Assembly: GCA_000526255.1 (NCBI GenBank)
Contig: JAFS01000002.1
Location: forward strand, 248,001-312,000
DNA: 64,000 bases
Reading direction: 5' to 3'
DNA from: Verrucomicrobia bacterium LP2A
Lineage (GTDB): Bacteria; Verrucomicrobiota; Verrucomicrobiia; Methylacidiphilales; Methylacidiphilaceae
Below, one piece after another: positions 1-64,000 of this stretch. Each line of letters starts with the position of its first letter. Position 1 is the first letter of the stretch. The position numbers were made by a program, and so were the translations under genes. The notes under the pieces are model-generated. The model had not been told where the DNA came from, did no database searches, and worked only from the letters and a program-made list of their open reading frames with translations.

Positions 1-716
1 TTACGAGCCAGATTTTCCGTCGGCGGGATGAGAAAACGGGCAAGCCGCTCATTGAGCTCGTCCTCGACGTCGCCCGGCAGAAGGGCACGGGAGCCTGGAC
101 CTCCGAAGAGGGAATGCACCTGGGGGTCCCGATCCCCACGATCGACGCGGCGGTCAGCTTTCGCAATCTTTCGGCACTCCAGGAAGAGCGACTGGCGGCG
201 GAGCGCCTCTTTCCCGCTCCGCCCACGGCTCCGGAGATCGATCGGGATCTCCTCTCCTCTCGCCTCGAGCAGGCCCTCTCCTTGGCCATGGCTCTGATCT
301 ATGCAGAAGGCATGTCCCTTCTGCAGCGCGCCTCCTCGGCCTACTCCTACGGGTTGCCCCTCGAAACCGTGGCCCGCATCTGGCGGGGCGGATGCATCAT
401 CCGCTCCCGTTTCCTTGAGGAGCTGCGTCAGGTGTATTCGAAGAATCCAAATCTGGCTAATCCGCTGCTCGACGCCGACCTCGCGGCAAAGCTGCGGCCA
501 GCAGAGAAGGCGCTACGCGAGGCGTGCGGATGGGCAGCCCAGTCGGGCGTTCCCGCAGCCGCCCTCCAGTCCGCTCTCTGGTATTGGGATGCGTACCGGG
601 CTGGGGCGCTCGCCTCGAACTTGATCCAGCTCCAGCGCGATTATTTCGGGGCGCATACCTACGAGCGGGTCGATCGGTCGGGCATCTTCCATACGGAGTG
701 GGAGGAGAGGGGATAG
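1..716 (+). CDS. gnd: 6-phosphogluconate dehydrogenase (decarboxylating), C-terminal part
   Basis: This is the 3' part of the enzyme that oxidatively decarboxylates 6-phosphogluconate to ribulose 5-phosphate with NAD(P) in the oxidative pentose phosphate pathway. The open frame runs in from the window edge (first full codon at base 3), so about half of the usual 470-480 residues are missing on the left. Visible family signatures are the KGTGAWT segment near the start, the all-helical C-terminal dimerisation domain, and the terminal DYFGAHTYER and GIFHTEW motifs. It is followed after about 100 bp by rpiB, which uses the ribulose 5-phosphate it makes, so the two probably form a pathway cluster. 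Confidence 0.95.
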   Translation, partial: TSQIFRRRDEKTGKPLIELVLDVARQKGTGAWTSEEGMHLGVPIPTIDAAVSFRNLSALQEERLAAERLFPAPPTAPEIDRDLLSSRLEQALSLAMALIYAEGMSLLQRASSAYSYGLPLETVARIWRGGCIIRSRFLEELRQVYSKNPNLANPLLDADLAAKLRPAEKALREACGWAAQSGVPAAALQSALWYWDAYRAGALASNLIQLQRDYFGAHTYERVDRSGIFHTEWEERG

Positions 717-815
717 CCGACTCCAGAGGAACGTAGTCTCTTCCCTGCTGACGATGGTCGGAGAGAAAAGAGCCTTTATCGCTCTTGTCGATTGAGCTAG
801 AAAGAGAGTCACCGT

Positions 816-1259
816 ATGAAAATTGCCATCGGTTCGGATCATGCCGGCTTTGCTTACAAGGAGAAGATCAAGGAGTTCGTCAAGAGCCTTGGCCACGAGG
901 TAATCGATTGCGGCACCGAATCGCCGAAACCCACCGACGACTATCCTGACTATGTCCGCCCGCCCGCGGTGCTCGTCGCGGAAGGGAAAGCCGACCGCGG
1001 CATCGTGCTGGGAGGGTCGGGCAACGGCGAGGCGATGGTTGCCAACAAGGTGCGGGGGATCCGCTGCGCCTACTGCTTCAACGAGGAATCGGCCCGTCTC
1101 GGTCGCGCCCACAATGACGCCAATGTCATTTCCCTCGGCGAGCGGCTGGTTTCCGAGGAAACCGCTCTCAAGATCGTACGGGTTTTCTTGGATACACCCT
1201 TCGAAGGCGGTCGTCATCTGCCCCGCATTCGTAAAATGATGGCCGGCGAGCAGGTCTAG
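816..1259 (+). CDS. rpiB: Ribose-5-phosphate isomerase B
   Basis: A cytoplasmic enzyme that interconverts ribulose 5-phosphate and ribose 5-phosphate. The 147-residue length is normal for the RpiB/LacAB family. The N-terminus reads [15 protein letters not shown], a family signature. The [14 protein letters not shown] loop and the [22 protein letters not shown] stretch (shown here only as a landmark) match the active-site region. The ATG at 816 follows an AAAGAGAG ribosome-binding stretch. It lies directly downstream of gnd, giving consecutive steps of the pentose phosphate pathway. Confidence 0.95.
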
Positions 1260-1428
1260 GGTCCGTTGCTCGCCTCGGCTCGCCTGCAACTTAGTCGGGC
1301 ATAACCGGTCGATCCGGAATCGGCCTGCAGAAGGGGGAGCGATCCGAGTTTGCTCCTGCAACCATGGATTTTTATCCTGTCGATGCCCGAGCCGTGGCGA
1401 TGGCAGCCATCGGTCCGCGTCCGAGGAA

Positions 1429-3414
<1,986 letters not shown>

Positions 3415-3425
3415 CCGGCAGCCCG

Positions 3426-4253
3426 TCAGCGGGCGGATGCGTCGGTCCCCTTGGCCTCCCTCGCCGATGCCCGCCTTCTGCGCCCCGGATGGGGCGTGCA
3501 GATGCCCCGGCGGGAAGCACGGATGAAGTCAATCATCCGGCGTACCTCCTCGGCGGGCCAGCGCTTCTCCATCTCGTCCAGGGCCTGGGAGACATTGCGG
3601 CCGCTCTCATAAAGAAGCCGGTAGGCGGCCTCGACGCGACGGCGCGCCTCCTCGGAGAACCCGGCTCTCCGCAGTCCCACCCGGTTGACTCCGGCGACCT
3701 CGTTTTCGTCCACCGCCATCAGAAACGGCGGAATATCCATCCCGATGCGGACCCCTCCCCGTACCATCACGAGCTCTCCGATCCTCACGTGCTGATGAAA
3801 GACCGAACCCCCTCCGAGGAAGGCGCGATCCCCCACCCGGACGTATCCGGCAAGCAGAACATGGTTCACGATGATCACCCGATTGCCCACGACGCAGTTG
3901 TGGCCAACGTGGCATCCCACCATCAAATAATTGCCGTCGCCAATTTGCGTCTCGCTCTCGGGCTTGGCCCCGCGATGAATGGTGACATGCTCACGGATGA
4001 CGTTCCCCTCTCCGAGGACCACGCGGGACGGGGCTCCGGTCCAAGAGAGATCCTGGGGTTCGGCACCGACGACCGCCCCATACCCGATCTGGTTTCCCGC
4101 TGCCATCCGCGTTCCCCGAGCGATCACCGCATGAGCACGGACTTCACAGCGGTCTCCGACGATGGCCCCCTCCTCGATGATTGCCCCGGGCCCCACCTGC
4201 ACTTCTCGTCCCAGCTCCGCCTTGGAACTGACCATGGCTGTCGGATGAATCAT
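3426..4253 (-). CDS. lpxA: UDP-N-acetylglucosamine O-acyltransferase (LpxA)
   Basis: First step of lipid A synthesis: transfers a 3-hydroxyacyl chain from acyl carrier protein to UDP-GlcNAc in the cytoplasm. The N-terminal two thirds are left-handed beta-helix hexapeptide repeats starting at MIHPTAMV. The GCHVGHNC segment carries the catalytic histidine, followed by the helical C-terminal domain (IPPFLMAVDENEVAGVNRVGLRR). Length 275 is slightly above normal because of a basic, low-complexity tail of about 25 residues. Its ATG overlaps the radC stop by 4 bp, so it is translationally linked to radC. It implies a Gram-negative, lipopolysaccharide-making host. Confidence 0.93.
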   Translation of the reverse strand: MIHPTAMVSSKAELGREVQVGPGAIIEEGAIVGDRCEVRAHAVIARGTRMAAGNQIGYGAVVGAEPQDLSWTGAPSRVVLGEGNVIREHVTIHRGAKPESETQIGDGNYLMVGCHVGHNCVVGNRVIIVNHVLLAGYVRVGDRAFLGGGSVFHQHVRIGELVMVRGGVRIGMDIPPFLMAVDENEVAGVNRVGLRRAGFSEEARRRVEAAYRLLYESGRNVSQALDEMEKRWPAEEVRRMIDFIRASRRGICTPHPGRRRRASAREAKGTDASAR

Positions 4254-4942
4254 CCCTCTCCTCGTTCCCGAAAGCTGTAATAGAGCGGCTCTCCCTGGCG
4301 CGAGCCCCCGAGGATCAGATGGTCGACCACCTCGATTCCCAGGATTGCCCCGGCCCGCTTCATTTCCCGGCTGATGGCGATGTCTTCCGCCGAAGGAGTG
4401 GGGTCGCCGGAAGGATGGTTATGGGCGAAGAGCACCGAATGGGCTTTGTGCGCGATCGCAGCACGAAAGGCTTCCCGAGGGTGGTAGAGACTTTCGTTCA
4501 GCGTTCCTCGGGTCACTTCCTCGACAGCGAGGACCCTTCCTTTGACGTCCAAGAGCACCGCCAGCAGCATCTCGACCGCCAAGAGCCGCATCCGCGGACC
4601 CAGGAACTCCGCCGCATCCTTCGGCCGTTCGATCCTCCGGCCAAGGAGTTCCTCCTGAGCCGATCGGGCACCTAAGACGAAGGCCGCTACAAGACGCGCG
4701 GCCTTGGTCGGCCCCACTCCCTTGCACCGGGCGAGCTCCGCTGGAGAAGCCCTTCCCAGGGCCTGCAGGCTTCCGAACCGCGTGATCAACTCCTCTCCGA
4801 GTCCGACGGCCGAAAGCCCGCTCCTACCGCTGCCCAGAAGAATCGCCAGCAGCTCCGAATCCTTGAGGCCGTTCGGTCCGCCCGCCGCCATTCTCTCGAG
4901 GGGGCGCTCCGCCGGTAGCATCTCCCGAATCCGCCGAGCCAC
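4250..4942 (-). CDS. radC: RadC-family JAB domain protein
   Basis: RadC/DUF2466 family, historically linked to DNA repair but with uncertain biochemistry. The N-terminal helix-hairpin-helix region (LKDSELLAILLGSGRSG, then CKGVGPTKAARL) is followed by a JAB/MPN metalloprotease-like domain whose HNHPSGDPTPSAED motif carries the zinc ligands. The first in-frame start is GTG at 4942; an ATG at 4921 is also possible, and neither has a clear ribosome-binding site. The 5' end lies inside the last 119 bases of hflX in another frame, and the 3' end overlaps lpxA by 4 bp, so hflX-radC-lpxA is probably one transcript. Confidence 0.9.
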   Translation of the reverse strand: MARRIREMLPAERPLERMAAGGPNGLKDSELLAILLGSGRSGLSAVGLGEELITRFGSLQALGRASPAELARCKGVGPTKAARLVAAFVLGARSAQEELLGRRIERPKDAAEFLGPRMRLLAVEMLLAVLLDVKGRVLAVEEVTRGTLNESLYHPREAFRAAIAHKAHSVLFAHNHPSGDPTPSAEDIAISREMKRAGAILGIEVVDHLILGGSRQGEPLYYSFRERGEG

Positions 4943-6209
4943 GTTCGGGGACGATAAAGGGAGTGAGCGCGGCTTGCAAGAAAGGCGGAATCCAAGCCTT
5001 CACGTAAACACCGTCGGGGCGGTAGCGAACGTCCACCGGCTCTCCTTCTCGATGGAGCCGTGCCAGAAGATCGCCCCGCTCGACCGGCAAGCGGAAGCGG
5101 AAAAAGAGCGCTCGTCCCCGCGACCAGCCTTCGACCCGGGAGAGAAGCTCCCGGATCCCCGACCCGTCCCGAGCCGAAACCCCGAGGCTTCCGGGATGCC
5201 GCTGGAGGAGTCGGTTGAGCGGAGCCGGACCCTGCAACCGATCGATCTTGTTCCAGACGAGGAGCGCAGGCTTCCGAAGGACATCGAGTTCCTCCAGGAC
5301 GCGGCGGACGTCCGCAATCCGCTCCTCGACCTTAGGATCGGAGACGTCGACAAGGTGGATGAGAAGGTCGGCTTGCTTGACCTCTTCCAAAGTCGCCCGG
5401 AAAGAATCGATCAAGTCGTGGGGGAGCTTTCGGATGAAGCCGACGGTATCGGTCAGGAAGGCCCGCTGCTTGCCGCTCAGCGGCAAGAGTCGGATCGTCG
5501 GATCCAGCGTGGCGAAGAGCTTGTCCTCGACCAACACCTCGGACTGGGTCAACCGATTGAACAGAGTCGACTTCCCGGAATTGGTATACCCGACCAGGCA
5601 GAAGGTCGGCCAGGAGCAGCGATGTCTCCCTTCCCGCTGCACCGACCGGGAGCGCCGCACCGCCTCGAGGTCGCGGTGCAAGCGTGCGATCCGCTGCTGG
5701 ACTCGCCTCCGGTCGACCTCGAGCTGGGTCTCTCCGGGTCCGCGTGTCCCAATGCCCCCCGTCTGCCGCGAGAGGTGACTCCAGAGCCTGGTGAGCCTGG
5801 GGAGCAGGTAGAGGAGCTGCGCCAGCTCGATTTGGATCTTTCCCTCTCGCGTCTTGGCTCGCTGCGCAAAAATGTCGAGAATGAGCTGGGTCCGGTCCAG
5901 AACCTTCCGGGAAAAGACGTTGGCCAGATTCCGGCTCTGCGCCGGGGTCAGCTCGTCGTCGAAAATGACCGACTGAATCCCGTCCTCCTGGCACTTTCTC
6001 GATAGATCCTGGGCCTTGCCCCTCCCAATGTAATAAGGAGACGTCGGCGTCTGGAGCCGCTGAATGGCGTGGGAGGCAACCGCCGCCCCAGCACTTCGGA
6101 CGAGCTCTCCCAACTCCTCGAGAGACTCGGTGACTTGCGGCTCGTCCTGGTTCGGAAGCTCGAGTCCGACAAGAAGGGTCTTCTCCGTGGAGCGATCGGT
6201 GGTTCTCAT
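4824..6209 (-). CDS. hflX: Ribosome-associated GTPase HflX
   Basis: A GTPase that binds the large ribosomal subunit and helps split or rescue stalled ribosomes under stress. The N-terminal HflX domain carries the GGIGTRGPGETQLE signature (about residues 151-164). The GTP-binding domain starts with the P-loop GYTNSGKST (207-215), with DTVGFIRKLPH as switch II and NKID as the base-recognition motif. Length 461 is somewhat long: the C-terminal 40 or so residues (GGAPPRENGGGRTERP) are low in complexity and are read through the start of radC. The start is ATG at 6209. Only about 30 bp separate it from miaA upstream. Confidence 0.92.
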   Translation of the reverse strand: MRTTDRSTEKTLLVGLELPNQDEPQVTESLEELGELVRSAGAAVASHAIQRLQTPTSPYYIGRGKAQDLSRKCQEDGIQSVIFDDELTPAQSRNLANVFSRKVLDRTQLILDIFAQRAKTREGKIQIELAQLLYLLPRLTRLWSHLSRQTGGIGTRGPGETQLEVDRRRVQQRIARLHRDLEAVRRSRSVQREGRHRCSWPTFCLVGYTNSGKSTLFNRLTQSEVLVEDKLFATLDPTIRLLPLSGKQRAFLTDTVGFIRKLPHDLIDSFRATLEEVKQADLLIHLVDVSDPKVEERIADVRRVLEELDVLRKPALLVWNKIDRLQGPAPLNRLLQRHPGSLGVSARDGSGIRELLSRVEGWSRGRALFFRFRLPVERGDLLARLHREGEPVDVRYRPDGVYVKAWIPPFLQAALTPFIVPERGSADSGDATGGAPPRENGGGRTERPQGFGAAGDSSGQR

Positions 6210-6239
6210 CCGGCAAGAACAACGATCACAGCCGCAGCG

Positions 6240-7178
6240 CTACTTTTCGGCCCGGAGAAGCCAAGGAAGAGAAGGATGCTCTTCAAGTACCAGATGATGA
6301 TGGATGCTAGGCTCTTTTCGAAACCAAGTCAACTGCTTCCTCGCATACCGGTAAGTGTCCCGGGCGATCTCCTCCGCGAGCATCGTCTGACTACCGCCCC
6401 GAATCAGGAATCGCGCGGTCTGGGCGTAGCCGATGGCGGGGCAACGGGAGAGGGCCTCCGACCCCGCCTCGCTCAGCCGATCGGCCACCTCCTCCACCCA
6501 TCCCGAAGCGAGCATCGAGCGGACGCGTAGGGCAATCCTCTTCCGCAACGCCTCCGCGTCTCGCTCCAGCCAAAGCGTTCGAAATCTCCGCAGCAAGGGT
6601 CTTGTCGTCCGCTTCTGCCACTCCAGCAGAGAGATTCCGCTGACTTCCTTGACCTCGATCGCCCGAATGAGACGCCTCGGGTTGCGTTGGTCGATGCGGG
6701 CGAACGCTTCCGGGTCGGTGGCAGCGAGACGTTTAGCCAGCTCCGGGACAGAGAGCGTCCCAAGCTCTTGCCGAAGCGTGGCATTTCCCGGAGGGGCCTC
6801 GCAGAGCCCTTGCACCAGGCTCCGGTAATAGAGACCCGTTCCTCCGACGACGACCGCCGGACGCCCTTGGAGCCGGCAAGCTTCCAGGAAGACCCGCGCA
6901 TGTTCCCGATATTGCGCCACCGAAAAGGCCGCCCGCCAATCCACCAGGTCGATACCTCCATAGGAAAAACGATCGCGCTCCTCCCGGGACGGTTTTGCCG
7001 TGCCTCGATCGAGGCCGTAATAGACCTGCATCGAGTCCATGGAGAGAAGGCAAGCCCCGCATCGCTCCGCGACCGCATGCGCGAGCTCGGTCTTTCCGAC
7101 CGCCGTCGAGCCGACGACGAAAAGGGGCTCGCCAGGCTCGACCCGGTCGATCCGTCTCCCTATCTCTTGGGCATGCAC
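6240..7178 (-). CDS. miaA: tRNA dimethylallyltransferase MiaA
   Basis: Adds a dimethylallyl group to N6 of adenosine 37 in tRNAs that read UNN codons. It has the P-loop GSTAVGKT, the SMDSMQVYYGLDRGTAKP segment, VVGGTGLYYRSLVQG, and the IGYAQT and RYARKQLTWFR motifs near the C-terminus. The reading frame stays open to 7295, but that extra 39-residue stretch is acidic, unlike MiaA, and lies opposite the start of the tauE-like gene. GTG at 7178 puts the P-loop at residues 23-30, near the family norm, and is chosen here. It probably shares a transcript with hflX. Confidence 0.9.
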   Translation of the reverse strand: MHAQEIGRRIDRVEPGEPLFVVGSTAVGKTELAHAVAERCGACLLSMDSMQVYYGLDRGTAKPSREERDRFSYGGIDLVDWRAAFSVAQYREHARVFLEACRLQGRPAVVVGGTGLYYRSLVQGLCEAPPGNATLRQELGTLSVPELAKRLAATDPEAFARIDQRNPRRLIRAIEVKEVSGISLLEWQKRTTRPLLRRFRTLWLERDAEALRKRIALRVRSMLASGWVEEVADRLSEAGSEALSRCPAIGYAQTARFLIRGGSQTMLAEEIARDTYRYARKQLTWFRKEPSIHHHLVLEEHPSLPWLLRAEK

Positions 7179-7523
7179 CTTTTCGCACTCGCTCTGCTCG
7201 GTCTGCTTGCCGGATTTGCCAGCGGCTGCTTCGGCATCGGCGGAGGCAGCATCCTCGTTCCCGTTCTGATCCTCTCCTTTGCCGTACCCTATCACATCGC
7301 GGTAGGAACTTCCCTCGCCCTCATCTTACCGATCGCCCTGGCGGGCAGCCTTGCCAATTGGACGCTCAAGCAGATCGACTGGAACCTCTTTACAGTGATC
7401 GCATTTTCCGGGGCAGCCGGCGCCGCTCTCGGCTCCCTGTTCATTCAAGCGATCCCGGCGGTCTATGCGAAACGAGCGTTCGCGGTCTTCCTCCTCTACG
7501 CCTCTTACCGCCTCTGGCGTTAG
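7173..7523 (+). CDS. Half-length TauE/SafE-family membrane permease
   Basis: An inner-membrane protein of the TauE/SafE (DUF81) family, which exports sulfite or organosulfonate anions; the substrate here is unknown. At 116 residues it matches one half of the usual 250-residue two-repeat permease. Such half-size members exist and are thought to work as dimers. It has four hydrophobic segments and the family GCFGIGGGSILVPVLI motif right after the first. The ATG at 7173 overlaps the divergent miaA start by 6 bp, so its promoter would have to lie inside miaA. It ends one base before the convergent gene at 7524. Confidence 0.8.
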   Translation: MHLFALALLGLLAGFASGCFGIGGGSILVPVLILSFAVPYHIAVGTSLALILPIALAGSLANWTLKQIDWNLFTVIAFSGAAGAALGSLFIQAIPAVYAKRAFAVFLLYASYRLWR

Positions 7524-8438
7524 CTACCGGTACCAAGCCTGCCACTCGACTCGCAGCTTGAGGAAGGAATGCATCCGCTCCTCGCTCACGTCCTGAAAAC
7601 GCCACCAGATCTCGGTGCCGCGGCTCCGGTAACCCAGCGGCGCGACCCGGAAGACCCGGTTAAAAAAGCTCTGATAGGGAAGCGGAGGCGTTCCCGGGCC
7701 TTCCCCGAATCCGGGAGAGGCTTGGTACTGGGTGTACATCTGCCCGAGATCGACCACGATCCACCAATCCTCGAGCGGCGGTTGATAGCCCAGGAAGCCC
7801 CAGGTGTCCTCGAAGACATCCACCTTCCTCTCCGGATCGTGGTGCACCACCTGCTCGATGTACTCGTAGGTCACGCGAACGCTCTCTCCCTCATCAAAGT
7901 GGATGCTGTAGCTGTCCTGCGCACCCAACCCGGGAAAGGCCCTTCTCTCGAAAGGGATGGAGACCTGATTGCGCCAAACTCGAAAGCGGATGTTCGGATA
8001 CTCCGGCCGCTCCCCGTGAGCCATCGGCACTCGCTGGGGAGGACCCCAGTTCCGAAATTGAAGGTAGACCGCGCAACGCACGTAGGGTTGGAGCGGCCCT
8101 TGGCCCGAGCGGGATTTTGCCAGGAAGAGCGTGTAATACTGACGAGCCCAAACGAGCTGAATCGGCAGGTCGAAATCCCGAGCCGTCGATGGCCGGGAAA
8201 AGCCGTATTGACGAGCCCAAACGAGCTGAATGGGCAAGTCGAAATCCCGAGCCATCGATGGCCGGGAAAAGCCGCCGATCCCCAAGCCGACGAGCAAGGC
8301 AAGAATAGAAGCCCGGGATGCAACGGTTGGGAGCCGGAGATGGCGTCTGGTGTCGGTCGGCAAGGGATCCTCCACCAGAGAAGCTAGCAGCCCGGGCGCT
8401 AGAATCCCAATCCCCCGCTCGAAAAAAATGGAACCCAT
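7524..8438 (-). CDS. Secreted or membrane-anchored protein of unknown function
   Basis: I do not recognise this family. The first 50 residues include the hydrophobic stretch SILALLVGLGIGG, which looks like a signal peptide or anchor; the true start may be downstream of 8438. The remainder is rich in aromatic residues and arginine (for example PPLEDWWIVVDLGQMYTQY), reads as a beta-rich exported domain, and has no catalytic motif I can identify. Two 23-residue copies of a GFSRPSxARDFDLPIQLVW unit follow the hydrophobic segment because of a 69-bp tandem duplication. The gene is convergent with and immediately adjacent to the tauE-like gene. The reading frame is clearly maintained, so it is likely real. 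Confidence 0.6.
   Translation of the reverse strand: MGSIFFERGIGILAPGLLASLVEDPLPTDTRRHLRLPTVASRASILALLVGLGIGGFSRPSMARDFDLPIQLVWARQYGFSRPSTARDFDLPIQLVWARQYYTLFLAKSRSGQGPLQPYVRCAVYLQFRNWGPPQRVPMAHGERPEYPNIRFRVWRNQVSIPFERRAFPGLGAQDSYSIHFDEGESVRVTYEYIEQVVHHDPERKVDVFEDTWGFLGYQPPLEDWWIVVDLGQMYTQYQASPGFGEGPGTPPLPYQSFFNRVFRVAPLGYRSRGTEIWWRFQDVSEERMHSFLKLRVEWQAWYR
8141..8274. repeat. 69-bp tandem duplication inside a coding region
   Basis: Two adjacent copies with a period of exactly 69 bp (8141-8209 and 8210-8274), differing at only a few positions. The period is a multiple of three, so the repeat adds 23 residues without a frameshift to the mature N-terminus of the secreted unknown protein. The near-identity suggests a recent event. 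Confidence 0.9.
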
Positions 8439-8566
8439 CGCCCTTCCGCGCAGGTTTGACGCGATCCGGCCACGCTCTTCCCGGCGATGGATTCCGCGAG
8501 GGACGATTGCCTTTGTCCGCCTCGCGCCGTAAAAGAAAGGAAAAAGAGAGAACTACCCGGAAGCCT

Positions 8567-9808
8567 ATGGATCACTTTCCCGCCACCTCCTTTGCGCAGC
8601 GGATCGGAGGCGCACGGTTCGGACAAGAGACGGAAATCTACAAGTTCGAGAAGATCAAGAGGGCCAAGCGGGCAGCACGCGACAAGCATCCGGAGGTCGA
8701 GTTGCTCGATCTCGGCGTCGGAGAGCCGGACGAGATGGCTCCGGCCGAGATCGTCGAGCGGCTCAGCGAAGAGGCATGGAAGCCGGAAAATCGGGGCTAC
8801 GCCGACAACGGGGGCCCGCGGCTCAAGGAAGCGGCTGCTCGCTATCTCGAGCGGGTGTGCGGGGTCCGTGCCGATCCCGAGACCGAGATCTGCCATTCGA
8901 TCGGCTCCAAGGCGGCCCTCTCCATCTTGCCCGCCTGCTTCATCGACCCGGGCAACGTCGTCCTGATGACGGTTCCGGGCTATCCCGTCTTCGGTACGCA
9001 TACGCACTATTATGGGGGCCAAGTTTACCCTCTCCCTCTCCTCGAGAAACGCTCCTTCTTGCCCGACCTCGAATCGGTACCCGCCGATCTGCTGCGGCGC
9101 ACCAAGGTGCTCGTGCTCAACTACCCGAACAACCCGACGGGAGCCTCGGCGACGCGCTCCTTCTTTGAAGAGGTAGTCGCATTCGCCCATCGCCACCGGA
9201 TCGTCGTGATTCATGACTTCGCTTATGCGGGCCTGGTCTTCCGTGGATCGCCTTTGAGCTTCCTCTCCGTTCCGGGAGCCAAGGAGGTTGGGCTCGAGCT
9301 CCATTCGGCGAGCAAGAACTTCAACATGACCGGCTGGCGCTGCGGCTTCGTCGCTGGCGACGCGCGGCTCGTTCGCGCCTACGCTTCCGTCAAGGACCAC
9401 ACGGATTCTGGGCAATTCCTGGCGATTCAGCATGCCTTCGCCCATGGATTGGACCATCCGGAAATCACCCAGCGGATCGCGCAAAAATATGCGCGGCGGA
9501 TGGATCTGCTGGCAGAGGCTCTCGGCCGGTTGGGCTGCCCGGTCCGCAAGCCGGACGCCTCGTTTTTCCTCTACGCGCCCGCTCCCCGCTCGGCGATCAC
9601 GCCCCAAGGGGAGATCGCCTTCCCGACGGCAGAGAAGGCGGCGGAGTGGCTGATCACCGAGCGGCAGATCTCCACCGTTCCTTGGGATGACGCCGGCGCT
9701 TACCTACGGTGGAGCGTGACCTTCTCCGCTCGAGGAGAAGAAGAGGAGCGGCGGGTGATCGCCGAGCTCGAAAAGCGGCTGGCCGACACCCGCTTGCAAT
9801 GGAAGTAG
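8567..9808 (+). CDS. dapL: LL-diaminopimelate aminotransferase
   Basis: A pyridoxal-phosphate enzyme of fold type I that converts tetrahydrodipicolinate directly to LL-diaminopimelate in lysine and peptidoglycan synthesis. The order YPNNPTGA, HDFAYAGLVF and the SASKNFNMTGWRCGF region holding the PLP-binding lysine is characteristic. The FGQETEIYKFEKIKRAKR start and 413-residue length fit DapL rather than aspartate aminotransferase. The frame is open further upstream, but ATG at 8567 is the start that matches the family. Its 3' end overlaps the helicase gene by 10 bp. DapL is typical of Verrucomicrobia/Chlamydiae, plants and some other lineages. Confidence 0.85.
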   Translation: MDHFPATSFAQRIGGARFGQETEIYKFEKIKRAKRAARDKHPEVELLDLGVGEPDEMAPAEIVERLSEEAWKPENRGYADNGGPRLKEAAARYLERVCGVRADPETEICHSIGSKAALSILPACFIDPGNVVLMTVPGYPVFGTHTHYYGGQVYPLPLLEKRSFLPDLESVPADLLRRTKVLVLNYPNNPTGASATRSFFEEVVAFAHRHRIVVIHDFAYAGLVFRGSPLSFLSVPGAKEVGLELHSASKNFNMTGWRCGFVAGDARLVRAYASVKDHTDSGQFLAIQHAFAHGLDHPEITQRIAQKYARRMDLLAEALGRLGCPVRKPDASFFLYAPAPRSAITPQGEIAFPTAEKAAEWLITERQISTVPWDDAGAYLRWSVTFSARGEEEERRVIAELEKRLADTRLQWK

Positions 9809-11847
9809 AACCTCCCTCATTCGACTCGGAAAGAAACGGTCACTCCTCCCGACCGCCTCCCGGTCCGCCCCGCTCTCTTTCCGAGCAGTCCGAAGAGTTC
9901 TTCTCCCCTCGCGGTCCGCTTTCCGCCGGCCGCCATTTCGAATTTCGCCCCCAGCAGCAGCGCATGGCCCGAGCCGTCGCCGAAGCGCTGGAAGAAAAGG
10001 CTGTTTTAGCGGTCGAAGCGGGCACCGGAACCGGCAAGAGCCTCGCTTATCTCTTCCCCGCACTGCGCTGCGCACGCGAGCTGGGGCAGCGCGGAATCGT
10101 CTCGACCCACACGCTCAACCTGCAGGCGCAGCTCTTCGGCCGAGACCTGCCCCTCCTCGTCCGGACCCTGCCTGACTCATTCACCGCCGTCCTGCTCAAA
10201 GGAAGGAGGAACTACCTTTGCCCGCGGCGAATCGATCAGGCGCTCCGCTACGGAGGAGACCTTTTCGCTTTCCGGGAGGCCGACGAAATCGCCCGGATCG
10301 CCCGCTGGTCGTTCGAGACCGAGACCGGCTGCTGGGAGGAGCTCGACCCTCCCCCGGAGCCGGCTCTCTGGAGCCGGCTCTGCTCGGAGCCCCAGCTCTG
10401 CACCGCAAGAAGCTGCCAAAACAATCCCCGCTGCTTCTATCAGCGGCTCCGCGACCGGAGCTCCGAGGCAGACCTCACCATCGTCAACCACGCGCTCTTC
10501 TTCTCGCTGCTCGCCGGAGGCCTCGGCTCCGATCCGAGCGAAGACCTTGCGTTCGCCAAGGATTTCGTGATCTTCGACGAGGCCCATCAGGTGGAGACGG
10601 TCGCCGCCCGGCACCTCGGGCTCTCCCTCTCCGAGGGGCAGACGAAGTCCTTTCTGCACCGACTCCACCACCCGCGAACCGGGCGCGGGCTTCTCTCCTT
10701 GCTGCGGGCAGGGAACGCGATCCGAAAGACCAAGGAGGTTCTCGCCCTTCTCTCCTCTCTCTTCGAGAGCTTGCGTGCCGCCGCGAGCGGCTCCAAGGGC
10801 CGGGAGTTCCGCATCCTCCGGCCCGATTTCGTTCCGTACGTCCTGGACGCGCCCTTGGAAGAGCTTGCCGAGGCGATTTCGGACGCGGCCTCGGAGGCGA
10901 ACGATCGCGACCTCGAGCGCGAGATGGAAGACCACGCACGAAAGACGGCCGGCCTACGGGCCTCCTTTTCCGCTTTCTTGGGGCAAACCCTTCCCGATCA
11001 CGTCTACTGGATCGAAACCCAGGACCACGGTTCTCCAGAGGGGACGCGGCTCGCGGCGGTTCCCCTGTGGGTCGCCCCGCTTCTCGAACGCCTGCTCTAT
11101 CCGGGAGAGCGCTCCCTCGTCTTCACCAGCGCGACGCTCACGATCGGGGGCGGGTTTGACTATTTCCAAAAGAGACTGGGGCTGCGCGAGCCGCGGACCC
11201 TTCTCCTCGATTCTTCTTTCGACTATGCGCGCCAGATGAGGGTTTGTGTGCCGAGACGCATCCCCGACCCGTCAGAGAGCGCCGGCTATGAAGCGGCGCT
11301 GGAGGCGTGGATCCGGTATTTTACGACCCAAAGCCGGGGATCGGCGTTCGTCCTCTTCACGAACCGGAGAACGCTCCTCGACATGGCATCGCGGCTGTCC
11401 CCGTTCTTCGAGGAAAAGGGCTTCCCGCTTCTCGTCCAGGACGGGATCGTCGACCGCCACCGGCTCCTGGAACGCTTTCGCGCCTCTCCGGGTGCGGTCC
11501 TCTTCGGGGCAGACAGCTTCTGGCAGGGCGTGGATGTCCCAGGAGAGGCCCTCTCCTGCGTGATCCTTACGCGCCTGCCCTTCGGCTCGCCCGAACACCC
11601 GCTGGCGCAGGCGCGAGCGGAGCGGCTCCAAGCAGCCGGGGGAGACCCGTTCCTTTCCTATTTTCTTCCCGAAGCCCTCCTGAAATTTCGTCAAGGGATC
11701 GGGCGGCTGATCCGAAGCCGGGAAGATCGGGGCACCGTCGCGATTCTCGATTCCCGCATCCTCACCAAGCGCTATGGCCGCTCATTCTTCGGGGTCCTCC
11801 CCGATTGTCCGATCGAGATCCTCGACCAAGAACCTCCGATCGCCTAA
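9799..11847 (+). CDS. dinG: DinG/XPD-type superfamily 2 DNA helicase
   Basis: A 5'-to-3' DNA helicase of the DinG/XPD family, expected to unwind forked or R-loop DNA during repair. Walker A is GTGTGKS at residues 75-81 and the DEAH box is at 260-263. Between them four cysteines (C141, C201, C206, C212) are spaced as in the family's [4Fe-4S] cluster. The C-terminal helicase half contains QGVDVPGEALSCVILTRLPF and QGIGRLIRS. ATG at 9799 overlaps the dapL stop by 10 bp, and the next gene starts 28 bp downstream, giving a likely three-gene transcript. Assignment to DinG rather than another XPD-like subfamily is from overall layout. Confidence 0.85.
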   Translation: MEVEPPSFDSERNGHSSRPPPGPPRSLSEQSEEFFSPRGPLSAGRHFEFRPQQQRMARAVAEALEEKAVLAVEAGTGTGKSLAYLFPALRCARELGQRGIVSTHTLNLQAQLFGRDLPLLVRTLPDSFTAVLLKGRRNYLCPRRIDQALRYGGDLFAFREADEIARIARWSFETETGCWEELDPPPEPALWSRLCSEPQLCTARSCQNNPRCFYQRLRDRSSEADLTIVNHALFFSLLAGGLGSDPSEDLAFAKDFVIFDEAHQVETVAARHLGLSLSEGQTKSFLHRLHHPRTGRGLLSLLRAGNAIRKTKEVLALLSSLFESLRAAASGSKGREFRILRPDFVPYVLDAPLEELAEAISDAASEANDRDLEREMEDHARKTAGLRASFSAFLGQTLPDHVYWIETQDHGSPEGTRLAAVPLWVAPLLERLLYPGERSLVFTSATLTIGGGFDYFQKRLGLREPRTLLLDSSFDYARQMRVCVPRRIPDPSESAGYEAALEAWIRYFTTQSRGSAFVLFTNRRTLLDMASRLSPFFEEKGFPLLVQDGIVDRHRLLERFRASPGAVLFGADSFWQGVDVPGEALSCVILTRLPFGSPEHPLAQARAERLQAAGGDPFLSYFLPEALLKFRQGIGRLIRSREDRGTVAILDSRILTKRYGRSFFGVLPDCPIEILDQEPPIA

Positions 11848-11875
11848 AGTAGAACTTCCCCACCCCGCCCGCTCG

Positions 11876-12631
11876 ATGCAGCAACTGACGCTGGAGCCTC
11901 CTTACCCACCGCGAGTGGTCTTTGAGAACGAGGACTTTCTCGTCGTCGACAAGCCCCCTTTCCTGCTCTCGCACCCAACCCGTCGGAACGACCGGCCGAG
12001 CGTGCTCGGCTGGCTCGGCAAGGAACGGGAAGGGAGATCGTTCTTCCTGGCCAATCGCCTCGATCGGGAAACCAGCGGCTTGATGCTGGTCGGCAAGGAT
12101 GCGGCGACGGCCTCAGCACTCGGGCGGCTCATGGAAAAGAGGCTGATCGAAAAGGAGTACCTGGCGATTGTCTGGGGAAAGCTCACGTGCGAATTTCTCC
12201 AGATCGACGCCCCCCTGGGTTACCTGGGAATCTCCGAGGAGAATCCCGTTGCGATCCGCCAGGGGGTCCGTCCGGAAGGGGCGCAAGCGGTCACGGTCGT
12301 GCGCTCGCTCCGCTCGGGAGAGGAAGTCAGCCTGCTTCGCGCGTATCCGAAGACCGGCCGCCTCCACCAGATTCGGGTCCATCTTTCGACCATCCGCCAT
12401 CCGATCGTCGGCGACAAGATCTACGGACCCGACCCAAATTTCTTCCTCCGGTTCGCGGCTCAAGGCTGGGGTCCCGACCTATCCAAGCATCTCTGCCTGC
12501 CTCGCCATGCCCTCCACGCCTCCCTCCTCCGCTTCCGCTGGCAAGGAAAGGAGTTCGAGGCCGTCGCACCTCTTTCCCCCGACCTGAGCGATTTCCTTCG
12601 GCAGCGCGGGATCGCTCCACCTCTGCGCTAA
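11876..12631 (+). CDS. RluA-family pseudouridine synthase
   Basis: Isomerises specific uridines in rRNA or tRNA to pseudouridine. The catalytic motif is NRLDRETSG with aspartate at residue 63, followed by KEYLAIVWG and GRLHQIRVHL, all as in RluA-type enzymes. There is no N-terminal S4 domain, so it resembles RluA/TruC-like members rather than RluC/D. The frame is open from 11774 inside the helicase gene, but ATG at 11876 gives the normal 251-residue length. The target site cannot be told from sequence. Confidence 0.85.
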   Translation: MQQLTLEPPYPPRVVFENEDFLVVDKPPFLLSHPTRRNDRPSVLGWLGKEREGRSFFLANRLDRETSGLMLVGKDAATASALGRLMEKRLIEKEYLAIVWGKLTCEFLQIDAPLGYLGISEENPVAIRQGVRPEGAQAVTVVRSLRSGEEVSLLRAYPKTGRLHQIRVHLSTIRHPIVGDKIYGPDPNFFLRFAAQGWGPDLSKHLCLPRHALHASLLRFRWQGKEFEAVAPLSPDLSDFLRQRGIAPPLR

Positions 12632-12669
12632 AGTGGACTAACGTGGGCGAAAGGACCGAGCTTGAGCGG

Positions 12670-13827
12670 TCACTCCCCGCTAAAGAACCGCTTGGCGCGC
12701 TCAAGGAATCCTTCCTGCTGCGGATGGGTATCAGGCGCACAACACGCCGCAAAGGCCTCGAGCTTTTCTCGCTGCTCCGCGTTGAGGCGCGTGGGCACCT
12801 CGACCACTACCCGGACGAGCAGATCGCCGATCCCTCGACCATGCACATCGGCAACCCCGCGCCCGCGCAGGCGGAATGCCTGGCCGCTCTGCGTTCCCGC
12901 AGGAATCTTGAGCGTCGCCTTCCCTACCAGGCAGGGAACGGTTGCGTCCCCGCCGAGTGCTGCCTGCACGAAGCTGATCGGCATATCGCAATAGAGATCA
13001 TTTCCCTGCCTTTCGAAGAACTCGTGCCGCCGTACATGCACGATCACGTAGAGATCGCCCGCAGGCCCCCCGGAGGCGCCTCGCTCTCCATAGCCTGCCA
13101 GACGAAGGCGATGACCGTCGTCGATGCCGGCGGGAATCTTGATGTTTGTCTCCGCGGTCTGCTTCACCCTGCCCTCCCCTCGACAGGAGGCGCAGGGCCG
13201 TTCGATAACGGTTCCCGTACCGTGACACCGAGGACAGGTCTGCGCGATGGTCAGGAAGCCGCGCGTCACGCGCACCTGGCCCTGCCCATGACAGGTGGGA
13301 CAGGCCTTTCTCGAAGAGCCCGCGGCAACGCCGCTGCCGCCGCAGACCGAGCAGACATCGAGCTTGGGAAAGGCGATCTGCTTTTCGCAGCCCAAGGCCG
13401 CCTCCTCGAAATCGATTTCGAGGTCGCAACGGAGATCGGCTCCCCTTTCCTGGCGGGAACGCTTGTTTCCTCCCACGCCGAAGGCTTCCTCAAAAAGGCT
13501 CCCAAAGACGCCTTCGCCGAAGAGGCCGGATCCGCCGAAAACCTCCTTGAAAATCTCGAACGGATCGTGAGAGCCCGCAGCCGTCGCTCCTCCCTGCGCC
13601 TCAAAGGCCGCGGGTCCGAAGCGGTCGTATGCCGCCCGCTTTTCGGGATCGCTGAGCGCCTCGTAGGCCTTCCCCAGCTCCTTGAACTTCTCCTCCGCGG
13701 CCCGATCTCCCGCGTTTCGATCGGGATGATACTTCAAGGCCAGCTTGCGGTAGGCCTTCTTAATCTCCTCGGCGCTGGCCCCTTTCGCCACTCCGAGAAT
13801 CTCGTAGTAATCGCGGGCAGAGGTCAT
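12670..13827 (-). CDS. dnaJ: Molecular chaperone DnaJ
   Basis: Hsp40 co-chaperone that delivers unfolded clients to DnaK and stimulates its ATPase. The J-domain at residues 1-70 contains the HPD motif (KYHPDRN), followed by a Gly/Phe-rich linker. Four CxxCxGxG zinc-finger repeats ([32 protein letters not shown]) and the two C-terminal substrate-binding barrels complete a type I DnaJ of 385 residues. Its ATG overlaps the grpE stop by 4 bp, so grpE and dnaJ are co-translated. No dnaK lies in the window. Confidence 0.96.
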
Positions 13828-14417
13828 GGTTCCTGCGTACGGGTTTCTTCCCTTTGCTTCCGACCATCCGCGCCGCTGGACGGCTTCCGGGCGACGTAGA
13901 CCAGGGCGGGCCGAAGCAGGCGGCCTTTGTAAAGATAGCCGTTCCGCTTCTGTGTGGCGACGATTCCTTCGTCGATCTCCTCCGTGTCGACAAAGCCAAC
14001 CGCCTCATGCCGATGGGGATCGAACGGCTGGCCGACAGCCGCGACCGCCTCCACACCCTCTTCCCGAAGGAGGGTTTGGAGCTGCGACAAGATCATCTTC
14101 ATTCCCTGGGCGATCGACTGGCCGTCGGTGGCATTCTGCGCCGCTTCCATCCCTAGATAAAAGTTGTCGATGACGGGAAGAAGCCTCTGCAGAAACGTCG
14201 TGTTCGCCAACCGGATCGCCTCCTCTTTCTCCTTGGCCATCCTCTTCCGCGCATTCTCCCATTCCGCCAGGGATCGCAACAGACGATCCTTCGTCTCGTC
14301 CGCCTCCTGCGATCGCCGACGCCACTGATCGATTCTCTCCCGGCTGACCACCGAAAAGACGGGAGCGTCCTCCGCAGGCGGTTCCGAAAAGAAGGTCTTT
14401 CCAGGCTGTACGGTCAT
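13824..14417 (-). CDS. grpE: Nucleotide exchange factor GrpE
   Basis: Releases ADP from DnaK in the DnaK-DnaJ-GrpE chaperone cycle. The 197-residue protein has a long helical N-terminal part (residues 30-90, [21 protein letters not shown]) and the family signature [16 protein letters not shown] before the beta-rich head. The start is ATG at 14417. It sits first in the grpE-dnaJ pair, with the phosphatase gene ending 15 bp upstream. I saw no CIRCE or HrcA-type operator in that short gap, so heat-shock control, if any, comes from further upstream. Confidence 0.95.
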
Positions 14418-14432
14418 AACAGAACTTTTACC

Positions 14433-15704
14433 TTAGCTTCGGACCCGCTCGAGCGCAACAAGCGTCACGTCGTCGGCCAGACCTCCCGGAGAACGGAAGG
14501 AAGCCAGCTCCCGACAGAGCACCTCCAGGGATGCCTGCGCACCGAGTGATCCCGTCCTGCCGAGCGTCACGGCGAGTCTCCCCTTGTCGAACATCGCCCC
14601 GCATGGAGCTACGGCATCGGTCATCCCATCGGTGTAGAAGAGCAGGAGCTCCCCCGGCTCCAAAACAAGGGAGACGTCCGCAAGAGCCGCGTCGAAGCTT
14701 TCGCCCGAATCTATCCCCAGGCAGAACCCTGGAGCATCGAGCTCGACGACGCCGGAGGCCCGACGCAGGAGAGGTTGCTCCTGTCCCGCTCTGGCCAGCT
14801 GAATCTCCCGAGTCTCCGTATCGATCACCGCATAGATCATGGCGACGAGACTCCTCTCGACAAGGTCTCCGTGAAGCAGGCGGTTCACCCGGCGCAACAC
14901 CTCCGACGGAGAAAGCGAAGCCGAGACCTGAGAGCGTACGGCGACTCGGCACATCCCTCCGATCAACGAGGCCGCAATTCCCTTTCCGGCCGCATCTCCG
15001 ACGAGGATGCCGCAGCTGTGGGGCGTGATGGGCAACAGGTCGCAAAAGTCTCCGCTCAATTCCCCCGGCGACAGGTGAACGGCGGCCACGCGGAAGCCCG
15101 GCAGAGCCGGAACCGTTCGAGGGAAAAGGGAGGCTTGAAAGAGTCCCGCAGCGAGCAATTCAGCCTCCAGGAGGCGCCTCTTTCGATCGCTGCTGAGGGA
15201 GACCGACCGCTTTCCCAGGCGCAGAGCCGCTTCCGCGACCGCGAGAGCAGCACTCCGCACGTCCGGCTGGATCGCTCCGTCCGGCTCGAGGCAGACCGCC
15301 AGCAAGCCGCTTCCGCTCAGCGGAAGGAGGGTCCAGGGTCCTTCCTCCTCGATCGCCCGCGACCCGTCTCCCTCTCTCCCTGTCTTCCCGCGCCGCTCGA
15401 TGATCATCCGCAGCTCGTTCGATCGTTCCGCCGGCCACCAGAATGTCCCGATCTCTCCTCCCTCACCGCCGAAGAGCAAGGCGATGACCGAGGCTTTGAG
15501 AAGCGCCGCCAAGCGCTCTAACAAGCTATAGATCCGCGACGCCGGATCGGCTCCGCTCTCAAGCGCGCTTCCTAATTCTGCAATCAGAAGCAGAGACTCG
15601 TGAGAAGAACCGAGGGAATTGGCTCGTTCCGTTTCCACTCGTTCCCTTGCCTGCGGCAAAGTACTTCCCGCCCCACCGCTCCGGCGGAAGACCGGCACTC
15701 CCAT
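14433..15704 (-). CDS. SpoIIE/RsbU-type PP2C serine phosphatase
   Basis: A predicted manganese-dependent phosphatase that would dephosphorylate a STAS-domain antagonist in a partner-switching pathway. Residues 30-180 look like a GAF-type sensor domain (SLLLIAELGSALESG onward). The C-terminal half carries PP2C/SpoIIE motifs: LSGDFCDLLPI, GDAAGKGIAASLI, LLFYTDGMTDA and GLADDVTLVAL, with the metal-binding aspartates in place. The STAS-domain gene lies 55 bp upstream on the same strand, an arrangement typical of an Rsb-like module. No serine kinase of the RsbW type is seen in the window. Length 423. Confidence 0.85.
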   Translation of the reverse strand: MGVPVFRRSGGAGSTLPQARERVETERANSLGSSHESLLLIAELGSALESGADPASRIYSLLERLAALLKASVIALLFGGEGGEIGTFWWPAERSNELRMIIERRGKTGREGDGSRAIEEEGPWTLLPLSGSGLLAVCLEPDGAIQPDVRSAALAVAEAALRLGKRSVSLSSDRKRRLLEAELLAAGLFQASLFPRTVPALPGFRVAAVHLSPGELSGDFCDLLPITPHSCGILVGDAAGKGIAASLIGGMCRVAVRSQVSASLSPSEVLRRVNRLLHGDLVERSLVAMIYAVIDTETREIQLARAGQEQPLLRRASGVVELDAPGFCLGIDSGESFDAALADVSLVLEPGELLLFYTDGMTDAVAPCGAMFDKGRLAVTLGRTGSLGAQASLEVLCRELASFRSPGGLADDVTLVALERVRS

Positions 15705-15759
15705 CTCGCATCCAAGCCCTTCGCTGCGTCTCGGTCACGCAATGGGTCAGACATGCCCG

Positions 15760-16269
15760 CTAACTGGACGCCGGGCGATCCCGACGACCGACTTCGGAGC
15801 CCAGATAAGAAACCAGATCCTGGAACTTAGGTGCATTCTTCGGATCACACTCCAGGAGAGTCTGATGGGCCTGAAGAAGCAGCTCGCCGGTCGTCTCCCG
15901 GTGCGGCACGCCCGACTCCAAGGGTCGAAGATCGCCCGCATCGTAGGGGGTGAGATTCTCTACACACTGGAAGAGGCGATCCAACCCCAAGGTTCGAATC
16001 GACTCCAACACCCGGCGGCTGCTTCCGGCGACTTGGAAAGCGCCTCCGATCTTCCTCAGCTTCAGCGCCGGACCCGCCAGCGTGCCAAGAAAGGTGCTAT
16101 CGAGATAGGTGCACTCCACCAGATCTACCAGGAATCTCTCGCTTCCACATTGAATGAAATTATCGCAACATTGACGAAGGAAGAACGAATGCTCGAATGA
16201 GCCCGCACCGATGACCTTGAGCACCACAACTCCATGGCAATTTCCTGCCAGAACGACTCCAGTCCTCAC
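15760..16269 (-). CDS. STAS-domain protein (anti-sigma-factor antagonist type)
   Basis: Residues 15-115 form a STAS fold. The segment VDLVECTYLDSTFLGTLAG is the core of anti-sigma antagonists, with serine in YLDSTFLG at the usual phosphorylation site. The first codon is GTG at 16269. A C-terminal extension of about 50 residues (after YDAGDLRPLESG) is not typical and has no motif I know. It is followed on the same strand by the SpoIIE-type phosphatase, which is its likely partner. Role inferred: a switch on a sigma factor or other output whose kinase is encoded elsewhere. Confidence 0.78.
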   Translation of the reverse strand: MRTGVVLAGNCHGVVVLKVIGAGSFEHSFFLRQCCDNFIQCGSERFLVDLVECTYLDSTFLGTLAGPALKLRKIGGAFQVAGSSRRVLESIRTLGLDRLFQCVENLTPYDAGDLRPLESGVPHRETTGELLLQAHQTLLECDPKNAPKFQDLVSYLGSEVGRRDRPASS

Positions 16270-16425
16270 TCGATCACACTATGTACTTCCGGCGGCAAGT
16301 CAACCCGTCCTCACCTTGGCTTCCCTTTTGCTCTTCCACGGATGGCGGCAGTTTACTCTCGTTGCCGGGTCGGAAGCGAGGAATTCCTCGGCGACCGCTT
16401 CCTTTGTTGGTAAAGGAGTATCCGG

Positions 16426-17226
16426 ATGAGTCGAACGACCGCTCCCCTCCTGCGGGTGCTGGTGCTGGGTTCGGGCACCTCGCAGGGAGTGCCCATGATC
16501 GGTTGCCGATGTCCGGTCTGTCTTTCTCGCGATCCCCGGGACCGCCGCACGCGCGCGTCGCTCTACGTCGACGAGGGAACCCTTCCCTTTCTCATCGACA
16601 CGGCGACCGATCTGCGCGCGCAATGCCTCCGCGAAGGAATCAGCGATGTCGGCGCGGTCCTCTACACCCACCACCACGCCGATCACGTTCTCGGCCTCGA
16701 CGATTTGCGCCGTTTCTGCGAGCTCCGCCGGGAACGCCTCCCCATTTACGGCCCGGCCGCCACCCTTGAAATTCTCGCCCGGATGTTCCCCTACGCCTTC
16801 GATTCCAAGACGCAGATGGCTACTTACGTCCGCCTCTTGCCTCACCCAGTGGAGGGTCCCTTTCCTCTCGGCAGGTTCATCGTGACTCCCTTGCCCGTCC
16901 CTCACGGCCACGTCACCACCTTCGGCTACCTGCTCGAATGCGCCGGGCGCAAGCTCCTCGCCTACCTGAGCGACTGCCAGGCCGTTCCGGAGAACATCCT
17001 CTCGGCAATCCGCTCGGTCGAAGTCCTGATCATCGACGGGCTCCGGGACGAGCCCCATCCCACGCACCTAACAGCAGAGCAGGCGGTCAAGATTGCTGCG
17101 CATGCCGAGGCGCGGCAGACCTACCTGACCCATCTGACGCACCACAAGAGCCACCGAGATCGGGAAGCCGGTCTTCCCGGCGGCGTTGGAGTCGCTTTCG
17201 ATGGCCTAACGATTATCTTGGATTGA
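16426..17226 (+). CDS. Metallo-beta-lactamase-fold hydrolase, PhnP-like
   Basis: A cytoplasmic MBL-fold phosphodiesterase. The N-terminal VLGSGTSQGVPMIGCRCPVC and the metal-binding THHHADHVLGLDDLRRF match the PhnP/phosphoribosyl cyclic phosphodiesterase-like group, in which a cysteine pair near the N-terminus binds an extra zinc. The C-terminal half has the second histidine and aspartate ligands (VPHGHV, LSDCQ). A strong AAAGGAG ribosome-binding site at 16412-16418 supports ATG at 16426. No phn genes are nearby, so phosphonate catabolism is not implied. It is followed after 2 bp by tatD. Confidence 0.82.
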   Translation: MSRTTAPLLRVLVLGSGTSQGVPMIGCRCPVCLSRDPRDRRTRASLYVDEGTLPFLIDTATDLRAQCLREGISDVGAVLYTHHHADHVLGLDDLRRFCELRRERLPIYGPAATLEILARMFPYAFDSKTQMATYVRLLPHPVEGPFPLGRFIVTPLPVPHGHVTTFGYLLECAGRKLLAYLSDCQAVPENILSAIRSVEVLIIDGLRDEPHPTHLTAEQAVKIAAHAEARQTYLTHLTHHKSHRDREAGLPGGVGVAFDGLTIILD

Positions 17227-17228
17227 CC

Positions 17229-18017
17229 ATGTGGATCGATACCCATGCCCATCTCTCTTTCCCGGAGTTCTCGAAGGATCGGGAAGAGGTCATCGCGCGA
17301 GCGCAAGCGGAGGGGATCGACCGCGTCATCGTCGTCGCCACCGACCTCGGATCAAGCCGCGCCGCGGTCGCTCTCGCGCAGGAGCACCGGACGCTGGCCT
17401 GCACCGTGGGCATCCACCCGAACAGCGCCCACGCGGCTCCGCCCGATTTCCTCGAGACGCTCCAAGAAATTGCCGCGCTCAAGGGGGTGGCCGCCATCGG
17501 CGAAATCGGCCTCGACTACCACCGCCTTCCCTCCGATCCGGAAGCCGCCGAACGCGAAAAGGAGAGCCAGCGGCGGGTCTTCCGAGCGCAGCTCGCCCTG
17601 GCTAGAGGAAGAGACCTCCCCGCGGTCATCCATCAGCGGTCCGCGTGGGAGGAGACCCTTGCGCTCCTCGACGACACGGGCAATGCGGTCCCTTGTGTCT
17701 TCCACTGCTTCGGAGAAGGTCCGGAACGCCAGCAGGAGCTGATCCGGCGCGGCCACTTCGTCTCCTTCACCGGGATCGTCACCTTCCCCAACGCTCCTCT
17801 GGCGCAGGCGAGCGCCCGGTCGGTACGCATGGACAAGTTCTTCGTCGAGACCGACTGCCCCTTCCTGGCCCCCGTCCCCTATCGGGGCAAGCGGTGCGAG
17901 CCCTGGCACGTCCGTCTGGTGGCCGAAGAGATCGCTCGTCTGCGCGGGCTGCCCTCTTCCGCCGTGGCCGAGGCGAGCTCGCGAAACGCGCGGGCCTTTT
18001 TCCGATTAACCGATTGA
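17229..18017 (+). CDS. tatD: TatD-family metal-dependent DNase
   Basis: A TIM-barrel hydrolase of the TatD family, reported to act as a 3'-5' exonuclease or in DNA turnover. Metal ligands are visible in DTHAHLSFPE near the N-terminus, GEIGLDYH in the middle, HCFGE, and the terminal aspartate in VETDCPFLAP. At 262 residues it is typical. The open frame runs back into the MBL gene, but ATG at 17229, 2 bp after the previous stop, is the family start. It is probably co-transcribed with the upstream hydrolase and with ilvD, which begins 35 bp downstream. Confidence 0.9.
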   Translation: MWIDTHAHLSFPEFSKDREEVIARAQAEGIDRVIVVATDLGSSRAAVALAQEHRTLACTVGIHPNSAHAAPPDFLETLQEIAALKGVAAIGEIGLDYHRLPSDPEAAEREKESQRRVFRAQLALARGRDLPAVIHQRSAWEETLALLDDTGNAVPCVFHCFGEGPERQQELIRRGHFVSFTGIVTFPNAPLAQASARSVRMDKFFVETDCPFLAPVPYRGKRCEPWHVRLVAEEIARLRGLPSSAVAEASSRNARAFFRLTD

Positions 18018-18052
18018 CACGGGACTCCACGACCTCCCAGAAAAGAACTCCC

Positions 18053-19810
18053 ATGGAAAAGACGACCGAAACACCATCCACCACACAAGGGCCGTCGTCC
18101 GGCTGCCACCGGGCCTACTCGCGCCAGATCTTCGACGGCGACTCGCGCGCACCCAACCGCTCGATGCTCTATCCGTTGGGATTCTGGAAAGAAGAGTTCG
18201 GGCAGAAGGATCTGATCGGAATCGCATCGACCTGGAGCCAGGTCACCCCCTGCAACATGCATATCGACGCGCTGGCTCGGGAAGCGGCGACTGGTGCGGA
18301 GGAATCCGGGGCCAAGGCCCTCATCTTCAATACGATCACGGTCTCCGACGGAATTTCGATGGGTACCGAGGGGATGAAGTACTCCCTGGTCTCCCGAGAG
18401 GTGATCGCCGACTCGGTCGAGACGGTCGCGGCAGCGGAGGGGATGGACGGGCTGGTGGCCATCGGCGGCTGCGACAAAAACATGCCGGGCTGCCTGATCG
18501 CTTTGGTGAGGCTCAATCGCCCTGGCGTCTTCGTCTACGGCGGGAGCATCCTCCCCGGCTGCTTTCACGGGAAGAAGATCGACATTGTCTCGGTCTTCGA
18601 AGCGGTGGGCGCGGAAGCCAAGGGCGATTTGTCCCCGGAAGAGCTGGCTGGCATCGAAAGCCACGCGATTCCCGGCCCCGGCTCCTGCGGGGGGATGTAC
18701 ACGGCCAACACGATGGCCTGCGCCATCGAGGCGCTCGGGATGAGCCTTCCGGGAAGCTCGACTGAGCTCGCGGTCTCGAAGGAAAAACAGGTGGGCTGTC
18801 GTGCGGCAGGAAGAGCGGTTGTGCAACTGATCGATCGCGGAATCCGCCCCCGCGACATCCTCACCCGGAAGGCCTTCGAAAACGCGATCACGGTCGTGAT
18901 GGCGCTCGGCGGATCGACCAACGCCGTGCTCCATCTCCTGGCAATCGCCCATGCGGCCGAGGTGGAGCTCAGCCTGGACGATTTTCGGCGCATCGGCAAG
19001 CGGGTGCCGGTTCTCGCCGATCTCAAGCCGAGCGGGCGGTTCGCGGTCGCCGAATGGTCGGCGATCGGGGGGCTCCCCCCTCTCTTGCGGAGGCTCTTGG
19101 AGAAGGGTCTCCTGCACGGAGAGTGCCTGACCGTGACCGGAACGACCCTCGCTAAAAATCTCGAAGGGAGCGCCGACTATCCCGCCGAGCAGGAGATCGT
19201 CTTCCCGTTTGAAAAGCCGATCAAGCCCGAGGGCCACATCGTCATCCTCCGCGGGAATCTCGCGCCGCTGGGCGCGGTGGCCAAGCTGACCGGGAAGGAG
19301 GGTCTCCGCTTCACGGGAAGCGCGCGCGTCTTCGACTCGGAGGAAGCAGCCTTGGCGAGCATTCTGGATGGATCGATCGTCCAGGGGAACGTTATCGTCA
19401 TTCGCTACGAAGGTCCCAAGGGAGGACCCGGCATGCGGGAGATGCTCTCCCCGACCTCGGCTGTCATGGGCCGCGGCCTCGGCAAGGATGTCGCCCTGAT
19501 CACCGACGGGCGTTTTTCTGGGGGAAGCCACGGCTTTGTCGTCGGCCACATCTGCCCGGAGGCAGCGGTCGGTGGAACTCTGGCAATCGTGCGGAACGGG
19601 GATCGGATCACCATCGACGCCGAAACCGAGGAGATCCGGCTCGAGCTCTCGGCCGAAGAGATCGCCCGCCGGCGGGAGAGTTGGACTCCGCCCGAGACCC
19701 GCTATCAGCGAGGGGTTCTCGCCAAGTACCGTTCCCAGGTTGGCTCCGCCCATCTTGGAGCGGTCACCGACGGAGAGGGCTTGGTCCGGGAGCCGCGCTC
19801 GCCCGGATGA
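18053..19810 (+). CDS. ilvD: Dihydroxy-acid dehydratase
   Basis: Dehydrates 2,3-dihydroxy acids to 2-oxo acids in valine, leucine and isoleucine synthesis. The three iron-sulfur cysteine regions are present: TPCNMH, GGCDKNMPGC and the PGSCGGMYTANTMAC region. The C-terminal part has PTSAVMGRGLG and DGRFSGGSHGFVVGHICPEA. At 585 residues it is slightly longer than the common 555-570, mainly through an N-terminal tail. ATG at 18053 is selected because it precedes the conserved RSMLYPLGF region by a reasonable distance. It converges with the HxlR gene 4 bp away. Confidence 0.95.
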   Translation: MEKTTETPSTTQGPSSGCHRAYSRQIFDGDSRAPNRSMLYPLGFWKEEFGQKDLIGIASTWSQVTPCNMHIDALAREAATGAEESGAKALIFNTITVSDGISMGTEGMKYSLVSREVIADSVETVAAAEGMDGLVAIGGCDKNMPGCLIALVRLNRPGVFVYGGSILPGCFHGKKIDIVSVFEAVGAEAKGDLSPEELAGIESHAIPGPGSCGGMYTANTMACAIEALGMSLPGSSTELAVSKEKQVGCRAAGRAVVQLIDRGIRPRDILTRKAFENAITVVMALGGSTNAVLHLLAIAHAAEVELSLDDFRRIGKRVPVLADLKPSGRFAVAEWSAIGGLPPLLRRLLEKGLLHGECLTVTGTTLAKNLEGSADYPAEQEIVFPFEKPIKPEGHIVILRGNLAPLGAVAKLTGKEGLRFTGSARVFDSEEAALASILDGSIVQGNVIVIRYEGPKGGPGMREMLSPTSAVMGRGLGKDVALITDGRFSGGSHGFVVGHICPEAAVGGTLAIVRNGDRITIDAETEEIRLELSAEEIARRRESWTPPETRYQRGVLAKYRSQVGSAHLGAVTDGEGLVREPRSPG

Positions 19811-19814
19811 ACGC

Positions 19815-20210
19815 TCATCCGGCTGCGTCCTTCGTGCGCTGCCCGGTCTCATCGTACCGGCGCCGCGCGTGCTGGATGGCGTCGCGATGCTCCAGCGCCC
19901 ATTCCTCCAAGGCCTGTACCGGCTTGAGGAGGGTTCGGCCGAGGGCGGTCAATTCGTAATCGACGCGCGGGGGGATCGTTGGCTCGACGGTCCGCTTCAC
20001 CAGACCGTCTCGCTCGAGACCCCGCAGGGTCAGCGTAAGCATGCGCTGCGAAATGCCCTCGATCGCCCGTCGAAGCTCGCTGAAGCGTTTCGACCGGTCG
20101 CGCAGGAGAACAACGACCAAAATACTCCATTTATCCCCCACTCGGTTCAGCACCTCGCGCACGGCGGGGCAACTCTCCCCGTGGGGAATGCCCTTGGGAC
20201 TACCTGGCAT
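19815..20210 (-). CDS. HxlR-family winged-helix transcriptional regulator
   Basis: A 131-residue DNA-binding protein of the HxlR/MarR-like group, many of which sense reactive aldehydes or quinones through an N-terminal cysteine. The family pattern is clear: [19 protein letters not shown], then [22 protein letters not shown] (the wing-helix core), then [10 protein letters not shown]. The single cysteine at residue 14 is in the sensing position seen in the family. It is divergent from the RutE-like reductase with 279 bp between the starts, the usual layout for a regulator and its target, so it probably controls that gene and itself. Confidence 0.9.
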
Positions 20211-20489
20211 GTCTCAAAAGCTTTCCCCTGCCGCTTGCAAAGCGGGTCTGCCTGCTTTGCTCCCGCTTGCTTTTCGCTCCTTGCCGTCTGTCGACAACCA
20301 GAAAGGGGGAAGAACCGGCGCCCCACCTCGCATGCACGCCCCTAGGCTCGCGCCTCATATACGAAATTTGCCAGACACGCCGGCTAAGTCACATGAATGT
20401 GCCTTCTTGCGCGCGTTTCCTCCCGTTCCTATTCTAAACGCGGTTACAAAAAAGAACGCAACCAGCAACGATTCAAAAGGAGACATCGC

Positions 20490-21107
20490 ATGATCCATAG
20501 CCTGACTACCGCCTCGACGCTCAAGAGAATTTCCAACGAAGCCCTGGATCAACTCTTCCGCAAGGCGCGCACCCATTCGGCCTGGCTTCCGACCCCCGTT
20601 CCCGCCGAAGACCTCCAGGAGATCTACGCTCTGACTCGACTCGGTCCCACGAGCGCGAACGCCTCCCCGGCCCGGTTTGTGTTCCTCACGACACCCGCGG
20701 CCAAGGAGCGGCTGCTGCCGGCGCTAACGCCGGGGAACGTGGAGAAGGCGCGCTGCGCCCCCATTAACGTTATCATCGCCTGGGACGTCGAGTTCTACGA
20801 GAAGCTCCCCAAGCTCTTCCCTCACGCGGACGCGCGTTCGTGGTTCGTCGGGAATCCCGCGCTCGTCGAGGAAACCGCCTTCCGGAACAGCTCTCTTGCC
20901 GGGGCCTATTTCATCCTTGCCGCACGAGCCATGGGCCTGGACTGCGGTCCGATGTCGGGATTTGACGCTCGAAAAGTAAATGCGGAGTTCTTCCCCGATG
21001 GCCGATGGAAGGCAAACTTCCTCTGCAATCTCGGCCACGGAGATTCTCGTGGGCTCTTTCCCCGCAGCCCGCGTCTGGACTTTGAGGAAGCCTGCCTCGT
21101 GCTATGA
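20490..21107 (+). CDS. RutE-like nitroreductase-family NADPH reductase
   Basis: A flavin-dependent reductase very like RutE, which reduces malonic semialdehyde to 3-hydroxypropionate in pyrimidine breakdown. The resemblance runs over the whole length: [76 protein letters not shown] at 20490 follows an AAAAGGAG site and gives 205 residues. The frame is open further upstream, but that part does not match. None of the other rut genes is in the window, so its role may be detoxifying reactive aldehydes or quinones under the divergent HxlR regulator. Confidence 0.85.
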
Positions 21108-21588
21108 GCTCCGGGACCGGAATACTAGGGGGGGCCTCGGATCTGCCCGCGGAAACCGGTTGGCTGGGTCGTTCCAAACACCCGCCTCGCTCATCGCGGC
21201 GGAGAGCCCAAGCGCGATCCCTGGCTCGTGGGTGACCCACCGGGCTGCTCGGGAGAGCTGCCGATCGGCAGCTCAGATGAGCCTGCCGGACGACAAAAGC
21301 TCTCATAAAAAGAGTCCCCGTGCTGCCGTGTGGAAATGAGGCCTTTCGACCACTTTGCATGTAAGTGGGAGCCTTGCCGCGTGCCTCCGTCTTCCAGCAA
21401 AGGCCTGGCGTCGGCTGCGCGAGCAATGCCGGCTCCCGTAATCGAACTTATCGGAGGAAAGGCGCGCATTCCAAGCACGAGCAGCATAGGGAAATTCTTC
21501 GCCTGCTCTCCGCGCAAAACCGCTCCCAGAGTCCGCTCGGTTCCCACTCTTCTCCCGCTTTCGTCAAAGAACCCGCCGGACGCCCGTC
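21108..21588. other. 481-bp gap without a recognisable gene
   Basis: Lies between the RutE-like gene and the 3' end of pheT. Open frames here are long only because the GC content is high; none resembles a known protein. The main visible structure is a 20-bp perfect palindrome at 21255-21274. A T-loop-like string near 21437 does not fold into a tRNA arm. Confidence 0.5.
21255..21274. other. 20-bp perfect palindrome
   Basis: Ten-base arms starting GAGCTGCCGA are joined without a spacer. It could be a terminator-like hairpin for the RutE-like gene (no T-run follows) or a dimeric protein-binding site. It lies about 150 bp after the reductase stop and 315 bp beyond the pheT stop on its downstream side. 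Confidence 0.45.
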
Positions 21589-23889
21589 TCACGTCTCCCG
21601 GAGCGACCAGCCTCGAGATCGCAGGGCGTTCTTGACGGACTCCATCCACCCATTGACCTCTTTGTCCGTTAGCGTGCGATCCGAGGCCCGGAAAGTCAAG
21701 GCGTAGGCGAGCGACTTCTTTCCAGCCGGCAGTCGAGCCCCCGAGGGATCCCGAAACAGATCGAACAACCGCAGCCCTTCCAGGCATGGCGGCCGGTTCG
21801 CCTCGACCAGGCGATGGATTTCGGAATGGGTCACCTCCTCACCGACAACGACGGCGAAGTCCCGCCGAATCGAAGGATAGATCGGCAAGGGCCGGAAGAC
21901 GGTCTTGGCCCATTCCTGCCCAAGCCAGTGCTCGAGATCGTATTCCAAGAGCACGATCTCCGCGTCGACCTCGTGCTTGGCGGCCGTCTCCCGAGGGATG
22001 CTCTCCAGTCGAAGGCGCGCCTCCTTGGGGAAGGAAAAGGACTGCTCCAGAAAATCCGCCAGTCCCTTGACGTCGTAAAAGTCGAGGGTACGCTCTTCGG
22101 TCAACCAATGAGGCTCCCCTGCCTCTCCGGCCGCGAGCACCGCAAGCCGCTCCCGTTCCTCGACCCGTCCCTCACGCCGATGGGCGACCCGGCCGAGCTC
22201 GAAGAGGCGGAGACTCCGATTGCCCTTCGCCCAATTGGCGCCGGCGATCGCGAGCAGGCCGGATCCGAGATCGGAGCGGAGAAAGCGAAACTCGCCGCTC
22301 GCCGGATTCGACAGCTCGACTCCGACCTCTTCCGGCTCGCCTCCGGCAAAGGGCAAGCAGAGGCACTCCTGCCATCCTCGCGCCGCCAGCGCGCTTCGCA
22401 CCGCTTCCCGACGATCCCATCGATGGTCGTCCCGACTCTTCTCCGTCCACCCGACGGAAACCCGAGAAGGCACCTTGGCCAAGCCCCGCATCCGAACGAT
22501 CTCCTCCACCAAGTCGGCTTCGCCTTCCAGATCGGCCCGATGACTGGGGATCTGCCAGAGCCAGCCGGCGTCCTTCTTTTCGACCAGCTCCAGCCCCAGT
22601 CGGTGCAGGATCGTCTCTATCTCGTCGGACGGGGGAAGCCATCCGCACAACCGCTCCACCGTTCGCCTTTGCAGCCAAATCGGCGTTTGCGGGAAGGGCA
22701 GCGTACCGAAAGCCGATGTTCCGACGAGCCTGCCACCCGCCAGTTCCGAGAGCAGGCGGATCGCTCTCTCCCTCGCGAGCCAGACCACACCGGGATCTAC
22801 CCTCCTCTCGAATCGATAGGAGGCCTCGGTCGAAATCGAATGCCGCCGGCCTGCTGCCCGGATCTCGCTCGGACGAAACCAGGCACACTCCAAGAGAACG
22901 CGCGTCGTCTTCTCCGATACGGACGAACGCCTGCCCCCGATGACCCCGGCCAAGGCCTCCGGCCCCTGTCGGCTCGCGATTACCAGGTCTGCGGGACCGA
23001 GAGCGATCTCCTGATTACCCAGGGTAACGAACGGCTCGCCCGGAGCGGCGCGCCGGACGGCGACCTCGCAATCCGGGAAGGCATCCGCATCGAAAACGTG
23101 CAGGGGCTCCCCAAGCTCGAAGAGCACGAAGTTGGTGATGTCGACCGCCACGTTCACGGGCCGAATACCCGAACCACGCAGCCGCTCCTGCAACCACGGC
23201 GGGCTCGGCTTGATCTCGATTCCTTCGAGCAAAGCGGGGGCATACCAGGGTGCCACGTCAGGCGCGCCCAGGACGACCCTCCCCGGGAAGGGATCGAAGG
23301 AGGAAGAAGAATCGGCCTGGGGGAAGGGGAGCAGGCGACCGCAGCCTAAAGCGGCTAGCTCCCGCGCGATCCCCCGATACGAGAGGAGATCGGGTCGATT
23401 GGGAGTCACCTCGACGATCCACTCGATGTCGGTCGGGAGAATCGATCCGACGGGAGTCCCGAGATCGCTCTCGGCGGGGAGCAGCAGGATTCCTTCCGAT
23501 CTCCCCTCCTCCAGCCCCAGCTCCTCCGCCGAGCAGAGCATCCCCTCGGACTCCTCCCCTCGAATCCGTCTCCGCGCGATCTCGAGCCCTCCGGGAAGCA
23601 CGGCTCCGATGAGGGCGAGAGCGACCCGATCCCCCCGGTCGAAGTTGGCTGCGCCACAGACGATGCCGAGCTCCTTATCGCGAATCCGCACGCGAACGAG
23701 CCGAAGCCGGTCGGCACCTGGGTGCGGCCGCCAATCGACGACCTCGGCCGCCACGATCCTCGGGTCTTCTGGTCCTCGTCGCCGCCAGTGCGCGACCTCC
23801 AGGCCGCTCATTGTCAAGCAGTCGACGGCCTCCTCGACCGAAGCCGTGACTTCGCAATATTGGTTCAGCCATTGCCAGGACAGTTTCAT
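21589..23889 (-). CDS. pheT: Phenylalanine-tRNA ligase beta subunit
   Basis: Beta chain of the alpha2-beta2 phenylalanyl-tRNA synthetase. Domain order is normal over 766 residues: a short start MKLSWQWLNQY, an EMAP-like tRNA-binding domain (ADRLRLVRVRI), the B3/B4 editing region, B5 (RRTVERLCG), the synthetase-like fold, and the C-terminal FDX-ACB anticodon-binding domain (YPSIRRDFAVVV). The start is ATG at 23889. The alpha subunit gene pheS is not adjacent; upstream on the same strand is trmB, 18 bp away. Confidence 0.95.
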   Translation of the reverse strand: MKLSWQWLNQYCEVTASVEEAVDCLTMSGLEVAHWRRRGPEDPRIVAAEVVDWRPHPGADRLRLVRVRIRDKELGIVCGAANFDRGDRVALALIGAVLPGGLEIARRRIRGEESEGMLCSAEELGLEEGRSEGILLLPAESDLGTPVGSILPTDIEWIVEVTPNRPDLLSYRGIARELAALGCGRLLPFPQADSSSSFDPFPGRVVLGAPDVAPWYAPALLEGIEIKPSPPWLQERLRGSGIRPVNVAVDITNFVLFELGEPLHVFDADAFPDCEVAVRRAAPGEPFVTLGNQEIALGPADLVIASRQGPEALAGVIGGRRSSVSEKTTRVLLECAWFRPSEIRAAGRRHSISTEASYRFERRVDPGVVWLARERAIRLLSELAGGRLVGTSAFGTLPFPQTPIWLQRRTVERLCGWLPPSDEIETILHRLGLELVEKKDAGWLWQIPSHRADLEGEADLVEEIVRMRGLAKVPSRVSVGWTEKSRDDHRWDRREAVRSALAARGWQECLCLPFAGGEPEEVGVELSNPASGEFRFLRSDLGSGLLAIAGANWAKGNRSLRLFELGRVAHRREGRVEERERLAVLAAGEAGEPHWLTEERTLDFYDVKGLADFLEQSFSFPKEARLRLESIPRETAAKHEVDAEIVLLEYDLEHWLGQEWAKTVFRPLPIYPSIRRDFAVVVGEEVTHSEIHRLVEANRPPCLEGLRLFDLFRDPSGARLPAGKKSLAYALTFRASDRTLTDKEVNGWMESVKNALRSRGWSLRET

Positions 23890-23907
23890 GATCCGTCTCG
23901 CATCTCC

Positions 23908-24534
23908 CTAGTCGCCCCCTTCCGCTTTCTGCCATACGCCTCCATACAGAGGATCTTCCTTGCTCCGAAAGATGGTCTCGAAATGGCTCGTCGGGAACCC
24001 GCGCGGGTCTTCCCTCCGCTCGAATCCGGGAAGAAGGGAGGCGGCGCTCTCGACGACCGCGGCATAGCCAGCATCATCGGTCAGGAAACGGAAGAAGCCA
24101 CCCGGCTCCAACACCCGAAGGATCGCGTCCAGAACGCCAGCCCGCACCGTGCGACGACTCTGGTGGCGTCTCTTGGGCCAGGGATCGGGAAAGAGCACGT
24201 GAATTTCCCGGCAGGAAGCCGGAGCGGAATAGAAGAGCAAGAGATCATCCCATCCGAACCAGAGCGCCTTCAAATTGGGGAGCCGGCGAAGCTCCGCGGC
24301 GCGCTCGATCTGCCGCACCCGTTGCAGCTTCCGTTCGACCGCCAATACGTTCCATTCCGGATGGAGCTCGGCATAGGCGGCAGCAAAGCGGCCGTTTCCG
24401 GCTCCCAGATCGCAGACGATCGGTGCCCGACGTAAAAACACTCCTTCCCAACCTTTCGGTTGAAGGAAGCGTTTCGTCTCGTCCTCTTCCGGCGTCCAGA
24501 GCGCCGGCGACCTCATCTTCAGGGACTCACACAT
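23908..24534 (-). CDS. trmB: tRNA (guanine-N7-)-methyltransferase
   Basis: Methylates N7 of guanosine 46 in the tRNA variable loop using S-adenosylmethionine. The SAM-binding motif is VCDLGAGNGRFAAAYA. The family signature HVLFPDPWPKRRHQSRR and the late PTSHFETIF segment place it firmly in TrmB. Length 208. ATG at 24534 overlaps the end of the dUTPase gene by 8 bp, so the two are translationally coupled, and pheT follows. The cluster therefore links tRNA charging and modification with nucleotide sanitation. Confidence 0.92.
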   Translation of the reverse strand: MCESLKMRSPALWTPEEDETKRFLQPKGWEGVFLRRAPIVCDLGAGNGRFAAAYAELHPEWNVLAVERKLQRVRQIERAAELRRLPNLKALWFGWDDLLLFYSAPASCREIHVLFPDPWPKRRHQSRRTVRAGVLDAILRVLEPGGFFRFLTDDAGYAAVVESAASLLPGFERREDPRGFPTSHFETIFRSKEDPLYGGVWQKAEGGD

Positions 24535-24907
24535 GCCGGCTGTCGTCTGGGTCCTTCTGCCGATAGCCGCTGGCGATCCTCTCCTGGTTGACCTTGTGTT
24601 TCTTCTGGTAGGCGAGGAAGAGGTCGTCCGCGCTCATCCCGAGCACCTGTGCCGCCGAGACCAGGAAGTGAAAGAGGTCGACGAGCTCCACGCGGGCATT
24701 CTGAAAATCGCGCTTCTGGTAACGTGCCCACCACTTCCAGGGCACGCTGTCCGTCAGCTCCGCGATTTCCTGGCTCATGGCTCGGGCATAGTTGAGCAGC
24801 CACCGCTCTCTTCCCTCATCGTCGAGCGAAGCGGTTTCGATTCCGATTTGACGATTGAGGCTCTCCTGCAGGGAAAAAATTGCCTCCAGCTTGTCTCCGT
24901 GATTCAC
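24527..24907 (-). CDS. Dimeric all-alpha dUTPase / MazG-like nucleotide pyrophosphatase
   Basis: Hydrolyses dUTP (or dUDP) to keep uracil out of DNA. The all-alpha fold is shown by two metal-binding motifs: SQEIAELTDSVPWKWW (ExxE type) and ARVELVDLFHFLVSAAQ (ExxD type), followed by the KKHKVNQERIASGY signature of the dimeric dUTPase family. At 126 residues it is on the short side for that family. The start is GTG at 24907. It is separated by 78 bp from the DCC-family gene upstream and overlaps trmB by 8 bp. Confidence 0.8.
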   Translation of the reverse strand: MNHGDKLEAIFSLQESLNRQIGIETASLDDEGRERWLLNYARAMSQEIAELTDSVPWKWWARYQKRDFQNARVELVDLFHFLVSAAQVLGMSADDLFLAYQKKHKVNQERIASGYRQKDPDDSRHV

Positions 24908-24985
24908 GCCAATCTCCCTTCCGTCCCCGCCCTTCCCGAAGCGGAAGAGCAGCAGGCGAAAAGAAAGGAAGCACTCTCCGCTCGT

Positions 24986-25387
24986 TCAATCGAGAAAATA
25001 TCGCTCCTCTTCCTCGTTCGGCCTTCGGCAGGTCGCTTCCTTCCCGAAGAGGCGATAGCGATGAGCCGCCGCGAGATCGTAGAGTCGGTCGAGCCAAGGC
25101 TCGGGGAGGACGCCGAGCAAGGCCGCCAGCCAGCGGAACCGCGGCAGCTGCCACAATACCCGAACGACCGCGCGCCCTCGCAGGAGCACTTCTCGTCTCC
25201 CGTCCTCCTCCCATACGACGACCACGGAATCGGATCCGGCAAACTGGCCCCTCCCCTCGGCTTCCCGACGGAAGCGAGCTCCCTGGAGAGGCGCGAATCG
25301 AAAAACGCGCTCGCGATCATGACGCAACACGAACCAGACAAAACGGTTGCATAGACCGCAGACTCCATCGAAAAAGATGATTCCCAT
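24986..25387 (-). CDS. DCC-family thiol-disulfide oxidoreductase-like protein (DUF393)
   Basis: A small protein of the DCC/DUF393 family, named for its Asp-Cys-Cys-like motif. Here the N-terminal IIFFDGVCGLCN provides DGVCGLC, a CxxC pair in the family position. The rest follows the family pattern (FVWFVLRHDRERVFRFAPLQG, then LWQLPRFRWLAALLGVLP). Redox activity is predicted for the family but not well established. ATG at 25387 gives 133 residues; the open frame extends upstream without similarity. It is divergent from lexA, with 145 bp between the starts. Confidence 0.85.
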   Translation of the reverse strand: MGIIFFDGVCGLCNRFVWFVLRHDRERVFRFAPLQGARFRREAEGRGQFAGSDSVVVVWEEDGRREVLLRGRAVVRVLWQLPRFRWLAALLGVLPEPWLDRLYDLAAAHRYRLFGKEATCRRPNEEEERYFLD

Positions 25388-25532
25388 CTTGGCGTGGATG
25401 GATCCCACCCCCGCACCAATCTGGCCTCCTCCTCCCGCTCGGCCAAGGGGAAAAGGCGATCGGGAGGGGGTTGCGCTCCGTCGCCCCGGGAAAACGTTTG
25501 ACAAGTCTTTTCCGGCCTTCCACTGATGTCTT

Positions 25533-26141
25533 ATGCTCGTGGATAAGGAAGCCTCACGGACGCGCATCCTCCACTTCATCGAGTCGTATCTCCAACGCCA
25601 TCACCGGCCGCCGACAGTTCGAGAAATTCAACACGGATGCGGCTTTCGGAGCCCCCGAGCCGTCTCCTACCAGCTCGAGCGTCTCGAGGCGATGGGCTTG
25701 ATCTCCCGGCAGAAGAACTCCCGAGGAATCCTGTTACGGAAACAGGTGGAAGAGGGATTCCCCATTCCGTTCTTCCCTTCCATTCCGGCCGGGCCACCCA
25801 TCCTCACCCAGGAGTCGAAGGCGGAGACGATGCAGCTGACTCCGGAATCCTTGGGAGTTTCCGACCGCGCCGCCTGCTTCGCGGTTCGCGTGCATGGTTC
25901 GAGCATGATCGGGGCGGGCATACTCGATGGGGATCTGGCGTTGATCGAAAGGAAGCCCGCTCGGGACGGCCAGATCGTCGCGGCGCTTATCGATGGAGAA
26001 TGTACGCTCAAGAGGCTGATTCTTGATCCGACGCACGGCTGCGTGCTGCGTTCGGAGAATCCGTCCTTCGCCGACTTGCACCCCGCACGCGACCTTTCCG
26101 TCCAGGGTGTTTTGGTTGCGATCGTACGCAAAGTTCAGTAG
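25533..26141 (+). CDS. lexA: LexA-type repressor
   Basis: SOS-response repressor that self-cleaves when stimulated by RecA filaments. The N-terminal winged helix-turn-helix (HRPPTVREIQHGCGFRSPRAV) is followed by the Ala-Gly cleavage site in IPAGPP and the S24 peptidase domain. The catalytic serine is in HGSSMIGAGILDGD and the catalytic lysine in DGECTLKRL. Length 202 is typical. A TTGACA at 25498 lies upstream without a well-placed -10 box. I could not identify a LexA box with confidence. The gene is transcribed away from the DCC-family gene. Confidence 0.9.
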   Translation: MLVDKEASRTRILHFIESYLQRHHRPPTVREIQHGCGFRSPRAVSYQLERLEAMGLISRQKNSRGILLRKQVEEGFPIPFFPSIPAGPPILTQESKAETMQLTPESLGVSDRAACFAVRVHGSSMIGAGILDGDLALIERKPARDGQIVAALIDGECTLKRLILDPTHGCVLRSENPSFADLHPARDLSVQGVLVAIVRKVQ

Positions 26142-26319
26142 GGTCGGGCTGGAAGCGATCCGCCATGCTGATGCGCTTTCTTCCTGCGCTTGGGCTTGCC
26201 AGGGAGCCCTCTCCTCCGTTTCCTAATCCGAGCGGTTTGGCTGGACGGCGCGCGCCGGATGGCGTAATTCGCCGGGACGATCGGCCCTATGGGAACTCGA
26301 TCGGGTTTCTTTTTTTCGC

Positions 26320-27072
26320 ATGCACCCTTCTCTGACCATCGTGCTGCCACTCTTCAATGAAGCGGGAATTGCCGCTGCGGTCGCCGCTCGGGTCACGGGC
26401 TTTGCCGAAAACCACCCCGATTATGAGTTCCTCCTGGTCGACGACGGCTCCATTGACGCTACGCCGATCCTTCTCTCCGAGTTCCTTTCGAAGCGGAGGC
26501 TGCCCAACGTCCGACTTCTTCGCTATGCCCGCAATCGCGGGAAAGGGAACGCGATTCTCTTCGGATTCCGACAAGCCCGCGGAGCCTCTTTCTGCTTCAC
26601 CGACGGCGACCTCGCCTATCCGCTCGATGATCTCGACCGGATCGCCGCGGAGCTCCAAACATCCGACGTCGTGATCGGCTCGCGCTCGCCCTGCCGCGCA
26701 TCTCAGGGGGCTCCGAATCTCGTCCGCCGCTTCGTCGGCATCGCCTACAATCGGCTCACCCGTTTTCTCCTGGGTCTTCCCTATGCAGACACCCAAGCCG
26801 GCTTGAAGGGATTCCGTCGGGAGGCGGCCGAACAACTCTTTTCTCTCCTCCATTCCACCGGCTTCTCCTTTGACGTCGAGATCCTTTTCTTGGCAAGGAA
26901 GCTGGGATTCCGAATTCACGAAATACCCGTTCAGCCGGTGAGGGAACACTCCTACAAGACCGGCAAGGTCAAGCTCTTGCGCGACTCCGCGGCGATGCTG
27001 GCGGATCTCTGGAGGATTCGGCTGCGGGATTGGTTGGGGCTTTACCATGAACAGCGCACGCGCACTCCTTAG
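26320..27072 (+). CDS. Family 2 glycosyltransferase (dolichyl/undecaprenyl-phosphate sugar synthase type)
   Basis: Transfers a sugar from a nucleotide donor, most likely to a polyprenyl phosphate carrier at the inner membrane. It shows the GT2 start (LTIVLPLFNEAG), the nucleotide-binding VDDGSIDAT, the metal-binding FTDGDLAYPLDDLDR, and the acceptor-side DTQAGLKGFRREAAEQLF typical of the DPM1/GtrB-like group. Length 250 with no clear membrane segment. It overlaps the deacetylase gene downstream by 26 bp, and a GT87-like membrane protein follows, so the three probably act together on a lipid-linked glycan. Confidence 0.88.
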   Translation: MHPSLTIVLPLFNEAGIAAAVAARVTGFAENHPDYEFLLVDDGSIDATPILLSEFLSKRRLPNVRLLRYARNRGKGNAILFGFRQARGASFCFTDGDLAYPLDDLDRIAAELQTSDVVIGSRSPCRASQGAPNLVRRFVGIAYNRLTRFLLGLPYADTQAGLKGFRREAAEQLFSLLHSTGFSFDVEILFLARKLGFRIHEIPVQPVREHSYKTGKVKLLRDSAAMLADLWRIRLRDWLGLYHEQRTRTP

Positions 27073-27826
27073 CTTCGACCTTGAGGAGTTCGATATCCCC
27101 ATGGAATTCGGGCGGACGCTGCCCGAGCGGGAGCAGATCGAAGTGGCTCTCGTCGGGCTCCACCGATTGACGCCGCTCTTGGCGGATCGAAAGATCGTCT
27201 CCACGTTTTTCTCGACCGCCTTCTTCGCGATGAAGGCCCCGGAAGAGGTTCGAGCGCTGGGACTGACCCAGGAGATCGCCTCCCATGGATTTGCCCACAC
27301 TGGTTTTTCGGCATCCGATCCGGATCGCTCGAAGCGGGTGTTGGAGGAGATCACGGGCAGGCGGGTTTACGGTTATCGAAGCCCGCGCTTCCGCCCCGTG
27401 GCGAACCAGCTCCTGCAGAACGCCGGCTACCTCTATAACTCTTCGGAGAACCCGACCTTCTTGCCGGGGCGCTACTGCCGCTTCTTCGCTCCGCGAAAGG
27501 CTTACCGGAAGGGCGAGCTCCTGCAGATCCCGGTTTCAGTCTCTCCCTGGGTTCGCTTTCCTTTCTTCTGGCTGGCATTCAAGAACACCCCGGCTCCTCT
27601 CTTCCGGGCGGCCGCCGCCTGGACTCTGGCGGAATCGGGCTATCTCCACCTTGTCTTTCACCCTTGGGAGTTCGCCGATCTGGGCGGCTATGGTCTACCC
27701 CGCTGGGTCTCTTCCCCTTGCGGTCGGGAGCTGCTCGACCGGTTCGCTTCGTTCCTCGACTGGCTCGGGGCGAGAGCTCGGTTCACGACCCTCGCGGACT
27801 TTGCCGCCGCCTTCCTTGCGCGATGA
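27047..27826 (+). CDS. Polysaccharide deacetylase (NodB-like fold)
   Basis: Predicted to remove N-acetyl groups from a surface or lipid-linked sugar. The start ALLSFDLEEFD holds the metal-binding aspartate pair of carbohydrate esterase 4, and EIASHGFAHTGFS carries the HxxxH metal ligands. GYRSPRFR is the next conserved motif and LHLVFHPWEF the last. The pattern resembles the deacetylases linked to exopolysaccharide loci. Length 259; ATG at 27047 overlaps the GT2 gene by 26 bp. Its stop overlaps the next start by 4 bp (ATGA), showing tight translational coupling. Confidence 0.85.
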   Translation: MNSARALLSFDLEEFDIPMEFGRTLPEREQIEVALVGLHRLTPLLADRKIVSTFFSTAFFAMKAPEEVRALGLTQEIASHGFAHTGFSASDPDRSKRVLEEITGRRVYGYRSPRFRPVANQLLQNAGYLYNSSENPTFLPGRYCRFFAPRKAYRKGELLQIPVSVSPWVRFPFFWLAFKNTPAPLFRAAAAWTLAESGYLHLVFHPWEFADLGGYGLPRWVSSPCGRELLDRFASFLDWLGARARFTTLADFAAAFLAR

Positions 27827-28998
27827 ATCCAAGCTCCCGGGAAAACCCCCTCACGCGAACCGGAGTCTTCCTCTGGCTCGGCTATCTCGTTCTCCTCTCC
27901 CTGGTCATCGCTCACGCGCCCGAACATGCGGTGACCCCCACCTATGCCGAAGCAAGCCGATCCTGGTGGGCGCACCGGAACCTCTACAACCTGCACAGCG
28001 TACATGGATTTCTCTACCTGCCCCAATCGGCGATCCTCTACACCCCCTTTGCGCTCTTTCCTCCGGTGCCCAGGGAGATCCTCTGGAGAGCCGTGAATCT
28101 CGCCATCGTCGCCAGCGCCCTCGCCCGCCTGGCCCGCTTCCTCCCCCGCCCGACCCGTTCTTTCGTCCTCTTGAGCCTTCTTACGATCCCCGCGTCCCTG
28201 GCCTCCGCCCGCAACGGCCAAACCAACCTGCCCCTGGCGGGTGCCATGATCCACGGCTTCCTCGAAGCCTCGAACACGCGGGTGAATCGGGCCACGATCT
28301 GGCTTCTCCTGGGCCTGGTCTACAAGCCGGTCTCGATCGTCCCCTACCTGTTGGCGGGAGCTCTCTACCCACGCCTCCGCCGGTCGCTGATCCTCGGGAC
28401 TCTTCTCCTTCTGGCACTACCCTGGCTCTTCGGGCCCGCCGGATTCGTCTTCGACCAATATCAGCAGTTCTGGCAGAAGTTTCTCCTCTCCGGCCAGCCC
28501 GACGAGCCAAGCTTCTCGGACCTCTCGGGCCTCCTGCATGCGCTGCGGATTTCCCTCCCCTCTTCCTGGCTCTTCGCCTGCCGCGCGCTCGCGGCGCCGC
28601 TGACGCTCCTGCTCGGCTGGATCGCCCTGCGGCGCGATCCGACCCGTGGGGCGCTCTGGCTCGACGGCTTCGCCGCAGCCTACTTGATGCTCTTCAATCC
28701 AAGGACGGAGGCCAATTCCTATATCCTCCTTGCCCCGGCGACGGCCTTTTTCGCGCTCTGGTCACTCTCGCTCGGCCAGCGCGCGAGCGCGGCGGTCCTG
28801 ATGGGGATGACGCTTGGGTTCGGCTCTTCGAGCTACGGACCCATTCACGGCTGGACCAATCTCTGGTTCCAGCCTCTCCTCGCCCTGCTCTTCTTCGGGT
28901 ACCTTGCCTTTCGCTGCATTCGTCCGATGCCCGCCGCCGATCCGAAGGCAGCACCGTCCTCCTTCGGCATCCGCAGGGACGAGGAGTCCGTTGGCTAA
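27823..28998 (+). CDS. GT87/DUF2029-like integral membrane glycosyltransferase
   Basis: A hydrophobic 391-residue inner-membrane protein with roughly ten predicted transmembrane helices. The early periplasmic loop HRNLYNLHSVHGFLYLPQSA and the AALYPRLRR-like and FNPRTEANSYILL segments resemble polyprenyl-phosphate-mannose-dependent transferases of the GT87/DUF2029 group. It would use the lipid-linked sugar made by the upstream GT2 protein. The start overlaps the deacetylase stop by 4 bp, and its own stop overlaps the convergent protease gene by 4 bp. The exact acceptor cannot be predicted. Confidence 0.75.
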   Translation: MNPSSRENPLTRTGVFLWLGYLVLLSLVIAHAPEHAVTPTYAEASRSWWAHRNLYNLHSVHGFLYLPQSAILYTPFALFPPVPREILWRAVNLAIVASALARLARFLPRPTRSFVLLSLLTIPASLASARNGQTNLPLAGAMIHGFLEASNTRVNRATIWLLLGLVYKPVSIVPYLLAGALYPRLRRSLILGTLLLLALPWLFGPAGFVFDQYQQFWQKFLLSGQPDEPSFSDLSGLLHALRISLPSSWLFACRALAAPLTLLLGWIALRRDPTRGALWLDGFAAAYLMLFNPRTEANSYILLAPATAFFALWSLSLGQRASAAVLMGMTLGFGSSSYGPIHGWTNLWFQPLLALLFFGYLAFRCIRPMPAADPKAAPSSFGIRRDEESVG

Positions 28999-30302
28999 GT
29001 CTCGCGTGCCGGCATCGCCAGGCGGACGCGCATCCGGGAGAAATCGATCATCACCCGGAAGCGACGACAAAAACCGCTTCCGAGGAAGCCCCCCAAGGGG
29101 AGCCCTTCTCCCTGCTCGATTCGCTCGGGAAAGGGAGCGATGACGCCCGAGACATTGTGCGCCGAGAAGCCTGCAAACCGGATCTCGGACAGGAGGATCG
29201 GCGAGGCGAGGTAGCGCCCTCCCACGCCCCAATAGCGATCTCCACGACTCGATGGCGTGAGGCCGAGTCGGCTCGCCGCCCGCCGGCTGAGCGCAAGCTC
29301 GGTCTCCGCCGCACCCGTGTCGAGGAAGACCAAGAGCTTCTCCCGCGAGGCTACTTCCATCGGAACGACGAGGAGCCCCCCCGGGGTCAGCCACAGAGGC
29401 AGGTTCGCGCTTCGGCAGCCGGCGTCTGCCGGAGCGCTCCGGCCCGTCCCGCTCTTCCCCGCTCTCTGCAGGGAAAGACGTCTCTTTGGGTAGTCGAGCG
29501 TCACGACGAAATGCTGCAGGAACTCCGAGCCCAGAATTCCGTCGAACGGCTCGTCCACCTTCTCCGGTCGGCGGAGATCGACGACCACGACCGGAATGTT
29601 TCGGACTTCGGTGGCGCCCAATCGGAGCGAATCGAGTCGGCTGAGCTTTCCCCTCGCGCTTCTGGCGCCAGCCCCGACGAGCTGAGCCGATCCCACCGGA
29701 GGAAGCCGAATCTCTTCGGCCAGGCGCCGGTCCAAGACCACGCAGGACGCTCCGGTGTCAACCAGGAAGTTAGCCCATCGCTTGCCCCCGACGAGGACCG
29801 GCACCACCGGCTGCAGCCCCGACCCGACCCAGTCGAGGCGGATCTCGTCGGGTCCTCTCTGCAGAAAGGGGGCTGCCCTTCCGAAGCCGGCCAGCTGATC
29901 TGCTTCGACTTCTCCGCCCAAGAGCCGCAGGAGGTCGGCCGCATCACAAAAGCGCCCTTCCCGCCGCCAGAGGATCGCCAGCAGGGACGCCGCTTCCGGA
30001 TCCCTTCCGCGGACGCGCAACGCGCGCTCGAGGGCGCGCTCGGCTTGCGGCCAATCGCCCCGCTGGAGCGCAATGGCGCCGAGCAGCTTCCAGGATTCTC
30101 CTTCCTCCGGATGGACGGCCGCTTCCTTCCGAGCGAGCCACGCCGCCTCTTCGAGGTTTCCCTCCGCCACATGTTGACGAGCCTGACCGAGAAGATCCAG
30201 GGCATGCGCAGACCAAGGGAGGGCCGCTCCTCGAACAAGAGAGAGCAAGAGAACCAGGCCGCTCAAGCGCAAGGCCGCTTCCCACCCGGTGCGCTGGCCC
30301 AT
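28995..30302 (-). CDS. Exported TPR protein with two retropepsin-like aspartyl protease domains
   Basis: Residues 1-35 look like a signal peptide (GLVLLLSLVRGAALPWSAHA). Residues 40-150 contain tetratricopeptide-type repeats (AAWLARKEAAVHPEEGESWKLLGAIAL). Two aspartyl-protease-like domains follow, each with a DTGA motif: FLVDTGASCVVLDRR and VFLDTGAAETELALS, each also with a downstream GILGSEFL or GGFLGSGFC segment. Single-domain retropepsins dimerise, so two halves in one chain may form a pepsin-like pseudo-dimer. Length 435. Substrate unknown; periplasmic location is inferred from the signal peptide. It lies 6 bp upstream of nothing on its strand but follows hisF closely. Confidence 0.75.
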   Translation of the reverse strand: MGQRTGWEAALRLSGLVLLLSLVRGAALPWSAHALDLLGQARQHVAEGNLEEAAWLARKEAAVHPEEGESWKLLGAIALQRGDWPQAERALERALRVRGRDPEAASLLAILWRREGRFCDAADLLRLLGGEVEADQLAGFGRAAPFLQRGPDEIRLDWVGSGLQPVVPVLVGGKRWANFLVDTGASCVVLDRRLAEEIRLPPVGSAQLVGAGARSARGKLSRLDSLRLGATEVRNIPVVVVDLRRPEKVDEPFDGILGSEFLQHFVVTLDYPKRRLSLQRAGKSGTGRSAPADAGCRSANLPLWLTPGGLLVVPMEVASREKLLVFLDTGAAETELALSRRAASRLGLTPSSRGDRYWGVGGRYLASPILLSEIRFAGFSAHNVSGVIAPFPERIEQGEGLPLGGFLGSGFCRRFRVMIDFSRMRVRLAMPARET

Positions 30303-30308
30303 AGGGTT

Positions 30309-31082
30309 CTAAATCCGAACGGGGACGCCTCGCGTCCGCAGAAAGCGTTTGACCTCGGGGATCGAGACCTGCCCCGAATGAAAGATCCCAGCGGCAAGGG
30401 CCGCGTCCGCATGACCCGAAAGGAAGACCTCACCGAAATCCTCGATCTTCCCCGCACCCCCGCTGGCGACGACAGGCACAGGAAGCGCGTCCGCCAGAAC
30501 CCGAATGAGCGCCCGATCGTATCCGCTTTTCATCCCGTCGCAGTCGATGCTGTTGCAAACGACTTCTCCGGCCCCCAGCGCAACCCCTTTCTGCGCCCAA
30601 GCGAGTGCCTCCCAGGCGGTCTCCCGTCTGCCGCCGTGGCTGCAGACGCGCCAGGATCCGGGGCCCGTTCTCCGGACATCAATCGAAAGCACGATGCACT
30701 GCGCACCAAAGCGCTCTGCACCCGCGCGGATCAAGTCGGGTTCTGCGAGGGCGGCGGTATTCACGCTCACCTTGTCTGCACCCGCGAGCAGCATGTCCCG
30801 AATATCCTCGAGGGTTCGAACTCCGCCCCCTGCCGTCAGCGGAATGAAGCAACGATCCGAAACCGCGCGCAGGACGTCGAGCAGCGCCGTCCGACCCTCC
30901 ACGCTCGCCGTGATGTCGTAGAAAACGAGCTCGTCCGCCCCTTGGTCGTTGTAACGAGCGGCCAAACCGATCGGATCTCCGACGTCCCGCAAGCCCCCTT
31001 CCTCGGCCCTTCCGAACTGCTGCCCGCGGGTCACGCGCCCGGCATGCACGTCCAAGCAGGGAATGATGCGTCTAGCCAGCAC
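30309..31082 (-). CDS. hisF: Imidazole glycerol phosphate synthase, cyclase subunit
   Basis: The cyclase half of the HisHF complex; it uses ammonia from HisH to close the imidazole ring and releases AICAR. It is a TIM barrel starting LARRIIPCLDVHAGRV, with FYDITAS, PLTAGGGVRT, GADKVSVNT, SIDVRR and PVVASGGAGK in order. GTG at 31082 is preferred: it places the conserved RIIPCLDV at the normal position and follows an AAGGAGAG ribosome-binding stretch. It overlaps the trmL 3' end by 11 bp. Length 257. No other his genes are nearby, so the pathway genes are scattered in this genome. Confidence 0.93.
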   Translation of the reverse strand: MLARRIIPCLDVHAGRVTRGQQFGRAEEGGLRDVGDPIGLAARYNDQGADELVFYDITASVEGRTALLDVLRAVSDRCFIPLTAGGGVRTLEDIRDMLLAGADKVSVNTAALAEPDLIRAGAERFGAQCIVLSIDVRRTGPGSWRVCSHGGRRETAWEALAWAQKGVALGAGEVVCNSIDCDGMKSGYDRALIRVLADALPVPVVASGGAGKIEDFGEVFLSGHADAALAAGIFHSGQVSIPEVKRFLRTRGVPVRI

Positions 31083-31584
31083 CGCCGCTCTCCTTCTCGT
31101 CTTCTCGCTCCCGTCCTCCCATCGCGATCTGGCGAATCGCCTCGTAAAGGACGATCGACACCGCATTCGCCAGGTTCAGGCTCCGCACCTTCGCGTTTGG
31201 CATCGGGATCGTGAACACATTGGTTCGATATTCCTCCAAGATCCGCTGCGGCAACCCTCGGCTCTCCTGGCCGAAGAGAAGGATATCGCCGCACCGGTAG
31301 AGCTCCTCCGTATACGGGCGGTAGGGGCCGGTTTCAAAGAAAAGAAGCCTATGGCCTTCCGACGCGGCCCGGAACTCCTCCCAGGACGCCCACTGCCGGA
31401 CGTCCGCCTCTGACCAATAGTCGAGCCCGGCACGCCGCACCGCCTGGTCGCTTAAGGAGAAGGGAAGAGGGCCGATCAGATGGAGAGTCGAGCGGGTGGC
31501 GGCACAGAGTCGAGCGACATTGCCGGTGTTCGGGGGAATCCGGGGCGCGATGAGCCCGATCTCCAAAAGAGCTTCTCGGCTCAC
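31072..31584 (-). CDS. trmL: tRNA (cytidine/uridine-34 2'-O-) methyltransferase, TrmL type
   Basis: A SPOUT-class methyltransferase that 2'-O-methylates the wobble nucleotide of certain leucine tRNAs. It carries IGLIAPRIPPNTGNVARLCAAT (the trefoil-knot start), RRAGLDYW, LLFGQESRGLP, and IPMPNAKVRSLNLANAVSIVLYE, all diagnostic. The frame is open to 32067, but the upstream part is the shadow of truA. GTG at 31584 overlaps the truA stop as GTGA and gives 170 residues, close to the normal 155-160. It is part of a truA-trmL-hisF chain in which each junction overlaps. Confidence 0.9.
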   Translation of the reverse strand: MSREALLEIGLIAPRIPPNTGNVARLCAATRSTLHLIGPLPFSLSDQAVRRAGLDYWSEADVRQWASWEEFRAASEGHRLLFFETGPYRPYTEELYRCGDILLFGQESRGLPQRILEEYRTNVFTIPMPNAKVRSLNLANAVSIVLYEAIRQIAMGGREREDEKESGGAG

Positions 31585-32504
31585 TCGTGCCTCGACCTCG
31601 TTCTCTGGTCTAACGGGGAGCAAGCCCTCTTTGTGCGAGAGTCTCCCATACAGGGGTTTCGCCTCGCCGGCACGTAATAAACGCGGAGAAGATAAAGCCC
31701 CCAAGGAGGGGCCGAGGCGGGGGCGCGCTTTCGATCCCGGCTTTCGAGGATCTCCTGGAGCTCCTCTCGCGATAATCGCCCCCTGCCCACGCGCATCAGC
31801 GCTCCGACGATGTTGCGGACCATATGATAGAGAAAGCCGTCGCCCGTGACCCGGATGCGCACGGAAGGCCCTCGATGATGCAGAGCCAGACCTGAAATTG
31901 TGCGCACCGTCGAAGAATAGGCCCGCCCGGAGTTGGTGGCAAAGGCGGAAAAGTCCTTCGTCCCCACAAAGAGATCTCCCGCCTCCCGCATGGCTGGAAT
32001 CGCCAAGGGGAGAGGAACGTGCCAGACCCGCTCGACGAGAAAGGGATCGAGCACCGCATGGTTCCACACCCGGTATTCATAGGTCTTGGCCCGGGCGGCG
32101 AACCGCGCATGAAATTCCGGAGAGACCAGCTTGACATCGCGTACCCGGATGGAATCCGGCAAAAAGTAGTTGAGGGCTCGCGCCAGCTCCTCGGGGGTCA
32201 GCTTTCGCGGAGCAGCGAAGGAAGCCGCCTGCCGCAGGGCATGCACGCCGGCGTCCGTGCGGCTGGCCCCCGTGACCGCGATCGGCCGACCCCAGATCCG
32301 TTCGACGACCGATTCCAGAGCCTCCTGGATCGACGGCTTCCCCTTTTGCCGCTGCCAACCGGAAAAGCCGCTGCCGACGTAGGAAAGCTCGATTCGATGG
32401 CCGACGAGTGGAGATTCCTCAGGCTCATCGACCGAGCCTCTCCCTCGTTGCTCCGTTTCGTCCCCGTACGGCATAGGAACTTCGTCATCCGCACTCGCGC
32501 TCAT
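31581..32504 (-). CDS. truA: tRNA pseudouridine(38-40) synthase TruA
   Basis: Forms pseudouridine at positions 38-40 of the tRNA anticodon arm. The catalytic aspartate is in SRTDAGVHA. Other family blocks are YVGSGFSGWQRQ at the N-terminal side, FHARFAARAKTYEYRVWN, and GDGFLYHMVRNIVGALM. An N-terminal tail of about 35 acidic residues precedes the conserved core, so the start is uncertain: GTG at 32519, ATG at 32504 (used here) and ATG at 32474 are all possible, and none has a strong ribosome-binding site. It overlaps trmL by 4 bp. Confidence 0.92.
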   Translation of the reverse strand: MSASADDEVPMPYGDETEQRGRGSVDEPEESPLVGHRIELSYVGSGFSGWQRQKGKPSIQEALESVVERIWGRPIAVTGASRTDAGVHALRQAASFAAPRKLTPEELARALNYFLPDSIRVRDVKLVSPEFHARFAARAKTYEYRVWNHAVLDPFLVERVWHVPLPLAIPAMREAGDLFVGTKDFSAFATNSGRAYSSTVRTISGLALHHRGPSVRIRVTGDGFLYHMVRNIVGALMRVGRGRLSREELQEILESRDRKRAPASAPPWGLYLLRVYYVPARRNPCMGDSRTKRACSPLDQRTRSRHE

Positions 32505-32622
32505 CTCAAGGGGCTGCACGGCTCATTCAAGAGGGACGTTTCCTTTGCTCTGGTCACCAGGAGATGTCCCCCGATCAACGCTGCTGGAAAGGTTCACGAA
32601 AGGCAATCGGAAGGGCTTGAGC

Positions 32623-33321
32623 CTATTCCGATCCGAGCAGATACGAAAAGCCGACCAGGCCACCGACCTCGTTCACCCCGATATTGCGCGTCGCCATATC
32701 GGCGTTGGACATGTGGTGGAAGAGCGCTTCGGCATTGATCGACCAGTGCTTCGAAAGCATGTAGCGGAATCCGGCTCCGGCTTGCGGGGTGAACTCGATC
32801 GCCTGGCCGACTACGGACTGGTTGGGCACCGTATAGGCATCGGTAAAAACAAAGCCAAGCCCTCCTTCGACGTAGGGGACGATCCGCCAGTTCGGCTGAA
32901 CGAAGTTGTACCGGACGAAGACGTTGGGGCCCACGACCACGTTCCCGCTCATGGGACCCGCGAAGATGCCGCTCGCGTAGAGATCGACAAGCACCTCGAC
33001 ATTGCCGCGGAAGATTCCATGCCCCTTTGGCGTGGTGAGCATCCATCCCCAGCTCAAGATGGTGGGCGCCTCGTCGAAGGTGGATCTCCCGTTCCCACTC
33101 CCCAAAGAAAAGAGCGCGCCGGACATGACTTGAATTTCGTTCGTGCCTTCCCGATAGAGAGCCAGCTCGGGAATGCTTTCCGTGTCGAGAGTGACCCCAC
33201 CCTTGGGATTACTGGTTTCGGCTGCGGCAGCCGCGGGATAGGAAGCATTGGACGCTGCCCGCGCGGCCCCCCAGGAGCTCAGCGCCCAAAGGGCTAATGC
33301 GACCGCAAGCGTCCTCCTCAT
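32623..33321 (-). CDS. PagL-like outer-membrane lipid A 3-O-deacylase
   Basis: Predicted beta-barrel enzyme that removes the 3-O acyl chain from lipid A in the outer membrane. A signal peptide (TLAVALALWALSSWGAARA) is followed by about 200 residues of alternating beta-strand sequence. The C-terminal HWSINAEALFHHMSNADM segment supplies the His-Ser dyad and the nearby glutamate of the acyloxyacyl hydrolase (PagL) family. ATG at 33321 is chosen over GTG at 33330. The neighbours truA and ruvX are on the same strand but unrelated in function. It fits with lpxA elsewhere in the window as part of lipid A biology. Confidence 0.78.
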   Translation of the reverse strand: MRRTLAVALALWALSSWGAARAASNASYPAAAAAETSNPKGGVTLDTESIPELALYREGTNEIQVMSGALFSLGSGNGRSTFDEAPTILSWGWMLTTPKGHGIFRGNVEVLVDLYASGIFAGPMSGNVVVGPNVFVRYNFVQPNWRIVPYVEGGLGFVFTDAYTVPNQSVVGQAIEFTPQAGAGFRYMLSKHWSINAEALFHHMSNADMATRNIGVNEVGGLVGFSYLLGSE

Positions 33322-33403
33322 AAATTTCACGTGGTTAGCAGCCGCAAGGCTATGCCGACCAGCTTTTTTTTATTTCCGCCCATCCCCAGCGAGCAGCGAC
33401 CAC

Positions 33404-33826
33404 TCAAGTCTCCCGCAGCGCCAGCTCGTCGAGATAAGACTGCAAAAGGACCGCGGCCGCAACCCCGTCGATCTTCTGCCGGCTCGCCTTCTCCTTCCGT
33501 CCGGCCTCGCGCAGATAGTGTGCGGCCAGCTTCGTCGTAAGCCGCTCGTCCCGCAATTCGACCGGGATTGGGACGAGCTGCTTGCATTTCCGAGTAAATT
33601 CCCGGACGCGCTCCGCCGCCGGCCCGTAGGAGCCATCCATGTTCCGTGGAAGGCCCACCAAGAGAAGGCTGACCTCGTAGCGACGAACAAACTCCTTGAG
33701 CTCCCGGACGAATTCCGCAAACGGCTCCGCCGGGAGGTAGCCGAGCGGCAAGGCTAAGGTGAGCGTTGGATCGTTGACGGCCACACCGATCCGCTTGCTT
33801 CCATGATCAAGCGCGAGAATGCCCAC
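33404..33826 (-). CDS. ruvX: Holliday-junction resolvase-like RuvX/YqgF
   Basis: An RNase H-fold nuclease of the YqgF/RuvX family, implicated in 16S rRNA 5'-end processing and possibly junction resolution. It has the ILALDHGSKRIGVAV start with the first catalytic aspartate, LLVGLPRNMDGSYGPAAERV, and ELRDERLTTKLAAHYLRE with the middle acidic residues. The final acidic residue lies in KIDGVAAAVLLQSYLD. GTG at 33826 gives the standard 140 residues and has a GAGGGA site upstream. The start overlaps the 3' end of trpA by 20 bp, indicating co-transcription. Confidence 0.9.
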   Translation of the reverse strand: MGILALDHGSKRIGVAVNDPTLTLALPLGYLPAEPFAEFVRELKEFVRRYEVSLLLVGLPRNMDGSYGPAAERVREFTRKCKQLVPIPVELRDERLTTKLAAHYLREAGRKEKASRQKIDGVAAAVLLQSYLDELALRET

Positions 33827-34715
33827 CTGTCCCTCTTTCTCCCGCAGGCTCCCGAAGGGGGCCTCCGGGCACGCCCTTTCCCGATGCGCGATGCACGCTT
33901 TCGGCGAGCGGCCGCGCAAAACCCTCGATCCTCTCGCACAGGTCCGATGCCGAACCCCAGGCTCCGATCCGCTCCACGAGGGCGCTGCCGATCACCACCC
34001 CATCCGCATAAGCCGCCACGGCACCGGCCTGCTCGGGAGTGGAGATACCGAAGCCGACGCAGGCCGGGACTGTGCAGAGCGTCCTCATCGAGCGGACGAG
34101 ATCCTCCGCTTCGGCGGGAACTTCCTCGCGCACCCCGGTGGTTCCGAGGCGAGCCACGCAGTAAAGAAAGCCTTCGGCCGCTTTCGCAAGCGCCTGCCGG
34201 CGCACCGGCTCGGTGGTCGGAGCCACCAAGTGGATCCGAGTGAGCGAGCTCTCCAACGATTCGAGCCCCGGTAGCCTCTCCTCCAAAGGCAGGTCGACCA
34301 GCAGGACTCCGTCGACCCCCGCTTGGCTCGCTTCGCTGGCAAACCGCTCGAGACCCAGCCGCAGCAGCGGGTTGAGATAGCTAAAGAGAACGATCGGAAG
34401 GCTCGAGCCCTTGCGTATCTCAGCTACGGTCTCGAGCACGCCCTCGACTGTGGCTCCCGCCCGCAATGCACGGTGGGCGGCGGCCTGATTGACCTCTCCG
34501 TCCGCCAGGGGATCCGAAAAGGGAATCCCGAGCTCGACGAGATCCGCCCCCGCCCGTTCTAAGGAGAGCACGAGCTCCCGGGTGGCGGAGAGGGTCGGGT
34601 CCCCTGCCGTGATGTAGGGGATGAACGCCCGCTTCCCCTCGACGGAGAGGGAGCGAAACTTCTCCGCGATCCGGCCGCTCACAAGACGATCCCTGCTTTT
34701 CGCATCTCTCCCCAT
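33807..34715 (-). CDS. trpA: Tryptophan synthase alpha chain
   Basis: Cleaves indole-3-glycerol phosphate and channels indole to the beta subunit. The barrel carries the catalytic glutamate in VELGIPFSDP and the catalytic aspartate in SDPLADG. YITAGDP, LFSYLNPLLR, LVAPTT and VGFGISTPEQA follow in family order. ATG at 34715 is used; GTG at 34682, just before GRIAEKF, would match the family start better. The last 30 residues (GKGVPGGPLREPAGERG) extend beyond the usual end and run into ruvX. trpB is not in the window. Confidence 0.92.
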   Translation of the reverse strand: MGRDAKSRDRLVSGRIAEKFRSLSVEGKRAFIPYITAGDPTLSATRELVLSLERAGADLVELGIPFSDPLADGEVNQAAAHRALRAGATVEGVLETVAEIRKGSSLPIVLFSYLNPLLRLGLERFASEASQAGVDGVLLVDLPLEERLPGLESLESSLTRIHLVAPTTEPVRRQALAKAAEGFLYCVARLGTTGVREEVPAEAEDLVRSMRTLCTVPACVGFGISTPEQAGAVAAYADGVVIGSALVERIGAWGSASDLCERIEGFARPLAESVHRASGKGVPGGPLREPAGERGTGGHSRA

Positions 34716-34898
34716 GGACTGCAACGCGGCCCCTCTCCCGTACGGAGAGGAGAACTCGCCTCTTAAGCTAGTCCCTCCTGCACCTTCGCTCCAGTATTTT
34801 CCTCCGCCCTCGATCTGCGTCTCGCTCGCGAACCACCCTCTTTTTCATTTGTGAGCGGAAGGCTTGCTTCCTAGAAAGATCTCCGTAATTTTACCCAA

Positions 34899-39450
<4,552 letters not shown>

Positions 39451-39455
<5 letters not shown>

Positions 39456-39472
39456 CCTGGACGCGAGTCAGC
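39451..39472. terminator. Short inverted repeat between convergent gltB and aquaporin genes
   Basis: GCTGAC at 39451-39456 and GTCAGC at 39467-39472 form a 6-bp stem with a 10-base loop across the 12-bp gap between two convergent stop codons. There is no T-run, so it could be at most a weak bidirectional terminator. Confidence 0.25.
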
Positions 39473-40094
39473 GGTCTTCGGGATTGAGGCTCAGGAAGAC
39501 CCAAGCGGCACAGGCGCCCGCCAGGAGCTCCGCGATCCAGTAGAGTGCTAAGCTCGGCCAGGCAATCAGCCCAATCCAGCCCAACCCGACGGCGACCGCC
39601 GGATTGAATGCTCCCCCGGAGATTGATCCTACGGCAAACGCGCCCACCATGACCGTGATGCCGATCGCCAGACCGTAGAAGGAGTTCCCAGTCGTTCCCT
39701 TGGCCGTCGCCACGTTGAGCACCACATAGACCAGAGCAAACGTAAAGAGGAATTCCGCCAGGAAGGCCGGCCCCATGGAGACCGTCATCCGGGTGACCGG
39801 AGCGTTTCCCTTGATCGCCTGCGCAGCGACGGACGCCACGATCGCGCCTGATACCTGGGCGAACCAATACGGAAGGACGTCCTGCATTGCGCATCGCCCA
39901 CGCAGCCAAGCCCCGAGCGTTACCGCAGGATTGTAATGTCCCCCGGAAAGATGACCACCGGCAAAGACCATCACCATGAGCGCCGATCCGATCGCCAGCG
40001 GGGCGATGACCCCGGTGGACGCCCCGATCACGCAGCAGCCTACCGTGAGCATGAGAAAGAAGGTCCCAATCAACTCACAAATATACTTTCGCAT
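39468..40094 (-). CDS. Aquaporin / MIP-family channel
   Basis: A six-helix inner-membrane channel for water or small neutral solutes. Both half-helix motifs are present: GGHYNPAVTLG near residue 55 and GGAFNPAVAVG near residue 161. At 208 residues it is compact, closer to AqpZ than to glycerol facilitators. ATG at 40094 follows a GGGGGGAT stretch that can act as ribosome-binding site; the open frame upstream of it is not conserved-looking. It stands alone, convergent with gltB. Confidence 0.9.
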   Translation of the reverse strand: MRKYICELIGTFFLMLTVGCCVIGASTGVIAPLAIGSALMVMVFAGGHLSGGHYNPAVTLGAWLRGRCAMQDVLPYWFAQVSGAIVASVAAQAIKGNAPVTRMTVSMGPAFLAEFLFTFALVYVVLNVATAKGTTGNSFYGLAIGITVMVGAFAVGSISGGAFNPAVAVGLGWIGLIAWPSLALYWIAELLAGACAAWVFLSLNPEDR

Positions 40095-40607
40095 GATCTT
40101 ATCCCCCCTGTGTCCGGTGGTCCGTAGCCCGACAATCGACTGAGCGCACGGTCTCTTGCGTGAACCAGAAACCCCCATCTTGCTAGTACAACCTGGCGAA
40201 AGGCGGGGCAAGTTATCTTTCCCCGGGGCCCGTTGCTTCTTCTTTGACGATCTCCGGCCGCAGATCCGAACCCTGCTCGGCGGTTCGCTTCTCTCTTGGA
40301 AGGGAACGTAACTCCAGGGAATGGCCGATCGGAAACGTCCCCCTTCCGCTTGCCCGTAATGCTTGGTCACCGAAGGACCAGGAGAAGGACGGGGAGGGTG
40401 CCGACGTGACATCTTACTCAGCAACGAATGAGCGACAGCCTCGATGCTGGAAAACGGTCTTTTGTCCGACAAGCTTGCAACGGAGTCGAACGCTCTGCCG
40501 CCTGGCGTTCGATGAGCGGGCATCGCCTGCTGCTGGCGGTGCGCCGGGAGAGCCGCCGTTCCCGCTTGAACCTTGAGACTGAGGCGAGATCCCGCCTCCG
40601 GTCTATC
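40095..40607. other. 513-bp gap without a recognisable gene
   Basis: Upstream of the aquaporin gene and downstream of the LysM gene. Open frames here are short and unlike known proteins. It must hold the aquaporin promoter on the minus strand. I saw no tRNA, repeat array or strong hairpin in it. Confidence 0.45.
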
Positions 40608-40988
40608 TTAGCGCTGCGTTCCTGCCGGCGGATTCGGCATGGAGGGAGGCACCGGGCTCCCCGAGGAGGTCTCGGCTTCGTCCTTCTTTCCCTTTGACGA
40701 AGGAGGGGGAACGATGAGCTCCTGTCCGATTTGGAGCCGGTCGTTCTTCAACCCGTTCGCCTTGCGGAGCGCGTCGACCGTGATCTTGAATCGACGGCTG
40801 ATTTTCCACAGGGAATCGCCCTGCTTGACGGTGTACTTCGTCGATCCTGGTGGCGGAGGTTCGGTCGGAGCTTCGGCGGACGATGGCGCTGCGGATTCCA
40901 CGGCTTGTGCGGAAGGAGGAGTTCCCGCGCACCAAAGCAAGGCGATCAATCCCACGGGAAAAAAGAGACGAAAGAGATTCCTGCACAT
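40608..40988 (-). CDS. Secreted LysM-domain protein
   Basis: A small exported protein of 126 residues. The signal peptide (FFPVGLIALLWCAGTPPSAQA) is followed by a Pro/Ser/Ala-rich linker and one LysM peptidoglycan-binding domain at about residues 51-94 (YTVKQGDSLWKISRRFKIT, ending GQELIVPPP). The tail is again proline-rich. The cysteine in the hydrophobic segment is not in a good lipobox, so a lipoprotein is possible but not clear. ATG at 40988 is chosen; the longer open frame is the shadow of comM. Expected role: cell-wall attachment in the periplasm. Confidence 0.8.
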   Translation of the reverse strand: MCRNLFRLFFPVGLIALLWCAGTPPSAQAVESAAPSSAEAPTEPPPPGSTKYTVKQGDSLWKISRRFKITVDALRKANGLKNDRLQIGQELIVPPPSSKGKKDEAETSSGSPVPPSMPNPPAGTQR

Positions 40989-41070
40989 GCGATCATCATA
41001 AGTCGCTTTTGCGGCAAGAGAAGACGGAACCTTCCCGTTTTCCGGAAAAAGTGGCAGAATGCGCGCCCGC

Positions 41071-41928
41071 ATGCTCGCTCGGATCTTTTCCACCGCACTT
41101 TGGGGAGTCGACGCGTTGCGGGTCGAAGTCGAGGTCGACAATTCCCCCGGAGCGTTTCTGACGAGGGTGGTCGGGTTGCCCGACGCCGCCGTGCGGGAAA
41201 GCCTCCATCGGGTTTCCACGGCACTGCAAAACGCCGGGTTTCGCTCGCCGATCGGCCGTACGACGATCAACCTGGCCCCGGCCAATCTCCGGAAGGAGGG
41301 GCCCAGCTTCGATCTTCCCATCGCTCTCGCAGTCCTTGGCGCCACGGGTCAACTGGAGAGCCCTTACCTGGGAGACTTCTGGGCGCTCGGCGAGCTCGCG
41401 CTCTCTGGAGAGCTTCGGCCCGTCCGCGGCGTCCTCTCCGCCACCCTGGAAGCCAAGCGGCAGCGCGCCAAGCATGTCCTGCTGCCTGCGGCCAACGCGG
41501 CGGAAGCGGCGGCCGTCTCGGGCATCCGAATCCACACGGCCGGAGACCTCGCGGAAGCCGCCGCCGTTCTACGCGATCCGGAGTCTTCGCCACTACCGGA
41601 TGGCTCGGGGTCTCGCTTGGCCTCCGAACCTTCGACCGACCTCGACTTCGCGGACGTCAAAGGACAGATCGCCGCCAAGCGGGCATTGGAAATCGCCGTC
41701 GCCGGCGGGCATAACGTGCTGCTCATCGGCCCGCCGGGAAGCGGAAAATCGATGCTCGCCCAGCGGCTTCCCTCCATCTTCCCGCCCATGACGTTAGAGG
41801 AGTCGATCGAAGCGACCCGAATCCATAGTGTCGCGGGCCTGCTGCCTAACGACGGCGGGCTGATTCGCCACCGGCCGTTTCGCTCGCCGCACCACTCGAC
41901 GTCCGACGCGGGCCTCGTCGGCGGAGGG
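41071..41928 (+). pseudogene. comM: comM/yifB Mg-chelatase-like AAA+ gene, 5' part, cut by transposon insertion
   Basis: ComM is a hexameric AAA+ helicase that helps branch migration when incoming DNA recombines during natural transformation. Present here are the N-terminal chelatase-like domain ([13 protein letters not shown], then [12 protein letters not shown]), Walker A GPPGSGKS, and the [19 protein letters not shown] segment. The normal continuation (serine, then the Walker B region) is replaced at 41929 by TGTCA and foreign sequence, after about 286 of 500 residues. The chimeric frame continues to a stop at 42015. ATG at 41071 fits the family better than ATG at 41059. The 3' half is not in the window and should flank the far end of the element. 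Confidence 0.93.
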
Positions 41929-41975
41929 TGTCATTTTTCGAAATTATTGCAATTTGGTACAAATAAATGCAATGA
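41929..41975. other. Left terminal sequence of the Tn7-like element
   Basis: Begins TGTCATTTTTCG, resembling the TGT...ACA termini of Tn7 and the TGTC(A/G)TTTTC ends of Tn5053/Tn402 relatives. An AT-rich imperfect inverted repeat follows (TTGCA and ATTTG paired with CAAAT and TGCAA, about 41946-41971), a likely transposase-binding region. GAGGG at 41924-41928 is the candidate 5-bp target duplication. The tnsE-like ATG is 37 bp further in, so its promoter may overlap the end. Confidence 0.65.
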
Positions 41976-42011
41976 AGCCGCATCATCCCGCCGATTTGGG
42001 CGCCTTGGTCC

Positions 42012-43799
42012 ATGAAGGTGATTCTTCGCAAGATCAAGAGCCGCGCCATTCCCGATGACAACCTTAGATCCGATCCGCGGCAACTGCTCGTCTGGTGGTA
42101 CGGGCCCTTGACCACCAACAGCCAAGCCAAGTCCATCCCAAAGATCGTGGTTTTCTTCCGGCCCGTTCGGGAGGATGGATCGTTGGATGATCTCTTCCTT
42201 AAACGCGAAGTCGCGTTGGCGCACCTTGGCTTATTGCGCATCGGCACGGTCTGGCAGAACGGCGTCCGCGTCGCTCGCGTCGCGCGCGGCAAGAAACGAT
42301 TCCGGGTATGGTTTGAAGAGAATGCCTGGCGGTTCGTGTCACCGTATGATTCAGTCCATAAGCACTTGGGTCCCAACCCGATTCCGAGCAGCGACTACCG
42401 CTTGGCCTACGTTTCTGACAAAAACTACCTGCTCGAGTTCAAGCTCCCAGAGGGTCGACACCTCTTCATTCCCTGCGTGGAGTTCTTCTTCCGCTGCTAC
42501 GGGCGTTCGGCGGAAGTGAAGCGGGTCCTCGCCACCTACCCCTGGACCGAGGCGGAGCCTCGGCTGTACAAGCCCTTTGACGAAGGTGCCTCGCGGCCAG
42601 GAATGTGGCCGATCAAGCTGGCGAGGCGGATACACGACGCGGACGCCGTCTTCCTGGCACATGTGAAGTATGACCCATACGCATGCCGGGCGGCGAAATG
42701 CATCTACGCGCAGGCGGAGGCGCCCTTGTCCAACACCACCCGCTATGTTTTTCTCAAGGCCGGGCCCTGGTTTCAGGGGCCGGCGGAAATTGAGGTTGAA
42801 GGCATCCACTTGGAACGGGGCGGATCCTTCCTCGGCCTTCGAATCGTCGGTTGCAGCGACCCACGAGGAAAGCCGGTTCTCCGCGACCGGGAAAATCCTT
42901 ATCTCTTCGATTCGGACGCGACTTCCAGACCTTGCGCCTCGGAGCACCTGCGGGCAAGCCTGCGGAGACCCCCGGACGTCGTTGAGTTGACCGAAGATGA
43001 GGAACCCGACGACGGACTCGCGTCGCTCGAGATCGAAGAAGAGGACGACTACAAGGTGCTAGGACAGCCAAGGGCGGTCATTCCGGTCCGCCGTGCGAGG
43101 CCGTCCGGCGGGAACGAAGCACTGATAATCGTGTCCGAGAGCGCCTCTCCGAGAATCTGTTCCACCGGAGAGCCACACGGTCGGGGGAAAGGCGTGGGTG
43201 CCGCATCCACCTGTGCGGATACCCTCTTGGAGTCACACGGGCTGCTGCACGACGTGTGGAACGCCGCGCGGCATCTGCAAAGGAAGCATCCCCACACGAT
43301 CCAAGCGGTCCACTGGTACACCTTCAAGGATGGCTTCCAGGATGCCGACCATCCGCGGCTTATTGCGCTCAAGCCGTTCCATGCCGATGGTGACGGCCCG
43401 GCTGAAGGATCCAACGCCTGGGTTTACATTGACCCGCACACCCGGACGCCCAGAGGCGCCCTTGTCATCAGGCTCCAGCTGGCCGAGCGGCCGGTATACC
43501 TTTTCGAGCTCCAGCGCAGGTTTGTTTGGAAGCCGAGCGCCGCCGCCCCGGCCGATTTTCAGAAGACATTCCGGGGGCTCGTGTTCACTCTGGATGATCA
43601 AGCAAAATTTGTCCCGTGGCTGAGAGCGCTTTTGAGCGAAGTCCGACGCGTGAAGGGCGTGCTCAAGCATTTGCGGTGGTGTCCCGGCTCCGCGCACGTT
43701 TTCAAGCATGTGTCCGCCGCCAAGGAAGACCTGCCATGCGAAGCGGCGGTGAAAAATGCGCTTAAGAAGGTCGGGATCGATCTGCGGAGAGCTGACTGA
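42012..43799 (+). CDS. tnsE: TnsE-like transposon target-selector protein
   Basis: In Tn7, TnsE binds the sliding clamp and recessed DNA ends to steer insertion into replicating conjugal DNA. This 595-residue protein keeps the TnsE outline. An N-terminal beta-rich start includes [23 protein letters not shown] (153-166) parallels the Tn7 segment that begins [21 protein letters not shown] stretch and an acidic linker at 325-346 follow. [16 protein letters not shown] (384-399) corresponds to the conserved STDEPH region, and the C-terminal domain includes [11 protein letters not shown]. The comparison is from memory of the family, not a search. The gene is separated from the other transposition genes by the whole cargo. 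Confidence 0.72.
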
Positions 43800-44262
43800 T
43801 GCCTCTCCGGCATTTAACATTGGGGGAGCATGAAAGATGTCCAAACCTGGATATGCCGGTTGACGCACGGATTTCCCGCCCGGACAACGAGGAATGACAG
43901 CCGCCTGCGAACCAAAGAACAGGCGAAGGGTCGCTCGCTCACGCCAAGGCATATGCTAATCCCGTCATGAACGCTGTCCTTGGGGCGAGTCGCACGGCTT
44001 TTGCCGGTGAAGCAGATGTCGCGCCGCATGAGATGAGCTTCACAGCACCCGTCAGTGGGGCTATCCTGACCAGCGATAGGCGGATGGGGCGTTCATCTGG
44101 GATGGTGTCAACTTTCTTCGGTGTCGAGGAACAAGATCACAAGACATTGAGTCTTACCTACCAAAATCGGACACATCCGAGTTTCCAGCATCATCACACG
44201 ACGCCGTCTGTGAGCACCCGGTTCCTTGACGCACACCGGTGACCGATTGAATTCCCATTGCT
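43800..44262. other. 463-bp region between tnsE and the HEAT-like gene, no clear gene
   Basis: A 91-residue open frame (43967-44242, plus) has no recognisable features and no convincing ribosome-binding site. The frames on the other strand are shadows. It probably contains the promoter of the HEAT/nuclease pair. In-frame stop TGA at 44248 excludes a longer N-terminus for the next gene. Confidence 0.45.
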
Positions 44263-46833
44263 ATGGATATCGATCGCAAGATCAGCATGGCCATCGCTTC
44301 CGGCGAGCGAAACAAACAAGTAATGGAACTCATCCGTAACTGGTGTCGCCACGCGCGCGTCGAAAAGTTGGGCGGTGTCGGAATGGTGGAAGCGCAAACC
44401 GGACTACCCATTGGGCTCCACTCTGTGGCCTGTTCGTACTCGGCGGCCCGTAGCCTTGCGAGATGGGATCTGGCCGACGCCGCGCTCGACTTCCACGACC
44501 GCAACTGCGTGGGCTGCGCCTACCGCGACCCGATCGGTTTTCCGAACCTCTCAACACTTGTCTCCGAGCGTGATGCAACTCGCGTCAAAGAGGCTCGGAA
44601 GCGCCAGAGATGCGAGGAGGCGCTAGAGGCGCGGCGCACGGTTCGAAAAGAACGCCGGTCGGCGCTTCAAGCAATCTTGCCTTCACGCGCCGCCGACATC
44701 GTGGGCTACATCGATGAACTGGATGGGCCCAACCCTGGAGAGGCCGCCGAGAGGCTACTGCATGCCGCAAAGCTCGCCCCCGAGACGTTCGAGCCAGCGG
44801 TGATCGAGCATATGTTTGAACTGATGGAAGATGGCGAATCGCGGTTTTACGAGATTGGCCTTCAAGTCCTCCGGGAGCTCAACGTCGATCCTACACGCCT
44901 CACCCGGTGCGCGATGCGCGCCCTCGCGGCACCGTTCCCGGTTGACAAGGCGGCCGAGATTGTGGAGCTGCACGCGCCGCTAGTGGACCACACTCAGATC
45001 GCCGCCGCCTTGCCCGCGCTCATTGAGCTAGCCGATTTGAGACCAAACGCCATGAGTATACCGGCGGAGATCTTGATCCCCAAGCCGGGTCCCTTCGTCA
45101 GCTTGTATCGAGCGCACCCGCAGGCGGTGGAACTGGGCCTCCAAGGACTGCTCGCTCATAGCGAGCCCGATTATGTTAGCGCCGGGGCGCGCGGGATCGC
45201 GTGTTTGGCCGGAATTGAGCCATCGCTCCCATGCCGGTTTGCCCACTTTCTCATCGCAAGGCTGGTCCGCTCGAAAGATTCGATTCAACCCGAAACACAT
45301 GCGCCCGTGGAGAAAGAATGGCCAATGGCGGATTTGCGGGCGGCCTTGGCGCTCGCGTTTCATGTCGAGCCCGATAGGACCGATACCCTCGCTCAACAGT
45401 TTCTCGCCACCGCCCCGGGCGAAGATGAACTAGAAATCCACAAGGTTTACGAGCTCGCACTCCGCGGCCGATGTCGCGGCGACCCGAAGATAACGGCGGA
45501 CGAGGTGGATAGGACCATCCTTCGTCGATTGCTCTCGAGGGCGAACCAAACGAACTCTTACGACGTGCTCCAGGTGCTTCATGGCGCATTCACCTACGCC
45601 TCCGAAAGACTTGTCGCTCTCGGCCGGGAGGAGCTGACCCTTATTCTGGGCACTGCTCTTATGCTCAGTCAGAAGATTCACACGGCCGAAGGGCTGACCG
45701 AACCTCGGGCCAACCCTGCCTCGCCACTGGAGCGCATCAACGCTCGCGACCAGCGGATCGCTCTCCTGGATGCGCTCATCGATTGGGCCGCCTCGGCGGC
45801 GGCTGGCGACCCCTCTGCGACAGCCGAGTACATTGCTGTCCTCACAAACGTCCCTGACGAGGATGAGGAACTGCGCGCGAAACTCATAGGTCAAGCGCAC
45901 CGGTTGATGCGAACTCCGCATGGGCTGAACGCGACGCTGCCGACCGTTTACAGGGCACTGTTCGCCTCCTCGGGGCGCGTCCGTGCTGCCGTCGCGGCTG
46001 CCATCGGCCAGCTCGACAGGAAGACAAAGGACGACCTTCCGAAGTTGGTCTACGAGGCTCTGGTAGCTCAACTTGCCGACCCTTGTGCGATGGCGCATCA
46101 GTCGGCGGTCCATGCAATCGAGCGCACGGACCTTCCGGAGAACTTGAAGGACGAGGCGCGTAGGGCGATCCTGAATCTCGTTGAGACCTATCATAAGAGG
46201 CGCCGGGATGAACGCGTTTTGGTCGATTGCATTTGCTTGTACATGGACCGCTACGCAACGGATGCTGAAAGAGACGAGCTTATCGATACATTCCTGAAAA
46301 TCGTCGACGAACTGAAAGCGGACCATATCGTCGGTAAGCTTTGGAGGCTGGCTGCACATTTTTGTCATGAATCCCGCTTTGCTGACGTTGTGGTTCGCGT
46401 GGTTGAGGAAGATCGAGCCGTGCCCCATTGGGAGGACGAACTCGTCGAAACCTTGAACGGATTGCCGGAACACGAGATTTATCGACACCGGGCGCGTCTG
46501 GAAAAGGTCGGGAGCCAACCCAACGTTTCCTGGACCCTCTCACGCAGGCTGATCGAGACCCTAACCCGGGCAGGGGCATGGCCGGAGGCAGCAAGGCTTG
46601 CGAAAACGCTTTACACGCGGATACCTGCTACGGTTGAAAATCGAGCCCGAAAGCTCGCCATCAATCGATGGCGCATTGCCGCGCGTTTTGAGGCGGCCAT
46701 CGCCGCGGGTGAACTCGAGAACATTGCCCAACTTTCCCAGGAATGGAGACAAAACGAAAAGGACATTGAAGCCGATCGGGTAGCACATGAACAACGTCGA
46801 CGTCCTTTCCCGGGCGTACCCGGCACGCATTAG
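44263..46833 (+). CDS. Large HEAT-like helical-repeat protein with N-terminal cysteine motif, unknown family
   Basis: I do not recognise this 856-residue protein. Residues 1-100 contain four cysteines (C28, C57, C82, C85; the last two in RNCVGC) that could bind zinc or an iron-sulfur cluster. Residues 110-140 are strongly basic and helical. From about 150 to 800 it is almost all alpha-helix with HEAT/ARM-like repeats (for example RVRAAVAAAIGQLDRK). There are no transmembrane segments and no ATPase motifs. A stop 15 bp upstream fixes the ATG at 44263 as the first start. It overlaps the next gene, a predicted nuclease, by 47 bp, so the two form one translational unit. A scaffold or sensor role in a defence system is inferred only from context. 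Confidence 0.8.
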   Translation: MDIDRKISMAIASGERNKQVMELIRNWCRHARVEKLGGVGMVEAQTGLPIGLHSVACSYSAARSLARWDLADAALDFHDRNCVGCAYRDPIGFPNLSTLVSERDATRVKEARKRQRCEEALEARRTVRKERRSALQAILPSRAADIVGYIDELDGPNPGEAAERLLHAAKLAPETFEPAVIEHMFELMEDGESRFYEIGLQVLRELNVDPTRLTRCAMRALAAPFPVDKAAEIVELHAPLVDHTQIAAALPALIELADLRPNAMSIPAEILIPKPGPFVSLYRAHPQAVELGLQGLLAHSEPDYVSAGARGIACLAGIEPSLPCRFAHFLIARLVRSKDSIQPETHAPVEKEWPMADLRAALALAFHVEPDRTDTLAQQFLATAPGEDELEIHKVYELALRGRCRGDPKITADEVDRTILRRLLSRANQTNSYDVLQVLHGAFTYASERLVALGREELTLILGTALMLSQKIHTAEGLTEPRANPASPLERINARDQRIALLDALIDWAASAAAGDPSATAEYIAVLTNVPDEDEELRAKLIGQAHRLMRTPHGLNATLPTVYRALFASSGRVRAAVAAAIGQLDRKTKDDLPKLVYEALVAQLADPCAMAHQSAVHAIERTDLPENLKDEARRAILNLVETYHKRRRDERVLVDCICLYMDRYATDAERDELIDTFLKIVDELKADHIVGKLWRLAAHFCHESRFADVVVRVVEEDRAVPHWEDELVETLNGLPEHEIYRHRARLEKVGSQPNVSWTLSRRLIETLTRAGAWPEAARLAKTLYTRIPATVENRARKLAINRWRIAARFEAAIAAGELENIAQLSQEWRQNEKDIEADRVAHEQRRRPFPGVPGTH

Positions 46834-48235
46834 CGCCGTTGAGGCGCTTCTTCGGGCGTCGAAGCCGCGAGGCGCCAGTGCGGATGAGCTTCGTAGAATT
46901 GCGGAAGCGCTGGACGAGGGGGGAGCACGCCATGGGTGGCCAACGACGGCAGCGTTCGGGGGCCTGTTACGGATCGCGGCGTCGATGGTGGAGTGGCGAA
47001 ACGCGAGATTGGCTGCGGAGCCCGATGCGCAACGCTTCCTGGATGCCGCGAAAGATGCTTATAAAATTTGGCGCAGCGAATACGGCAAGGCGCCCGAAGT
47101 GTCCGCCCTCCTGAGCGCCAGCGAGCAGATCGCCTCGGTAAGCTCCGTCGACGGTGTGGGTCCCGTCTGCGCAGGACTGGCGCGTGTTCCGCTGCCGATC
47201 GGAGGGTTTGCAGACAAGAGTCGAACGTCTTGCCATGCTCGCCACCCCGATGGGCAGGAAATCGAGCCGCCGAAGCCACTTGAACCTGTCTTCGCCTATC
47301 TCCTCTTCACTGTCGACAAAGAGCCGGCGAATGACGTCCACTTTTTGGAACCGCACGTGATGCACGATTTGGACGTAGAGATTCGAGTGTCTCACTGGCC
47401 CGAGGGCGCAAAGGAGCTCCGATTGTTTCCGGTCTCCGTCGAACCGCCTTCGTCCTACGAGTTTCCGACGTTCCTTTTTGAGCGCCCGCCGGGGGAACCG
47501 CCATATCGCTGGACTCAGCGGGGACGAGCGCAGTTGAAAGTCCCGCAGGCGGCGCAGGCTAGAGCGTACGAGTTTCGGTACACGGCTGCGTTCGATGTTC
47601 CACCTCATGAACCGATCGACGTGATTGGACAGCGAGACTTACGATTCAAGAGCTACGACCCTGCGCTGGCGAGTGTGACCGGGTACCAGGAGGTCGACAA
47701 GAAGCTCGAGCACATCCGCGACCAACTGAGCAAGGCGCGTGTTCCGCCCGAGGATATCAAGAATGCGCTGCTGGTGCTCAACTGCCTTGGGAACCTTGCG
47801 GCGCGCTCCATACAGGATGCTCTGTTCAAGACATCGACTCGGGAAGCGGACTTTCAAGCGCAAGTCCGAGACGAACTTCGCCGTCAGCCCCACATCGGGG
47901 CGCAACTGGAAGAGCATCCAAAGAGCTCGGGCGGCATTGCAGATTTGTCCTTCCGAGGAATCAGGATCGAGCTCAAGTATAGAGACAAAAGAGCTCTCTC
48001 GCTGGAAGATTGCAAACCGTTTCTCGCTCAAACCGCCATGTATGCCATGGGCTCAGGCAAGCGGGTCGCGATTCTGTGCGTGCTCGACAACAGCCTGAAG
48101 CCCAATGGACCAGGACCATTTCCGGCCCCCGATGGGATCGAGCTGCTCCCGCACTCCACAGGGACGGCGAGCGTGCATGTCGTGACGGTCTTGATTCAGG
48201 GCAATCTACCATCGCCCAGTAGGCTATCGCGCTGA
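46787..48235 (+). CDS. Predicted PD-(D/E)xK nuclease partner of the HEAT-like protein
   Basis: A 482-residue protein of no family I can name. Residues 1-120 are helical; 160-280 are beta-rich (VFAYLLFTVDKEPANDV to YEFRYTAAFDVPP). Residues 350-435 read as a restriction-endonuclease fold: an acidic helix (FQAQVRDELRRQ), then GGIADLSFRGIRIELKYRD, giving Asp386 and Glu395-x-Lys397 as the PD-(D/E)xK triad. A QTAMYA helix with Gln415 follows, and then a hydrophobic strand (RVAILCVLD). ATG at 46787 lies 47 bp inside the HEAT-like gene. The pairing of a large repeat protein with a nuclease on a mobile element suggests an anti-phage or anti-plasmid effector; this is inference. Confidence 0.75.
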   Translation: MNNVDVLSRAYPARISAVEALLRASKPRGASADELRRIAEALDEGGARHGWPTTAAFGGLLRIAASMVEWRNARLAAEPDAQRFLDAAKDAYKIWRSEYGKAPEVSALLSASEQIASVSSVDGVGPVCAGLARVPLPIGGFADKSRTSCHARHPDGQEIEPPKPLEPVFAYLLFTVDKEPANDVHFLEPHVMHDLDVEIRVSHWPEGAKELRLFPVSVEPPSSYEFPTFLFERPPGEPPYRWTQRGRAQLKVPQAAQARAYEFRYTAAFDVPPHEPIDVIGQRDLRFKSYDPALASVTGYQEVDKKLEHIRDQLSKARVPPEDIKNALLVLNCLGNLAARSIQDALFKTSTREADFQAQVRDELRRQPHIGAQLEEHPKSSGGIADLSFRGIRIELKYRDKRALSLEDCKPFLAQTAMYAMGSGKRVAILCVLDNSLKPNGPGPFPAPDGIELLPHSTGTASVHVVTVLIQGNLPSPSRLSR

Positions 48236-48299
48236 TTCTTTGGTCGGACGGGACACTATCCGCGCCAGCAACCCTCCCTCGCTCCGGGCATGGCCCTAG

Positions 48300-49944
48300 C
48301 CGCCATTTCTTACGAAGGCCGACCGTAGGCGGAAGCAAGAAAGCCGGCAAAAGAGCATAGGAAAGGCCGACTTTCTCTAGCATATTGAGACTTTTGGGTT
48401 TACAGCCCATTTTTCGCGTCGGGGGAAAGCGGGATTTCCCTAGGTCGGGTTTCGAGTGATGGGGGCGCGATCCTCTTACGAGAAGCGGATCGGAAGATCG
48501 GTTTATGAAGACGGCTGGAGCGTGCTTCCGGGATCGACGCCATCCGGGGCGCATTGTGCATCAGCTGCGGGAGATGCAGGTGCCGCGCATCTTTGGGATT
48601 GCGCCGGGCTACAAGGATCTCAATGACCACGAGCAGCTGCGTACCGATCCTTTGGTGCCTCTCCTGAGCGGCAAAAGGGATCGGGAAGCGGATCTGGCGG
48701 GCAAGAGCACGCTGGAGCCGCCTGGAACTGGTAGGTCGAAGCGAACGGTACCATAGGATCGATTCCTTGGCCGAGGCGATCGACCGGCTATTGGTGGATC
48801 TCTCCCTTCGCTTGGCATCCCCAGCCTCCCAAGGAGGTGGTGCTCGGGTTTGATGCGACCGACATCGCTCTTTACGGGCACCAGCCCGAGCGCTTCTTCC
48901 TTGGGGTTTCCGATGCGTATTGTTATTTGCCGCTCTCCATCTTCGCCGAAGATCAGCTCCTCGGCGTGCGGCTTCGGCGATCGAACCAGGATGCGGCGGA
49001 GGGATCCCTTGCCGAGATCCTCCGGATCGTGGGACAACTGCGCATCCATTGGCCCGAGGTCAAGATCGTGCTCCGGGCCGACTCGGGCTTCTGCCGGGAA
49101 GAGATCATGGCCTGGTGCGAAGCCAATCCGGTCGACTTCCTCTTCCGCCTGATTCGCAACGAGCGCTTGTGGCGACCCATTGAGGCGTCGATGGAGCAAG
49201 CCCCTCGTCTGCACGAGTCCACGGGCAAACCGGCTCGCGTCTTTTCCGAGTTTGCCGATCGCACCTTGAGCAGCTGGTCGAGGGAGCGCCCAAGTGCTCT
49301 CCAAAGCCCAGTACTTGGAGAAAGGAAAGAATCCGCGCTTTGTCGTCCCCTCTCTTCCCACCGAGGAGTGGGCCCAGGCCCTCTACGAGAAGCTCTACTG
49401 CGCCCGTGGAGAGATGGAGAATCGGATCAAGGAACAGCTTTACCTCTTTGCCGACCGGCTCTCGACCGCGCAAATGGCCAGCAATCCGCTTCGCCTCTCC
49501 TTCTCGGCTTTGGCCTATGCCCTGGTCGAACGGCTGCGACGGCTGGCTCTGCAAGGAACGCAGTGGGCCAACGCCCAGGTCGACACCCTCCGGCTCAAGC
49601 TCTTCAAGATCGGCACGCTGGTCCGTGTCAGTGTCCGAAGCGTCCTCTTTTCGATGAGCAGCGCCTATCCTTGGAAGCACCTCTTCCCCCATGTCTTCCG
49701 GATGCTGCGTTGCTGAGCATCCACAAAAACCAGAGCGCTTCCCCCCTTCGGCAAGAGCCTCCCATCGGGCGGAGCCTTGTTCCCAAAGCGGATTTTTGCC
49801 CTTTACAGAGCTCGCATTAAGCCAAATCGAGCAAAAATCTTGCTCCATCCCCACTCACGAAGACCATTTCCTCGCCGAACATCCTCTCAATCGACTCGGG
49901 GCTTCCTTTCTTGCGCAAAACCTCGCGTTGGTGAGAAATGGCGG
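48300..49944 (+). mobile_element. IS1380-family element, decayed copy 1
   Basis: Runs from CCGCCATTTCTTACGAAGG at the left to GTGAGAAATGGCGG at the right, about 1,645 bp, which is 64 bp shorter than the intact copy next door. Flanks are CTAG (48296-48299) and CTAA (49945-49948). Part of the missing sequence removes the transposase start region. It abuts copy 2, with only the CTAA between them. Confidence 0.85.
48387..49716 (+). pseudogene. IS1380-family transposase, frameshifted and lacking its start
   Basis: Closely similar at the DNA level to the intact transposase at 50082-51431, but reading passes between frames at several places (around 48505, 48720, 48830 and 49290). The leader and ATG are deleted just after 48380. 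Segments such as LRADSGFCREEIMAWCEAN (49075-49130) are still readable. It cannot encode an active enzyme. Confidence 0.88.
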
Positions 49945-49948
49945 CTAA

Positions 49949-51657
49949 CCGCCATTTCTCACGAAGGCCGACCAAAACGGGAAGCAAAAAGCCTGCAAAA
50001 GAGCATAGGAAAGGCCGCCTTTCCCTGGTATAAAGTGCGTGAACGATACGTAATTACAACCAGGAAGGAAAGCGGCCTTCGATGACAGAGTGTAGCCAAG
50101 AGACTTTTGGATTTACAGCCCATTTTTCGCGTCGGGTGGAAGCGGGATTTACCGCGGGTCGGGTTTCGAGTGATGGGGGCGCGATCCTCTTACGAGAAGC
50201 GGATCGGAAGATCGGGTTGTTAAGACGGCTGGAGCGTTGCTTCCGGGATCGACGCCATCCGGGGCGCATTGTGCATCGGGTGCGGGAGATGCTAGCGCAG
50301 CGCATCTTCGGGATTGCGCTGGGCTACGAGGATCTCAATGACCACGAGCAGCTGCGTACCGATCCTTTGGTGGCTCTCCTAAGCGGTAAAAGGGATCTGG
50401 AAGCGGATCTGGCGGGCAAGAGTACGCTCAACCGCCTGGAACTGGTAGGTCGAAGCGAACGCTACCACAAGATCGACTACTCGGCCGAAGCGATCGACCG
50501 GCTGTTGGTCGATCTCTACCTTGAATCGCATCCCCAGGCTCCCAAGGAGGTGGTGCTCGATCTGGATGCGACCGACATCCCTCTTTACGGCCATCAGCCC
50601 GAGCGCTTCTTCCATGGCTATTATGATGCGTATTGTTATTTGCCGCTCTACATCTTCGCCGAAGATCAGCTCCTCGGCGTGCGGCTTCGGCCATCGAACC
50701 AGGATGCGGCGGAGGGATCCCTTGCCGAGATCATCCGGATCGTGGGACAACTCCGCACCCATTGGCCCGAGGTCAAGATCGTGCTCCGGGCCGACTCGGG
50801 CTTCTGCCGGGAAGAGATCATGGCCTGGTGCGAAGCCAATCAGGTCGACTTCCTCTTCGGCCTGATTCGCAACGAGCGCTTGTGCCGACCCATTGAGGCG
50901 TCGATGAAGCAGGCCCGTCGTCTGCACGAGTCCACGGGCAAACCGGCTCGCGTCTTTTCCGAGTTTGCCTATCGCACCTTGAGTAGCTGGTCGAGGGAGC
51001 GCCGAGTGGTCTCCAAAGCTGAGTACTTGGAGAAAGGAAAGAATCCGCGCTTTGTCGTCACCTCTCTCTCCACCGAGGAGTGGCCCGCCCAGGCCCTCTA
51101 CGAGAAGCTCTACTGCGCGCGCGGAGAGATGGAGAATCGGATCAAGGAACAGCTCTACCTCTTTGCCGAGCGCCTCTCGACCGCGCAAATGGCCAGCAAT
51201 CAGCTTCGCCTCTACTTTTCGGCTTTGGCCTATGCCCTGGTCGAAGCGCTGCGACGGCTGGCTCTGCAAGGAACGGAGTGGGCCAACGCCCAGGTCGACA
51301 CCCTCCGGCTCAAGCTCGTCAAGATCGGCACGCTGGTCCGTGTCAGCGTCCGACGCGTCCTCTTGTCGATGAGCAGCGCCTATCCTTGGAAGCACCTCTT
51401 CACCCACGTCTTCCAGATGCTGCGTTGCTGAGCATCCCTGAAAACCAGAGCGCTTCCCCCTGCAGTAGAGCCTCCCATCGGGCGGAGCCTTGTTCCCAAA
51501 GCGGATTTTTGCCCTTTACAGAGCTCGCATTAAGCCAAATCGAGCAAAAATCTTGCTCCATCCCCACTCACGAAGACCCTTTCCTCGCCGAACATCCTCG
51601 CAATCGACTCGGCCCTTCCTTTCTTGCGCGAAAGCTCGCGTTGGTGAGAAATGGCGG
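49949..51657 (+). mobile_element. IS1380-family insertion sequence, intact copy 2
   Basis: A 1,709-bp element with 14-bp perfect terminal inverted repeats (CCGCCATTTCTCAC at 49949-49962 and its complement at 51644-51657). It is flanked on both sides by the 4-bp direct repeat CTAA (49945-49948 and 51658-51661). It encodes one full-length transposase. About 225 bp of non-coding sequence lies between the stop codon and the right end, conserved in the other copies. Confidence 0.92.
50082..51431 (+). CDS. IS1380-family DDE transposase
   Basis: A 449-residue cut-and-paste type transposase. The catalytic acids are seen in LDLDATDIPLYG (Asp162 or Asp165), LRADSGFCREEI (Asp238) and the C-terminal GEMENRIKE glutamate with its trailing lysine, a pattern of the IS4-like/IS1380 group. 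The ATG at 50082 is preceded by AAGGAAAG. The frame is intact over the full length, so it could be active and could have mobilised the defective derivatives nearby. Confidence 0.93.
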   Translation: MTECSQETFGFTAHFSRRVEAGFTAGRVSSDGGAILLREADRKIGLLRRLERCFRDRRHPGRIVHRVREMLAQRIFGIALGYEDLNDHEQLRTDPLVALLSGKRDLEADLAGKSTLNRLELVGRSERYHKIDYSAEAIDRLLVDLYLESHPQAPKEVVLDLDATDIPLYGHQPERFFHGYYDAYCYLPLYIFAEDQLLGVRLRPSNQDAAEGSLAEIIRIVGQLRTHWPEVKIVLRADSGFCREEIMAWCEANQVDFLFGLIRNERLCRPIEASMKQARRLHESTGKPARVFSEFAYRTLSSWSRERRVVSKAEYLEKGKNPRFVVTSLSTEEWPAQALYEKLYCARGEMENRIKEQLYLFAERLSTAQMASNQLRLYFSALAYALVEALRRLALQGTEWANAQVDTLRLKLVKIGTLVRVSVRRVLLSMSSAYPWKHLFTHVFQMLRC

Positions 51658-52015
51658 CTAATCCTCTCGGACGCACCAGAGGATTGCACTTTTTTGGCGC
51701 AGCCTCTCCAGAGGCGTGGCGCGCGATGAATGAGGACATGGCGGTGCAATACCGCCGCCGTGTCTCGCGATCGCCTTGCGCTAGATTCGCAGCCTCACGG
51801 CAGTGCCGTCGGAAGTGTTCGAGCTGCGCTTGAAGGCTCTGCTGTGCGATGCAAGCGTGGCGCGCTGGCTTTCCCCCTCCCGCCCTCTGGGGGGTCTGCT
51901 CATGAAACGGAAAAAATCGTACGTTAAGCCTCGTCCCGGCGAAACGCAGTTTGATGACAGCGGGACATCCAAGTACGTTACATGTAACAAATGCCGTCTT
52001 ACATCCAGGTTTGTC
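51658..52015. other. 358-bp stretch between IS1380 copy 2 and mazE
   Basis: No gene is recognisable. The frame leading into mazE is open from 51803 but that part does not resemble an antitoxin. A 12-bp perfect palindrome at 51977-51988 lies 27 bp upstream of the mazE ATG, and the region should hold the mazEF promoter. Confidence 0.45.
51977..51988. promoter_or_regulatory. Candidate MazE operator (12-bp palindrome)
   Basis: GTTACATGTAAC is a perfect palindrome just upstream of mazE. Toxin-antitoxin operons of this kind are usually autorepressed by the antitoxin at such a site. Position and symmetry are seen; the binding is inferred. Confidence 0.5.
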
Positions 52016-52240
52016 ATGGTAACATCAGTCGCGACCCGCGTTCAGAAGCGCCGCAGCGCCCTTAGAGCCGCTGGAATGCGTCCAATCCAAATCTGGATGC
52101 CTGACACCCGCCAGCCCGGGTTCGCCCAAGAGTGCCATCGCCAGGCCGCCCTGGTGGCACAAGCCGAGGCGGGGAACCCTGAGCTGGCCAGGTTCATGGA
52201 CGCCGCCCTGCGTGACGTACTGGATGACCATCCCGAATGA
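52016..52240 (+). CDS. mazE: MazE-family antitoxin (DUF3018 type)
   Basis: A 74-residue antitoxin that would bind and neutralise the MazF toxin encoded next to it. The sequence VQKRRSALRAAGMRPIQIWMPDTRQPGF, read across residues 8-35, and the following CHRQAALVAQAE helix are typical of the DUF3018 MazE group, with a C-terminal acidic helix (FMDAALRDVLDD) that would contact the toxin. ATG at 52016 is chosen over the longer open frame because family similarity starts there. The stop overlaps the mazF ATG by 4 bp. Confidence 0.85.
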   Translation: MVTSVATRVQKRRSALRAAGMRPIQIWMPDTRQPGFAQECHRQAALVAQAEAGNPELARFMDAALRDVLDDHPE

Positions 52241-52560
52241 AGCTCGGTGACCTTGTCACCGTCGTCATTCAGGGGGACTTCGGTAAGCCACGTGCGCCTC
52301 TGGTTGTCCAATCTAATCAGTTCGCTGCCATCGTCACTGTGACCGTGCTGCTGCTCTCCGGCACGCTGGTGGATGCGCCCCTGATCAGCATCGATGTGTA
52401 GCTCTCACCGACAACCGGCTTGCATAAGACCTCCCAGGTGATGGTCGACAAGACCATGACCGTCAGGTCAGACAAACTCGGGAATACGTTCGGATACCTC
52501 GATGACCAGACCATGCTTGCCATCAACCGCTCGCTTGCCCTGTTCCTCGGCTTTGCATGA
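52237..52560 (+). pseudogene. mazF: MazF/PemK-type mRNA interferase with in-frame stop
   Basis: The reading frame starts MKLGDLVTVVIQGDFGKPRAP, a clear MazF beginning, and continues through LLLSGTLVDAPLISIDV. A TAG at 52399-52401 (codon 55) then interrupts it, where a glutamate is expected. Past the stop the same frame goes on without a shift (GLHKTSQVMVDKTMTV, then FGYLDDQTMLAINRSLALFLGFA) to the natural stop at 52558. The single nonsense change would give a 54-residue fragment, so the toxin is probably dead unless the stop is read through. Confidence 0.88.
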
Positions 52561-52842
52561 CTGACTACGCCGATCGCGCGTCATGCCACCAAGGATCGCC
52601 AACGGGCTGTCCCCTGCCTCCGCACAAGTGTGCGTCGGTCTGCTGAATTTTTTGTCTGCCAGGGTGTCCCGAGGGATGCTCCCAAGCTCGCTTTCCCGTG
52701 GACACATCCTGTTGTCGTACCTGGGGTCATTTGCGGCTGTCGTTCGATGAGCGGTATAGGTAGGTTTGCCCTGTGCCAGCTCGGAGCTAAACTAAGATTT
52801 GAAGGTTAGCCCTCAGGAGATGAGAACCCCTTGGGAGATCTT

Positions 52843-53868
52843 GTGAAAAAGCCATATCTTCTTGCCGCAGCCATCTTGTGCTTAACTTTATCCAGCCTGC
52901 CAGCAGAGGCCAGAAACTTGGCGGAATTGGAGCAAGCGGCTAAGAAGGGGGATGCCGAGGCGCAATTCCTCATGGGCCGTGCCTATTATGTTGGTGCAGG
53001 CGTTCCCCGGGATTTTGCACAGGCGGTCTATTGGTTTCGTAAAGCGGCTGAGCAGGGGAATGCCGAGGCGCAATTCGATCTGGGAGTAATCTATGAGGAG
53101 GGCAAAGGCGTTGCCCGGGATTTTGCACAGGCCGTCTATTGGTTTCGCAAAGCGGCTGAGCAGGGGAGTGCCAAGGCGCAATTCAGCCTGGGCGCCGCCT
53201 ATGCGCATGGTCAAGGCGTTCCCCAGGATTACGCGCAGGCGGTGTCTTGGTATCGAAAAGCGGCTGAGCAGGGGAATGCCGAGGCGCAATTCAGCCTGGG
53301 CACCGCTTATGCGCATGGCCAAGGCGTTCCCCAGGATTACGCGCAGGCGGTGTCTTGGTATCGAAAAGCGGCTGAGCAGGGGAATGCCGAGGCGCAATTC
53401 AGCCTGGGCGCCGCCTATGAGCACGGCCAAGGCGTTCCCCAGGATTACGCCCAGGCGGTCTATTGGTATCGGAGGAAAGCGGCTGAGCAGGGGAATGCCG
53501 AGGCGCAATTCAGCCTGGGCGCCGCCTATGAGCATGGCCAAGGCGTGGCGCAGGATTGCAACCAGGCGGTGTTTTGGTACCGGAAAGCCGCCGCCCAGGG
53601 GAATGCCAAGGCGCAATTCGGCCTGGGCTTTGCCTATGAGTACGGCCAAGGCGTAGAGCAGGATTACAGCCAGGCGGTGTCTTGGTACCGGAAAGCCGCC
53701 GCCCAGGGGAATGCCAAGGCGCAATTCGGCCTGGGCTTTGCCTATGAGCATGGCCGAGGCGTCTGGAAGGATTACAGCCAGGCGTTCTTTTGGTACCGGA
53801 AAGCGGCCGAGCAGGGGGATGACGAGGCGAAGAAACGTCTTGCTGCCCTAGAAGGGAGAGGACAATAG
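52843..53868 (+). CDS. Secreted Sel1-repeat protein
   Basis: A 341-residue exported protein. The signal peptide (KKPYLLAAAILCLTLSSLPAEA) is followed by eight Sel1-like repeats of 36 residues with the consensus AQFxLGxxYxxGxGVxxDYxQA, forming an alpha-solenoid for protein-protein contacts. Repeats 3 to 5 are almost identical at the DNA level, a sign of recent expansion; one repeat carries an extra arginine (YWYRRKAAEQ). GTG at 52843 is the likely start because GGGAG lies at 52833-52837 and it begins directly at the signal peptide. Its partner is unknown. Confidence 0.85.
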   Translation: MKKPYLLAAAILCLTLSSLPAEARNLAELEQAAKKGDAEAQFLMGRAYYVGAGVPRDFAQAVYWFRKAAEQGNAEAQFDLGVIYEEGKGVARDFAQAVYWFRKAAEQGSAKAQFSLGAAYAHGQGVPQDYAQAVSWYRKAAEQGNAEAQFSLGTAYAHGQGVPQDYAQAVSWYRKAAEQGNAEAQFSLGAAYEHGQGVPQDYAQAVYWYRRKAAEQGNAEAQFSLGAAYEHGQGVAQDCNQAVFWYRKAAAQGNAKAQFGLGFAYEYGQGVEQDYSQAVSWYRKAAAQGNAKAQFGLGFAYEHGRGVWKDYSQAFFWYRKAAEQGDDEAKKRLAALEGRGQ

Positions 53869-54152
53869 GCGGAATGGGGCGGTTTTTGCTAAAGCACAAC
53901 AGCCGCAGGCAACTCTCCGAAGTCGTTGTGGGATAACTCCGGTGGGCGTCCGGAATCCCAAGCATTTCCTTAGCCGCATAAGCAGTTCCTCGGCCAGTCG
54001 GATCAAGGGCTGCTGGGAATGCATGCGCTCTCCTCATGGGCAGCCTCTCGAGAGAACGACGGTTTGGTGAACCCCAAGGAAACCATGCCGCCCAGCACAT
54101 CGGTGGTGCGGAATGGGGGAGATTGCCCTGCGCGGGTCTGGAGATGAACTAG

Positions 54153-54448
54153 CCCCCATTTCTCACGAAGGCCAAGCGTGGGCGAGAGCAAGAAAGCCGG
54201 CAAAAGAGCATAGGAAAGGCCGCCTTTCCCTGGGATAAAGTGCGTGAATGAGACGTAATTACAACCAGGAATGAAAATAGCCTTTCCTGACAAAGTGTAG
54301 GCAAGAGACTTTTGGGTTGAGAGCCCATTTTCCGCGTTGGGGGAAAGCGGGATTTACCCACGGTCGGGTTGCGAGCGATGGGGGCGCGATCCTCTTGCGA
54401 GAAGCGGATCGGAAGATTGGGTTGTTAAGACGGCTGGAGCGTTGCTTC
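54153..54448 (+). mobile_element. IS1380-family left-end fragment
   Basis: About 296 bp matching the left end, leader and first codons of the intact copy, beginning CCCCCATTTCTCACGAAGG after a CTAG flank (54149-54152). Similarity stops abruptly near 54448, inside the transposase N-terminus, where sequence leading to the AbiV-like gene begins. Confidence 0.82.
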
Positions 54449-54523
54449 GTCGAGTAATTTGCCTGTCCATCGGGATTTTGTGGACCGTGTGCTTGAAACC
54501 GATCAGGGCGACTGCTCCGATGG

Positions 54524-56110
54524 TCACGGTGAACCGGCCGCAGGCACTCCTTCACCTTGGTGGCCATGATGATCTTGGCGGGTCGCTTTCAATGCCGCAG
54601 GTGCAACGGTCTTGAGAAAATAAGCTTCGCAGAACAGCTTAATGAAAGAGACCTCCTTCAGTGTGATCACGGCGCCGTCGAATTTCTTCGCCTCGAAGGC
54701 TTTCGTGAGCTCGATGAAGATGTCGCGTACTTCTTGTGGCATCGCAGGGTACAGATCGCCGAGAAGCTTGGAGAAGATTGCATCGAACGCCGTGCTCCCA
54801 TCCCATTCGCCGACATCTCTCATCATCGCCTTGAGGCTTTCGTGGAAACTCCCGTAAGCCTGCAGCTCGCATTGCCAATGCACGTCGTTGAGGGAAAGGA
54901 AGGTGATGCCGGCGATATAAAGGTTGCAAGCGGTGTGCTTTTCGCGCTGGCCCGGCCCGGCCAGGGCCGCGAGACACATGGCGACGCGACCTAAATCTTC
55001 TTCTGTGAGGACACGGTTGGCGCCCCAATCGATCTTGAGCGAAGGACTGGGCTCGATCGTCATCCGCATCTTGGTGTCCAGGTCTTGAAGGGTCTCATAG
55101 TATCGGCTGGTTGGCTCGGGCATCCGCCACCACCAAAAGCCCATGGTGCCGATATTCAGCGCGGTGACGAAAAGCCGAGCCATAACCCAGCAGTGTAGCC
55201 ACAGTGCTTCGGCCGGCACGTTATCGCCCAGGATCAGCTCCAAGATGAGCTGGTTTTTCTTGTCGGGAACCGGGCAGAGCTTTGGCCAATCGTACTTCTG
55301 GTTCCAGGCCTTCAAGACCTTGGGCCGGATGGAATGCCAGCCGCTCAAAATCTTTACGTGCATCTTCCACTTGTCGCGCGTCTTTTGGGTTGGAAGGCTC
55401 CGGCTGCGCTGTAATTCCTGCTGAATGGCGGCTTGACCCTTAGCTTCGGCATCGGCGAATTCCTCCCTGAGCCATCTTATCCAGCCGCGCACATCTTTGA
55501 GCTCGGCAAGCTTCGCCATAGAGGGGCCAGAAAAGAGATACGGGCTCCGTGCCGGGTCATCGGCGGCGTTGAGAAACCATTGCTGAATCTCCCGGTCTTC
55601 GCGCTCAATGGTGGGATGGGGTACCTGAGCCTCGGCCTTGCCAAGCAAGTCGAGTGCGAGCTTGATCAGCCGTTCACCTTGCTCGAATGAAATCTTCTCG
55701 CGGGGTATACCAAGCCCGTCGCTGTTGCTCTCCACATAGATGCCCGCGAGTCGGCTGGAGTGAATGACGCGAGCAAGCTTCTGCATTTCTTCCAACGACT
55801 CTTTCGTGACCTGGCGCTGGAGAAAGTCGGCGCCGAAGAATGCCCAGAACAGCTTCTTGACGTGATCTTGTGTATGCTTCGTCGGCCAGCTTGGAGGCTC
55901 AGGACTCTGGGCCGAAATGCTTTCCAAGCCAATAAGCTCGCGCCGCCCGAGTTCCTCCAGCGCGAGCGTTGCGAGGTGATAGGCGATATGCGGCTTGCCG
56001 CCGGATTGTGCGGCTCTCGCGACGTCGAGCAAATCGCGGGCATGGTCGACACATGCGTGCATCGCGGCAAGAGCCTGGTGTCCGATGGTCCCCGCAACCG
56101 TGTCGTTCAT
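54524..56110 (-). CDS. AbiV-family HEPN-domain protein (putative abortive infection)
   Basis: The N-terminal 180 residues fit the AbiV-type HEPN domain: ALAAMHACVDHARDLL, then KPHIAYHLATLALEELGRREL at residues 39-59, which is the typical EE(L/I)G helix. AbiV in lactococci blocks phage translation. The remaining 350 residues are mostly helical (for example IELTKAFEAKKFDGAVITL) and not recognisable. ATG at 56110 is preferred; the open frame extends to 56305, but that part is the shadow of an IS5 remnant on the same strand. Both sides are IS debris, so it was probably delivered by recombination between ISs. Length 528. Confidence 0.72.
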   Translation of the reverse strand: MNDTVAGTIGHQALAAMHACVDHARDLLDVARAAQSGGKPHIAYHLATLALEELGRRELIGLESISAQSPEPPSWPTKHTQDHVKKLFWAFFGADFLQRQVTKESLEEMQKLARVIHSSRLAGIYVESNSDGLGIPREKISFEQGERLIKLALDLLGKAEAQVPHPTIEREDREIQQWFLNAADDPARSPYLFSGPSMAKLAELKDVRGWIRWLREEFADAEAKGQAAIQQELQRSRSLPTQKTRDKWKMHVKILSGWHSIRPKVLKAWNQKYDWPKLCPVPDKKNQLILELILGDNVPAEALWLHCWVMARLFVTALNIGTMGFWWWRMPEPTSRYYETLQDLDTKMRMTIEPSPSLKIDWGANRVLTEEDLGRVAMCLAALAGPGQREKHTACNLYIAGITFLSLNDVHWQCELQAYGSFHESLKAMMRDVGEWDGSTAFDAIFSKLLGDLYPAMPQEVRDIFIELTKAFEAKKFDGAVITLKEVSFIKLFCEAYFLKTVAPAALKATRQDHHGHQGEGVPAAGSP

Positions 56111-56230
56111 AAACGATGCGCCAGCCAAAGCGGCCCGCAAAGCCGTGAGCGACTCAGGATCTCTGCAAACCCCGGCATCCCGCTCGCGAGCCCGCCAGGA
56201 TCGGGTGCGGGAATGAGGTGGCCTCCAAGG

Positions 56231-56456
56231 GCTGATGCAGGGATGAGTTGCTAGTGGCGGAGATCTCGGGTCCGGCCATTTCCCGCGCCAGCATGACCAG
56301 GGCATGATTGATCTGATCGAGCGTATCGTCGCGACAGGAGCGATAGAAATACCCCTGCACGGTCATGAATGTTGCGAACTCCTTCGGGATGTGCTGCCAC
56401 TGGCAGCTGGTCGCCAGCATGTAAAAATTAGCCTCCACAGTCGTTCGCAGCGACAC
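56231..56456 (-). pseudogene. IS5-family transposase fragment
   Basis: The frame reading FYMLATSCQWQHIPKEF, then TVQGYFYRSCRDDTLDQINHAL, matches the N-terminal part of IS5/IS427-group transposases, whose usual text is CQWRxxPxDFPxxxTVYxYF. The start and the whole catalytic domain are missing. It lies just upstream of the AbiV-like gene. Confidence 0.75.
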
Positions 56457-56759
56457 CGTTCGTGGAATCGGACCTCAATGCAGCGGTGCCGCATGAACGG
56501 TTTGATCAGGGTCTATTGGGCATTGATGATGCTGCTTGCGTAGAACAATCCGGCCCTGCAAGGTCGTTGCCAAGCGATTTCTCTCCGGGCCATCGTGTTT
56601 CCGTTTGTCCTTCCAAACGAACTGAATCACAACCTACTGAAAATCGTTCAACTATGCCTTTTGGGTCAGTTCCGCTAGCGGATGATTGGGTTAAGCCACG
56701 GTTTGGGCTCTCGTTCATGTCGTTCGGGGTGCGCCCCGCCACCCAACGCACTGGGCTAA

Positions 56760-57236
56760 CCGCCATTTCTCATATCACTAAGGTTGACTGCGGCGGGCGG
56801 GAAGAAATCCTGAGGAAGAGCATGGGAAAGGCCGCCTTTCTCTGGCACCGAACGGAGTGGGCCCAGGCCCAGGTCGATACCCTCCGGCTCAAGCTCTTCA
56901 AGATCGGCACGCTGGTCCGTGTCAGCGTCCGACGCGTCCTCTTGCCGATGAGCAGCGCCTATCCTTGGAAGCACCTCTTCACCCATGTCTTCCGGATGCT
57001 GAGTTGCTGAGCATCCACAAAAACCAGAGCGCTTCCCCCTGCAGCAGAGCCTCCCATCGGGCGGAGCCTTGTTTGCAAAGAGGATTTTTGCCCTTTACAG
57101 AGCTCGCATTAAGCCAAATCGAGGAAAAATCTTGCTCCATCCCCGCTCACGAAGACCCTTTCCCCGCCGAACATCCTCGCAATCAACTCGGGCCTTCCTT
57201 TCTTGCGCGAAACCTGGCGTTGGTGAGAAATGGCGC
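56760..57236 (+). mobile_element. IS1380 derivative with large internal deletion (about 477 bp)
   Basis: It has both ends of the IS1380 element (CCGCCATTTCTCA at 56760 and GTGAGAAATGGCG at the right) but lacks most of the transposase. The interior jumps from the leader (near 56850) to the last 150 bp of the gene (WANAQ-like to the stop at 57008) and keeps the 3' non-coding part. Flanks are CTAA on the left and CTAG (57237-57240) on the right. It could be moved in trans by the intact copy. Confidence 0.82.
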
Positions 57237-57955
57237 CTAGTTCCGCGAAGCGGTGTTTCGGGGCCTGGCCGGATAATGAGGACGTCAACGACGCAGGCCG
57301 CCTTGGCCACAATCCGGGAATGATCAGGATCGTCCATAGAGGGACGAGTCCAAGGAAGGAAGACGGCAGTCACATCGATACGCCTCTGTTGCCGGTTGAT
57401 GCACGGAATTCAGTCCGGCTGCAGCTTCGCGCCATAGACCGGAAGATAGCCCATCCCCTGGGTTGCTGGATCTGTCGCTTGACACAGCTCGCTGGCATCC
57501 AACGCCGCTGCACGAGAAGCTGGCCAAGCCAAGCGCAAAGCTCATTGCGCATCCCCGCGGCAGCATCTCCCTGTCCTCCAAGGCGACGGTGCCGCCCCAT
57601 CTGTTCTGCTGCATCCGAGAATGCCCGACGGCCTTTAGCCACGAAGGTCCACGTCCTTTTGATATCACCCACGACGCCCCTCAATTAAAAAAACCGGAGG
57701 ATCTCTGCCCCGTTCCAAAGGATGCAGCAAATCCGATTATGAAGTCGCCCCGGTCTGGGTGCTCTCTCTTTTTTACCTGGAGCAGATGCTCACCAGCCAA
57801 AAACGCACTTTACGGGACCTCTCAGAGGGGCTAGCCTGCTCCAGAGTGGACGAATGCGCCGTCTACCTACGATTGCTGCAGTGGTGTGCGGTCTGTGTCG
57901 CGCCGCCGAACCCTTTGCTTTATCGGCAAGCAGATGACTTTAGGAGTGTATGCTT
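57237..57955. other. 719-bp region with no recognisable gene
   Basis: Open frames of 90-120 codons exist on both strands but none looks like a known protein, and codon use is irregular. It lies between the deleted IS1380 copy and a small orphan gene, and is best read as decayed mobile-element or cargo DNA. TAGGAG at 57941-57946 is the ribosome-binding site of the next gene. Confidence 0.45.
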
Positions 57956-58267
57956 ATGGATCAGGATACTTCGGATTTCGGAAATCTGGGCGATTACGCA
58001 TCCCCAGATGTCGTCGAGGCGCTGCGTCAGTTCTCTGACTTAGCAAACCGATGGACATTACATCCCCTTGATAGTAAGCGCTGGTATCGCTTTATTATTT
58101 TGTCACATTATGCACACAAGAAACTTAGCGCTAGCGACTTATGCCGGTGGTTGGAAGAGGTTGCAAAGTGGCCTGAGGACCGGGCGGAGCAACTCCGCGA
58201 TGAATACGAAGACGGCCTGGAGCTTCTAGCGGCATACGACCAATTCCGACATGGCGTTGCACAGTGA
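57956..58267 (+). CDS. Small protein of unknown function
   Basis: Encodes 103 residues, acidic and mainly helical (SPDVVEALRQFSDLANRW, then CRWLEEVAKWPEDRAEQLRDEYEDGLELLAAYDQ). There are no membrane segments and no motif that I know. TAGGAG ends 9 bases before ATG at 57956, so this start is better than ATG at 57950. The base composition is more AT-rich than the chromosome core. Size and setting would fit an antitoxin, anti-restriction or immunity-like protein, but nothing in the sequence decides this. Confidence 0.6.
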   Translation: MDQDTSDFGNLGDYASPDVVEALRQFSDLANRWTLHPLDSKRWYRFIILSHYAHKKLSASDLCRWLEEVAKWPEDRAEQLRDEYEDGLELLAAYDQFRHGVAQ

Positions 58268-58558
58268 TGCCGCGACGGCCGCTGCTCCGGCAAGTGGCGA
58301 CCCAATGCATTGATGCAATTGCTCTTCGGCAAGCAGCACAGCTTGTTAAAAGGGCCACGAGGAAATGCGGTTCCTCGCTGAATTGAGTGGGTAAGGGGGG
58401 AAGCGGATTTCGGTTAAGGGATGGCAAAAAGTGGGGTTCTTTCCATCCGTCTTCGACAGATGTTTGGGGAGAGAGGAAGCCGTCAAGGACACTTCGACTT
58501 CGTCGATCCTCCTTGACGGCGGATTGCCAGACCGGGCTGCCTGGTTGATGCTTGCGGA
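58268..58558. other. Gap containing a strong stem-loop
   Basis: About 290 bp with no gene. The notable feature is a 42-nt stem-loop at 58479-58520. It lies directly before the ISL3 transposase remnant and may include that element's left end, though I could not place a terminal repeat. Confidence 0.45.
58479..58520. other. Long stem-loop
   Basis: An 11-bp outer stem (GCCGTCAAGGA with TCCTTGACGGC), a small internal bulge, and a 5-bp inner stem (TCGAC, GTCGA) closed by a TTC loop. It has no T-run after it on either strand. It may be an IS-associated anti-read-through hairpin or another structured element. Confidence 0.6.
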
Positions 58559-59050
58559 ATGGACGCGAACAAGCTTTTTGCTGCGGCGCTGCAACTGGGT
58601 TCGGAAGGGAAGGTGAGCCGGAGTGAACTCTCCGCGAAGGAGCACACTCTGAAGATCTGGCTCGGATTTGGAGCAAGGTCATCGGTTCGCCTCTCCGGAA
58701 TGTCGACGAGCTTCCCCCGTACACGACACGGTGGAAAAGCGGTGGAGGCAGATGCACTTCGGGCAGTACCGGACCGAGTGGCTCGCTCGGGTTCCTCGGA
58801 TCGACTCTCCGGAGCAGGGAGTTCGGCTGGTGGAGGTTCCTTGGGTCAGGGCGGGGAGCGGGTTTGCTGCTTTCCGGAGGCCTCCAAAACGCTCAAAGAG
58901 CACGTGGCGGAAATCATCGAAGCGATCCACGAGCGGATCGAGTCGGCCCAAAGGATGGCCAGAGGCTTTCGGAGCTTCCGCTACCTGAGAATTGCCGCGT
59001 TACTCAAAACTGAACGGTTGCGGCTCGATCTTCTCGCTCTACCGACTTGA
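58559..59050 (+). pseudogene. ISL3-family transposase remnant
   Basis: The N-terminal part (LFAAALQLGSEGKVSRSEL, then LKIWLGFGAR) is followed in the +1-shifted frame (from about 58668) by the zinc-finger region of ISL3 transposases: CRRASPVHDTVEKRWRQMHF, then ARVPRIDSPEQGVRLVEVPW. The original frame returns for the C-terminal ERIESAQRMARGFRSFRYLR. Most of the DDE core between these is deleted. At least two lesions make it inactive. Confidence 0.8.
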
Positions 59051-59072
59051 ACCAGCAAAGAGATCCGAGTGG

Positions 59073-59702
59073 TTAGCCCTTCTTGCCATCCCTTTTCTTG
59101 ATTGCGGCACGCGATGTTTCTGGCAGCCCGGCGAACAATGCTTCGATCTGCTTTGGGCGTGTAATTCTTTCTTGGATGATGAAATTGATCATCTCAAAGA
59201 GCTGCTGCGCGATCTCCGGAGTGTCATTGATGTCGATCGCTCCTGGATGGACCGCGTTGTTGCCGACCACACGGCAGAAGTCAAAGGCCTTCTGTACCTC
59301 AATGGGCAAGCCCTTATCTACCATGGACTTGATATCGTCGTTGATGTTTTCGCCCTTTTCTCCCAGAACAGACATCAGTTTCTGTGTGGCTAAGCGTAGC
59401 AACGCTGCGGCCGCGCGTGGTGACGCCGCAACGATGGCCCGCGCCTCTTCTACTTCGCGGCGTATCTCTTGTGGCATGTCCTCATGAGCTCGTGGTGCCG
59501 TGGAAGAGGCAGGCGCGACAAGCTTCTCGCAGTGCCAGTAGCTGACTTCATGGCAAGAGTCGCACTCACAAAAGTCAATCCCGGCTTCTTCGGTGCCTCT
59601 AGGGGCACGACAAAGATTGCCCCAGCGTTGCTTTGCGAAAACTCCGCAATGAACACAATGAAACGCCTCTTCTTGGTAAGCAGGAGGTATGAACTTCGAC
59701 AT
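59073..59702 (-). CDS. DUF4145-domain protein with N-terminal zinc ribbon
   Basis: A 209-residue protein. Residues 15-57 have CVHC and CECDSCH cysteines that look like a zinc ribbon. Residues 85-195 match DUF4145, a HEPN-like helical domain often found in or beside defence and restriction proteins (AAALLRLATQKLMSVLG, then FCRVVGNNAVHPGAID, then FEMINFIIQE). The Arg...Asn-Ala-Val-His segment resembles the HEPN RxxxxxxH site with different spacing. ATG at 59702. The coding DNA is noticeably less GC-rich than the core genome, in keeping with transfer. Confidence 0.78.
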   Translation of the reverse strand: MSKFIPPAYQEEAFHCVHCGVFAKQRWGNLCRAPRGTEEAGIDFCECDSCHEVSYWHCEKLVAPASSTAPRAHEDMPQEIRREVEEARAIVAASPRAAAALLRLATQKLMSVLGEKGENINDDIKSMVDKGLPIEVQKAFDFCRVVGNNAVHPGAIDINDTPEIAQQLFEMINFIIQERITRPKQIEALFAGLPETSRAAIKKRDGKKG

Positions 59703-59788
59703 GGCTTTAATAAAATGGCTAATATTCCAACTCAGCGGTTGGCCGACTAGTGTCCGCTCTTTTGTATGCTAGGCGTTTTTGTGGTCTT

Positions 59789-59906
59789 ACTCTCTCACAC
59801 TAAGGAGAGTTGTTCGCACGTTGTCAACCGGAATCGGCGAGACCGCTTCCGTAAAGCGGTCGGTCCTAGCCGGGCCGGTTGTGAATCACCAGCTTGGTGG
59901 TGATTC
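59789..59906. other. Cluster of three stem-loops
   Basis: Three inverted repeats follow one another: 59789-59810 (6-bp stem), 59841-59861 (8-bp stem, GACCGCTT with AAGCGGTC) and 59883-59906 (9-bp stem, GAATCACCA with TGGTGATTC). They lie upstream of the DUF4145 start on its strand and downstream of tnsF. They could be terminators, a structured leader, or the hairpin end of a lost IS200/IS605-type element. Confidence 0.5.
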
Positions 59907-59963
59907 AAGAGGTGGGAAGCAACTCTCCACTTTCTCGTGGCTTCAAACGGCCTCCGTTGCAAA

Positions 59964-60133
59964 CCTTGTTCCCAAAGCAGACTTTTGGTCTATACAGAGT
60001 TCGCATTAAGCTAAATCGACCAGAAATCTTGCTCCATCCCCGCTCACGAAGACCCTTTCCCTGCCGAACATCCTCGCAATCGACTTAGGCCTTCCTTTCT
60101 CGCGCGAAACCTCGCGTTGGTTAGAAATGGCGG
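59964..60133 (+). mobile_element. IS1380-family right-end fragment
   Basis: About 170 bp matching the non-coding 3' part of the intact IS1380 copy (CCTTGTTCCCAAAGC onward), ending TTAGAAATGGCGG with a TTAG flank at 60134-60137. No transposase sequence remains. It stops 15 bp before the end of the tnsF-like gene. Confidence 0.8.
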
Positions 60134-60148
60134 TTAGTTGCTCCGCCC

Positions 60149-61576
60149 TCACGCTCCGCTCGCCCATTTCCCGGCAATCCAATAGCTCTCCCTTCCCATT
60201 ACGACTCGGAAGCCATCCCTTTCCGCCGCAATGACACAGCGGCTGGCCTCCTTTGCGCTGATCTTCCTGTGGTGGAAATACTCCAACGCGACCTGAATCA
60301 ACCGCCTGGGCAGGTGATTCTGGTCATAGCCATTCCGCAAGAGCAGCATGAGCTCCTTCTCAAGCCGTCTCCTGCGGGCCTGCGCGGTTCGCTTCCCATC
60401 ACTCCTGGCCACGAGCGCAAGTCCATGCGTGCGGTTAAGAAAACCGACAAACCCCGTGATCGCCGCCTCCTGCCCAGGCGAATCGAGCATGTATCGGTCG
60501 AGCGCCACCTGGTCCGGAATAGCCCCTCCTTTCGGACCGGCCTTCAGCAGCAACGCCGCGGCGGGCCGCAGCGCGAGCCTGGCGGATCGGATGGATGTCT
60601 TGCCGACGTCTACCCTTGCCATCAGCGTTTCCTTGTAGGCGGCCAGCAACCGGGCTCCAACGGAGCCTGCGGGAAAAAGCATGAGCAGCGCATCGATGCG
60701 GCGCCGCTCGCAATCCTCCTCGCGCAGCGCAGGATCCGGCTCGACCGATCTCGCCGATTGCAGCCACCGCATCGGCAATCTGACACGGCGCAGCCCCTCC
60801 GCTCCAAAATGCCGCAGCAGCTCGCGGTAAGCCGGCGCCCGCCCCCAACGCTTCTCGATCTCAAGGAAGAACGGCAGGTAGCGATGAATCGCGAGCGCCG
60901 CTTTGTGGGGACCCGCCTCCAGGATCAGCCATTCTCCGAACTCGCTGAACTCATTGCCCATTTCCTTGCTTGAGAAGGCCGCCCGGTCCAGGCGAATGCG
61001 CCTCCGGCATGTTTCCGTCCAGTAGCACTTCTCGCAAACCTTGCCCCTGCCGGCCGGCATGGGCCTGCCGCAGGACCCGCAAGGCACCTCCCCCTTCTCC
61101 AGGCAGGCCTTGCACAACCTCCTCCCGTCCGGCGCCTCCACGAGCCGCCTGTAACGGCGGCAGGCTCCGCATGTGCCATGATCCGCGCAAGCGCACCGGG
61201 GGCACAGCCGAAGGTCGTGCCCCAGCCGCTTGACCCTCGTCAGCCTCGAGGAAGGCTTCCCGCACGCTTGGCAGGGCTCAGTCTCGCGGAAATGCGGCGC
61301 GCAGGCAGCGCAAACCGGACCGTAGGGAGTGATTTTGCCGATCTCGTACCCGGTCTTGCCGCAGCGCACGCACGCCTTTCCCTTCTCGCACTCGCGGCAT
61401 GCGGCTCCGGGATCGCTTTTCGGGAGCCTCGCCATCTCGCCGCATTTGGGGCACGCCCGTCGCGTGAACACCCTGGCGTAGCATCTCGCGCAGTACCGGC
61501 GGCCCTTATGGACGCGATGAATCTTGACCACGCCTCTCCCGCATTCCCCGCAAGGCTGGAATCTTTTCCCCGTCAC
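60149..61576 (-). CDS. tnsF: TnsF-like comM target selector (zinc ribbons plus degenerate tyrosine recombinase)
   Basis: A 475-residue protein downstream of tniQ. Residues 1-190 hold twelve CxxC pairs (from C9/C12 to C181/C184), enough for about six zinc ribbons. Residues 200-475 are helical and lysine/arginine-rich, resembling the core-binding and catalytic parts of tyrosine recombinases (for example FLNRTHGLAL and PRRLIQVALEYFHH). I see no Arg...His-x-x-Arg...Tyr tetrad, so it is likely catalytically dead. TnsF with an inactivated tyrosine recombinase domain is the known comM selector of Tn6022-like transposons. Position and insertion site here agree. The start is GTG at 61576, overlapping the tniQ stop by 4 bp. 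Confidence 0.78.
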   Translation of the reverse strand: MTGKRFQPCGECGRGVVKIHRVHKGRRYCARCYARVFTRRACPKCGEMARLPKSDPGAACRECEKGKACVRCGKTGYEIGKITPYGPVCAACAPHFRETEPCQACGKPSSRLTRVKRLGHDLRLCPRCACADHGTCGACRRYRRLVEAPDGRRLCKACLEKGEVPCGSCGRPMPAGRGKVCEKCYWTETCRRRIRLDRAAFSSKEMGNEFSEFGEWLILEAGPHKAALAIHRYLPFFLEIEKRWGRAPAYRELLRHFGAEGLRRVRLPMRWLQSARSVEPDPALREEDCERRRIDALLMLFPAGSVGARLLAAYKETLMARVDVGKTSIRSARLALRPAAALLLKAGPKGGAIPDQVALDRYMLDSPGQEAAITGFVGFLNRTHGLALVARSDGKRTAQARRRRLEKELMLLLRNGYDQNHLPRRLIQVALEYFHHRKISAKEASRCVIAAERDGFRVVMGRESYWIAGKWASGA

Positions 61577-62658
61577 GCCTCCCCCGCCAGCATCTTGCGC
61601 CGTAGCCGCACCCAGGCCGCCATGACGGCGCGTTTGGAGCGCGGCCCCCTTCGCGTTGTTTGGCGCCCCTTGATCGGACCGCGTTTGCCGCGCGGAAGCG
61701 CCGAGAGCAGTTCGACGACAGGGGACGGAAGCGGGCCCCGGCCGTCATGGAGCGCTGAAGCCGCAACGCCGAATTCCTTGAAAGCCCTGGCAAGGTCCGC
61801 TGGACCGAACTCAAGCATGCGGTTCAGCGCCTCGAAGAGCGCCTGGCGCTCGCTTGCGGACAGCAGCTCCAGGGGCAGACCCGTAGGCAAGAGCATCCCG
61901 CCGTCAACGCGGATGCCCAGGGATCTGATCGCATCCGCCATCCTCGACGCATCTTTGCGGCAAGCCAGGCGTATCACGCCGACAAGGAAATGAGCGGCAG
62001 CGAACCAGTCGGAAGCCGAGATCCTCTCGCCGCCGAAACCCCCCTCGCCGTTCCCAAGCGCTTCATCGGCCTTGCGCTGAAAAGCTTCGGCGCCAGAGGA
62101 AAGGGGAAAGCGGCCCGCTTCGCTGAGGTCCGCCTTGCACCGGGCGCACAGCCGCAAAACGCGATCCTCGGCGACAAGGCGGTGCGGCTGGACCGGTGCG
62201 CCGCAGGCCTGGCACCGGTCCCGCAGCATCACGCCGTGCAGGAGACACCCCGTGTTCCACGCGAAGCGCCACCGCCTGCGGAAATAGGGCTTCACATCCT
62301 GCGCCAGGCATTCGGGGCAGTACTGCTGGCCGGCGCGCCTTGCGCGGTTTCTCGAACCCAGCGCCAGGATCCATGGCCATGCCGCCGCCGCAGGCAGGGT
62401 CCGCCCGGCGACGAGCTCGGCATCCCGCCGCAGGGCGCTCATCTCGAAAACCGCCTTCGGCAGCCCCGAGGCGTTGGAAAGCGCGGGAAGATGGCCGGCC
62501 GGAATCCCCCTGTCGACATCCACGGTCCATGCCCGCCACCCGCGCCAGACGGCACCGGTCAGGACCAAGGGGTCACAGCCTTGCGCGAGCGCGGCGCGCG
62601 TCAACCACGAAGAGATCGACTCCTCGGGCAACATGGGTACCGGGATCGTCCAAGGCAT
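61573..62658 (-). CDS. tniQ: TniQ-family transposition protein
   Basis: TniQ/TnsD-type adaptor that links target recognition to the TniB/TnsC ATPase ring. The N-terminus reads VPMLPEESISSWLTRAA, the family start. Zinc-binding sites follow: C114/C117 (YCPECL), C138/H141, C149/C152 (CQACG) and C171/C174. Length 361 is close to short TniQ proteins and lacks the long C-terminal DNA-binding region of Tn7 TnsD, which fits with recognition being passed to TnsF. ATG at 62658 overlaps the tniB stop by one base (TGATG). The longer frame to 62700 is not needed. Confidence 0.9.
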   Translation of the reverse strand: MPWTIPVPMLPEESISSWLTRAALAQGCDPLVLTGAVWRGWRAWTVDVDRGIPAGHLPALSNASGLPKAVFEMSALRRDAELVAGRTLPAAAAWPWILALGSRNRARRAGQQYCPECLAQDVKPYFRRRWRFAWNTGCLLHGVMLRDRCQACGAPVQPHRLVAEDRVLRLCARCKADLSEAGRFPLSSGAEAFQRKADEALGNGEGGFGGERISASDWFAAAHFLVGVIRLACRKDASRMADAIRSLGIRVDGGMLLPTGLPLELLSASERQALFEALNRMLEFGPADLARAFKEFGVAASALHDGRGPLPSPVVELLSALPRGKRGPIKGRQTTRRGPRSKRAVMAAWVRLRRKMLAGEA

Positions 62659-63548
62659 CACACCACGATCTCCCGGACTCCGCGGGTCGGGCGCACCCAC
62701 GCCTTGGCTTGAATGATCTCCTTATCGATGGCCGCCTTCCCGCTCAGGATAGCTTCGATGCCGCATTCGACCAGGAGGCGGTGCAGGTCGCCCAAATTCC
62801 CGCCGGAAATCGCGTGAAGCGCGGAGGCCAACTCGGGCTGATGCAGCCCCGAGGGCTCCTTGAGCGGCAAAACCTGCTCGAACGAGGCCAGCAACTTCCG
62901 AAAATCGGCAGTGAGTTCCCAGAGTGGCAGGGGGAGAATATCGAAGCGACTGGCGTGCTGGGGGTCTGTGTGCAGCACGCGCACGGCCTCACGCGTGCCC
63001 ACCCCGACAATCGGAATCATCAACTCGTTGCATAGCAGCTTGATCGCGTTCATGACCTCGCGCTGCTTGATCGGGCTGCCCGTCAGCAGGGAGTGAAACT
63101 CGTCGACGATCAACAACCGGGTGCGGCACGCGCGGAGTTGATGGATGACCTGGTAGCGCAGTTTCGGCGCCGGGTCCGCCGCGCGATAAGGCGCCCAGAA
63201 TCGCTCCAGGATCCCGATGTAGAAACCCTTCTCGTCCGCGCTTGGCGGCGCCTCGGTCAGCATGACCGGCTTCACGGGCTCGCCATCCTCGCCGACATAG
63301 CCCTGGCCGTGCAGATCCACGAAGCGCCGCACGATCGTCGTCTTCCCGTTGTTGGGCTCGCCGACGATCAGGAGATTGGGCATGCGCGGCCGCGTGGGTC
63401 GATCCATCAGGCTGCGCAAGGCTTGGATGGTTCGGTTTGCCAGGCCGTAGCCGATCCATCGTGGCTGATCCATGAAGGCAATGCGCTCCTTGACCGGCAG
63501 AGCGATAATATGGCGGAAATCTGGATGAATATGTGCAAATGTGCTCAT
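62658..63548 (-). CDS. tniB: TniB/TnsC-like AAA+ ATPase
   Basis: The ATP-dependent regulator that assembles on target DNA and activates the transposase. Walker A is GEPNNGKT at residues 63-70 and Walker B is RLLIVDEFHSLL with Asp149-Glu150. The sensor region (IPIVGVGTREAVRVL) and the C-terminal lid are in place. Length 296 matches TniB of the Tn5053/Tn6022 groups more than the longer TnsC of Tn7. Its ATG overlaps the tniA stop by 4 bp and its stop overlaps the tniQ ATG by one base. Confidence 0.92.
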   Translation of the reverse strand: MSTFAHIHPDFRHIIALPVKERIAFMDQPRWIGYGLANRTIQALRSLMDRPTRPRMPNLLIVGEPNNGKTTIVRRFVDLHGQGYVGEDGEPVKPVMLTEAPPSADEKGFYIGILERFWAPYRAADPAPKLRYQVIHQLRACRTRLLIVDEFHSLLTGSPIKQREVMNAIKLLCNELMIPIVGVGTREAVRVLHTDPQHASRFDILPLPLWELTADFRKLLASFEQVLPLKEPSGLHQPELASALHAISGGNLGDLHRLLVECGIEAILSGKAAIDKEIIQAKAWVRPTRGVREIVV

Positions 63549-64000
63549 TGGATCTCTTCAAATGGCTCGACGCCGCCTTCGGCCCATTCCTGCGGAGCTG
63601 GTGCCGGCGGCGGCTGCGCGCTCGGCGCGGCCGGAGACACCTTCTTCTCGTGCTCGCGGCGGCGCTGCGCCAGCCGCCTCGCCTTTCTGGTCTTTTCCTT
63701 CGACTCCTCCACCTTGCTGCGCAGCTCGGTCACGGCGCGAAGGATTTGCACTTGGTTGATGGAACGGCAGCCCTCTTTGCGCAAGCGCTCCTTGGCCCGT
63801 TCGACCTCCCAGATGCTCATTGGCGGAAGGGACTGATCGGCGAACGGAATCTTAAAATACTGTCCAATGACGGGGTCCCTGAACCAGACCGCGCTGATGT
63901 CGCGCGGGTCCCTTCTGAAGATGAATTCGCGTTTTTTCCCGCTGCCGTCTGGATCCCGATCGTTGATCCAGGGCCGTAGCGCCTCGGCGTAGTAGGTCAT
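63545..64000 (-). CDS. tniA: TniA/TnsB-like DDE transposase, C-terminal part
   Basis: Only the last 151 residues are in the window; the gene runs off the right edge. The FRRDPRDISAVWFRDP segment is the Mu-type C-terminal beta-barrel of TniA/TnsB transposases. A long basic coiled stretch (ERAKERLRKEG to KTRKARRLAQRRREHE) and a Pro/Ala-rich tail ending EEIQ follow; the tail is expected to contact TniB. The DDE catalytic domain and any upstream tnsA/tniC gene lie beyond 64,000. It heads the tniA-tniB-tniQ-tnsF operon. Confidence 0.9.
   Translation of the reverse strand: MTYYAEALRPWINDRDPDGSGKKREFIFRRDPRDISAVWFRDPVIGQYFKIPFADQSLPPMSIWEVERAKERLRKEGCRSINQVQILRAVTELRSKVEESKEKTRKARRLAQRRREHEKKVSPAAPSAQPPPAPAPQEWAEGGVEPFEEIQ

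Follow-up and report, generated by a model that had tools for sequence, protein, structure and literature searches.

A divergent TnsE near one end of a comM-inserted, Tn6022-type element in Methylacidimicrobium

The window analysed here is a 64,000-nucleotide stretch of the source genome (G000); features beyond its last base are given by their positions on the contig that carries it (C2). The window holds a Tn7-like element of 24,334 bp that splits comM and extends 2.3 kb past the final base. Near the left end of the element lies an intact open reading frame, which encodes 595 amino acids from an ATG start with no internal stop. The features of the locus are as follows.

41059..41928, plus strand: left part of comM (YifB-type Mg-chelatase AAA ATPase), residues 1-290 (Pfam Mg_chelatase/ChlI, E 1.4e-38; TIGR00368)
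41924..41928: left copy of the target-site duplication GAGGG; its identical counterpart directly follows the right end TGACA
41929..42011: left end of the transposon, with TGTCATTTTTCGAAATTATTGCAA and a further repeat of similar sequence, AAATAAATGCAA
42012..43799, plus strand: tnsE (divergent, Tn6022 type), from hhalign against Tn7 TnsE, structure matches to 5d16/5d17/9d5l, and homologs
TnsE residues about 20-90: possible N-terminal OB-like region
TnsE residues 153-157: IPxxE motif
TnsE residues 384-389: STGEPH motif
TnsE residues about 405-590: C-terminal TnsE domain
44263-46833, plus strand: OloA of an Olokun-like defence pair, cargo beside tnsE (PADLOC 2.6e-50)
46787-48235, plus strand: OloB of the Olokun-like pair (PADLOC 3.2e-46)
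48837-49820 (or from 48400), plus strand: nested IS1380-family copy, decayed (NF033539, PF13701)
50082-51431, plus strand: nested IS1380-family copy with intact transposase (NF033539, PF13701)
54524..56305, minus strand: HEPN/AbiV-like cargo, start codon uncertain, between IS1380 copies (PF18728 6.5e-16; PADLOC AbiV 5e-5)
56462-57010: third IS1380-family copy
59073..59702, minus strand: PD-T7-4-like defence protein (DUF4145), cargo beside tnsF (PADLOC 5.5e-89)
60149..61576, minus strand: tnsF (zinc fingers and C-terminal region), comM target selector (homologs in related records; family description in PMC10293859)
61573..62700, minus strand: tniQ (PF06527 9.8e-20), single copy in the genome
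62658..63548, minus strand: tnsC (TniB; PF05621 6.1e-70)
63545..64000 and on to C2:313449, minus strand: tnsB, C-terminal part in the window (Mu-transpos_C above cut-off, rve below cut-off)
C2:313442-314125, outside the window: tnsA (TnsA N and C Pfam domains above cut-off)
C2:314263-314942, past the window: right part of comM

The left end of the element starts with TGTCATTTTTCGAAAT at 41929 (C2:289929), where comM sequence ending in GGCGGAGGG passes into TGTCATTTTTCGAAATTATTGCAA, and tnsE begins 83 bp inside. The right end lies at C2:314262, 2262 bases beyond the last base of the window, and the sequence to its right begins GAGGGCCTCGCC, so that GAGGG is duplicated. A genome-wide search for the end pattern returned exactly two matches, at 41929 and, reversed, at C2:314262, and the reversed-pattern control returned none. 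When the flanks are joined, comM reads in its normal frame again (...LVGGG-PRLIPGEVSLAHHGVLFLDE). It is intact in five of seven Methylacidimicrobium genomes and split in the source genome and in M. tartarophylax (G006), which has its own relative of the tnsE product, 46% identical.

Leftward from the right end, the core genes run TnsA, TnsB, TnsC/TniB, TniQ, TnsF, a full Tn6022-type set, and 16.35 kb separate the tnsE stop from the minus-strand tnsF. The sequence-only reading of this locus, which had placed a TnsE-like gene beside the left end and about 16 kb from tniQ and a tnsF relative at the other end of a comM element, was thus accurate on arrangement. The three IS1380-family copies inside the element differ in decay, the middle one alone having an intact transposase. 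Elsewhere in the window, at 27285-31214, a 1309-aa ORF without a Pfam or NCBIfam match is overlapped by opposite-strand ORFs of 435 and 285 aa.

The 595-aa protein had no family match in Pfam, NCBIfam or PADLOC, and a PDB sequence search with it returned nothing useful. The Pfam TnsE_C model (PF18623) matched neither this protein nor any of six relatives scanned, but it matched Tn7 TnsE at 6.7e-54. Pairwise BLASTP against Tn7 TnsE was not significant, with no single-sequence BLAST match. We initially read the absent family matches as possible evidence against TnsE and, after the profile and structure tests, put them down to divergence. PF18623 is a detection model and does not define TnsE function; since published Tn6022 TnsE is less than 10% identical to canonical TnsE (PMC10293859), the missing match marks a divergent subfamily rather than exclusion from TnsE.

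Comparison of profiles related the protein to Tn7 TnsE. Aligning 17 Tn6022-type TnsE sequences with eight Tn7-type sequences in hhalign yielded P 4e-5 over 371 collinear columns, most of the length, and placed the IPxxE and STGEP motifs of the two groups in register. With match columns taken from the first sequence the score was 67.4, against a maximum of 33.0 among 150 column shuffles and 14.3 for a reversed profile. The search with TnsE families suggested in the sequence-only reading was positive by profile-profile alignment and negative with PF18623. The motifs named in that reading, IPxxE and STxEPH, are real and common to the 595-aa protein and Tn7 TnsE, where they read HIPQLELAR and VSTDEPHLGG. 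Furthermore, of 62 residues invariant across 16 relatives, 59 are present in the Methylacidimicrobium protein.

Predicted structure agrees with this assignment. The models had middling confidence (pLDDT 64 for the AlphaFold2 model of the full-length protein, 71 for the C-terminal domain alone). In a structure comparison of the full model, the TnsE C-terminal structures 5d17, 5d16 and 9d5l ranked first with Z 9.2-9.4, aligning 129-138 of 157-158 residues at rmsd 3.9-4.5, and the next unrelated entry had Z 4.5; the C-terminal domain alone gave Z 8.7-8.9 to the solved TnsE structures and 5.0 to the next entry. Foldseek also placed TnsE C-terminal domains on top for the full model (probability 0.96), with E-values that are weak on their own (0.05 for the full model, 0.16 for the C-terminal domain). 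Residues 20-90 showed weak OB-fold matches (Z 3.5-4.4) including PriB (Z 4.4), and PriB-like OB domains have been reported for the TnsE N-terminus (PMC10293859). Together, the profile, structure, motif and invariant-residue results support calling the 595-aa protein a TnsE of the divergent Tn6022 subfamily, bearing out the TnsE-like identity first proposed from the letters of the sequence.

Compared with Tn7 TnsE (the E. coli R721 copy, 5d16 and 5d17; the Thiopseudomonas protein, 9d5l), the Methylacidimicrobium protein shares the C-terminal fold, both motifs and a collinear profile, but lacks significant pairwise identity and a PF18623 match, and its gene stands outside the tns operon, alone at the opposite end of the element. 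Tn7 TnsE binds the sliding clamp; attachment to DNA with recessed ends and steering of insertions to replicating DNA are further properties expected of a TnsE. A corresponding role of TnsE in the Methylacidimicrobium element, in targeting replicating DNA, is inferred from this relationship.

Relatives of the protein are spread over several groups of bacteria and plasmids. Genome homologs occur in Halomonas/Vreelandella, Cobetia, Acinetobacter, Alcaligenaceae, Halothiobacillus and Methylacidimicrobium; identity is 42-46% to the Halomonas, Methylobacter and M. tartarophylax proteins and only 23-26% to those of Acinetobacter. The protein also matched 35 plasmid records, the majority of which encode relatives. 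Matches on enterobacterial plasmids (E 7e-3) were set aside, TnsE identity being unconfirmed there; the one that we inspected, located beside an IS21 element, was without Pfam hits. A scan of viral contigs found no relatives, a scan of 388 genomes of the phylum found none outside the source genome, and among 369 genomes sampled across the class around a Halothiobacillus MAG there were only three. Decayed tnsE pieces occur elsewhere in the source genome (G000:C1:320726-321172 and G000:C2:95343-95447; 84% and 74% protein identity) and in a sister species (locus L009, genome G004; 82% protein identity), with stops in the longer ones. They point to earlier insertions in this genus, apart from the copy now in comM.

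Gene order is conserved among the relatives. TnsF, a cysteine-rich protein, has homologs, with best matches of 36-59% identity, in 21 of the 26 records with a TnsE relative, and in 20 of these 21 tnsE and tnsF are convergent and 0.1-33 kb apart, with distances calculated by hand from coordinates and both genes taken to share a contig wherever the tools number contigs differently; in the remaining record they lie on separate contigs. As in those relatives, tnsE of the Methylacidimicrobium element is near the left end on the strand opposite the core genes. Faure et al. (2023) described this position for Tn6022-like TnsE, near the left end, on the opposite strand and far from the other components, and reported that its structure agrees with that of canonical TnsE (PMC10293859); a 2024 review found TnsE homologs to be almost universal in comM-targeting elements (PMC11406308). 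A tnsE far from the core genes is therefore standard in the Tn6022 group and has been described before, and the earlier impression that it was unusual does not hold.

The element resembles Tn6022-type elements such as Acinetobacter johnsonii Tn6022 and AbaR backbones (PMC10293859) in grouping tnsABC, tniQ and tnsF on one strand at its right end, with a divergent tnsE near the left end on the other strand, and in its insertion into comM with a 5-bp duplication and ends starting TGTCA. It differs in its host, a member of the Verrucomicrobia, and in its cargo, which comprises defence genes (Olokun, PD-T7-4, AbiV-like) whereas Tn6022 and AbaR carry resistance genes. What is new is the host genus Methylacidimicrobium, outside Proteobacteria, together with a hint of an overlap between the comM and tnsE frames; in other respects this is an ordinary Tn6022-group element.

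We consider it highly probable that the gene encodes a TnsE that selects targets for the Tn6022-type, Tn7-like transposon residing in comM of Methylacidimicrobium, in which TniQ and TnsF would lead to comM and TnsE to replicating DNA. Judging by its family, TniQ with TnsF would direct cut-and-paste insertion by TnsA, TnsB and TnsC into comM; Faure et al. named TnsF and showed that it directs comM insertion, and homing to comM by TniQ with TnsF was shown for AjTn6022 (PMC10293859). By the same family reasoning, TnsE would take this transposase to DNA that is being replicated, chiefly plasmids undergoing conjugation, so that the two selectors would provide a homing route into comM and an exit route onto mobile DNA. 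The 2024 review lists the targets of Tn6022 as comM, through TniQ and Orf3, and conjugal plasmids, presumably through TnsE (PMC11406308). The published two-selector design is now placed outside Proteobacteria.

Natural insertions outside comM fit two targeting routes and back the existence of a second one. On pC13-2, a conjugative plasmid of Acinetobacter, a 34-kb Tn6022-type element lies outside comM between perfect 5-bp repeats of its target (AATGT). Elements of the family also occupy unrelated chromosomal non-comM sites in two Vreelandella genomes, again with perfect 5-bp duplications (AGCAG and ACTGG). TnsE is the inferred cause of these insertions, part of which could stem from relaxed targeting by TniQ and TnsF. 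The pC13-2 element (loci L052/L053; NZ_KU549175.1, about 37665-71435) encodes TnsE, TniQ and TnsF along with CBASS-like and copper-resistance genes. A closely related element in Zobellella taiwanensis (L026, upstream of 9921) lies inside an ORF beside reverse transcriptase-like and phage-integrase-like genes, apparently in a different mobile or defence region and not in comM.

The protein might instead have kept the TnsE fold and ancestry and lost target selection, with TniQ and TnsF taking the element into comM and nowhere else and tnsE travelling as a passenger. Mechanistic work on TnsE is limited to prototypic Tn7, no experiment being known for any Tn6022-type TnsE (PMC11406308), the published comM transposition assay succeeded with just tnsABC, tniQ and tnsF (PMC10293859), and decayed tnsE pieces occur elsewhere in the source genome. 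Yet the frame is intact with nearly all otherwise invariant residues retained, elements of many hosts keep TnsE, and some relatives sit at non-comM sites flanked by clean duplications, and we regard a passenger tnsE as unlikely. Far more improbable still is that the gene is cargo or part of a nested element and resembles TnsE by chance. This would account for its lack of matches in Pfam, NCBIfam and PADLOC and could invoke the IS1380 copies close by; these copies, however, lie downstream of tnsE and do not flank it, and profile and structure both pick out TnsE far above controls.

Position argues against a nested origin. Across many independent comM-inserted elements with varying cargo, tnsE stands about 60-130 bp from the left end, and in many related loci, including Halomonas-group elements, the left comM fragment likewise stops at residue 290, a short way from tnsE. 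This constancy contradicts the nested-element alternative raised in the sequence-only reading, which we dropped; tnsE belongs to the comM element. A TnsE selector remains our preferred reading, and the two other checks proposed in the sequence-only reading, comparison with the C-terminal structures and gene order in related comM elements, both agreed with the TnsE assignment.

The junction of comM and tnsE has a further feature. The interrupted comM frame meets no stop codon within the left end and terminates at a TGA (42013-42015) that overlaps the tnsE ATG (42012-42014) as ATGA. The overlap recurs in M. tartarophylax (L019), whose left end is 3 bp shorter than the 83-bp end with ATGA kept, in L058, and in L034/L057 if the start is taken at the ATG homologous to the L058 one. 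The ends in these ATGA elements are 80, 83, 119 and 131 bp long, differences that are in-frame. In the Halomonas group the comM frame is likewise open, with a stop 11 nt before tnsE, and the ATGA overlap is absent at four loci (L031/L064, L065, L073 and L079).

Resampling put the probability of an open frame on its own at 0.15-0.41 per end, and we estimate phase, openness and overlap jointly at roughly a few per cent per element; the four ATGA cases represent about two lineages. Coupling was dropped as a main claim once further lineages showed that the overlap is not universal, and the samples above, with few relatives among 388 and 369 genomes, amount to shallow sampling for this idea. We therefore treat the overlap as a lead and not a result. 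Tentatively, and from the reading frames, TnsE could be translated from the comM message as its second product, by translational coupling, which would tie the exit route to expression of a natural-transformation gene; we hold this to be possible and rather doubtful. If true, it would offer an idea of what turns the exit route on.
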